A stretch of DNA of 35,855 nt from the NCBI RefSeq assembly GCF_017565765.1, contig NZ_JAGDYP010000004.1, positions 1 through 35,855 on the forward strand, in the 5' to 3' direction. This document shows, one piece after another, positions 1 through 35,855 of this stretch. Position 1 is the first letter of the stretch; the number at the start of each line of letters is the position of its first letter. The position numbers and the translations under genes are program-made. The DNA comes from Capnocytophaga bilenii. GTDB taxonomy: Bacteria > Bacteroidota > Bacteroidia > Flavobacteriales > Flavobacteriaceae. Under the pieces are notes generated by a model. It was given only the letters and a program-made list of their open reading frames with translations. It was not told the origin of the DNA and searched no databases.

Positions 1-106
1 GTTATAGTCAAAGGTCTCACCTCTTACCATTCCGAACAGAGCAGTTAAACCTTTTAGCGCAGATGGTACTACGGTTACGTGGGAGAGTATGTCGCCGCCT
101 TCTTAT
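1..106 (+). rRNA. rrf: 5S ribosomal RNA, 3' part
   Basis: The window opens inside a 5S rRNA. The conserved stretch around CCATTCCGAACAGAG, the GATGGTACT block and the GGGAGAGTATGTCGCCGCC 3' arm are all visible, in the order expected for Bacteroidetes 5S. Only a few bases of the 5' end lie outside the window. It is followed directly by a terminator, so it closes an rrn operon. The exact mature 3' end is approximate. Confidence 0.93.
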
Positions 107-110
107 AAAA

Positions 111-140
111 GAGCAATTCAGTAATGAATTGCTCTTTTTT
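111..140 (+). terminator. Intrinsic terminator of the rrn operon
   Basis: A perfect 10-bp stem, GAGCAATTCA (111-120) with TGAATTGCTC (125-134), closes a GTAA loop and runs into a T tract. It sits a few bases after the 5S 3' end. The stretch 141-278 that follows shows no gene that I can support. Confidence 0.9.
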
Positions 141-283
141 TATTTTAAAAAACTGAGCTTAATACACTAAACAAAATATCAAAGAACACGTTTTTTACAC
201 TGCAAAATTCCAGTTATTTATATTCTTAGACAAATAGTTGTTTCGAGGTGTAACAAGGTTGTAAAGAGAAAAATACTTAATAT

Positions 284-300
284 AATTCAACTTGCTAGTT
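284..300 (+). repeat. Left terminal inverted repeat of the IS
   Basis: AATTCAACTTGCTAGTT, an exact reverse complement of 1204-1220. The boundary is set by the end of perfect pairing and the flanking AATAT. Confidence 0.85.
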
Positions 301-339
301 GAAAAGTTAAAAAAATAAAAAAGCAAAGCAAAAGATTTG

Positions 340-347
340 TATATTTG
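340..347 (+). promoter_or_regulatory. Bacteroidetes -7 box for the transposase
   Basis: TATATTTG fits TAnnTTTG. It lies inside the IS about 30 nt before the chosen start. No clear TTG is seen at the -33 distance, so the promoter may be weak. Confidence 0.5.
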
Positions 348-375
348 TAATTGCAAAGAAATAAAAACAACTCCA

Positions 376-1209
376 ATGCTTTGCAAAGACAAAATTACAT
401 CAATTTTTTGTATTATCGATGATATTTCAAAAGAAATTAATCATTCTGAAGATATACGCCGAAAAGTGTCTGACAGCGAGATTATTACAACGGCATTTAT
501 AGCTGCTACAAATTTCTATGGGAACTATCGTTCGGCTATCAAATTTGTTAAACAATATAACCTATTCCTCAATATGTTAGAAGAAAGTAGGTTTAATAGG
601 CGCTTACATAGTTTAGGAAATATGCTTTATGAATTATTTCATTTAGTAGCCTCTTTTTATAAAGAGATTACTTGTGAAATGAACTATATAATAGATTCGT
701 TTCCTGTCCCTATTTGTCAAAACATCCGTATTAATAGATGTAAAATTCTAAAAGGTAAACAATATAGAGACTATACAGCAAGTATGCGATCTTATTTTTA
801 TGGAATTAAATTTCAGTTAGTTACAACAGGAGAAGGCATACCTATTGCGTTTCATTTTATCGTAGGAAAAACGGCAGATGTGAAAGCCTTAGATAAGATT
901 ACAGAGATTTTTCCACCAGAGGCAAGACTTTATGGGGATAGTGCTTATACAGATTATCAAATGGAAGATTATTTACTTGAAAATAAATGCGTTGAGTTAA
1001 AAACGCAACGAAAAAAGAATAGCAAAAGACTCGACTCAGAAAAACAAAGTAGACAGAAGTTAGAGATGAGAAAGCGTGTAGAAGTAGCTATAAGCGATAT
1101 TAAAAAGATGTTTCCTAGAACAATACATTCTGTTACTTTAAAAGGTTTTTTAATAAAGGTTACAATGTATATTTTTGGATTACAGTTATTTAAAATAATC
1201 AATAACTAG
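376..1209 (+). CDS. IS982-family DDE transposase
   Basis: A 277-residue transposase that would cut and join the ends of the surrounding element. Family features are clear: the SRFNRRLH block near residues 71-78, catalytic Asp107 in IIDSFPVPICQN followed by the RCKILKGKQYRDY block, Asp188 in LYGDSAYTDY, and Glu235 in RVEVAISDIKKMF, which completes the D-D-E triad. Length is normal for the family. An upstream in-frame ATG at 337 exists, but it would lie before or within the -7 box TATATTTG (340-347). The ATG at 376 begins the usual family N terminus (MLCKDKITSIFCIIDD), so I chose it. The stop codon lies inside the right inverted repeat, as is common in compact IS elements. Confidence 0.92.
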   Translation: MLCKDKITSIFCIIDDISKEINHSEDIRRKVSDSEIITTAFIAATNFYGNYRSAIKFVKQYNLFLNMLEESRFNRRLHSLGNMLYELFHLVASFYKEITCEMNYIIDSFPVPICQNIRINRCKILKGKQYRDYTASMRSYFYGIKFQLVTTGEGIPIAFHFIVGKTADVKALDKITEIFPPEARLYGDSAYTDYQMEDYLLENKCVELKTQRKKNSKRLDSEKQSRQKLEMRKRVEVAISDIKKMFPRTIHSVTLKGFLIKVTMYIFGLQLFKIINN

Positions 1210-1220
1210 CAAGTTGAATT
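1204..1220 (-). repeat. Right terminal inverted repeat of the IS
   Basis: The reverse complement of 284-300 over all 17 bases. It overlaps the last codons of the transposase gene. Confidence 0.85.
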
Positions 1221-1250
1221 AATATACTTATTTACAGTTTAAATAACAAT

Positions 1251-1287
1251 AAACACCCCAAAATATTGTGCTTTGAGGTGTTTTTTT
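1251..1287 (+). terminator. Terminator-like hairpin between the IS and the GIY-YIG gene
   Basis: AAACACC-C-CAAA (1251-1262) pairs with TTTG-A-GGTGTTT with one internal mismatch, and a run of seven T follows on the plus strand. It lies just outside the IS and 10 bp past the end of the minus-strand gene, so it could serve transcription from both sides. Confidence 0.65.
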
Positions 1288-1297
1288 ATTTGAAATT

Positions 1298-2109
1298 TTA
1301 GTTTTTATTATATCCAAAACTTCTTGTTTGTAAGATTTCCTTCCACCAATTTTCTCTGTTGATTATTACCTGATCATCTATAGTTGATTTGAAAATATCT
1401 AGAATAGAGTATTTGAAATATTGTTTTATATATTCAAAAGGGAGTTCTTTAAATTCTGTATTTCCTCCATGTCCATTTGTTACATAGTTTTTCCATCGAC
1501 CTAAAAGCATATTTTTTCCATAAGCAGAGCCTACGTACATCTTTCCGTTAGAAGAGTCTGTAATTAAGTAAACTCCTTTTTGATTTTGTAATGCAGTTTT
1601 CCATGATTCTTTATCTAATATACGCGATAGTTCACTCCAAGATAACTTTATATTGTCATATCCTGGAAAAATATCGTTGTCAAAAATATCAGGTAAAATC
1701 TGATATACTTCGCATTCATCTATTAGAGGGAGGGCATTTCGTGAAAGGTTTTGTGAAGTATTCTTATACTTTACAATTACTCTTCCAAAATATTTTTCAT
1801 ATTTTGAAAGTTCTTCATATTCATATCCAACTCCATTGAAAATATTTAAATCTTTTGTTACTTTTCCAATATGAAAGAGTAGCCATAAATTGTCTTTAAT
1901 ACGAATAAAACCAATGGTGTTTTGTCCTTCTTTAAAAATTTTGTTTTTTGAATAATTCCAATACTGCCCTTCTAAAAGAGTTTTTTATCATTATTCTTGA
2001 AGATTTCAATTGGATTCCAATTTCCTCCAAACATTAGGTTGAATTTGATTTTAGTGTTTTTTAGCTCATCTTCATTAAAGTTTAAAATATCATTTAATTT
2101 AATGCTCAT
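1298..2109 (-). pseudogene. GIY-YIG nuclease-family protein, broken by one frameshift
   Basis: Reading the minus strand from the ATG at 2109 gives an N-terminal domain (MSIKLNDILNF...) that hits a TAG after about 44 codons, near 1975. One extra base restores a single open frame to 1298. It runs through an unrecognised middle domain to a C-terminal GIY-YIG-like domain containing GVYLITDSSNGKMYVGSAYG and a later NRENWWKE segment, where the GIY-YIG fold usually has its catalytic Glu. The restored protein would be about 270 residues. The break lies at a run of six A (coding strand; 1981-1986 on plus). A seventh A gives DKKTLLEGQYWN, so the cause may be slippage, real decay or a sequencing error. 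A -7 box lies upstream at 2147-2154. The target is unknown. Confidence 0.75.
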
Positions 2110-2146
2110 AATTATTGTTTTTGTTATTACTTTATGTTTGATTATG

Positions 2147-2154
2147 CAAATATA
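2147..2154 (-). promoter_or_regulatory. -7 box of the GIY-YIG gene
   Basis: On the minus strand the bases read TATATTTG, followed by GC, about 40 nt before the ATG at 2109. It fits the TAnnTTTG consensus. Confidence 0.6.
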
Positions 2155-2186
2155 CTAATTTTCTACTATAGTACATTCTTTTCTAA

Positions 2187-2215
2187 GAGGAGGTTACCCT
2201 TAAAGCAACCTCCTC
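2187..2215. terminator. GC-rich hairpin downstream of the small Asp-box gene
   Basis: GAGGAGGTT (2187-2195) and AACCTCCTC (2207-2215) pair perfectly over 9 bp with an 11-nt loop. It lies 8 bp past the 3' end of the minus-strand gene 2223-2447. T tracts are short on both strands, so its use as an intrinsic terminator is likely but not certain. Confidence 0.55.
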
Positions 2216-2222
2216 AGTTGTT

Positions 2223-2447
2223 TTAACTGCGTTTTACCCAAGATAAACCTCCATTTTTTGAACAGTACAAACCTTTATCGGTTTGTGCTAAGATTTCATT
2301 ACCGGAGACTGTTAAATCTTGAAAGATATAACTGCCAGTGTAGCGACTAACCCAAGAAATTCCATTATTCTTAGAAGCCTCGATTTTCTTTGCATTTTTT
2401 GGACAAATGCGAACCACCTCGTTTTTGAATGTGACCATTAAACTCAT
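2223..2447 (-). CDS. Small protein with two Asp-box (BNR-like) motifs
   Basis: A 74-residue protein without signal peptide or membrane segment. It carries two Asp-box-like motifs, SKNNGISW (about residues 26-33) and SKNGGLSW (about 63-70). Their usual form is S-x-D-G-G-x-T-W, with Asn in place of Asp here. Such motifs form turns in beta-propeller repeats, but two are far too few for a propeller, so this may be a small sandwich or a fragment. No catalytic residues can be assigned. The gene is followed by a strong hairpin and preceded by the nested inverted repeats at 2521-2653. I do not know its function. That it is real rests on the motif spacing, a clean start and the terminator. Confidence 0.6.
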   Translation of the reverse strand: MSLMVTFKNEVVRICPKNAKKIEASKNNGISWVSRYTGSYIFQDLTVSGNEILAQTDKGLYCSKNGGLSWVKRS

Positions 2448-2520
2448 AATTAAATATAGTTTTTAATAACTGCCTACTCTATATGGTTTTCGGCTTCCCC
2501 AATGTTTTACAAAAATAGTT

Positions 2521-2653
2521 TGCGGGCATCCCGTTTTGCTTAGCTCGAAGCCCGACCAAAGGCATAGTGTAAAGCAAAAGGAACGCCCGCATACGCGAAC
2601 GCTTCCGTCTTTACTTTCTCTACACTATTGAAAAATTGGTCGTATTTCGAGCT
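2521..2653. repeat. Nested, partly competing inverted repeats
   Basis: Two sets of paired arms lie in this 133-bp stretch. Set 1: TGCGGGC (2521-2527) with GCCCGCA (2585-2591), and TTTTGC (2534-2539) with GCAAAA (2574-2579). Set 2: AGCTCGAA (2542-2549) with TTCGAGCT (2646-2653), GACCAA (2554-2559) with TTGGTC (2636-2641), and ATAGTGTA (2564-2571) with TACACTAT (2621-2628). The 5' arms of set 2 lie inside the loop of set 1, so the two folds cross. AGCG-aaa-CGCT follows at 2665-2675. No reading frame fits the stretch 2448-2798. It could be a mobile-element end, a recombination site or an RNA with alternative folds. Confidence 0.75.
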
Positions 2654-2798
2654 TAGAAAATAAAAGCGAAACGCTACTAATATGTTTATTTTGTGTTTAT
2701 CTGGTTTTTACTATAAAATATGTTTTATGTGTTTCTGCCAGCAAATATACAAAATAAAATGATATGTGCGTCCTTTTGCCTTGTTTTTTTAGTAAATA

Positions 2799-3167
2799 CT
2801 AAGAACTGATAGTTGGCGTATAGGTGATGATATAGAGCTCTTTTTCGAGCTTTTCAGCCTTTTTGATACTGTCTTTAGTGCCTTTTGATTGTCCGTCCCA
2901 GAAGGCAAAAACCACTTCGGCATTTTCGATGATTTGAGTGTTGCGCACGAGGGTTGCTCCACGCCCGTACTTTTGGTAATCGGGTTTGAAAACGAGGAGA
3001 GGAATACTCATCTCGGCAGCAAATTGTGCGGCAAGGGTATCGGCTCCTTTAGCTCCGCCTGATACGATATTTTCAGGTTTTTCGTGCGTATCAATATACG
3101 CTAAAACACTCTCTTTCAATAGGGTGTAATCATTAAAATCACGTCCCCCAACAATGGCTATATTCAT
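2799..3167 (-). CDS. SLOG-domain protein, DUF2493 / YspA-like
   Basis: A 122-residue single-domain Rossmann-like protein. It starts with the family's MNIAIVGGRDFNDY strand-turn and carries SGGAKGADTLAAQFA, the glycine-rich nucleotide-binding loop typical of SLOG proteins, at about residues 36-50. A conserved RGATLVRN segment follows near 70-77. SLOG domains bind nucleotides or related ligands and recur in phage-defence and nucleotide-signalling contexts; the specific role here is unknown. An upstream alternative start at 3191 would only add MPQQITIY, so I prefer the ATG at 3167, where the conserved domain begins. It is divergent from a WYL regulator, with 95 bp and a small inverted repeat between them, which suggests joint control. 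Confidence 0.85.
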   Translation of the reverse strand: MNIAIVGGRDFNDYTLLKESVLAYIDTHEKPENIVSGGAKGADTLAAQFAAEMSIPLLVFKPDYQKYGRGATLVRNTQIIENAEVVFAFWDGQSKGTKDSIKKAEKLEKELYIITYTPTISS

Positions 3168-3206
3168 ATAAATCGTTATTTGTTGGGGCAAAAGTCTAAA
3201 ACAGGT

Positions 3207-3223
3207 GCGACAAAAGCTGTCGC
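3207..3223. promoter_or_regulatory. Inverted repeat in the SLOG/WYL divergent promoter region
   Basis: GCGACA (3207-3212) and TGTCGC (3218-3223) flank a 5-bp spacer. It sits midway between the two divergent starts, just upstream of the WYL gene's -7 box, where the -33 element would be. A binding site for the neighbouring regulator is a fair guess, not shown. Confidence 0.45.
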
Positions 3224-3239
3224 TCGAAGAAAAAGTTTG

Positions 3240-3247
3240 TATATTTG
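3240..3247 (+). promoter_or_regulatory. -7 box of the WYL regulator gene
   Basis: TATATTTG followed by C fits TAnnTTTG. Its last three bases are the in-frame TTG that would otherwise give a longer start, which argues for the ATG at 3263. The mRNA leader would be only about 10 nt. Confidence 0.65.
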
Positions 3248-3262
3248 CAAAAAAATAATGAA

Positions 3263-4159
3263 ATGAAGAAGTTTTTAAGGCACCGTTTTATTGTAGAACG
3301 CTTGCGTATGAAGCCTCACTCGTATGAAGATTTGATAAGGGCTTTAGAAAAAAGTGAGGAATATTGCGATGTTGAATCTTTTACTGATCGTACTTTTCTG
3401 CGTGATAAACGAGATATTGAGAAAATCTATCGCATAAAAATAGAGTATAATAACTCTCTTAAAGCCTACGAAATCACAGAAGATAACGACCTCTATGCTC
3501 AAAATCTCTTAGAAGCGTTTGATGTTTTCAGAGCTTTGCAGAATTACGGCAATCTTTCCGAGGTGATTCAGTTTGAAAAGCGATTGCCTGCAGGTACGGA
3601 ATATTTGTCGCCCCTGCTTAGGGCTATCAAAGAAAAGCGACAAGTAAAGCTACACTATTATAAGTTTTGGGACAGAAGTTCACAAACCCAAGTGCGTACT
3701 ATTGAACCTTATCTGCTGAAAGAAGCTCAAAGGCGTTGGTATGTATTGGCATGGGATGTAGAGAAAGAAGCCTTGCGGGTTTTTGGCTTGGACAGAATAA
3801 AGCATTTAGACGATGAACGTGGGGTGAAGTTTCAGCACCCTATGCCTAAGGACGTACAACATTTTTTTGACGATAGTTTTGGGGCGTGGGTAGATAATGA
3901 TCGTACGCAAGCAGAGGAAGTGCAGCTTGCTTTTAAAAAATTGCCTACCGACTCACCTTTTGTGCCTAACCCTGCCGAATACCTTAAAGCGATGCCTTTG
4001 CACTCTTCGCAAGAGGTGGTTGGTGAAACTGATGATGAGATAGTGCTCAAACTCCACTTAAAGGTTACGCCTGATTTTATCAAGGAGTTACTCTCGTATG
4101 GCAAACAAGTGGAGGTACTTGCTCCTGTGCATTTGCAAAAGAAATTACAATTGAGGTAA
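3263..4159 (+). CDS. WYL-domain transcriptional regulator
   Basis: A 298-residue cytoplasmic protein. The N-terminal ~70 residues (FLRHRFIVERLRMKPHSYEDL... TFLRDKRDIEKIY) look like a winged helix-turn-helix. A middle WYL domain at about residues 115-185 reads VKLHYYKFWDRSS ... IEPYLLKEAQRRWYVLAWD ... VFGLDRI, and a WYL C-terminal extension follows. WYL proteins sense nucleic-acid or nucleotide ligands and often repress or activate defence, DNA-damage or CRISPR genes. It is transcribed away from the SLOG gene, from a promoter whose -33 region overlaps an inverted repeat, so it may control itself and that neighbour. The start is the ATG just after the -7 box. The family call is firm; the target is inferred from position only. 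Confidence 0.88.
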   Translation: MKKFLRHRFIVERLRMKPHSYEDLIRALEKSEEYCDVESFTDRTFLRDKRDIEKIYRIKIEYNNSLKAYEITEDNDLYAQNLLEAFDVFRALQNYGNLSEVIQFEKRLPAGTEYLSPLLRAIKEKRQVKLHYYKFWDRSSQTQVRTIEPYLLKEAQRRWYVLAWDVEKEALRVFGLDRIKHLDDERGVKFQHPMPKDVQHFFDDSFGAWVDNDRTQAEEVQLAFKKLPTDSPFVPNPAEYLKAMPLHSSQEVVGETDDEIVLKLHLKVTPDFIKELLSYGKQVEVLAPVHLQKKLQLR

Positions 4160-4310
4160 AAATGTTTTTTTTGTTTATAAGGGAGCTTAAATGCTATCTA
4201 TAAGTTTTTTATTATTAGGAGCGGTAAGATATATATAGAATTTTTTGGATATATTAGGAGGACTTTGTAGATGGATTTTACTTTGAGCTCTTAAAAAGAA
4301 ATATTCTTAA

Positions 4311-4326
4311 TGGCACGATTTTTGTC
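4311..4326 (+). promoter_or_regulatory. Sigma-54-like motif upstream of the CDC-like gene
   Basis: TGGCAC-GATTT-TTGT resembles the -24/-12 consensus TGGCAC-N5-TTGC, with GG-N10-GT in place of GG-N10-GC. It lies about 70 nt before the ATG at 4396, and no TAnnTTTG box is seen in that interval. A very similar TGGCACGATTTTT occurs at 6404-6416. The rest of 4160-4395 holds nothing else I recognise. Confidence 0.4.
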
Positions 4327-4395
4327 TTTAACACAATAGTAAAAAAGAAACTTAATATATTATTATAACTGAAAAAATTTATAACAATATATTAT

Positions 4396-5928
4396 ATGAA
4401 ATCACAAAATTTATCGCTTGTGAAAAGCTATTTATGGCTTTTAGCAGCAGTTGCTCTCGTTGGTTGTAAAAAAGACGAGGCTGACAAATTAGATAGCGCT
4501 TTGGACGCTACTCAACTAAATAATTATGTAACACAACTTCCTTCGGTGAAACAGCAGTCTCCTTTTCCTGAAAGACCTGCTAATGGTGTTACTAACCGTA
4601 TGTCTTCTTTTTTAAATGGAGCTCAATTTACTTCGGCTTACAACTATTATGAGCAAGCTAAAGAGTATGAAAACCAGTTGCTTTATACTGAAAATGACGA
4701 GGTTTTTTACCCTGGAGCTTTGGTTAAGGGGCAGAGTGTTGTGGAGGGTTCGTACAAGCCAATTGTAGCACCTCGCAAACCTATTACTATTTCTGTTTCT
4801 CTTACGGGTAGCAAGCCTAGCATTACGGTGGATAAACCTTCACTTTCATCTGTGCGTACGGCTATTAGCGAACTTCTTAATCGCTCATTTAACTCGCCTC
4901 CTGCTAATATTACGTACCATAGCTATGAGGTACATGATGAGCAACACCTTAAGCTGGCTTTGGGTGCGAGCTATAACGGGGCTGTGAATACTGTTAAAGG
5001 CAGTATAAAATTTGATTATGAAAAACAAAAGACGCGATATATCGTAAAGATAGAACAAGAGTTTTATACACTCGACCTTGACCTTCCTCAGAAAGCTTCG
5101 GACTTTTTTAGTGATAATTTTGACTATAAAACTCAGTTTGGAGCAGAAAAGCCTGTTTATGTGTCGTCTATAAAATACGGTAGGGTGTACTTATTGGGGA
5201 TAGAATCTACGCTTAGCAAGGTTGATTTGGAGGCTAAAATTAACGCTTCTATCCTTAGTGGAAAAGTTACAGCTGAGGCGGAAGCGGCTTATAAAGAATT
5301 GAGTAAGAGTTCTAAAATTTCGGGTCGTGTGTTTGGTGGTAGTGCTAAACTTGCTGGAGAGGCTATTGGTGATTTTGCTGCTGTACGTGCATTTCTAAAA
5401 GATGGGGCTAACTTTAATAAAGATAATCTTGGTGCTCCGCTTTCGTATCGCTTGAGAGAATTGGGAACTAATGAAACTTTTAAGACGGTTATTTACTCTA
5501 AATATCTAAAGAATGATAGTGGAAATATTGATCATAAAAAGTTAGATTTTAAACTGCTGATAAGAGATGAAAGTCTCAGAAGCAGTATTGGCGATAAAAT
5601 TGAGGTTGACCACTACTTGATAGAGAGAATTAACCCTAAAAGTAGTTCGCAAAGTAGTTCGAAGAAGGAATATTTGAATGGAGGTGAACTTACTAAGGAC
5701 TTTTTGGCTTTTGAAAAGGGAGAAAAGATTCACATCAATATTATTACTAAAAAACAAAAAAGACTTTTTTTCAAGATAGATGATTTTATTGATTTGGCAC
5801 ATCGTGCACAAAGTAGCCCTGATAATGTTAATATTTACGACTTAAATAGAGGAAATGGATTGCAACTGAAAGATGAAAATAACAATATACTTACTGTTGG
5901 TATTCACAACCAAAAACTAAGAGAATAA
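4396..5928 (+). CDS. CDC-like (thiol-activated cytolysin family) surface lipoprotein
   Basis: A 510-residue lipoprotein: hydrophobic signal, lipobox LVGC with acylated Cys24, then KKDE, which fits a Capnocytophaga-type surface-export signal. The body follows cholesterol-dependent cytolysins: YPGALV at residues 105-110; a pore-hairpin region around ITYHSYEVHDEQHLKLALG; FYTLDLDLPQKASDFF; the family SSIKYGRVYLL segment with Y261-G262-R263; a second hairpin region rich in Gly, Ala and Ser; and NLGAPLSYRL at 344-353. The last ~155 residues contain no Trp and no Cys, so the Trp-rich undecapeptide that binds cholesterol is missing. CDC-like (CDCL) proteins of Bacteroidetes are reported to form pores in competing bacteria rather than host cells; I infer a similar role. 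No second toxin subunit or immunity gene is evident beside it. Control may come from the sigma-54-like site upstream. Confidence 0.85.
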   Translation: MKSQNLSLVKSYLWLLAAVALVGCKKDEADKLDSALDATQLNNYVTQLPSVKQQSPFPERPANGVTNRMSSFLNGAQFTSAYNYYEQAKEYENQLLYTENDEVFYPGALVKGQSVVEGSYKPIVAPRKPITISVSLTGSKPSITVDKPSLSSVRTAISELLNRSFNSPPANITYHSYEVHDEQHLKLALGASYNGAVNTVKGSIKFDYEKQKTRYIVKIEQEFYTLDLDLPQKASDFFSDNFDYKTQFGAEKPVYVSSIKYGRVYLLGIESTLSKVDLEAKINASILSGKVTAEAEAAYKELSKSSKISGRVFGGSAKLAGEAIGDFAAVRAFLKDGANFNKDNLGAPLSYRLRELGTNETFKTVIYSKYLKNDSGNIDHKKLDFKLLIRDESLRSSIGDKIEVDHYLIERINPKSSSQSSSKKEYLNGGELTKDFLAFEKGEKIHINIITKKQKRLFFKIDDFIDLAHRAQSSPDNVNIYDLNRGNGLQLKDENNNILTVGIHNQKLRE

Positions 5929-6080
5929 TTTATTTTACACTGACTTATTGACTTTACTTGACTATTGCTGGCGGTGCTAATTTGCTATTTTTCTTTGCAG
6001 TGTGTTGCATTGAGGGAGTTGCTTTACTATGATGTTTACGAAGGATATGCGTTAAACTTTTGTTAAAGTATGATTTTTTG

Positions 6081-6111
6081 TTGGTGGGTAACAATTTTGT
6101 ATGTACCTTTG
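6081..6111 (+). promoter_or_regulatory. Promoter of small RNA copy A
   Basis: TTG (6081-6083), a 20-bp spacer, then TACCTTTG (6104-6111). This is a near-perfect Bacteroidetes housekeeping promoter, predicting a transcription start at about 6117. Confidence 0.75.
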
Positions 6112-6116
6112 CAGCG

Positions 6117-6224
6117 CAATGAGGGTGGTAGCTCATTGTAAAACTTCAAATAATAGTTTTCATAATTTAAAGTTTTGGTTGGTTAATGAAGAAGTCCGGT
6201 AATTTTATTATCGGACTTTTTTTA
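6117..6224 (+). ncRNA. Small structured RNA, copy A
   Basis: A short transcription unit with its own promoter and terminator and no open frame of note. From the predicted start, CAATGAG (6117-6123) pairs with CTCATTG (6132-6138) around an 8-nt G-rich loop GGTGGTAG. An A-rich middle allows AAAACTT/AAGTTTT pairing, an unpaired GGTTGGTTAATG follows, and the terminator stem AAGTCCGGTAA/TTATCGGACTT is followed by T7. Copy B at 18710-18816 is almost identical. A G-U pair in the terminator stem here is an A-U pair there, so pairing is kept while sequence changes. Flavo-1 is a known structured RNA of Flavobacteria and could be the match, but I cannot confirm that. The function is unknown. Confidence 0.75.
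6192..6224 (+). terminator. Terminator of small RNA copy A
   Basis: An 11-bp stem with one G-U pair (6192-6202 with 6208-6218), a 5-nt loop, then a T tract. Confidence 0.85.
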
Positions 6225-6689
6225 TTGAAGGTGTCATAATACGACCTTTGAGTGAAGTGTATAATAGTGAGTATTACACATTTTTAAGGTGTAATTTATA
6301 TTCAAAAATGCAGACTGTTTAAGAAAATGGTAACAATATGTTGTGATTTTGTTAACTCTGATAATGAGTGAGTTATAATGTATTTTTGAGGAGATTGAAT
6401 TTTTGGCACGATTTTTTCTGTATACTGCAATGTAAGCATGGTGGATGGGATATTAGCCTATTGCTTAAAATAGTGCATAAACTAACGAGAAGAAAATTAC
6501 TTGAAAAAACTGAAATTACTAAAATTGCTATAAGAAACATTGTTAGATAAAAAAATTAAGGTTATTAAAATTAAAACAAATTTTTATGAAGAAAAGCCAA
6601 TACTTTTGAGTGTATGGATTTTCTTATAACTTGAAAGTATTTTATTTTTGGAGTTAGTAGTAGTATTTATATGCATTGTGAAAAAAGTT

Positions 6690-6716
6690 CCTCCTGAAAA
6701 GGAGGGCTTTTTTTTT
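6690..6716 (+). terminator. Intrinsic terminator with GAAA loop
   Basis: CCTCCT (6690-6695) and AGGAGG (6700-6705) flank a GAAA tetraloop, then GC and a run of nine or more T. It ends transcription from an upstream unit before the YceI promoter. Confidence 0.8.
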
Positions 6717-6748
6717 ATGATTAGAGATAAATATTTGGGGAATGATTG

Positions 6749-6778
6749 TTGGTATTCCAAAAATAATTATTATCTTTG
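6749..6778 (+). promoter_or_regulatory. Promoter of the YceI-CorC-PiT genes
   Basis: TTG (6749-6751), a 19-bp spacer, TATCTTTG (6771-6778). The leader to the ATG at 6806 is about 22 nt. The TTG inside the -7 box is in frame with the gene but cannot be the start. Confidence 0.75.
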
Positions 6779-6805
6779 CACCATAAACTAAAAAATAATA
6801 TCATT

Positions 6806-7465
6806 ATGAAAAAAATAGTAGTGGGTGTAGCTGTGATGGCTTTGTTGCTATCGGGTTGTAACAATACTAACAATCAGCAGGGTGCTGAAACAACTCAAAC
6901 TGAAACTACAGCTACAACTCCTGAAGCTGAAGTACAGGGGTTTGCTTATAAGGTAGATCCTGCTTCGGTAGTAGAATGGGTGGGCTCTAAACCTACAGGT
7001 AAGCACAATGGTACAGTAAACGTTACTGAGGGCGGCTTGAATGTGGCTGAGGGTAAGCTTGCTGGTGGTGAATTTGTGCTTGATATGAACTCTATTGCGG
7101 TGCTTGACTTGGAGGCTGGCAAAGGCAAAGAGGACTTGGAAGCGCATTTGAAAGGTACTGATCCTGAAAAGGTGGATCACTTTTTCAATGTAAAGGAGTT
7201 TCCTACAGCTACTTTTGTACTGAAGTCATTTGATGGCAAGACTGTTGTGGGTGACCTTACTGTAAAGGGTAAAACTAAAGAGGTGTCATTCCCTGCAACA
7301 GTAGTGGTTACGGATACTGAAGTAACTATTAACTCTGAACCTTTTAAAATTAATCGTGTAGATTTTGGGGTTAATTTTGGTTCTAAATCGGTATTTGATA
7401 ACTTAAAAGACAAATTTATTGATGATGAGGTAACTTTGGTTGTAAAGGCTAAAGCTACTAAATAA
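6806..7465 (+). CDS. YceI-family lipoprotein
   Basis: A 219-residue lipoprotein with signal MKKIVVGVAVMALLLSGC (Cys18), then a Thr/Gln/Ala-rich linker and a YceI-like lipocalin-type barrel from about residue 47 (FAYKVDPASVVEWVGSKPTGKHNGTV ... HFFNVKEFPTATFVL ... GDLTVKGKTKEVSFPA). YceI proteins bind isoprenoid-type lipids and sit in the periplasm. Cys+1 onward is NNTNNQ, without the Lys-acidic export motif, so retention on the periplasmic face is likely. The start was chosen because the longer frame begins inside the -7 box. It is followed after 3 bp by the CorC/CNNM gene, so the two are cotranscribed. The lipid ligand is not predictable from sequence. Confidence 0.9.
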   Translation: MKKIVVGVAVMALLLSGCNNTNNQQGAETTQTETTATTPEAEVQGFAYKVDPASVVEWVGSKPTGKHNGTVNVTEGGLNVAEGKLAGGEFVLDMNSIAVLDLEAGKGKEDLEAHLKGTDPEKVDHFFNVKEFPTATFVLKSFDGKTVVGDLTVKGKTKEVSFPATVVVTDTEVTINSEPFKINRVDFGVNFGSKSVFDNLKDKFIDDEVTLVVKAKATK

Positions 7466-7468
7466 TTT

Positions 7469-8740
7469 ATGGCAGAAACATCTATATCGGTAGTATCTGT
7501 AATTATTATACTGATTACGTTGTTGTTATCGGCTTTTTTTTCGGGTTTTGAGATTGCGTATGTGTCGTCTAACAAAGTGCACATAGAAATCTTGAAAAAA
7601 CAAGAGGGCTTGATAGCGACAGTATTGGGACGGCTTACACACCGTCCGTCTAAATTATTGGCTACAATGCTGGTGGGTAATAACCTTGCATTGGTAGTGT
7701 ATGGTTTTGAAATGGGCAAGGTAATGACGTTGTTGTTACCTGCCTTTTTCCAAAACGTGGTATGGCATACCGTTATTTCTACTCTTATTATTTTGATTAC
7801 GGCAGAGTTTATGCCGAAGGTATTCTTCCAGATTTATGCCAACCAATTATTGAAGGCTTTGGCTATTCCTGCTTATTTTTTTTATATATTATTTTATCCG
7901 CTTTCTGGGTTGATTATCTGGATTTCGGACTTTGTGCTGCGTGTGTTTTTTAAAACGCGTGGTGATTATGTTCCGCTGTCTTTTACGAAGGTGGAATTGG
8001 TGGATTATATTTCGGAACAGATGGAGAATGCGCCTAAGGGCGAGGAGGTGGACGCTGAAGTGCAGATGTTTCAGAATGCACTGGAATTTTCGGGGGTAAA
8101 GGCTCGTGAAATTATGATTCCGCGTACGGAAATTGTGGCGGTGGATGTTAGAGAAAGTATTGAAAACCTGATTGCTACTTTTGTGTCGTCCGGATTTTCA
8201 AAAGTGCTGATATACAACGAGAACATTGATGATATTGTGGGATATGTGCATTCGTTTGATATGTTTAAAAAGCCTCGTACCATTAGTGAAATTTTGATGC
8301 CTATAGTGAATATTCCTGAAACGATACAGATAAATGAAGTACTCAACTTGCTGACACACAAGCATAAGAGTATGGCGGTGGTATTGGACGAATATGGGGG
8401 TACCTCTGGAATAGTAACGCTTGAGGATATTGTAGAGGAGCTTTTTGGTGAAATAGAAGATGAGCACGATAAGGATAATTTTATAGAGGAACGTGTAGGG
8501 GATAAGGAATATTTATTTTCGGCACGCTTGGAGGTGGAGTACTTAAATGAGACTTATGGCTTGCACTTGCCCGAAGGGGAGGATTACGAAACACTGGCGG
8601 GGCTTATAGTGTTGCATACGGAGGATATTCCTGCCCAAGGTGAGACGATAAAGATACCGCCTTTTAGATTTGTGATAGAGGCGTGCTCGCAAACGCGTAT
8701 TGAGACGGTGCGTGTGTTTACTGAGGAAGACGATGAATAA
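7469..8740 (+). CDS. CorC/HlyC-family membrane protein (CNNM + CBS pair)
   Basis: A 423-residue inner-membrane protein. A DUF21/CNNM domain with about four membrane segments fills residues ~5-165 (first: VVSVIIILITLLLSAFFSGFE). Two CBS repeats follow at ~200-330 (AREIMIPRTEIVAVD ... SMAVVLDEYGGTSGIVTLEDIVEELFGEIEDE), and then a CorC_HlyC domain to the C terminus. The family is linked to Mg2+ or Co2+ export or homeostasis, with CBS domains sensing adenine nucleotides. 'Hemolysin' in older names is misleading. GldE of gliding Bacteroidetes has the same layout, but no gld neighbour is present to support that name. It lies 3 bp after yceI and 20 bp before the phosphate transporter gene, which suggests one operon. 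Confidence 0.9.
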   Translation: MAETSISVVSVIIILITLLLSAFFSGFEIAYVSSNKVHIEILKKQEGLIATVLGRLTHRPSKLLATMLVGNNLALVVYGFEMGKVMTLLLPAFFQNVVWHTVISTLIILITAEFMPKVFFQIYANQLLKALAIPAYFFYILFYPLSGLIIWISDFVLRVFFKTRGDYVPLSFTKVELVDYISEQMENAPKGEEVDAEVQMFQNALEFSGVKAREIMIPRTEIVAVDVRESIENLIATFVSSGFSKVLIYNENIDDIVGYVHSFDMFKKPRTISEILMPIVNIPETIQINEVLNLLTHKHKSMAVVLDEYGGTSGIVTLEDIVEELFGEIEDEHDKDNFIEERVGDKEYLFSARLEVEYLNETYGLHLPEGEDYETLAGLIVLHTEDIPAQGETIKIPPFRFVIEACSQTRIETVRVFTEEDDE

Positions 8741-8760
8741 CTTACGATAATAATATTGTT

Positions 8761-11043
8761 ATGGAACAAGTATATATATTTATGCTTTTTGTGTTTGCGG
8801 CACTTGCTGTGATTGATTTGACAGTGGGGGTAAGCAACGATGCGGGTAACTTTCTAAATTCGGCAGTGGGCTCTAAGGTTTCTACATTGCGCACTATTAT
8901 GATAGTGGCAAGTGTGGGGGTGGCTATAGGAGCTATATTTTCGAGTGGAATGATGGAGATTGCTCGTAAGGGGATTTTTAACCCTACGGAGTTCTATTTT
9001 GATGAGGTAATGGTGATTTTTATGGCGGTTATTCTGGCGGATATATTGCTATTAGACCTCTTTAATACCATAGGGCTACCTACATCTACCACAGTATCTA
9101 TCGTTTTTGAACTTTTAGGGGCTGCTGTGTGTGTGGCTTTTATCAAGATTTTGAGGATGGATCAGTCACTATTGGATATTAAGCATTATATTAATACAGC
9201 TGTTGCAGGAAAGGTTATTTCGGGTATTTTTCTTTCGGTGGCGATTGCTTTTGTAGTGGGGGCTATAGTGCAATATGTAGCACGAATTGTTTTTTCGTTT
9301 CGGTATGAAAAGAGTATTAGGTATATAGGTGGGGTATTTGGAGGTTTTTCGCTTACAGCATTGTCGTATTTTATTATCTTTAAGGGGCTTAAGGATGTTA
9401 CTTTTATACCTAAAGAGGCTGTTGTGTGGATGGATACGCATATAGGCTGGTTGTTATTAGCTTGCTTAGTGTTCTATAGTATTTTATCGCATATACTGAT
9501 TAGGCTGGGGGTGAATATTTTTAGGATTATTATCCTTAGTGGTACTTTTGCACTTGCGATGGCGTTTGCAGGGAATGATTTGGTGAATTTTATTGGGGTG
9601 CCTGTAGCGGCTTACCAGTCGTACGATATATGGCACCATAGTGGTGTAGCTCATAACCAATTGCTAATGAGTGGTTTGGCTGATGGGCAAATGGTTACAC
9701 CTACGGCTATTTTGCTGCTCACGGGATCAATAATGATCTTGACGCTTTGGTTTTCTAAAAAGGCGCGCCACGTGATAGAAACGGGGGTAAACCTTTCTCG
9801 CCAAAGTGAAGGGGCTGAGCAGTTTTCGTCTAACTTCTTATCACGCTTTTTGGTGCGTATTACGGTGGGCTTATCTAATGTAATTACGTTTTTAACGCCT
9901 AAATGGTTGCAGTCTAAAATTGATAGGCGTTTTGAGAAGCCTATAATAGATGAGAATGTGAAAGAGGAGGATTTGCCTGCCTTTGACTTGGTGCGTGCAG
10001 CGATAAACTTGGTGGTATCGAGTAGCTTGATTGCTATAGGGACTTCGCTAAAACAACCATTATCAACTACTTATGTTACTTTTATGGTGGCTATGGGGTC
10101 GTCATTGGCTGATAGGGCTTGGGGCCGCGATAGTGCTGTGTATAGGGTGGCTGGTGTGCTGAATGTTGTGGGTGGCTGGTTTTTGACGGCTATAGTGGCT
10201 TGTATTGGGGCTTTTATAGTGGCTGGTGTCCTATACTACGGCAGTGTGATTGGGCTTATTGTGATGATTTTGGTAGTGGGCTCGCTGTTGATACGCAATG
10301 CTATAGTGTATAGGAATAAACAGAAAAACAAGGCACAAGGTAGGCATTTTCATCGTGCTGACTTGGCGACTATTGGCGGGGTAATAAAGGAGAGTTCTAA
10401 CTACGTATCGGATACAATCTTTCGTATAGACCAGCTTTACAGTAAGGTGGTGAAGAACTTGGGTACGCAGGATCTTAGTAAACTGACAAAGAATAAGAAG
10501 AATGCTAAAAAGCTAGAGAAGGAACTTGATGAAATGAAGGGGAATGTGTATTACTTTATAAAATCGCTGAATGAGAGTTCGGTGGCATCGAGTAAGTTTT
10601 ATATCTTGATATTGGATTATTTGCAGGATATGGCGCAGTGTATGGCTGCTATTACACTGAATAGTTATGAACATGTAAATAATAACCATAAGAATTTGAA
10701 ATTTAATCAGTTGCGTGATTTGAAGGGTATATCGGACAAGATGGAGGGTATCTTTAAAGCGGAAGCTGAAATATTTAAAGGTGAAAATTACTCGAAACTG
10801 CACCATATTTTGGCGGATTGTTATGCTTTAAAAGATGAGGTATCAAAAATGGTACAAAAACAGATTGACCGTATTCGTACTACGGAAACGAGCCAGAAGA
10901 CGACAAAGCTGTATTTCAGTATATTATTAGAGACTAATGCGCTGATTAGGGCTAATAACAACTTGATGCTTCAGTTCAACGAATATCAGAAACAACACAA
11001 TAAAAAACTGAAGACTATGGGTATTAGCAGATTGGCAAATTAG
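8761..11043 (+). CDS. PiT-family inorganic phosphate transporter with C-terminal helical domain
   Basis: A 760-residue membrane protein. The two PiT signature repeats are clear: GVSNDAGNFLNSAVGSK near residues 23-39 and AFAGNDLVNFIGVPVAAYQS near 275-294. They form the phosphate pathway, coupled to H+ or Na+. A later segment, SSLIAIGTSLKQPLSTTYVTFMVAMGSSLADRAWG, mirrors the GLPTSTTVSIVFELLG motif of the first half. After the last membrane segment (~515) there is a ~230-residue soluble, Lys-rich, helical domain (DTIFRIDQLYSKVVKNLG ...) that looks PhoU-like; such fused tails are common in Bacteroidetes PiT proteins. It is probably cotranscribed with the two genes before it. The assignment is firm; the coupling ion is not determined. 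Confidence 0.92.
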   Translation: MEQVYIFMLFVFAALAVIDLTVGVSNDAGNFLNSAVGSKVSTLRTIMIVASVGVAIGAIFSSGMMEIARKGIFNPTEFYFDEVMVIFMAVILADILLLDLFNTIGLPTSTTVSIVFELLGAAVCVAFIKILRMDQSLLDIKHYINTAVAGKVISGIFLSVAIAFVVGAIVQYVARIVFSFRYEKSIRYIGGVFGGFSLTALSYFIIFKGLKDVTFIPKEAVVWMDTHIGWLLLACLVFYSILSHILIRLGVNIFRIIILSGTFALAMAFAGNDLVNFIGVPVAAYQSYDIWHHSGVAHNQLLMSGLADGQMVTPTAILLLTGSIMILTLWFSKKARHVIETGVNLSRQSEGAEQFSSNFLSRFLVRITVGLSNVITFLTPKWLQSKIDRRFEKPIIDENVKEEDLPAFDLVRAAINLVVSSSLIAIGTSLKQPLSTTYVTFMVAMGSSLADRAWGRDSAVYRVAGVLNVVGGWFLTAIVACIGAFIVAGVLYYGSVIGLIVMILVVGSLLIRNAIVYRNKQKNKAQGRHFHRADLATIGGVIKESSNYVSDTIFRIDQLYSKVVKNLGTQDLSKLTKNKKNAKKLEKELDEMKGNVYYFIKSLNESSVASSKFYILILDYLQDMAQCMAAITLNSYEHVNNNHKNLKFNQLRDLKGISDKMEGIFKAEAEIFKGENYSKLHHILADCYALKDEVSKMVQKQIDRIRTTETSQKTTKLYFSILLETNALIRANNNLMLQFNEYQKQHNKKLKTMGISRLAN

Positions 11044-11045
11044 AT

Positions 11046-11076
11046 TTGGCAATTTAGAATATTTTTTGTACTTTTG
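11046..11076 (+). promoter_or_regulatory. Promoter of pgk
   Basis: TTG (11046-11048), a 20-bp spacer, TACTTTTG (11069-11076). The leader is roughly 20 nt. Confidence 0.75.
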
Positions 11077-11104
11077 TTGCGTGGAAATATAATATATAAG
11101 ATAT

Positions 11105-12295
11105 ATGAGAACCATAGACAATTTTAATTTTGCAGGCAAAAAAGCCCTCATTCGTGTGGACTTTAATGTGCCTTTGGATGAAAACTTTAGAGTAACCGAC
11201 AATACTCGTATTGAGGCTGCTAAACCTACCGTTTCTAAGATTTTGAATGACGGAGGTACTGTGGTGCTAATGAGCCACTTGGGACGACCTAAAGGTGAGC
11301 GCAACGACAAATACTCATTGCGTCATATTGTGGGCGAAGTGGAAAAAGTATTGGGCAAAAAGGTTATTTTTGTTGATGATTGTGTGGGTGAAGTAGCTGA
11401 AAAAGCGGTAGCTGCAGCTCCAGCAGGTAGTGTGCTACTATTAGAAAACTTACGCTTCCACAAAGAAGAAGAAAAAGGTGATGAGGCTTTCTCAAAAGAA
11501 TTGGCTAAATTGGGCGACATCTATGTGAATGACGCTTTTGGTACAGCACACCGCGCACACGCTTCGACTACAATCGTGGCAAAATTCTTCGCTGACCGTA
11601 AATGCTTTGGCTACCTTCTTGCCAAAGAAATTGAAAGCATTGACAAGGTAATGAAATCGGGTGAAAAACCTGTAACTGCTATCTTGGGCGGCTCAAAAGT
11701 ATCCTCAAAAATTACAATCATTGAAAATATATTGGATAAGGTAAATCACCTTATTATTGGGGGTGGTATGGCTTATACGTTTATCAAAGCACAAGGTGGC
11801 AAAATAGGTGACTCTATTTGTGAAGACGATAAGCAACAACTTGCTCTTGATATCTTGGCAAAAGCTAAAGCTAAGGGGGTAGAAGTACACTTGCCTATAG
11901 ATGTAGTTGCTGCTGATGCTTTTGATAATGATGCTAAAACACAAGTGGTAGCTGTAAATGCAGTGCCTGATGGCTGGCAAGGGCTTGATGCAGGTCCTAA
12001 AACACTTGCTAATATCAAAGAAGTACTTCTTAAATCAAAAACTATTTTGTGGAATGGCCCTGTAGGGGTGTTTGAAATGCCTACTTTTGCTAAAGGAACT
12101 ATTGAAGTAGGTAACTTTGTGGCTGAAGCTACTAAAAATGGTGCGTTCTCGCTTGTGGGTGGAGGCGACTCGGTAGCGGCTGTGAAACAGTTTGGTTTTG
12201 AGCACAAAGTGAGCTATGTATCTACTGGTGGTGGCGCAATGCTAGAAAGTTTGGAAGGCTTGGTATTACCAGGTATTCAAGCTATTAATGAATAA
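11105..12295 (+). CDS. pgk: Phosphoglycerate kinase
   Basis: A 396-residue cytosolic glycolytic enzyme that transfers phosphate between 1,3-bisphosphoglycerate and ADP. Landmarks: [15 protein letters not shown] near residues 15-29 (substrate-binding signature), [12 protein letters not shown] near 57-68, the basic [11 protein letters not shown] and [10 protein letters not shown] segments, the hinge [22 protein letters not shown], and the nucleotide loop [12 protein letters not shown] near 354-365. Length is typical for bacterial Pgk. It has its own promoter, and an AraC-type regulator gene starts 20 bp after its stop codon, so read-through into that gene is likely. Nothing unusual is seen. Confidence 0.98.
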
Positions 12296-12315
12296 AAACA
12301 GACAGAGACCTGATT

Positions 12316-13143
12316 TTGAAGGTAGCAGTCACACATATTACAGAACAACAATTCTCCACCGCATCTTTGCGAGTGGAGAATTATTGTATTTATATGTTGA
12401 GGGGAGAGGGGCGTTTTTTAGTGGATGGTACGCCTTATGAATACAATGGTAATACTTTGTTGTTTCTTTCTCCTTTTCAGTACTTTCAATGGACGGAGGC
12501 AAGCATTATGGAGGCTATGCTATTGCAGTTTCACGGTGATTTTTATTGTATAGAATATCACAAGAAAGAGGTGGCTTGCAATGGGTTGCTTTTCAATGCT
12601 CTTTTTTTACAACCTCATATTGCTGTTCAAGAGGCTGTTTTTGATGAAATAGCGTTACTTTTTGGTCGTATAGAAGAGGAATTGGCATCGACTGATGAAT
12701 ATTCAGGAGCTGTGTTGCGCTCGTATTTGCAGCTTATTTTAGCACTTTCTAGCAAGGCTAAGAGTTTGCTAATAGCTGATGTGCCTTCGCCTCTCAACCA
12801 TAATTTGCTTACTGATTTTCAGCAACTTGTAGAAACACATTTTATTACTCAGCGCGATTTGCCTTTTTATGCAGAAGCCTTGCATTTATCGGTTGATAGT
12901 TTTAGTAAAAAAATAAAAAGACAGCTTGGGAAGACACCACTACAGCTGCTGCAAGAGCGATTGGTGCTCGAAGCTAAAAAACAACTCCACCTTACCTATA
13001 AATCTATCAAGGAAGTCGCCTATTACCTCAATTTTGACGATCCTTTCTATTTCAGCCGATTCTTCAAAAAACACGTAGGAGTTTCACCAAAAGAATTTAG
13101 AGAAAGCGTAGGGATTTCAATCGTGGCTGAAAAATCTATGTAA
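12316..13143 (+). CDS. AraC-family transcriptional regulator with TTG start
   Basis: A 275-residue regulator. The N-terminal ~100 residues resemble a cupin-like sensor (NYCIYMLRGEGRFLVDGTPYEYNGNTLLFLSPFQYFQW). The C-terminal ~100 residues hold two helix-turn-helix motifs (DLPFYAEALHLSVDSFSKKIKRQLGKTPLQLLQERLVLEAKKQL and SIKEVAYYLNFDDPFYFSRFFKKHVGVSPKEFRE), the AraC/XylS signature. No ATG is available before residue 28, which lies inside the sensor strands, so TTG at 12316 is the best start. It lies between pgk and a DUF417 (RclC-like) gene. In E. coli the AraC-type RclR controls rclABC in the response to reactive chlorine, which suggests, but does not prove, that this protein controls the next gene. 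Confidence 0.88.
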   Translation: MKVAVTHITEQQFSTASLRVENYCIYMLRGEGRFLVDGTPYEYNGNTLLFLSPFQYFQWTEASIMEAMLLQFHGDFYCIEYHKKEVACNGLLFNALFLQPHIAVQEAVFDEIALLFGRIEEELASTDEYSGAVLRSYLQLILALSSKAKSLLIADVPSPLNHNLLTDFQQLVETHFITQRDLPFYAEALHLSVDSFSKKIKRQLGKTPLQLLQERLVLEAKKQLHLTYKSIKEVAYYLNFDDPFYFSRFFKKHVGVSPKEFRESVGISIVAEKSM

Positions 13144-13181
13144 TAAACTTTTTTATCCATTTTTAAGTGCCGAAAAAGCTG

Positions 13182-13189
13182 TATCTTTG
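13182..13189 (+). promoter_or_regulatory. -7 box of the DUF417 gene
   Basis: TATCTTTG followed by C, about 38 nt before the ATG at 13228. No good TTG lies at the -33 distance, which fits a promoter that needs an activator such as the AraC protein encoded just upstream. Confidence 0.6.
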
Positions 13190-13227
13190 CACCCGAAAAT
13201 CAAGTAATTTTTTAAACAACATTTATT

Positions 13228-13860
13228 ATGCAAAAATTATTATCATTTTTGGCGGGCAGCGAACGCTGTTTTGTAAACTACATTAGGGTAGCTATTTTTA
13301 TTGTAATGGCTTGGATAGGAGGGCTAAAAGTTTGCCAATATGAGGCTGATGGTATAGTGCCTTTTGTTACCAATAGTCCGTTTATGAGTTTTTTCTATAA
13401 TAATTCAGGCAAAACAGCTATTGATGAGAACGGCGTAACAGGAGCTGCTAACAAAGGTAAAGAAGTTGCGCAGTACAAGTTGCACAAAAACCCAGAAGGG
13501 AAGATGGTACAAGCCAATATAGATTGGCACAAAGAGAACGGCACTTATGGATTTTCTTATGGTTTAGGTGCTTTTATATGCCTAATAGGCTTGCTTACTT
13601 TGCTTGGTATATGGAGTCCTAAAATAGGTGTAATAGGTGGTTTGCTTACTTTTGGAATGAGTATCGTAACTCTTTCTTTTTTGATAACTACTCCAGAGGT
13701 ATACGTACCTAACTTGGGTGGCGACTTGCCAACTCCAGCGTATGGTTTCCCTTATTTATCAGGCGCAGGGCGATTGGTTCTTAAAGATGTCATTATGTCG
13801 GCAGGGGGGCTTATAGCAGCTTCAGAGGCAGCGCGCCGCTTGCTAAAGAAACAGTCTTAA
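13228..13860 (+). CDS. DUF417 (YkgB/RclC-like) inner-membrane protein
   Basis: A 210-residue protein with about four membrane segments: residues ~18-35 (IRVAIFIVMAWIGGLKV), ~112-130 (GLGAFICLIGLLTLLGIW), ~134-155 (IGVIGGLLTFGMSIVTLSFLIT) and a C-terminal one near 185-200. A soluble loop of ~65 residues separates the first two. The N-terminal IRVAIFIVMAWIGGLKVCQYEADGI and the TTPEVYVPNLGGD ... YLSGAGRLVLKDV blocks are characteristic of DUF417, the family of E. coli RclC (YkgB), which belongs to the reactive-chlorine resistance set. The biochemical activity is unknown. The preceding AraC-family gene echoes the RclR/RclC pairing. A strong terminator follows. Confidence 0.85.
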   Translation: MQKLLSFLAGSERCFVNYIRVAIFIVMAWIGGLKVCQYEADGIVPFVTNSPFMSFFYNNSGKTAIDENGVTGAANKGKEVAQYKLHKNPEGKMVQANIDWHKENGTYGFSYGLGAFICLIGLLTLLGIWSPKIGVIGGLLTFGMSIVTLSFLITTPEVYVPNLGGDLPTPAYGFPYLSGAGRLVLKDVIMSAGGLIAASEAARRLLKKQS

Positions 13861-13894
13861 ACAGAGAATCATAGTTAAAATTTCATATACACTT

Positions 13895-13939
13895 AAAAGG
13901 TATTTCGTACGCTAAAACGGTTTGCGAAATACCTTTTTT
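13895..13939 (+). terminator. Terminator after the DUF417 gene
   Basis: AAAAGGTATTTCG (13895-13907) pairs with CGAAATACCTTTT (from 13925), followed by more T. Between here and the promoter at 14027 I see no further feature. Confidence 0.85.
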
Positions 13940-14026
13940 AATTTAATAAGCCTGATGATTTAGCCGAAATAGTGAGTAAATGATATAGCAAGGTAGCTGA
14001 GCTGGAATCCCTTTTAGTATTTAAAT

Positions 14027-14057
14027 TTGGTAGTGAGCAGAATATTTTGTACTTTTG
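14027..14057 (+). promoter_or_regulatory. Promoter of the Uma2 gene, with a long leader
   Basis: TTG (14027-14029), a 20-bp spacer, TACTTTTG (14050-14057). The leader to the ATG at 14173 would be about 110 nt and holds a small hairpin, AATAAG/CTTATT, near 14089-14107. Confidence 0.65.
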
Positions 14058-14172
14058 CTACGAATTTAATATTTTTAATGTATTACACAATAAGAAAACT
14101 TCTTATTGCTTGATTTGAAAAGATTTGTGAGACTTCTGCGGCGCAGCTACTTTACATAGTAACAAAAAAAAT

Positions 14173-14760
14173 ATGGAAAAAACAATTACAAATATCAATC
14201 AGTTAGACCTCGTAAGTGGAATATACACCTATGCTGATTATCTTCTTTGGAAGTTTGAAGAACGGGTGGAGCTCATCAAAGGCAAGATATTTAAAATGTC
14301 GGCTCCCACAGTAAATCACCAGCGTATAGTGCGAAAACTCTCAACAGCAATAGATATATTTTTAAAAGGGAAAACTTGTGAAGTATTCATAGCTCCTTTT
14401 GATGTACGTTTACCTAATAAAAATATAACCGTAAATAATATATATACAGTGGTTCAGCCCGACCTTTGTGTAGTATGCGATCTAGAAAAGATAGACGCCA
14501 AAGGCTGCGTAGGTGCTCCCGATTGGGTGATAGAAATTCTTTCACCAGGGAACTCTAAAAAAGAAGTACGTTATAAATATCAGCTTTACGAAGAAGCAGG
14601 AGTACGAGAGTATTGGGTAGTACGCCCCGAAGAAAATGAAATAAACATATATGTGTTGGAAGAAGGTGTCTTTCGTGCTCTGCCTCCTTTTGTAAAAGGC
14701 GATATAGTAAGCCCTATTATATTTCCTGAACTGCGCATAGATACAGACGAATTGTTTTAA
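14173..14760 (+). CDS. Uma2-family (DUF820) restriction-endonuclease-fold protein
   Basis: A 195-residue PD-(D/E)xK-fold protein. Family landmarks in order: ELIKGKIFKMSAPTVNHQRI (Glu at ~33), VQPDLCVVCD (Asp97), DWVIEILSPGNS (Glu121), a downstream Lys in RYKYQLYEEAGVREYWVV, and a C-terminal PELRIDTDELF. These match the expected metal-binding Glu/Asp/Glu/Lys set, so it is probably catalytically competent. The family is very common in cyanobacteria and scattered elsewhere, and its substrates are undefined. The gene stands alone between a terminator and purL with its own promoter. No toxin-antitoxin or transposon partner is visible. Confidence 0.88.
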   Translation: MEKTITNINQLDLVSGIYTYADYLLWKFEERVELIKGKIFKMSAPTVNHQRIVRKLSTAIDIFLKGKTCEVFIAPFDVRLPNKNITVNNIYTVVQPDLCVVCDLEKIDAKGCVGAPDWVIEILSPGNSKKEVRYKYQLYEEAGVREYWVVRPEENEINIYVLEEGVFRALPPFVKGDIVSPIIFPELRIDTDELF

Positions 14761-14788
14761 AAAACTACTACCTCCTTACATTATGCTA

Positions 14789-14804
14789 TGAAAATATATT
14801 TTCA
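14789..14804. promoter_or_regulatory. 16-bp perfect palindrome upstream of purL
   Basis: TGAAAATATATTTTCA is self-complementary. It lies about 90 bp before the purL start, with no recognisable TAnnTTTG box in between. It may be an operator; AT-rich palindromes also arise by chance. Confidence 0.35.
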
Positions 14805-14894
14805 AAAAACAACTTTCTAAGAAATAAAACAACTCTAAGAACTGATTGTTAAGCTAAATACTATTTTAATTGTTAATTATTAATTTTAAAAAAA

Positions 14895-17800
14895 ATGCTT
14901 CTTTTCTTTAAAAACGCACAGAATACTATTTATGTGGTTGCTACTGAGGTGGCTTTGGATAACGAACAACTTGCAAAACTCAAATGGCTTTTTGGTAATG
15001 CCGAGCAGTTGCCTTCGCCTACACTCGAGGGCTTTTTTGTAGGTCCGCGTGTAGCAATGATTACCCCGTGGAGTACTAATGCCGTAGAAATAACACAGAA
15101 TATGGGCATTGAAGGAATTACTCGTATTGAGGAGTTCAGAGAGGTTGCGCAAGACTTTACCGATTTTGACCCAATGCTTTTTGAAAAATACAAAGGGCTT
15201 ACTCAGGAGAGTTTTACGATAAACATAGAGCCACAAACAACTGTAGAGATAGATAATATTCAGGCGTATAACGAGCAAGAAGGACTTTCGCTGAGCGCTG
15301 AAGAGGTTGCTTACTTAGAGCAACTATCTGAAAAACTTGGTAGAAAACTTACCGACTCGGAAGTGTTTGGATTCTCTCAAATCAACTCAGAACACTGCCG
15401 TCACAAAATTTTTAATGGTACTTTTGTTGTTGATGGTCAAGAAAAACCATCTACCCTCTTCAAACTTATTAAAAAAACTTCACAAGAACACCCTAATAAC
15501 ATCGTTTCGGCTTATAAAGACAATGTAGCTTTTGTAAAAGGCGCTACCGTAGAGCAGTTTGCTCCTAAAACAAGCGATAAACCTGATTTCTACGAAGTTA
15601 AACCCTTTGAGGCTGTACTTTCGCTGAAAGCTGAAACTCATAACTTCCCTACAACAGTAGAACCTTTCAACGGAGCCGCTACGGGCTCGGGTGGTGAAAT
15701 ACGCGACCGCCTTGCTGGAGGACAAGGCTCTTTGCCTTTGGCAGGTACTGCTGTTTATATGACTGCCTACCCTCGATTGGAAGAAGACCGCCCTTGGGAG
15801 CAAGGAATGGCAGAACGCAAATGGTTGTATCAAACCCCAATGGATATACTTATCAAGGCTTCTAATGGGGCAAGTGATTTTGGTAATAAATTTGGTCAGC
15901 CACTTATTGCGGGCTCAGTTTTCACATTCGAACACGAAGAAGGTGGGCGCAAATTAGGCTTCGATAAAGTGATTATGCAAGCAGGGGGTGTAGGCTACGC
16001 CAAAGCCTCACAAGCTATAAAACACACGCCTAAAGAAGGCGATAAGATTGTAATATTAGGTGGTGAAAATTACCGCATCGGTATGGGTGGGGCAGCTGTG
16101 TCGTCAGCCAATACAGGGGCTTTTGGCACGGGAATTGAACTCAATGCGGTGCAACGTTCTAACCCCGAAATGCAAAAACGCGCTGCCAATGCTATCCGCG
16201 CAATGGTAGAGTCTGACGAGAATCCTATTGTTTCTATACACGACCACGGCGCTGGAGGGCATTTGAACTGTCTTTCAGAACTTATTGAGGAAACCGGTGG
16301 TAAAATAGACTTAGATAAACTGCCTGTAGGCGACCCAACCCTATCGGATAAAGAAATTATAGGCAACGAATCGCAAGAGCGTATGGGCTTAGTACTGCCC
16401 GAAGAAGCTATTGCTAAACTTAAAGCCGTTGCCGACCGCGAACGTGCTCCGATGTATGAAGTAGGAGTAGTAACTTCCGACCATCATTTTAGTATCTCTT
16501 CCGAAAAGAAAAACACAAAACCTTTAGACTTAGACCTTTCAGCGCTCTTTGGTAGCTCTCCCAAAACAATAATGACCGACAAAACTGTCGCTACAACCTA
16601 TCAAGGGCTTACCTATTACCAAAGCCAGCTGCGCACTTATCTTATGCAAGTGTTGCAATTGGAAAGTGTAGCTTGTAAAGATTGGCTTACCAACAAAGTA
16701 GACCGCTGTGTGGGCGGTCGAGTAGCGCAACAACAATGTGTAGGGACATTGCAGCTGCCCCTTAGCGATGTAGGGGTAATGGCTTTGGACTATCAGGGTA
16801 AAGAGGGCGTTGCTACAAGCATAGGGCATTCGCCACTTACAGCGCTTATTAGCCCCACAGCAGGTAGCCGCAATGCTATTGCCGAAGCACTTACAAATAT
16901 TGTTTGGTCGCCTATAGAAGGTGGTTTGCAAGGAGTGTCGTTATCAGCCAACTGGATGTGGGCTTGTCGCAATGCAGGTGAAGATGCGCGCTTGTACGAA
17001 GCGGTAGAAGCGGCTTCAGATTTTGCTATACAATTGGGTATCAATATCCCTACCGGTAAAGATTCGCTATCGATGAAACAAAAATACCCTCAAGGAGGCG
17101 ATGTGATAGCTCCGGGTACTGTCATCATTTCGGCAGTAGGGCATTGCACTGATATTCAGAAAGTAGTACAGCCTGTATTTAAAAACGAGGGAGGCAATAT
17201 TTATTATATTGATTTTTCGTCAGATAACCTTAAGTTGGGCGGTTCGGCTTTTGCCCAGATACTTAATAAGATAGGTGATGAAACGCCTACTATTGCTGAT
17301 AGCAATTACTTCAAGAAAGCCTTCAATATAGTGCAAAATCTTATAAATGAAGGCAAAATACAAGCAGGACACGATATTAGTAGCGGGGGACTTATCACTA
17401 CGCTCTTAGAAATGTGCTTCGCCGATAGTACTATAGGGGCTGAGGTGAACCTTACTTCTATTGCTACTGAAAACGACCTTATCAAAGTAGTTTTTGCTGA
17501 AAATGCAGGAGTAGTGATACAAGCTAATGAAGATATTGAACCTATTTTGAAAGAAAATGCTATTAAATGGGCTAAAATAGGTAAAGTAACTACCACTCCT
17601 ACTTTGAAAATAGCTTATTTTGAGGATACTCACGAATTAGATATTGCTGAATTGCGCGATGTATGGTATCTAACTTCTTACCTATTAGACAAACAACAAA
17701 CAGCAAACGACAAGGCTACAGAGCGTTATCAGAATTATTCAGAACAGCCTCTGCAATACGCTTTCCCTGCACACTTTACGGGTGAGAAACCTGAACGTCC

Positions 17801-18563
17801 GCAAGGGAAACGACCCATAGCAGCGGTGTTGCGTGAGAAAGGTAGCAACTCCGAACGCGAAATGGCTAATGCTTTGTATTTAGCAGGGTTTGATGTAAAA
17901 GATGTGCATACCACCGACCTTATCAGTGGGCGTGAAACCTTAGAAGATGTACAATTTATCGGAGCGGTAGGAGGCTTCTCCAATTCCGATGTTTTGGGCA
18001 GTGCCAAAGGTTGGGCAGGGGCGCTTCTTTACAACGAGAAAGCTAAAAAAGCTTTAGATAATTTCTTTGCTCGTCCCGATACATTATCAGTAGGTATTTG
18101 TAATGGTTGCCAGCTATTTATGGAATTGGAGGTTATCAACCCTGAACACCCAGAACACGGAAAAATGCAACATAATGATAGCCATAAGCACGAAAGTGGG
18201 TTTGTATCGGTAGTGATTCCCGAAAACAATTCGGTGATGTTATCAAGCCTTGCAGGCAGTACTTTAGGGGTGTGGATTTCGCACGGCGAAGGTAAATTCC
18301 ACTTGCCGTTGGAAGAAAACGCTTATAATATTGTAGGTAAATACGCTTATGAAGAGTACCCTGCCAACCCTAATGGCTCAGACTATAATGCAGCTATGTT
18401 ATCCGATAAATCGGGAAGACATTTGGTAACGATGCCTCATATAGAGCGTTCGGTATTTCCTTGGCAATGGGCTTATTATCCAAATGAAAAGACGGCAGTA
18501 AGTCCTTGGTTAGAGGCGTTTATCAATGCCCGCAAGTGGATTGAGGCGCGTAATAACCAATAA
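14895..18563 (+). CDS. purL: Phosphoribosylformylglycinamidine synthase, single-chain form
   Basis: A 1222-residue cytosolic enzyme for the fourth step of purine synthesis (FGAR + Gln + ATP to FGAM). This is the large form, with PurS-like, synthase and glutaminase parts in one chain. Visible in order: N-terminal ~150 residues, then FSQINSEHCRHKIFNG near 168; ETHNFPTTVEPFNGAATGSGGEIRDR, the synthase core, near 250; HDHGAGGHLNCLSELIEETGG near 450; a second AIRS-like half with GKDSLSMKQ and AGHDISSGGL; and the C-terminal glutaminase with GICNGCQLF, where Cys1072 is the likely nucleophile. The length is normal for this form. The gene ends in a strong terminator and appears to be monocistronic. 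Confidence 0.97.
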   Translation: MLLFFKNAQNTIYVVATEVALDNEQLAKLKWLFGNAEQLPSPTLEGFFVGPRVAMITPWSTNAVEITQNMGIEGITRIEEFREVAQDFTDFDPMLFEKYKGLTQESFTINIEPQTTVEIDNIQAYNEQEGLSLSAEEVAYLEQLSEKLGRKLTDSEVFGFSQINSEHCRHKIFNGTFVVDGQEKPSTLFKLIKKTSQEHPNNIVSAYKDNVAFVKGATVEQFAPKTSDKPDFYEVKPFEAVLSLKAETHNFPTTVEPFNGAATGSGGEIRDRLAGGQGSLPLAGTAVYMTAYPRLEEDRPWEQGMAERKWLYQTPMDILIKASNGASDFGNKFGQPLIAGSVFTFEHEEGGRKLGFDKVIMQAGGVGYAKASQAIKHTPKEGDKIVILGGENYRIGMGGAAVSSANTGAFGTGIELNAVQRSNPEMQKRAANAIRAMVESDENPIVSIHDHGAGGHLNCLSELIEETGGKIDLDKLPVGDPTLSDKEIIGNESQERMGLVLPEEAIAKLKAVADRERAPMYEVGVVTSDHHFSISSEKKNTKPLDLDLSALFGSSPKTIMTDKTVATTYQGLTYYQSQLRTYLMQVLQLESVACKDWLTNKVDRCVGGRVAQQQCVGTLQLPLSDVGVMALDYQGKEGVATSIGHSPLTALISPTAGSRNAIAEALTNIVWSPIEGGLQGVSLSANWMWACRNAGEDARLYEAVEAASDFAIQLGINIPTGKDSLSMKQKYPQGGDVIAPGTVIISAVGHCTDIQKVVQPVFKNEGGNIYYIDFSSDNLKLGGSAFAQILNKIGDETPTIADSNYFKKAFNIVQNLINEGKIQAGHDISSGGLITTLLEMCFADSTIGAEVNLTSIATENDLIKVVFAENAGVVIQANEDIEPILKENAIKWAKIGKVTTTPTLKIAYFEDTHELDIAELRDVWYLTSYLLDKQQTANDKATERYQNYSEQPLQYAFPAHFTGEKPERPQGKRPIAAVLREKGSNSEREMANALYLAGFDVKDVHTTDLISGRETLEDVQFIGAVGGFSNSDVLGSAKGWAGALLYNEKAKKALDNFFARPDTLSVGICNGCQLFMELEVINPEHPEHGKMQHNDSHKHESGFVSVVIPENNSVMLSSLAGSTLGVWISHGEGKFHLPLEENAYNIVGKYAYEEYPANPNGSDYNAAMLSDKSGRHLVTMPHIERSVFPWQWAYYPNEKTAVSPWLEAFINARKWIEARNNQ

Positions 18564-18617
18564 GAATGGTAAATAAAATCTTAAAGCGATACGTTTTCAT
18601 AAGTTTAAAATTACGCT

Positions 18618-18642
18618 AAAAGGGGCTTTATAAGCCCCTTTT
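18618..18642 (+). terminator. Terminator of purL
   Basis: AAAAGGGGCTT pairs with AAGCCCCTTTT across a short TAT(A) loop, about 55 nt after the purL stop. Confidence 0.85.
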
Positions 18643-18674
18643 GTATTAATCTTTTGTTAAACTTGAAAATATGC

Positions 18675-18704
18675 TTGACAACTTACGATTTATTCGTACC
18701 TTTG
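18675..18704 (+). promoter_or_regulatory. Promoter of small RNA copy B
   Basis: TTG (18675-18677), a 19-bp spacer, TACCTTTG (18697-18704). The -7 box matches that of copy A, but the bases upstream of it differ, so the promoter has been conserved separately from the RNA. Confidence 0.75.
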
Positions 18705-18709
18705 CAACG

Positions 18710-18816
18710 CAATGAGGGTGGTAGCTCATTGTAAACTTCAAATAATAGTTTTCATAATTTAAAGTTTTGGTTGGTTAATGGAAAAGTCCGATAATTTTTT
18801 TATCGGACTTTTTTTA
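18710..18816 (+). ncRNA. Small structured RNA, copy B
   Basis: The second copy of the RNA at 6117-6224. CAATGAG (18710-18716) pairs with CTCATTG (18725-18731); the same A-rich middle and GGTTGGTTAATG follow; the terminator stem AAGTCCGATAA/TTATCGGACTT (18784-18794 with 18800-18810) is perfect. Between the 5' hairpin and the terminator the copies differ by only a base or two plus one missing A. Copy B sits between purL and a convergent cytochrome gene whose stop codon is only 7 bp beyond the RNA's end. Two near-identical copies 12.6 kb apart in unrelated contexts suggest a trans-acting or housekeeping RNA rather than a cis-element. Confidence 0.75.
18784..18816 (+). terminator. Terminator of small RNA copy B
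   Basis: A perfect 11-bp stem with a 5-nt T loop and a T7 tail. Confidence 0.85.
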
Positions 18817-18822
18817 TTGCTA

Positions 18823-19320
18823 CTATTTTATAGTTCGTAGGTATTCTAATATCTCTCGTGCTTGCTGTTCGCTAAGCCTTTGATTTAGCATTATACTACC
18901 ATATTCTTCAAATTCAGCCTTAGCAATAGGGTCTTCCTTTATCATTTGTTCGGGGTTCAGAATCATATTCATTAGCCACTCAGGGGTACGATATTCTGTA
19001 AGCCCTGCCATAGCAGGCCCTATCATTCGGCGTTTAGGCTGGTGGCAACTCATACAGTATTGTTTAAAGGTCTCTTCGCCTTTGGCAGCCATAGCAGCAT
19101 CGGGGCTGTCCGATAGAGGAGGGGTAATCGTTTTTACACTACCAATACCTTTATTAGTTTCCCAATTGGGGTATTCGGCAGGTTTGATAGTAGCCTCTTG
19201 AGTAGCTGGGGGAGTATTGGTAGCCGCTTGGCTTGCGTTGTCGGTTGGGGTGTTGTTAGTACCTCCTCCGCAGGCTGTCAGTATAGCCATTAGGGAGAGT
19301 GTTAAAAAGTGTTTTTTCAT
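18823..19320 (-). CDS. c-type cytochrome lipoprotein
   Basis: A 165-residue monoheme cytochrome c. The signal ends in the lipobox LTAC (Cys17), followed by GGGTNN and a ~50-residue Thr/Pro/Ala-rich linker. The cytochrome domain starts at about residue 80 with GEETFKQYCMSCH, in which Cys89 and Cys92 bind heme covalently and His93 is the proximal ligand. The distal Met is one of several Met residues after MIGPAMAGL. Without the Lys-acidic export signal it should face the periplasm and carry electrons there. It lies 23 bp after hemB on the same strand, so it is cotranscribed with a heme-synthesis gene. Confidence 0.88.
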   Translation of the reverse strand: MKKHFLTLSLMAILTACGGGTNNTPTDNASQAATNTPPATQEATIKPAEYPNWETNKGIGSVKTITPPLSDSPDAAMAAKGEETFKQYCMSCHQPKRRMIGPAMAGLTEYRTPEWLMNMILNPEQMIKEDPIAKAEFEEYGSIMLNQRLSEQQAREILEYLRTIK

Positions 19321-19343
19321 TTGTTGTTTTTTAGTTATCGTTA

Positions 19344-20330
19344 TTACAGTAGTTTTACAGCTTCTTTAGCAAAGTAGCTTGCGATAATATCAGCTCCGGC
19401 ACGTTTTATACTTACTAGTTGCTCCATCATCACAGCATCGTGGTCTAGCCAACCATTGGCAGCAGCAGCTTTAAGCATAGCGTATTCACCAGATACTTGA
19501 TAAACAGCTACAGGCACTTCACTCATATTTTTCACTTCGCGTACAATATCTAAGTAGCAAAGTCCCGGTTTTACCATTACTATATCAGCACCTTCTTCTA
19601 TATCCATACGAGTTTCGCGTAGTGCTTCCAAGCGGTTGTGATAATCCATTTGATAGGTTTTCTTATCTTTAGGAATATCGTTTTGGTCTACAGGGGCACT
19701 ATCTAAGGCATCGCGGAAAGGACCATAGAAAGCAGAAGCGTATTTAGCACTATAAGCCATAATCCCTACGTTTTCAAAGTTGTTATCTTCTAAGGTTTCG
19801 CGTAGGGCAAGGATACGCCCGTCCATCATATCACTTGGAGCGATAAAGTCAGCACCAGCTTGTGCGTGCGATAGAGCCATTTGGCATAGTGCATTTACAG
19901 TAGGGTCGTTTACGATTTGTCCGTTTTCTATGATACCATCGTGTCCGTAGATAGAGTAAGGGTCAAGCGCCACATCGGTCATTACCAACATTTGTGGTAC
20001 AGCGTCTTTAATAGTTTTGATAGCACGCTGCATCAATCCGTTAGGGTTAGCAGCTTCAGTACCTTTGTTATCTTTCAGGTTATCGGGTACTTTTACGAAT
20101 AGCAATACAGCTTTTAGTCCCAAGTTCCACAATTCTTTTACTTCTTTGGCAAGCAAATCGAGGCTATAGCGGTAATAGTTAGGCATAGAGGCAATTTCCT
20201 CTTTTATGCCACTTCCTTCTACTACAAAAAGAGGAACTAAAAAGTCGTCAGGGGTAAGGATGGTTTCTTTTACTAAGCTGCGCACAGTTGCACTTTGGCG
20301 CAAGCGGCGGTTACGTCTTAATGGATACAT
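19344..20330 (-). CDS. hemB: Porphobilinogen synthase (delta-aminolevulinate dehydratase)
   Basis: A 328-residue cytosolic enzyme that joins two 5-aminolevulinate molecules into porphobilinogen in heme synthesis. Schiff-base lysines are Lys196 (MAYSAKYASAFYGPFRDA) and Lys254 (VMVKPGLCYLDIVR). The metal loop reads TDVALDPYSIYGHDG (about residues 118-132), with Asp at the positions where zinc enzymes have Cys. This is therefore the Mg2+-dependent type rather than the zinc type. It sits in a minus-strand run: the esterase gene ends 34 bp upstream and the cytochrome c gene begins 23 bp downstream. The heme-uptake genes lie just beyond, so heme metabolism is grouped here. Confidence 0.97.
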   Translation of the reverse strand: MYPLRRNRRLRQSATVRSLVKETILTPDDFLVPLFVVEGSGIKEEIASMPNYYRYSLDLLAKEVKELWNLGLKAVLLFVKVPDNLKDNKGTEAANPNGLMQRAIKTIKDAVPQMLVMTDVALDPYSIYGHDGIIENGQIVNDPTVNALCQMALSHAQAGADFIAPSDMMDGRILALRETLEDNNFENVGIMAYSAKYASAFYGPFRDALDSAPVDQNDIPKDKKTYQMDYHNRLEALRETRMDIEEGADIVMVKPGLCYLDIVREVKNMSEVPVAVYQVSGEYAMLKAAAANGWLDHDAVMMEQLVSIKRAGADIIASYFAKEAVKLL

Positions 20331-20364
20331 TTTTAATAATTTATATGGTTAAATAAAATTTGCG

Positions 20365-20877
20365 TTATATATTGGCAGTGCGTATTTTATCAAAAAAGAG
20401 GCTTACCTCGCGTTTGAATATGCTGATGGGGTAACTATGCGCCATCGTATTGATAAGATGCACTTCCAGTGTTTGGTGAGGAGTTAGGTCGTTTTGTAAG
20501 ATGTTGAGAGACTGCCAAGGGTTGATAACCGTATCTTGCAGCCCAATTACTATTTGCATATAAGCTGCATAGTGCGGATTGGTAGTAATAGTAAGTGACA
20601 GTTCTTCTTTGTAAGTGAGGGCAGGGTTGAATAGCAAGCACGGTTTTAGTAGAGATTGTGCTAAGTAGTAAGCCACCAATCCGCCCGCGCTACTGCCTAT
20701 AATAGCCGTAACGTTGCGGTATTTTTCTTGTAAGAGTTCGTACAAGTTAGGTGTATTGCGATAGTCTAAATGAGGAGCGTGTATGTTGCCATAGAGCGAT
20801 AGCACAGCTCTGCGGTCGTCTTGCAGCGTGCTATCAAGCCCGTGCAAATAAAGGATTTCATTAGTTTCAGCCACCAT
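20365..20877 (-). CDS. YqiA-like alpha/beta-hydrolase esterase
   Basis: A 170-residue small alpha/beta hydrolase. It begins MVAETNEILYLHGLDST, with the oxyanion-type LHGLDS motif near residues 11-16. The nucleophile elbow GSSAGG is near 62-67 and LLFNPAL follows near 83-89. A late IGLQDTVINPW carries the likely acid Asp, and AHSYP the likely catalytic His. This matches the UPF0227/YqiA esterases, which hydrolyse short acyl esters. A longer frame from a TTG at 20907 overlaps the -7 box, so the ATG at 20877 is the start. It is the first gene of the run leading to hemB. The physiological substrate is unknown. Confidence 0.82.
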   Translation of the reverse strand: MVAETNEILYLHGLDSTLQDDRRAVLSLYGNIHAPHLDYRNTPNLYELLQEKYRNVTAIIGSSAGGLVAYYLAQSLLKPCLLFNPALTYKEELSLTITTNPHYAAYMQIVIGLQDTVINPWQSLNILQNDLTPHQTLEVHLINTMAHSYPISIFKREVSLFFDKIRTANI

Positions 20878-20896
20878 ATTTGTAGTTTTTGTTGGG

Positions 20897-20926
20897 CAAA
20901 GATACAAAATAATTATTAATAATCAA
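20897..20926 (-). promoter_or_regulatory. Promoter of the esterase-hemB-cytochrome run
   Basis: On the minus strand: TTG (20926-20924), a 19-bp spacer, TATCTTTG (20904-20897). The leader to 20877 is about 15 nt. Confidence 0.75.
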
Positions 20927-20964
20927 TGATTGATAAAGTAAAATAAGTTACCGCCGTTTATCCT

Positions 20965-21654
20965 TTATTTTAGTTCATCGCAATAAAAGCTAATACGCCC
21001 TCCGGTATCGCCTATTTCTATGCTTTCGTCATACCAACTAACGATTTGCAGTTTAAAATAACGTGCCCCATCAGCCGTACGAATAATATAAGTGTGAAAA
21101 GACGGAGTGTAAGAAGGCGGAGGGCCTGAGAATACCAACGCCTTACTTAGTAGTGTATTCGCATTGGTAGTAGTTTGCTGAGGTCCCTTATTAGGGTCAA
21201 ACCAAGGAATCCCTGTAATGTTGTGAGTTACGGTATAGCTTATCCATTCGCGTTGCGACATCGTGATAGATACGTTGTCGGTATCTACTACCCATTGCAG
21301 GTCGTGGGGCAGTTGCGATACACTTCTCCAGCGATCGTAACCCTGAAAGCCCATATCGGCAGCCCCTCCACGCCCGTTACCACTACTACCACTATTGGTG
21401 CGCAGTTTATTGCCGCAGAACGCCAAATCCCAATCCAGACGCTGTTTTTGCCCACCTTCTATAATATCAGCATTCACTTGGTAGGCATTGAATAGCTCAC
21501 CCGTACGGAGGTTGTAGTATATCCAGTCGTTGGTGATGTTATTCACATACCCCGAACGGCGCGGTAGCACCTTTCCCGTAAAAGGAGCCGCTTCGTACTT
21601 CACGCAAGCCGTGCTTAGCAAGGCTATCAGTATACTGTATAAGATTCTTTTCAT
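20965..21654 (-). CDS. HmuY-family heme-binding lipoprotein
   Basis: A 229-residue lipoprotein. The signal MKRILYSILIALLSTAC gives acylated Cys17, followed by VKYEAAP. The core matches HmuY: VNNITNDWIYYNLRTGEL ... DWDLAFCGNKLRTNSGSSGNGRGGAADMG ... RYFKLQIVSWYD ... GRISFYCDEL. HmuY proteins take heme from host hemoproteins and pass it to a TonB receptor. Several His and Met residues lie in the region where heme ligands are expected, but I cannot assign ligands without alignment. The start is the ATG at 21654, 10 bp past the receptor's stop; the longer frame would only add MIFKFVN inside the receptor gene. Here HmuY follows the receptor instead of preceding it as in the classic hmuYR order. Confidence 0.85.
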   Translation of the reverse strand: MKRILYSILIALLSTACVKYEAAPFTGKVLPRRSGYVNNITNDWIYYNLRTGELFNAYQVNADIIEGGQKQRLDWDLAFCGNKLRTNSGSSGNGRGGAADMGFQGYDRWRSVSQLPHDLQWVVDTDNVSITMSQREWISYTVTHNITGIPWFDPNKGPQQTTTNANTLLSKALVFSGPPPSYTPSFHTYIIRTADGARYFKLQIVSWYDESIEIGDTGGRISFYCDELK

Positions 21655-21664
21655 ATTTACGAAC

Positions 21665-24007
21665 TTAAAAATCAATCTCTACCTGCACAAACAGCCTTCG
21701 TCCGGCTGTAGCAGGAATGTTGAACATTGTAACCCCAGACCCTAAAGTTGAGGGAATATAGTTGAAAATATTATTAGCCCCGATGTTTAGCTTGTAGTGT
21801 TTCAGCAAGCGTTGTTGTACATTGAAGTTAAAAAGAGCATAAGCAGGCAGCTCACAACGGAAATACGCCTCTTTGCTCACGGGGCGCACCTGTGTACCTC
21901 CTCCGTATAAGGGGATTTTTTCTTTTACCGTGATGCGGTCTTGCACATCAAAAGTTTTCTTGCCCATCATACTCATCGTCAGGTTTGCCGATAGGTCGTA
22001 ATTTTCCCGATACCACTTGTATTCCAGTCCTGCGGTGGCAGCGTGTGGCGAGGTGGTATTGATGTGCAACCCCTCCGTCTTGCTTACATCCACATACGAA
22101 TAGGAAGCGTTCAGCGTCAGCGCAGGTATAATCTTCCAGCGGGTGAGCAAGTCAAAGCCTAAGAGCCGTTGTTGGCTGAGGTTGGTATATTCAAAGTTAT
22201 ACTGAAATTCGTATATCTTCCATACGCCTTCTATCTTGTCCTGAAACTGATTGATAAAAGCATTGCCAGAGATGAAGAATTTAGGCACCGCATATTCAGC
22301 CCCTACCGAAAAGTAATGATTTTTCTCAGGCTGTAGCATCTCATTGCCTATGATTTGAAACATCCCCAAGTGATCCCAATTGAAGAACAATTCCTTTATA
22401 GACGGTGAGCGGTAGCCTTTGGCGTAATTTAAGCGATACGAAAGGGCTTCGGTGGGCGAAAACTTCAAAGCTACCTTAGGCAGTGCCATCGTGCCAAACT
22501 GCAAGCTGTAATTAGTGCGTAGCCCTGCCTCCACTTGCCACTTAGGGGTAATTGTATAGGTATCCTGAAAGAAAAACTCCCATTCCTTTAAGCCCCGTGT
22601 GAGCATACGATTTGCCGCAAAACGGTCGCTGGTAAGGTCGTCCTGAAAATAGTCAATCCCCAAGATAAGGTCGTGCTTTTTGAAGTATTGCGAGGTCAGC
22701 GTCAGGCGTGGCTGCATAATCTTAGAGTCGTATACCTTTTTATCCACATCACGCCGCTCGTGTCGCTTGTAGCGTTCGTAAAAATCAGTGTGAAAAGTAC
22801 CGTGTAGCGCAAAATAGTCTTTCAGGCGATAAGAGAGTTTTAACCCTCCGGTGAAGTCTTTTGTTTGCGAAAAATAGAGGTCTTGCACCATATCATACGA
22901 GTTCATCAAAAAGCCCGTGCCGTAGAGCTGCACACTTAGGTCTTTGCTGTCGTAATACACTTTTTGCGAAGCCGAAAGGTGCTCCACCCCCTCAATACCC
23001 ATTGGCGGACGTAAGAAAGTGGCTTGCACTATGGTATCCTTACTGAGGAATGAATTAGCTTCTTTGGTATACACTTTCCTGTCGGGTTCTTTTTGGTAAA
23101 GGTAATACGCATCTTGGCTGCTAAACCACACATCTGTCTGGCTGGTGAATTTTCCTATCTTTGCCCCCGCCGATACCCACGATTGCAAGTTGGGCTTATC
23201 GGCATTCTTTTCAAACATATAGAGAAAGTCCTGCCGCTCAGGGTTGTGGTAATTGCGCTCATTCATCTCGGCGTGGCGCGAACCTACTGTAATAGCAAAA
23301 GGTTTATCTGTTTTCTTGGTGATAATATTGATAACCGCCCCTGCTGCCCGTGAGCCGTAGAGGGTAGATGAAGCCCCTTTCATCACCTCAATGCGCTCTA
23401 CAGCATGCAGGTTGAACCGCTCGTAATCTAAGTTGCCTGCCATTTCACCCGTCATACGCTCGCCGTCCATCAAAAAGAGGATATGGCGTGCATCCAAGCC
23501 CTGCATACTTATCTCGTTGCCAAAGCCCACCTTTTGTATGTTCATACCGGGGGTTTCCTGCATCAGTGCCTGCTGAATGTTGCTATAGCCTGCTTTCACC
23601 AGCTCCTGCCCCGTAATCACTTGTACTATGGTAGCTGTTTCTTTGGTAGGGCGCACAGTAGTTCCTTTTGTTTTGGCAGTGAGGGTAGTCCCTGCCAGCT
23701 GGGTAGCTTCCTCGCTCAGGTATACCGTCAGGGTATTCCCAGCGTTGAGAGTCCCTTTTAGCAAGGTGTAGCCCAACGACTGCACTGCGTAATGCAATAC
23801 ACCCCCCTTGCGCCTTTCTAGTAAGGCAACACCATTGTCATCGGCAATGCTGTGTTGCAACTTCTCGCTGTAAGCAGGCTCGGTATAGCTCACTACTGCC
23901 GCAGCTATAGGCAAGCGGGTACTCTTGTCCAGCACCCGCACTTGTACCTGTTGGGCAGTAACAATGCCTACCCATAAATATAATAGTAATGAAACAATAA
24001 TTCTCAT
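21665..24007 (-). CDS. TonB-dependent receptor, probable heme receptor (HmuR-like)
   Basis: A 780-residue outer-membrane receptor with a cleaved signal ending near TAQQ. A carboxypeptidase-regulatory-like domain covers ~20-100. The plug at ~120-235 includes IQQALMQETPGMNIQKVGFGN and VERIEVMKGASSTLYGSRAAGAVINIITKK. A 22-strand barrel fills the rest and ends in FVQVEIDF. Near residue 540 the barrel shows GYRSPSIKELFFNWDHLG ... GNEMLQPEKNH, which aligns with the FRAP and NPNL boxes of heme receptors; FRAP is recognisable (YRSP), NPNL is degenerate (NEML). With HmuY encoded immediately after it, heme or hemoprotein uptake is the best guess. The lipoprotein gene before it ends only 6 bp upstream, so they form an operon. 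Confidence 0.87.
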   Translation of the reverse strand: MRIIVSLLLYLWVGIVTAQQVQVRVLDKSTRLPIAAAVVSYTEPAYSEKLQHSIADDNGVALLERRKGGVLHYAVQSLGYTLLKGTLNAGNTLTVYLSEEATQLAGTTLTAKTKGTTVRPTKETATIVQVITGQELVKAGYSNIQQALMQETPGMNIQKVGFGNEISMQGLDARHILFLMDGERMTGEMAGNLDYERFNLHAVERIEVMKGASSTLYGSRAAGAVINIITKKTDKPFAITVGSRHAEMNERNYHNPERQDFLYMFEKNADKPNLQSWVSAGAKIGKFTSQTDVWFSSQDAYYLYQKEPDRKVYTKEANSFLSKDTIVQATFLRPPMGIEGVEHLSASQKVYYDSKDLSVQLYGTGFLMNSYDMVQDLYFSQTKDFTGGLKLSYRLKDYFALHGTFHTDFYERYKRHERRDVDKKVYDSKIMQPRLTLTSQYFKKHDLILGIDYFQDDLTSDRFAANRMLTRGLKEWEFFFQDTYTITPKWQVEAGLRTNYSLQFGTMALPKVALKFSPTEALSYRLNYAKGYRSPSIKELFFNWDHLGMFQIIGNEMLQPEKNHYFSVGAEYAVPKFFISGNAFINQFQDKIEGVWKIYEFQYNFEYTNLSQQRLLGFDLLTRWKIIPALTLNASYSYVDVSKTEGLHINTTSPHAATAGLEYKWYRENYDLSANLTMSMMGKKTFDVQDRITVKEKIPLYGGGTQVRPVSKEAYFRCELPAYALFNFNVQQRLLKHYKLNIGANNIFNYIPSTLGSGVTMFNIPATAGRRLFVQVEIDF

Positions 24008-24013
24008 CGGGTT

Positions 24014-25114
24014 TTATGGTGTTATGGCTACTTCCTTGGCGTAAATGCTAAGCCCTAATTCTTTGTTTAGATACGAAAAAGATGTTACTTTTTTCTCTAC
24101 ATTCACAATCATTCTCACTTCACCTTTTGCCGAAGTTTTAAGCGTTCTTGCCCCTGTAGCGTCCCAAAGCGTAGTGCTTACCCCTACAGCTTTTAGTTTG
24201 GCTTTATCGCTATTGCCTTGCCCGTAAATAGCTTCTTCACTTTTGGTAAGCACATCTATAAAACGCGCTTTGCCATTGAAAGACAATTGCATATTTGCCC
24301 CACTCACTGCTGCTTTGCCAAGCAAGAGTTGCATACGCCCTGTTACATTGTTAGGCTCTTTACCATCCCACGCAAAGGCGATGGGCAGGGCTACATCGGT
24401 AGTTTTACCCTCATAAGTAAGTTTAGCGGTAATGGTTTGGGTATTGGTAAAAAGTGTAATAGCTTTCTGGTTGTTATCACTGTGGAAGCTTTCAGCTCCT
24501 GTGTCCAATTTTCTTTCAGCCAACGCCTCTTCGTAGGCATCGAGTTCTTCCTGAAAGTTAGCCAAACGCGAGGGGTCTATACGCTGTTTAAATACCGTAC
24601 CCACCACGTTCATCATATTGTACTGAATGAGGAAATACACCTCCTGCGTATCTATGTTGAAGAACCCCGTTACTACCGTACTGCCTTCTTTAGTAATAGG
24701 AGCACCTTTGTAATCGTCAGGTACATAAGGGGTAGTTACTGCCGCTTTGTCGTAAAATTTTATCCAATTGCCATTGTACTCATTTTTGTCCCAATAGCTA
24801 AGCTCCATAACCTGCAACGAAGCGTGCATTGTTACCGCAAAAGGCATAGTACCAGGTTGTATTTTCTCAAGGTGCATTTTGAGGCGTTTGCTGGCATCGT
24901 CCCAAGTGAAAGTAAATTTGGTAGGTACGCCCGAAGGTAATAACGATTTATCTACACCCGCCATTTTCACGTGTTGCCCCAGTATCATATCGCCTTTCAG
25001 TATATTGATAGCCGTTTGCAGTTTAGGGTCGGTATTTTCAATAGGTTTGTTTTGTTCTTCTTTTTTACAAGCCAAAAGAACAAGCCCTATAAATAATAAA
25101 AATATTTTTTTCAT
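24014..25114 (-). CDS. Surface-type lipoprotein of unknown function in the heme-uptake cluster
   Basis: A 366-residue lipoprotein: MKKIFLLFIGLVLLACKKEEQN, with Cys16 followed by KKEE, which fits the Lys-acidic surface-export pattern. Two similar halves are suggested, each mixing beta strands with a substrate-pocket-like segment: residues ~35-210 (KLQTAINILKGDMILGQHVKMAGV ... GFFNIDTQEVYFLIQYNMMNVVGTVF) and ~220-366 (ITLFTNTQTITAKLTYEGKTTDVALPIAFAWDG ... ERKVTSFSYLNKELGLSI-like end). It may belong to a Bacteroidetes DUF4903-type lipoprotein family, but I cannot confirm that. It ends 6 bp before the TonB receptor gene, so it is probably an accessory heme or hemoprotein binder. No motif shows this directly. 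Confidence 0.75.
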   Translation of the reverse strand: MKKIFLLFIGLVLLACKKEEQNKPIENTDPKLQTAINILKGDMILGQHVKMAGVDKSLLPSGVPTKFTFTWDDASKRLKMHLEKIQPGTMPFAVTMHASLQVMELSYWDKNEYNGNWIKFYDKAAVTTPYVPDDYKGAPITKEGSTVVTGFFNIDTQEVYFLIQYNMMNVVGTVFKQRIDPSRLANFQEELDAYEEALAERKLDTGAESFHSDNNQKAITLFTNTQTITAKLTYEGKTTDVALPIAFAWDGKEPNNVTGRMQLLLGKAAVSGANMQLSFNGKARFIDVLTKSEEAIYGQGNSDKAKLKAVGVSTTLWDATGARTLKTSAKGEVRMIVNVEKKVTSFSYLNKELGLSIYAKEVAITP

Positions 25115-25148
25115 AGTAAGGAGATTAATTACAGTTGAAGTTAAGGGT

Positions 25149-25192
25149 AAAAGCCAGAAAGCAACAATTGTAGTTGTTACTTTCTGACTTTT
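25149..25192. terminator. Long hairpin between two lipoprotein genes
   Basis: AAAAG-c-CAGAAAG-c-AACAA (25149 on) pairs with TTGTT-a-CTTTCTG-a-CTTTT (to 25192), with two mismatches and a short loop. On the minus strand it follows the calycin-like gene by 20 bp and ends in CTTTTA. It may end or attenuate transcription before the receptor genes. Confidence 0.65.
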
Positions 25193-25211
25193 AAGAGTAG
25201 GAAGTAGAGGA

Positions 25212-25802
25212 TTAGTTTCCTAATTGTTGGTCTCCCTCAAAATGTACATAAGCAGTAAAGATAGTAATATAGAAGAATATTTTTCCTTCGCTATGAATTC
25301 CTACTGTTAATTTGTAGCGACCGTCATTAGTTGGAGTAAAAGAACCTTCCATAGAAGTAATAGGGTAAGGAGTCTCTCCAAGAAGAGGAACTCTTAAGAG
25401 TACTCCATCTGAGATATTAGAGGCTTTAAAAGTACCATTACTATTAAGTTTAATACCATTGGCTTTTATTTCGATAGTACCGGGCATCTCCCCTACTTTA
25501 AAAGCTGGTAAATGCAAATTGAACTTACTGTTGTTATATTTACTTACAGTAAAAATTTGGTTTAGTACTTTACCTCTGTCTTTACCTCTCATTACAACCT
25601 TATCAAGGGTTCCTTTATACTCTCCTACTACATCGTTTACTGTTATAGTAGTTCTTTGCAGTTCAGCATTTTGCTGAACTACTGCTTGACTATTGGCAAC
25701 TAATCCTGTCTCAGCAGTATTTAGTTCCTCTTTTTGGCACCCTATAAATGCCACCACTGCGATTGCTGTAAAAGCAATCATTCTTAAAAATGAATGTTTC
25801 AT
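25212..25802 (-). CDS. Calycin-like surface-type lipoprotein
   Basis: A 196-residue lipoprotein: MKHSFLRMIAFTAIAVVAFIGCQKEELN, with Cys22 followed by QKEE, a close match to the published Capnocytophaga surface-export consensus (Gln-Lys-acidic-acidic). From ~55 on a single beta-rich domain begins VVGEYKGTLDKVVMRG and continues with KFNLHLPAFKVGEMPGTIEIKANGIKL and SFTPTNDGRYKLTVGI. This is the pattern of the 'calycin-like' domain found next to Bacteroidetes outer-membrane receptors. Small-ligand binding is likely for a calycin barrel; heme is suggested only by its neighbours. It has its own promoter and is followed by a hairpin that may limit read-through into the receptor operon. Confidence 0.8.
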   Translation of the reverse strand: MKHSFLRMIAFTAIAVVAFIGCQKEELNTAETGLVANSQAVVQQNAELQRTTITVNDVVGEYKGTLDKVVMRGKDRGKVLNQIFTVSKYNNSKFNLHLPAFKVGEMPGTIEIKANGIKLNSNGTFKASNISDGVLLRVPLLGETPYPITSMEGSFTPTNDGRYKLTVGIHSEGKIFFYITIFTAYVHFEGDQQLGN

Positions 25803-25866
25803 ATAGATAATGTTTAAAAGTTACTAATTTATTATTTTAAACTCATTATAAATAAGTTTTGTAGCA

Positions 25867-25896
25867 CAAAGGTACAAATAATTATTTATTATGCAA
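25867..25896 (-). promoter_or_regulatory. Promoter of the calycin-like gene and perhaps the heme-uptake operon
   Basis: On the minus strand: TTG (25896-25894), a 19-bp spacer, TACCTTTG (25874-25867). It lies between the stop codon of lipoprotein A and the calycin-like gene, so this cluster can be expressed apart from the array. Confidence 0.75.
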
Positions 25897-25902
25897 CTTT
25901 TT

Positions 25903-27465
25903 TTACTTATTTATTTCTCTTTTTATGAGATTTAAGAACAAATCATCTGCTTTATTTTTCTTAGATTGAATACGTGAAGCTTTAGCTGTATCTTCTTCAT
26001 CTTCATCTTCATCTTCATCATATAACGGAAGATAATCATATACTTTTAAAGAAGGAGCATCATAAAAGCTCGCTACACCTATTTTTTTATCAGGGATATA
26101 TGTTTCAACAAATTTTTTGGTTTCTGGTCTATTAAAAATCTCTTCAGTAGGAGTAAAATATAGTTTGCCATTCGTGTCGTCTTTTTCTCCACGAGATAGA
26201 TAGTATAAAAATTTCTGAGTAGGATAAATAACTTTAGCAGAGATACCACCTAAGTATATATATTGTATCACTTGTAACTTACTAAAATCAATAGTTGATT
26301 TTAAAGCGGGTAAATTTAAAAAAGCAATACTATAGGCAGAAATAGGAGAAGGTGCCTTGCTTACATCAGGCAAAATTACCTCTTCTAATAGTGAACAGTT
26401 TGCAAAACGAATAGCAGTACCTGAAAAATTATTGTGATTAGCAGCTCCTTTTTGCATCATTGTTTTTGAAGCAGATAAATCTATTTTTTTAACAGTTGCA
26501 TTATTCATTATTTGAATAGCAGTTAAACCCTCAGCTTTTGAGAAATCTATATTAGGGGTGTCTACCCAAACAGTTCCAAATGCTGTTACTTTTTGTCCTA
26601 ACTTTATATACGGAATAGTTTGCTTTTTATCTGTGTTTAACTCAATGTAAACTAATGCACTAAGTAGAGGGTTGTTAATAATATACTCAACTCCTTCAAT
26701 ATTATCAATCTCAGAAGTATCAATTATATTAGGATTATATTGTGGAGCTTGTGAAATCATAAGCGCATTATTAGCCTCTTCAGAACTTAATCTTTTTGAA
26801 AGGTCTATTTTATCACCATTCATCACGCTTGAATAGTGTTTTTTCATATAAAGAAGTAAGGTTGCATCAGGCACCTCGCGCAAGGTAGTATATTTCTCAG
26901 CAACTCCTTGTGCATTAAGCATTTGTACATTACTATCAGGAGCAAGTTTTACATAGGCAGGCAATACGTCCATATTGTACTTAGCAGTTGTAGGCAATAC
27001 CAGCTTATCAAAACGGCGAATCAGCTTATAAGGCACTTGAGCATTGTCGCTATAGTCGGTAGTAGCAAGGTTTTTAAAGTCGTACAGCTCATTACCGCTT
27101 AGGTTTACGCTCTTTATCGTTGCAGGTAATGCCCCAAAGTCAAATTCTTGCGCAAACTTGTTGTTGCTGAGGTTTACCTCGCTAAGCGCAGGGAACGCCT
27201 CCAAGCCCTTTACGCTGTTTAGGTTAGCCCCCGTAAGGTCAAGCGTAGTAGCGTTTTTCACCTTGTCGTTTTGCACCAGCTGGTCGCCTTCAAAAGTAAA
27301 GCCTTGAGCTTTTAGGGCAGTTATGAGCTCAGGGTTAGCGATCGCCACCTTGTTAGGAACAGTAGGAGCAGGTTGCGGGTCTTCTTTTTTGCTGCAAGCC
27401 ACCCCAAAGCTAATAAGTGCTGCCGAAAGCACTATTTTTGCCGAATGTTGAATATAATTTCTCAT
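25903..27465 (-). CDS. Leucine-rich surface-type lipoprotein A (array copy)
   Basis: A 520-residue lipoprotein: signal MRNYIQHSAKIVLSAALISFGVAC (Cys24), then SKKED (surface-export-like). A leucine-rich repeat block at ~60-130 includes TTLDLTGANLNSVKGLEAFPALSEVNLSNNKF and IKSVNLSGNELYDFKNL. Residues 1 to ~180 are almost identical to copies B and C. After EVPDA the sequence departs (LLLYMKKHYSSVMNG ...), rejoining briefly at GVEYIINNPL. The rest (residues ~260-470) keeps an LRR-like rhythm (KKIDLSASKTMMQ, FANCSLLEEVILPDVSKA) but little identity. Unlike B and C it ends in an acidic run (DEDEDEDEE) and a Lys-rich tail. Function unknown; adhesion, ligand capture or antigenic variation are options. 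Confidence 0.85.
   Translation of the reverse strand: MRNYIQHSAKIVLSAALISFGVACSKKEDPQPAPTVPNKVAIANPELITALKAQGFTFEGDQLVQNDKVKNATTLDLTGANLNSVKGLEAFPALSEVNLSNNKFAQEFDFGALPATIKSVNLSGNELYDFKNLATTDYSDNAQVPYKLIRRFDKLVLPTTAKYNMDVLPAYVKLAPDSNVQMLNAQGVAEKYTTLREVPDATLLLYMKKHYSSVMNGDKIDLSKRLSSEEANNALMISQAPQYNPNIIDTSEIDNIEGVEYIINNPLLSALVYIELNTDKKQTIPYIKLGQKVTAFGTVWVDTPNIDFSKAEGLTAIQIMNNATVKKIDLSASKTMMQKGAANHNNFSGTAIRFANCSLLEEVILPDVSKAPSPISAYSIAFLNLPALKSTIDFSKLQVIQYIYLGGISAKVIYPTQKFLYYLSRGEKDDTNGKLYFTPTEEIFNRPETKKFVETYIPDKKIGVASFYDAPSLKVYDYLPLYDEDEDEDEEDTAKASRIQSKKNKADDLFLNLIKREINK
25995..26018. repeat. Hexanucleotide microsatellite inside lipoprotein A
   Basis: Four exact copies of CTTCAT (plus strand), encoding the alternating Asp-Glu run in the C-terminal part. 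Unit length is six, so copy-number change would keep the frame. Confidence 0.9.
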
Positions 27466-27497
27466 AGTTAAAATATTTATAGTTATATAAAATCTTT

Positions 27498-27536
27498 ATA
27501 CTCATTTATGTTTATTTGCAGTTCGTGTATGAGTAT
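27498..27536 (-). promoter_or_regulatory. Inverted repeat in the leader of lipoprotein A
   Basis: ATACTCAT (27498-27505) and ATGAGTAT (27529-27536) are 8-bp inverted repeats 33 bp upstream of the gene. The same pair lies at 29218-29225 and 29249-29256 upstream of B, but not upstream of C. It could be an RNA hairpin or an operator. Confidence 0.5.
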
Positions 27537-27566
27537 CTCGTTTTAAAAGAACAATTGCGCACGCCC

Positions 27567-27594
27567 TTTGGCAAACTTTCAAGAGTTTGCCAAA
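27567..27594. repeat. Hairpin in the A/B spacer
   Basis: TTTGGCAAACT (27567-27577) pairs perfectly with AGTTTGCCAAA (27584-27594) across 6 nt. It occupies the same place as the 172-bp element in the B/C spacer. No T tract follows on the minus strand, so it is not a standard terminator. Confidence 0.65.
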
Positions 27595-27643
27595 GTTAGT
27601 TACTGATAATCAAACACTCACGATTAAAAAAATGATTTAGTTG

Positions 27644-29185
27644 CTATTTTCTTTTAGCTCTATTATATTCAGCTAAATCTTTTAGAGAATTTCCTTTTGT
27701 TTTGCGAATAAAACTTCTACCACTCTCATTATCGGTATAGTCATAAAACTCTATATCTTTTGAAAATTCTGATATCCCTCCAAAAAAGCGCAAACGGTCT
27801 TTAGGGAGGTATTTATTCATAAACGCTTTGGTCTCAGCTCTATCAAATATATCTCTGCCTATATCAAAGCTTAATTTGCCTGGGAATTCAGGTTCCTCTC
27901 CATCTAATTCTTCGTATGAAAAGTATTTAATTTCAGTAGGATAACTAATTTTAGGCACAAGTGGAAGTCCAGCTAATTCTATAATCATTGCCGCTTCTAA
28001 TTTGCTTATATCTACAGCCGATTTTAGTTTAGGAAGCTCCAAAAGACCAAAAAGACCAATTGTAGTAGGGGTAGCAACTCCCTTAGAAAGATCAGGGAAT
28101 ATTATATTCTCTAAGTTAGGACATTTAGAGAAAAATAAATAATCACCTGCAAAACCGTCATACCCGTCACTACCTCTTTTCATTATTTTTGTGGAAGAAA
28201 GATTAATATCTTTCACTTCTTTATTACCAATAGAAATTATTTGGGATAAATTCTCTGCCTCTGATAAATCAAGTACAGAAGTGGTTAAATTAATAAGTTT
28301 TACACTTGCTGTTTTGTTTGATATTTTTAGCTTAGGTAGACTGAATTTTTCATCGGCTAATAACCATACTTCTACACTCCCGCCAAAAAGAGGATTATTT
28401 ATAATATACTCAACCCCCTCTAAGTTTTTAAGGTTAGCAAATTCAGGTTTATTATACCCCTCTTCACCTTTTAATATTTTTATAATATTAGCTCTTTCAT
28501 CTACTTTTATACTCTTGCTAATATCAATCTTATCACCACTAAACACACTTGCAAAGTTAGCTTTCAAATATTGCAACAACACAGCATCAGGCACTTCGCG
28601 CAAGGTAGTATATTTCTCAGCAACTCCTTGTGCGTTCAGCATTTGTACATTGCTATCAGGAGCGGTTTTTACATAGGCAGGCAATACATCCAAATTGTAC
28701 TTAGCCGTTGCAGGCAATACCAGCTTATCAAAACGGCGAATCAGCTTATAAGGCACTTGAGCATTGTCGCTATAGTCGGTAGTAGCAAGGTTTTTAAAGT
28801 CGTACAACTCATTACCGCTTAGGTTTACGCTCTTTACCGTTGCAGGCAATGCCCCAAAGTCAAATTCTTGCGCAAACTTGTTGTTGCTGAGGTTTACCTC
28901 ACTAAGCGCAGGGAACGCCTCCAATCCCTTTACGCTGTTTAGGTTAGCCCCCGTAAGGTCAAGCGTAGTAGCGTTTTTCACCTTGTCGTTTTGTACCAGC
29001 TGGTCGCCTTCAAAGGTAAAGCCTTGTGCTTTTAGGGCAGTTATGAGCTCAGGGTTAGCAATCGCCACCTTGTTAGGAATAGTAGGAGCAGGTTGCGGCT
29101 CTTCTTTTTTGCTGCAAGCCACCCCAAAGCTAATAAGTGCTGCCGAAAGCACTATTTTTGCCGAATGTTGAATATAATTTCTCAT
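27644..29185 (-). CDS. Leucine-rich surface-type lipoprotein B (array copy)
   Basis: A 513-residue lipoprotein with the same signal, Cys24 and an export-like SKKEEP tail, and the same LRR block as copies A and C. It stays close to C through ~residue 265 (LLQYLKANFASVFSGDKIDIS ... NLKNLEGVEYIINNPLF). It then diverges over residues ~265-480 (for example SVEVWLLADEKFSLPKLKIS, DLSEAENLSQIISIGN) and finally shares the C-terminal tail FIRKTKGNSLKDLAEYNRAKRK with C. The variable segment keeps LRR-like units (VKDINLSSTKIMKRG, SKCPNLENIIFPDLSKG), so fold is kept while surface residues change. No promoter of its own is obvious; expression may come from the one before C or from within the shared leader. 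Confidence 0.85.
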   Translation of the reverse strand: MRNYIQHSAKIVLSAALISFGVACSKKEEPQPAPTIPNKVAIANPELITALKAQGFTFEGDQLVQNDKVKNATTLDLTGANLNSVKGLEAFPALSEVNLSNNKFAQEFDFGALPATVKSVNLSGNELYDFKNLATTDYSDNAQVPYKLIRRFDKLVLPATAKYNLDVLPAYVKTAPDSNVQMLNAQGVAEKYTTLREVPDAVLLQYLKANFASVFSGDKIDISKSIKVDERANIIKILKGEEGYNKPEFANLKNLEGVEYIINNPLFGGSVEVWLLADEKFSLPKLKISNKTASVKLINLTTSVLDLSEAENLSQIISIGNKEVKDINLSSTKIMKRGSDGYDGFAGDYLFFSKCPNLENIIFPDLSKGVATPTTIGLFGLLELPKLKSAVDISKLEAAMIIELAGLPLVPKISYPTEIKYFSYEELDGEEPEFPGKLSFDIGRDIFDRAETKAFMNKYLPKDRLRFFGGISEFSKDIEFYDYTDNESGRSFIRKTKGNSLKDLAEYNRAKRK

Positions 29186-29291
29186 AGTTAAAATATTTAT
29201 AGTTATATAAAATCTTTATACTCATCTATGTTTATTTGCAGTTCGTGTATGAGTATCTCTTTTTAAAAGAACAATTGCGCCACGCCGAAGC

Positions 29292-29463
29292 TGTCCAAAA
29301 AGTCTTTAAAAGTACTACTTCGGCATCTCCCCCCTTTTGAAGGAAGTCCGCGAGCTGGCGCAGCGGAGTATGTGTTAAGGGGGGATGTTAATAATCAATT
29401 AGTTACAAAAATATTCTATTCATTAATAAGCTTGTTTTAAGCTAAAATAAAACTTTTTGGACA
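29292..29463. mobile_element. MITE-like or REP-like 172-bp inverted-repeat element
   Basis: It is bounded by perfect 12-bp inverted repeats, TGTCCAAAAAGT (29292-29303) and ACTTTTTGGACA (29452-29463). Inside are CATC-t-CCCCCCTT (29324-29336) paired with AAGGGGGGATG (29377-29387), and within that TCCGC/GCGGA (29347-29351 with 29363-29367). GCCGAAG/CTTCGGC (29284-29290 with 29318-29324) overlaps the left edge. It has no reading frame and is absent from the otherwise matching A/B spacer, so it looks inserted. No clear target duplication was found. Confidence 0.6.
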
Positions 29464-29516
29464 TCCTCTTAGTTACTGATAATCAAACACTCACGATTAA
29501 AAAAATGATTTAGTTG

Positions 29517-31067
29517 CTATTTTCTTTTAGCTCTATTATATTCAGCTAAATCGTTTAGAGTATTTCCTTTTGTTTTGCGAATAAAACTTCTACCACTCTC
29601 ATTATCGGTGTCGGTATAGTCATAAATTTCTGAATCCTCTAATAAATCATCTACAAAATCGTTTGAAGTTCTAATTCTATTGTTAGGAAGGTATTTTTGT
29701 ATAAAAGCCTTTGTTTCTTCTTTGTCATATATGTCTCTTGTAATAGTTAAAGTTAATTTTCCAAGCTGACCTTCTTTTTCTTTATTTCCTCCTATAGTAA
29801 AATATTTTATTTCAGTAGGGTATATAATCTTAGTACTTGCTGGTATTTTAGCTAACTGAAGAGAATAGAAAACTTGTATTTTACTTAAATCAATGGTAGA
29901 GGTAAGGTTTGGTAAATTTAAAAGGGAGATTGCAAATACTGCGATAGGAGAAGCTGTACTCTTAGAAACATCAGGCAAGGTAAAAGTTTTTAAATTAGGA
30001 CAATCTGCAATCACAATAAAATCACCTACGAAAGCTAAATGACTTGTTTCGCCTCGTTGCATCATTTTTTTAGAGGCTGATAAATTGGCATTAGTAATAC
30101 CTTTATTATGAACAGCCCAAAAAGTAAAAAGACCTTCTGCTTTGGTTAAGTTAAGATTAGGTGTACTAACACCATAGAGAATAACACTTCCTGTTTTGGG
30201 TGATATTTTTAAATTATCTACTACAAAGTTTTCATCAGGTAAGGTTCGTATTTCTACACTCCCGTCAAAAAGAGGATTATTTATAATATACTCAACCCCC
30301 TCTAAGTTTTTAAGGTTAGTAAATTCTGGCTCATTATACCCCTCTTCACCTTTTAATATTTTTACTGCATTGGCTCTTTCATCTACTTTTAAGTTCTTGC
30401 TAATATCAATCTTATCACCACTAAACACACTTGCAAAGTTAGCTTTCAAATATTGCAACAACACAGCATCAGGCACTTCGCGCAAGGTAGTATATTTCTC
30501 AGCAACTCCCTGTGCGTTCAGCATTTGTACATTACTATCAGGAGCAAGTTTTACATAGGCAGGCAATACGTCCAAATTGTACTTAGCAGTTGCAGGCAAT
30601 ACCAGCTTATCAAAACGGCGAATGAGTTTATAAGGCTCTTGGGCATTGTCGCTATAGTCGGTAGTAGCAAGGTTTTTAAAGTCGTACAGCTCATTACCGC
30701 TTAGGTTTACGCTCTTTATCGTTGCAGGTAATGCTCCAAAGTCAAATTCTCGCGCAAATTTGTTGTTGCTGAGGTTTACCTCACTAAGCGCAGGGAACGC
30801 CTCCAAGCCCTTTACGCTGTTTAGGTTAGCCCCCGTAAGGTCAAGCGTAGTAGCGTTTTTCACCTTGTCGTTTTGCACCAGCTGGTCGCCTTCAAAAGTA
30901 AAGCCTTGAGCTTTTAGGGCAGTTATGAGTTCAGGGTTAGCAATTGCCACCTTGTTAGGAACAGTAGGAGCAGGTTGCGGGTCTTCTTTTTTGCTGCAAG
31001 CCACCCCAAAGCTTATAAGTGCTGCCGAAAGCACTATTTTTGCCGAATGTTGAATATAATTTCTCAT
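29517..31067 (-). CDS. Leucine-rich surface-type lipoprotein C (first array copy)
   Basis: A 516-residue lipoprotein from the ATG at 31067. The open frame extends 29 codons further upstream, but that part covers the promoter and the MRNYIQHS signal clearly begins here. Cys24 is followed by SKKED. Residues 1 to ~265 match copy B closely; the middle (~265-485) is distinct (SVEIRTLPDENFVVDNLKIS, LNLTKAEGLFTFWAVHNKG, ITNANLSASKKMMQRG, IADCPNLKTFTLPDVSKS); and the tail FIRKTKGNTLNDLAEYNRAKRK again matches B. KKMMQRG and DLSKIQV-type segments are closer to copy A in places, giving a mosaic look. It is the promoter-proximal gene of the array. Confidence 0.86.
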   Translation of the reverse strand: MRNYIQHSAKIVLSAALISFGVACSKKEDPQPAPTVPNKVAIANPELITALKAQGFTFEGDQLVQNDKVKNATTLDLTGANLNSVKGLEAFPALSEVNLSNNKFAREFDFGALPATIKSVNLSGNELYDFKNLATTDYSDNAQEPYKLIRRFDKLVLPATAKYNLDVLPAYVKLAPDSNVQMLNAQGVAEKYTTLREVPDAVLLQYLKANFASVFSGDKIDISKNLKVDERANAVKILKGEEGYNEPEFTNLKNLEGVEYIINNPLFDGSVEIRTLPDENFVVDNLKISPKTGSVILYGVSTPNLNLTKAEGLFTFWAVHNKGITNANLSASKKMMQRGETSHLAFVGDFIVIADCPNLKTFTLPDVSKSTASPIAVFAISLLNLPNLTSTIDLSKIQVFYSLQLAKIPASTKIIYPTEIKYFTIGGNKEKEGQLGKLTLTITRDIYDKEETKAFIQKYLPNNRIRTSNDFVDDLLEDSEIYDYTDTDNESGRSFIRKTKGNTLNDLAEYNRAKRK

Positions 31068-31114
31068 AGTTAAAATATTTAATGTTGTTGTTAAATGAAT
31101 ATTAATATCGGGCA

Positions 31115-31122
31115 CAAATGTA
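31115..31122 (-). promoter_or_regulatory. -7 box upstream of the lipoprotein array
   Basis: On the minus strand TACATTTG, followed by TGCCC, about 48 nt before the start of copy C. No clear TTG at -33. This is the only good TAnnTTTG found immediately before an array gene. Confidence 0.6.
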
Positions 31123-31197
31123 CGAAAATAATTTAGAATAAAAAAACATAACACACTTTTTCATATTCTGCCAATTCAGAATTCAAAATTCTTCCCA

Positions 31198-31241
31198 GCG
31201 AAGGTTGAGCGAAGGTTGAGCGAAGGATAAGCGAAGGATAA
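31198..31241. repeat. 11-bp tandem repeat (four units)
   Basis: Two units of GCGAAGGTTGA followed by two of GCGAAGGATAA, without gaps, in the divergent region between the lipoprotein array and the adaptor operon. The rest of 31123-31284 holds nothing else I recognise. Confidence 0.9.
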
Positions 31242-31284
31242 AAGTGCGCAGCCCCATATGTAAAAACCTTTACTATTAAAAAGA

Positions 31285-31314
31285 TTGCATATTCAAAAAA
31301 AATCATTACCTTTG
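31285..31314 (+). promoter_or_regulatory. Promoter of the adaptor-barrel-VWA operon
   Basis: TTG (31285-31287), a 19-bp spacer, TACCTTTG (31307-31314). The leader to 31345 is about 25 nt. Confidence 0.78.
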
Positions 31315-31344
31315 CATTGCTAATTATATAATGCACTTTTATTT

Positions 31345-32598
31345 ATGAAAAAAAGAACCCTATTAGTTATTATAGCCATTATCTTGCTGATAGTTATACT
31401 TATAGCAGGTAAAAAAGCAGGCTGGTTTGGCGAAGAAAACCCCGCTGTAGCAGTCGAGGTACAAAACGTCTCTATCGGTAACCTTACCCAAAAAGTATCC
31501 GCTACAGGAAAAATACAACCCGAATTAGAAATAAAAATCTCTTCCGAAGTATCAGGCGAAATTATAGAACTACCCATAAAAGAAGGACAATTAGTAAAAA
31601 AAGGCGACCTATTAGTGCGCATCAACCCCGATATTTACCAATCTGGGCTCAACCGCGTAGTCGCTACCCTCGAAACCGTGCGCTCCTCTCTTAGGCAAGC
31701 CGAAGCCAACTTCAAAGAGGCTCAAGAAAGCTACAACCGCAATAAAGTTTTGTTTGAAAAAGGAGTCATTTCAAAATCCGATTGGGATAAAGCCGTATCT
31801 GCCTACGAAGTAGCCAAAGCCAACCTCGAATCAGCTAAATACAACGTGCAAAGCGCAATGGCAAGCGTAAACGAAGCACAAGATAACCTCAAAAAAACCA
31901 ACATCTATTCCCCAGCCGATGGCACCATCTCCAAGCTCAACGTAGAACTCGGCGAACGCGTGGTAGGTACCATACAAATGACAGGTACCGAAATTATGCG
32001 CGTTGCCAACTTAGGCAGTATGGAAGTAGAAGTAGATGTAAATGAAAACGACATCGTAAAAGTAAAAGTAAACGATACCGTAAATGTAAATGTAGATGCC
32101 TACCTAAAACGAACCTTCCAAGGAAGCGTTACCAATATCGCCAATACCGCCAATAGCACCTCCAGTGTAGACCAAGTGACCAACTTCAAAGTCAAAATCC
32201 ATATAAAAGAAAGCTCCTACCAAGACCTCATAGCAGGAAAAAGCGCAGGTTATTCACCCTTCCGTCCTGGTATGACCGCTACGGTAGACATCCTCACCCA
32301 AACCAAAAAAAATATAGTCATCGCCCCCATTAGTGCTATTATAGTGAAAAAACGCTCCGAAATAGATGCCAATACCCCCCAAGACCAAGCCGATAAACGA
32401 CAAGAAGCCGTTTTTGTAGTTCAAGACGGAAAAGCGCTATTGCGTGCGGTAGATACTGGCATTCAGGATAATACTAATATAGAAATAGTATCAGGGCTTG
32501 CCAAAGACGAACAGCTTATCGTAGCACCTTACGAAGCAATTACAAAACAACTCAAAAACAATGACCCCGTACAACTCAATACTAACAAAAATAAATAG
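31345..32598 (+). CDS. Periplasmic adaptor subunit (MacA/HlyD-like membrane fusion protein)
   Basis: A 417-residue protein with an N-terminal membrane anchor at ~5-22 (LLVIIAIILLIVILIAG). Next come a beta-barrel and first lipoyl half (KVSATGKIQPELEIKISSEVSGEIIELPIKEGQLVKKGDLL, ~50-92), a coiled-coil hairpin at ~100-190 (SSLRQAEANFKEAQESYNRNKVLFEKGVISKSDWDKAVSAYEVAK), a second lipoyl half (NIYSPADGTISKLNVELGERV) and a barrel with FRPGMTATVDI. Such proteins bridge an inner-membrane ABC or RND pump to an outer-membrane channel. Neither pump nor TolC gene is next to it; instead its TAG is followed directly by the ATG of an outer-membrane barrel gene. The transported substrate is unknown. Confidence 0.92.
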   Translation: MKKRTLLVIIAIILLIVILIAGKKAGWFGEENPAVAVEVQNVSIGNLTQKVSATGKIQPELEIKISSEVSGEIIELPIKEGQLVKKGDLLVRINPDIYQSGLNRVVATLETVRSSLRQAEANFKEAQESYNRNKVLFEKGVISKSDWDKAVSAYEVAKANLESAKYNVQSAMASVNEAQDNLKKTNIYSPADGTISKLNVELGERVVGTIQMTGTEIMRVANLGSMEVEVDVNENDIVKVKVNDTVNVNVDAYLKRTFQGSVTNIANTANSTSSVDQVTNFKVKIHIKESSYQDLIAGKSAGYSPFRPGMTATVDILTQTKKNIVIAPISAIIVKKRSEIDANTPQDQADKRQEAVFVVQDGKALLRAVDTGIQDNTNIEIVSGLAKDEQLIVAPYEAITKQLKNNDPVQLNTNKNK

Positions 32599-33339
32599 AT
32601 GAATACACTCAAAATAATCCTCATCACACCCCTACTGCTCCTACCCCTACTCACCACCGCACAGCAAGAAGTTGATGACGGAATGATAGCCACTACCAAA
32701 ACCACCACCACTACTAAAAGCATCGGTACCAAATATTTAGAAGACCAAATATACGTAGGGCTCACCTACAACTATTTGGCTAATAAAGCCACCAATGTAG
32801 TACAACACAACCTTTCTTATGGCATCAACTTAGGCTTCATACGCGACCTCCCTATCAACCAAGAGCGAAATGTAGGATTCGGAGTAGGATTCGGTATGGC
32901 GTACGACATCGTCTATAACAATATGGTAGTGAATAAAGTAGGACATAATTACACCTATAACATCATAGAACACTTCGCCGACCATAATATCACTCGTAAC
33001 TATTTCCGTACCTATTCCGTGGAACTACCCATAGAATTCCGTTACCGTACCTCCACCCCCCAAAGCCATAAGTTTTGGCGTATCTACACAGGAGCTCGCT
33101 TGTCCTATATTTTTAGTGCCACCAGCCTCTATACCACCAATGAAGTATCCCTATTTTTTGATAATTTTGATATAATGAGGAGTTTTCAGCTGAAACCTTA
33201 TATAGCTTTTGGCTATAACGCCCTGAACTTTTTTGTGCAATACAACGTAACCCCCTTGATGAAAAATACCTACACTACCGATGGTACAAATCTAAAATCC
33301 AACATATTACAAATAGGTTTAATGTTTTATATTTTATAA
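32599..33339 (+). CDS. PorT-like outer-membrane beta-barrel protein
   Basis: A 246-residue protein. The signal peptide MNTLKIILITPLLLLPLLTTAQQ is followed by a short acidic and Thr-rich stretch. A barrel of roughly eight to ten strands then has alternating patterns typical of PorT-family proteins (YVGLTYNYLAN, NVGFGVGFGMAYDIVYN, YSVELPIEFRYR, WRIYTGARLSYIFSA, LKPYIAFGYNALNFFVQYNV), ending in LQIGLMFYIL. PorT relatives act in type IX secretion or as general outer-membrane barrels; this one is not clearly the T9SS PorT itself. It starts immediately after the adaptor stop codon and ends immediately before the VWA gene, so translation is coupled on both sides. Confidence 0.8.
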   Translation: MNTLKIILITPLLLLPLLTTAQQEVDDGMIATTKTTTTTKSIGTKYLEDQIYVGLTYNYLANKATNVVQHNLSYGINLGFIRDLPINQERNVGFGVGFGMAYDIVYNNMVVNKVGHNYTYNIIEHFADHNITRNYFRTYSVELPIEFRYRTSTPQSHKFWRIYTGARLSYIFSATSLYTTNEVSLFFDNFDIMRSFQLKPYIAFGYNALNFFVQYNVTPLMKNTYTTDGTNLKSNILQIGLMFYIL

Positions 33340-34506
33340 ATGGAAGAAAATATCACACGCTGGCGACTTATTTTGGGGCAAGACACCCGCGCTACCGAAG
33401 GTGCTACCCTCAACGAACAACAATCGTTGATGGACGCTACTCTCGCCGCTCTTTATGACGATACCGATGGCAAAGGAGATAACGGAAGTGGCAAACGCTC
33501 GGCAGGCTTGGGAAGTTCCGCTCCCAACCTCGCCAAATGGCTCACCGATGTACGTACTTTCTTCCCCCCCGATGTGGTAAGCGTCATACAAACCGATGCC
33601 ATTGAACGCAAGGGACTTACCAAACTGCTTTTTGAACCCGAAACACTCAAAAACGTAAAGCCCGACATCGCAATGGTAAGTACACTAATGGCACTAAAAG
33701 GACAAATACCTGCAAAATCAAAAGATACAGCGCGCGAATTGGTAAAACAGGTAGTAGATGATATAATGAAGCGTATGGAGCAAGACCTACGCCGTGCTGT
33801 TACAGGGGCTCTCAACAAAAAAGCGCACACACCTATTGCCAACTTTGCCTCTACCGACTGGAAACGCACCATACAACGCAACCTGAAAAATTACGACACA
33901 GCTACCAAACGATTGATACCCGAAAAATTCTATTTCTTTGAGCGTACCCAGAAGCAGAAAAATTGGAACGTGATTTTAGATATAGACCAGAGTGGCTCTA
34001 TGTGCGACTCAATTATCTATTCATCGGTAATGGGTTCTATCTTTGCAAGTATGCCAGCACTCGATACCCACGTAGTGGTTTTTGATACCGAAATTACCGA
34101 TCTTACCGAAATGTGCAGGCAAGACCCTGTAGATATGCTTTTTGGAGTACAATTAGGTGGTGGTACCGACATCAACAAATCAGTAGCCTATTGCCAAACA
34201 CTCATCGAGAACCCTCGCAAAACAATGTTTATCCTCATCTCCGACCTATACGAAGGAGGCGTACGCGCAGGATTATTGCGCCGTTTGAACGAAATGCACC
34301 AAGACGGTGTAAAAGTAATAGTACTTTTAGCCTTATCAGATAGCGGTCGCCCCGATTACGATGAGAATTTAGGAAAAGAAATCAGCAAACTCGGCATCGC
34401 CTGCTTCGCTTGCACCCCCGATCGCCTCCCCGAACTCGTAGAAAACGCCCTCAAAGGCAACGACCTTAAAAAGTTTGAAAGCAAAAATAACAAGTCAATA
34501 AGCTAA
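33340..34506 (+). CDS. YehP-like von Willebrand factor A protein
   Basis: A 388-residue soluble protein. The N-terminal ~200 residues follow E. coli YehP (ITRWRLILGQ, SAGLGSSAPNLAKWL, FFPPDVVSVIQTDAIERKGL, LVKQVVDDIMKRMEQDLRRAV). The VWA domain starts at ~208 with ILDIDQSGSMCDS, so the metal site (MIDAS) has Asp216, Ser218 and Ser220. Thr276 lies in QLGGGTDI and Asp302 in LISDLYEGG, making the site complete. YehP-type proteins normally sit with a MoxR-type AAA ATPase and SWIM or other partners and are thought to act as metal-dependent adaptors for protein remodelling. None of those partners is in this window. The gene begins immediately after the barrel gene's stop codon. Confidence 0.88.
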   Translation: MEENITRWRLILGQDTRATEGATLNEQQSLMDATLAALYDDTDGKGDNGSGKRSAGLGSSAPNLAKWLTDVRTFFPPDVVSVIQTDAIERKGLTKLLFEPETLKNVKPDIAMVSTLMALKGQIPAKSKDTARELVKQVVDDIMKRMEQDLRRAVTGALNKKAHTPIANFASTDWKRTIQRNLKNYDTATKRLIPEKFYFFERTQKQKNWNVILDIDQSGSMCDSIIYSSVMGSIFASMPALDTHVVVFDTEITDLTEMCRQDPVDMLFGVQLGGGTDINKSVAYCQTLIENPRKTMFILISDLYEGGVRAGLLRRLNEMHQDGVKVIVLLALSDSGRPDYDENLGKEISKLGIACFACTPDRLPELVENALKGNDLKKFESKNNKSIS

Positions 34507-34647
34507 TTAGCTATTTATCAATGATTGCACCACCAATCGATAACCCAATAGTGCTACAATCTTTGCCGGAATTAAAAATCAAAAAATATTACCCCTCATA
34601 ATCTTACCAATCAAACCAATCAGACATTAAAAAACAAATAGTAAAAA

Positions 34648-35334
34648 ATGAAAAAACATTCTAAAGTTTGGAACGAAATCAAGACTAACGACTCTTGGTC
34701 TATATTTAAAATAATGGGCGAATTTGTACACGGGTATGAGCAAATGAGCTCTATAGGTCCGTGTATATGTATTTTTGGTTCAGCGCGTATCAAGCCAGAT
34801 AATGCTTATTATCAGCTCACTACACGCATAGCACAGCGCATTGTTGATGAAGGCTTTGGCATCATCACAGGCGGAGGTCCCGGCATTATGGAAGCGGGTA
34901 ATAAAGGTGCTCACCTTGCTGGAGGGGTATCCGCAGGACTTAATATTGATTTGCCTTTTGAACAAACAAATAACGATTATATAGACCACGATAAAAATAT
35001 TAAGTTTAACTATTTTTTTGCTCGAAAAGTAATGTTTGTAAAGTATTCCAAAGCATTTATAGCAATGCCAGGTGGTTTTGGTACCCTCGATGAACTTTTT
35101 GAAACACTTACTTTAGTGCAAACTCACAAAATAGAGCAAATACCTATTATTTTAGTAGGTACTGAGTATTGGAAAGGTCTTTTGGAATGGATAAAGGAAG
35201 TGTTACTAGATAAATTTAGTAATATTAATGCTGAAGACCTCAATTTATTTCACTTGGTAGATACCGAAGATGATGTTATTAGGGTTATTGAAGAATTTTA
35301 TAACAACAACCACAAAATGAAACCTAATTTTTAA
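34648..35334 (+). CDS. LOG-family nucleotide phosphoribohydrolase (TIGR00730 type)
   Basis: A 228-residue cytosolic Rossmann-like protein. The phosphate loop is ITGGGPGIMEAGNKGAH (residues 73-89), and the LOG signature PGGFGTLDE at 141-149 supplies the catalytic Glu, with an Arg in FFARKVMF just before it. LOG enzymes split nucleoside 5'-monophosphates such as AMP or cytokinin nucleotides into base and ribose 5-phosphate. In bacteria without plant contact a nucleotide-salvage or stress role is more likely than cytokinin production. It stands 141 bp after the VWA gene with no clear TAnnTTTG box between them, so it may be part of that operon or have a weak promoter. The 3' side runs into the rrn promoter region. 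Confidence 0.9.
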   Translation: MKKHSKVWNEIKTNDSWSIFKIMGEFVHGYEQMSSIGPCICIFGSARIKPDNAYYQLTTRIAQRIVDEGFGIITGGGPGIMEAGNKGAHLAGGVSAGLNIDLPFEQTNNDYIDHDKNIKFNYFFARKVMFVKYSKAFIAMPGGFGTLDELFETLTLVQTHKIEQIPIILVGTEYWKGLLEWIKEVLLDKFSNINAEDLNLFHLVDTEDDVIRVIEEFYNNNHKMKPNF

Positions 35335-35437
35335 GAGAATAAAATCTTTGATAAAGTACTAATATAAGTGTAGCAGTTTTGATCTAGAACATAAAATTCA
35401 TTTTTATTGACACATATTGCTCCCAAAAATTCCATTT

Positions 35438-35476
35438 AGCTTGTCCTTTTAGCTTGTCCTTTTAGCTTGTTTTTTG
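35438..35476. repeat. 13-bp tandem repeat upstream of the rrn promoter
   Basis: Two exact units of AGCTTGTCCTTTT (35438-35450, 35451-35463) and a partial third (AGCTTGTTTTTTG). They lie ~130 bp upstream of the rrn -33 element. The rest of 35335-35592 is AT-rich and shows nothing else I can name. Confidence 0.85.
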
Positions 35477-35592
35477 CTTTGTTTTTTATTTTATCAATAA
35501 AATCTTTAAAAAATATTTTATTTCTTTATCATTGATAATCAATAATTTACAAATAATGAGTAAAAAAACTTAAAAAAAACTTGGTAAAAAAT

Positions 35593-35622
35593 TTGGAGAA
35601 TTAAAAAAACGCCGTACCTTTG
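35593..35622 (+). promoter_or_regulatory. rRNA operon promoter
   Basis: TTG (35593-35595, within TTTGG), a 19-bp spacer, TACCTTTG (35615-35622). It has an A/T-rich upstream region like an UP element. Transcription should start near 35629. Confidence 0.88.
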
Positions 35623-35628
35623 CACCCG

Positions 35629-35776
35629 CAAATGAGACGATAGGCGCTCAGGAGCGAATAAGAAACAACACGTACATTGACATAATGTTGTACAGCACAA
35701 AAGAAGATTTAAAGAATTAAGTGAAACCTGAAGTCAATAACTTGAAAGAGTCGGTTAGAAGATATTAAAGATTTTA
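35629..35776 (+). other. 16S rRNA leader
   Basis: About 148 nt between the predicted start of transcription and the 16S 5' end. It includes a small hairpin, TACATT-gacat-AATGTTGTA near 35672-35691, and an A-rich stretch. In rrn operons such leaders carry antitermination and processing signals; no consensus boxA was identified with confidence. Confidence 0.6.
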
Positions 35777-35855
35777 ACGATGAAGAGTTTGATCCTGGCT
35801 CAGGATGAACGCTAGCGGCAGGCCTAACACATGCAAGTCGAGGGATAAGCTTTCG
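35777..35855 (+). rRNA. rrs: 16S ribosomal RNA, 5' end only
   Basis: The universal start GAAGAGTTTGATCCTGGCTC, followed by AGGATGAACGCTAGCGGCAG and ACACATGCAAGTCGAGGG, is unmistakable. The gene runs off the window end. The AGCGGCAGGCCTAACACATG form is that of Bacteroidetes, and the following bases are compatible with Capnocytophaga. Confidence 0.97.

Follow-up and report, generated by a model that had tools for sequence, protein, structure and literature searches.

A tandem array of probable surface LRR lipoproteins with C-terminal modules common to two species heads a TonB-linked island of Capnocytophaga bilenii

The window analysed here is the whole stretch of 35,855 nucleotides from Capnocytophaga bilenii, a mouth bacterium (contig NZ_JAGDYP010000004.1, positions 1 to 35,855). 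Three intact open reading frames, called A, B and C, lie in tandem on its minus strand beside genes for a calycin-like lipoprotein, a DUF4903 lipoprotein, a TonB-dependent receptor and an HmuY-family lipoprotein (Table 1). The array used for comparison is the Capnocytophaga periodontitidis locus L005 (p1a2 data), whose copies are called pA and pC; the counterpart of the gene A module is found at L005:10909-12483 and that of gene C at L005:8001-9584.

Table 1. Features of the array and of the neighbouring genes (positions in the window).
Feature	Position	Strand	Description
Gene C, putative surface LRR lipoprotein	29517..31067	-	516 aa, counted from the ATG common to A, B and C (the listed ORF begins at an upstream GTG); constant half 31067-30468, type-C module from 30467
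Dispersed repeat of ~180 bp	29287..29468		between C and B; MITE-like, imperfect terminal inverted repeats
Gene B, putative surface LRR lipoprotein	27644..29185	-	513 aa; C-like to ~codon 275, own module ~codons 276-500, then C-like tail
Shared B/C tail	B copy 27596..27736; C copy 29469-29609	-	98.6% over 141 bp, E 1.7e-68; runs ~48 bp beyond the stop codons
Gene A, putative surface LRR lipoprotein	25903..27465	-	520 aa; constant half 27465-26866, type-A module from 26865
Constant-to-module switch region, gene A	26863..26904	-	codons 188-201, holds motif TTLREVPD
Promoter-like TTG-N-TANNTTTG	25867..25896	-	upstream of calycin-like gene; weak
Calycin-like lipoprotein	25212..25802	-	PF13944 6.2e-09; signal then CQKEEL, fits C-X-K-(D/E)2-X
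DUF4903 lipoprotein	24014..25114	-	PF16246 6.1e-46; signal then CKKEEQ
TonB-dependent receptor	21665..24007	-	PF00593 3.5e-40, PF07715 1.3e-22
HmuY-family lipoprotein	20965..21654	-	PF14064 3.2e-28; closest solved relative PDB 8b61, E 2.7e-99

Self-comparison of the window aligned C (31081-30466) with A (27479-26864) at 97.1% identity over 616 bp, B (29286-28584) with A (27565-26864) at 96.4% over 703 bp, and C (31081-30184) with B (29199-28302) at 93.4% over 899 bp, each with an E value of 0.0. When DNA identity was plotted along the genes in 25-codon steps, the C-A and B-A pairs stayed at 91-100% up to codon 200 and then fell to 35-65%, and the C-B pair gave 86-99% up to codon 275, 47-72% over codons 276-500 and 96-100% at the end. 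The constant-variable-constant layout in direct repeats proposed by an earlier sequence-only reading of this DNA is therefore seen in the alignment, with near-identical N-terminal parts of about 200 codons (about 275 between B and C), a drop to 35-72%, and B and C rejoining over their last ~22 codons. No B-type gene was found elsewhere among the matches in the 20 genomes of the genus searched, own genome included. The arms of the ~180-bp repeat between C and B (29287-29306 and 29449-29468) are 85% complementary, and, counting itself, this element has at least 43 matches at E≤1e-5 in the own genome (40 of 128 candidates scored).

By reading, the N-terminus of the gene C product (...GVACSKKEDP) presents a lipobox-like Cys24. 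The published lipoprotein export motif is C-X-K-(D/E)2-X (PMC5080379); A, B and C carry CSKKED or CSKKEE, with K at +3 and +4 and acids at +5 and +6, which is an approximate motif only, the array proteins of C. periodontitidis (CKKSDS) fit it weakly, and the calycin-like and DUF4903 proteins match it exactly. A, B and C are probably outer-membrane surface lipoproteins. Pfam LRR models match residues 73-134 of the three proteins, every one under its curated cut-off, and a relative in genome G011 exceeds the cut-off for LRR_4 and LRR_EndoS. A profile built from six proteins matches LRR chains of the PDB over about residues 69-135 (best 5il7, E 6.8e-13; internalin B 4aw4, E 2.3e-6). Profile support for LRR in A, B and C is thus confined to the constant block, and no Pfam or NCBIfam match besides the LRR models was obtained for these proteins, leaving the module without a recognised family. 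The sequence-only reading had described an LRR rhythm preserved in the variable part; the motif counts do not bear this out, since over residues 200-430 they are not above those of shuffled sequences (fraction of shuffles reaching the count 0.31 for A, 0.49 for B and 0.33 for C), though the crude count is a weak test because it is non-significant even in the constant block (0.14, 0.12 and 0.12).

Between the array and the calycin-like gene lies a promoter-like motif, TTG-N-TANNTTTG. The site is weak because 4/6 matches of the motif in 20900-31400 fall inside genes; L005 has it too, at 12469 ahead of its intact calycin-like gene and at 10626 within a remnant described below. Given its position, the array and the transporter need not be one transcript here. 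Among NCBIfam models, the TonB-dependent receptor scores best with that of the hemoglobin/transferrin/lactoferrin receptor family (140.7 bits, cut-off 323.75), and the best PDB sequence matches are the colicin I receptor and BtuB, heme receptors ranking lower; with the heme-type model far under its cut-off and better matches to these two proteins, heme specificity of the receptor was not established. A search of the PDB for relatives of the DUF4903 protein found none (best E 1.2). The HmuY-like protein has its closest solved relative in Bacteroides fragilis, and the P. gingivalis HmuY structure 3h8t matches it at E 2.1e-4. As 8B61 is HmuY-Bf-3, a protein that reportedly does not bind heme or PPIX (PMC12106395), this kinship suggests that the ligand of the HmuY-like-linked system may not be heme. 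The genes that follow in the window match the UPF0227, ALAD and cytochrome c families and no hmuSTUV was found among them, which is not decisive because some Porphyromonas species keep hmuSTUV elsewhere (PMC12106395).

In the genus, the full-length LRR gene and the DUF4903 gene occur together in the same 3 of 20 genomes, and the array itself is present in only two of the genomes searched. The order LRR, DUF4903, TonB-dependent receptor, HmuY-like holds in G011 too, and the receptor adjoins the HmuY-like gene also in L005 and G011. In genome G018, a match of 91% identity to the left flank of the C. periodontitidis site is retained, ending ~160 bp before gene C, and the right flank of the island gave only short repeat hits there; G018 is not a clean empty site because other genes follow the left flank and the right flank has no real match. 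When wider families were searched, in 397 family and 395 phylum genomes sampled, matches at E≤1e-10 were confined to the own genome, in samples that are thin, G010 and G011, expected to match, having evidently not been drawn. The HmuY-like protein was likewise matched in the own genome only at E≤1e-15 among the 395 phylum genomes, though Bacteroides fragilis has one. None of the titles and abstract openings listed for published work on Capnocytophaga LRR and surface lipoproteins, HmuY, gene conversion between paralogues, interspecies recombination or concerted evolution of lipoproteins describes the array.

The two halves of the genes differ in their synonymous divergence between species. Over codons 1-100, the fronts have a dS of 0.07-0.11 within the own genome and of 0.90-0.96 against C. 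periodontitidis, and over codons 101-200 the between-species value is intermediate (0.37-0.41). In the A module, 0/62 synonymous sites are changed between species over codons 201-300 and 5/66 over codons 301-400, seven other window genes giving a pS of 0.60-0.76; comparing the front, with 37/69 synonymous sites changed, to module A, with 5/128, gives a Fisher p of 8.7e-16. The C module has a dS of 0.26, the calycin-like gene a dS of 0.14, and the non-coding stretch that separates A from the calycin-like gene is also close across species (95-97%). The constant fronts are thus species-specific, and the variable A and C modules are what the two species have in common. Silent changes being much scarcer in these modules than in other genes, the modules crossed from one lineage to another once the species had diverged, unless both species acquired them recently from a third source. 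Codons 401-500 of the A module, at dS 0.50 (22.9/63 synonymous sites), require several recombination blocks, and the A/pA identity is distributed in blocks (93-100% at 26888-26289, 70-82% at 26288-26049 and 85-100% from 26048 to 25029); these blocks, together with the intermediate values in the fronts, suggest more than one event.

Trees of the six sequences point in the same direction. Constraining codons 1-200 to any of the three orthologue trees tested costs 173-174 lnL (AU p≤1.5e-6), and constraining codons 206-495 to any of the three genome trees tested costs 566-584 lnL (AU p≤2.5e-5). When the tree of the fronts was left unconstrained, A, B and C separated from the other sequences with weak support (SH-aLRT 76, bootstrap 56), so that the history of the fronts rests on the rejection of the orthologue trees. 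The A/C/pA/pC quartet has 404 informative sites: 89 support grouping by genome, and none of these lies beyond codon 188; 313 support grouping by type, of which 312 lie at codon 201 or later; and 2 support neither. The switch from genome grouping to type grouping is therefore located between codons 188 and 201. At this boundary A, B and C drop in GC3 from 43-46% to 18-23% (A itself from 45.0 to 18.3%) and the two C. periodontitidis genes from 41.5-44% to 15-20%, but the full-length G011 gene shows a smaller drop, from 41 to 35%.

The set of copies in the C. periodontitidis array is not that of the own genome. It also includes a 454-bp remnant (99.1% identity) that derives from the A tail and the beginning of the gene after it, a sign of copy-number turnover. 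Together with the conflicting histories of the gene halves, this speaks for the recombination on direct repeats that had been proposed for the locus. The dN/dS ratios, computed for constant and variable parts as the sequence-only reading had advised, gave an omega below 1 in both halves. Between species, omega is 0.24 for the C module (95% interval 0.15-0.39) and 0.42 for the A module (0.26-0.68), which does not favor the diversifying selection on surface residues previously suspected in the modules; when such selection was sought, no omega was clearly above 1, the highest, 0.71 (0.46-1.05), being that of A-B codons 281-500, near saturation. The TonB receptor (between-species dN 0.032, dS 0.87) and HmuY-like (dN 0.040, dS 1.22) genes are more constrained than the modules. 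The same reading held that identical genes in all strains, with purifying selection throughout, would mean an ordinary old duplication; selection does look purifying, but module content and fronts differ between the species.

An old vertical tandem duplication, with constraint differing along the gene, agrees with three intact copies and with omega below 1 in both halves. We nevertheless consider it very unlikely, because the A module carries 0/62 and 5/66 silent changes over 200 codons against 60-76% in seven other genes and the trees of the two gene halves reject each other; unless the C. periodontitidis p1a2 data are contaminated, the synonymous-site profile contradicts it. Import of modules only, where each species would have duplicated its own front and captured the modules once from an AT-rich third party, with no ongoing exchange or homogenisation, would explain the sharp GC3 shift at codon ~200 in both species and the low front divergence within a genome. 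This remains an unlikely account, given the signs of more than one event in the blockwise A/pA identity and in codons 101-200 of the fronts, and given that a recent broken duplicate exists in L005.

The sequence-only reading had also envisaged antigenic variation. Programmed switching, in which silent donor cassettes would rewrite the expressed copies within one clone, fits direct repeats of constant-variable-constant layout and fronts that are alike in one genome, but searches of the own genome with protein C (E≤1) and the six-sequence profile (E≤0.01) returned 3 matches, all full length, with no partial donor cassette, and the DNA of gene A found one extra match of 28 bp only. Moreover, modules A and C have been stable enough to remain recognisable in both species (omega 0.24-0.42), and among 17 inverted-repeat pairs in 25000-31500, with arms of ≤25 nt, none was judged an invertible promoter, which makes switching quite improbable. 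We give hardly any credence to a role in kin recognition or contact-dependent competition for a protein whose C-terminal ends can be exchanged: swappable modules behind a constant export front would suit it, but Pfam and NCBIfam give A, B and C LRR models alone, and the linkage, kept in three genomes, is to TonB receptor and HmuY-like genes.

Among known systems, internalin-like and BspA-like LRR surface proteins resemble the array proteins, which are predicted to be exported with a short LRR block, whereas here the LRR matches cover only about residues 69-135 and the module has no recognised family. Variation of Mycoplasma genitalium MgPa reportedly draws on donor repeats elsewhere in the genome, and no such donor repeats were found in our own-genome searches. 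MgPa is a described case of surface-protein variation in a bacterial adhesin operon (PMC2169797). In Porphyromonas gingivalis, allelic exchange among strains of one species has been reported for RagAB, Kgp adhesins and others (PMC5266723); as here, surface-protein variants are mixed by recombination into mosaics that depart from the genome tree, but the modules of the present array cross species and stand in tandem behind a common front. The HmuY/HmuR-type TonB loci of Bacteroidota share the HmuY-family lipoprotein adjoining a TonB receptor; some of the hmu loci mapped in the literature also show calycin-like genes (PMC12106395) and an HmuY homologue has been reported in three C. cynodegmi genomes (PMC4447898). 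In contrast to these loci, an LRR array and a DUF4903 lipoprotein head the cluster studied here, no hmuSTUV-like genes come after it in the window, and its HmuY-like protein is nearest to the reported non-binder of heme and PPIX.

Taken together, these data make it reasonably likely that the locus is a recombining tandem array of probable surface lipoproteins at the head of an accessory TonB-linked uptake island, to which it would supply exchangeable heads recombined between species. Each protein would combine a common front, made of a signal peptide, lipid attachment, an export signal, a short LRR block and ~65 further residues, with one of several old and divergent C-terminal modules. Homologous recombination anchored in the shared front and in the shared downstream DNA would insert the imported modules after the resident front, and the likeness of the fronts and the changes in copy number would stem from gene conversion or unequal crossing-over; conversion of the fronts and capture of modules by copies of a single resident front are both compatible with the data. 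With less certainty, we propose that the front serves export and docking while the module captures a ligand outside the cell, which would be handed to the conserved DUF4903, TonB-receptor and HmuY-like partners. Swapping the module would then alter the captured ligand, or the view offered to antibodies or phages, with the transporter fixed. A more tentative possibility, which we hold as rather doubtful, is that the TonB receptor, the DUF4903 protein and the HmuY-Bf-3-like protein are fixed and the traded LRR modules each bind another non-heme ligand or host carrier protein.

The locus illustrates that the labels constant and variable, drawn from one genome, can mislead, as the variable modules are common to two species and it is the constant half that distinguishes them. 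The array offers a concrete and sharply bounded case of surface-module exchange across species, and the tie between this LRR lipoprotein family and an HmuY-Bf-3-like transporter gives a handle for finding the ligand of the latter.

The window opens a contig of 294 kb, of which it covers bases 1 to 35,855, in a genome of 2.73 Mb. The putative surface LRR lipoprotein genes A, B and C start with the same lipoprotein-type signal, whose end is Cys24. Identity in 25-codon steps and self-comparison bore out the array coordinates and the constant-variable-constant layout proposed in the sequence-only reading, with identity dropping at codon 200 when A is compared with B or C, and around codon 275 when B is compared with C. 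The repeats found by self-comparison are C-A (616 bp, 97.1%), B-A (703 bp, 96.4%, including about 100 bp upstream of the start codon) and C-B (899 bp, 93.4%), with a second C-B repeat of 141 bp (98.6%) spanning the stop codons. At E<=1e-5 the dispersed repeat between C and B matches at least 43 places in the genome, counting its own. In Capnocytophaga periodontitidis, L005 about 10171-10339, just before the broken remnant, matches at least 32 places in another genus genome (G018), so that in C. periodontitidis, too, an array junction carries a dispersed repeat. In gene A, in-frame GATGAA repeats (25989-26048, minus strand) encode a DEDEDEDEE run that is shorter in the C. periodontitidis version, and their number may be variable. 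Elsewhere in the window lie a DDE transposase-like ORF close to the contig start (337-1209, plus strand) and a 510-aa ORF (4396-5928, plus strand) matching Pfam Thiol_cytolysin (E 4.4e-39).

Features of the putative LRR lipoprotein arrays and neighbouring genes in the window and at the C. periodontitidis locus (L005)
Feature	Position	Strand	Remark
Gene C, ORF	31067-29517	minus	
Dispersed repeat, about 180 bp	29287-29468		between C and B; imperfect inverted ends
Gene B, ORF	29185-27644	minus	
Gene A, ORF	27465-25903	minus	
Calycin-like lipoprotein	25802-25212	minus	downstream of array
DUF4903 lipoprotein	25114-24014	minus	
TonB-dependent receptor	24007-21665	minus	
HmuY-family protein	21654-20965	minus	
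C-type gene (pC)	L005:8001-9584		
Calycin-like gene	L005:9604-10164		after C-type gene
Broken remnant	L005:10339-10792		between calycin-like and A-type genes
A-type gene (pA)	L005:10909-12483		

A scan of genome contigs with protein C returned one locus, that of C. periodontitidis strain p1a2, where the A-type gene is followed by calycin-like, DUF4903, TonB-receptor and HmuY-like genes and where the 454-bp remnant matches, at 99.1% identity, the end of the A-type gene together with the beginning of the adjacent calycin-like gene. No B-type gene was among the matches in C. periodontitidis or the other genus genomes (20 genomes, own included). The nearly identical fronts of A, B and C (about the first 200 codons) could conceivably have been misassembled; against this, every copy has its own C-terminal module and its own differences, and the same architecture is seen in the second species.

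Compared at the sequence level, with one genome per species, this locus reverses the constant/variable picture drawn from the window genome. Six sequences were aligned (A, B, C, pA, pC and the full-length gene of a third genome, G011), whose columns give the codon numbers used here, the same as gene codons up to about 240. For codons 1-200, all three orthologue trees tested were rejected; the free tree supported pA with pC (95.9/93) and weakly split A, B and C from the others (76/56). For codons 206-495, the orthologue tree with B beside C was preferred and all three genome trees tested were rejected, the two remaining orthologue trees being about 15 lnL worse (AU p 0.004-0.005, without rejection by SH). 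In the A/C/pA/pC quartet, all 89 sites grouping by genome lie at or before codon 188, and 312 of the 313 grouping by type lie at or after codon 201, the switch being located at the conserved motif TTLREVPD. GC3 drops at this point, in the window genes from 43-46% to 18-23% and in the C. periodontitidis genes from 41.5-44% to 15-20%; it is nearly even in the G011 gene (41 to 35%). The modules look imported, as does the calycin-like gene, which is AT-rich like them (GC3 23%), and the fronts look resident. The fronts would be alike either through gene conversion or because a single resident front was copied and modules were then placed behind the copies, and the data fit both.

At silent sites, fronts differ by dS 0.07-0.11 (codons 1-100) and 0.14-0.19 (codons 101-200) within the window genome, by 0.29-0.30 between the two C. 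periodontitidis copies, and by 0.90-0.96 and 0.37-0.41, respectively, between species. The modules show the opposite trend. Between module A and its counterpart, 0 of 62 synonymous sites are changed in codons 201-300, 5 of 66 in codons 301-400 and 22.9 of 63 in codons 401-500; module C shows dS 0.26 in every 100-codon step. Between-species dS is 0.14 for the calycin-like gene, 0.51 for DUF4903, 0.87 for the TonB receptor and 1.22 for the HmuY-like gene, and seven other window genes gave pS 0.60-0.76 against the C. periodontitidis genome. Conservation of all 62 silent sites is not expected of a module inherited together with the rest of the genome; module A moved later. Non-coding DNA following A is similarly close (95-97%), but a block of only 70-82% identity at 26288-26049 interrupts this closeness and makes the stretch a mosaic. 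Between species, omega was 0.42 (0.26-0.68) for module A, 0.24 (0.15-0.39) for module C and 0.30 and 0.27 in the fronts; between the A and B modules it was 0.71 (0.46-1.05), close to saturation. These values indicate purifying or relaxed selection on modules and fronts and do not prove diversifying selection. Constraint is strong in the transporter genes (dN 0.03-0.04), in contrast to the exchanged heads.

Of 20 genus genomes, three carry a full-length LRR gene, and these three are also the ones with the DUF4903 gene: the window genome, G010 (taken to be C. periodontitidis p1a2) and G011. Matches in further genomes (two in one search, four in another) are short and to front parts only. G011 has a single full-length LRR gene followed directly by DUF4903, TonB-receptor and HmuY-like genes, in a neighbourhood (presumably panC-like and RNA-methyltransferase-like genes) unlike that of the other two. 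The left flank of the C. periodontitidis site, with genes that we take to be ssb-like and aat-like, is present in G018 at 91% identity, and the match stops about 160 bp before gene C. This limited occurrence, the different neighbourhood and the flank match ending before gene C indicate an accessory island located in different places. Away from it, G003 and G011 carry neighbouring pairs of short stand-alone LRR proteins (167-219 aa), like A, B and C in the front only, at least some with lipoprotein-like signals.

The C. canimorsus export signal, given as C-X-K-(D/E)2-X in PMC5080379, is present in both the calycin-like protein and the DUF4903 protein, and A, B and C come close to it. A promoter-like site lies between the array and the calycin-like gene; it is weak, since four further copies of its pattern fall within genes of the region. 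The array and the calycin-like/transporter genes may therefore be expressed apart. Gene order suggests that the LRR proteins could dock with the transporter. The best NCBIfam model for the TonB receptor is the hemoglobin/transferrin/lactoferrin receptor family, with a score far under the cut-off, and its best PDB sequence matches are the colicin I receptor and BtuB. The closest PDB entry to the HmuY-like protein is 8b61 (E 2.7e-99), named HmuY-Bf-3 in PMC12106395 and reported there as binding neither heme nor PPIX. This relation and the low receptor score make simple heme uptake doubtful; the better fit is a candidate uptake system that has exchangeable surface heads and takes up a non-heme ligand.
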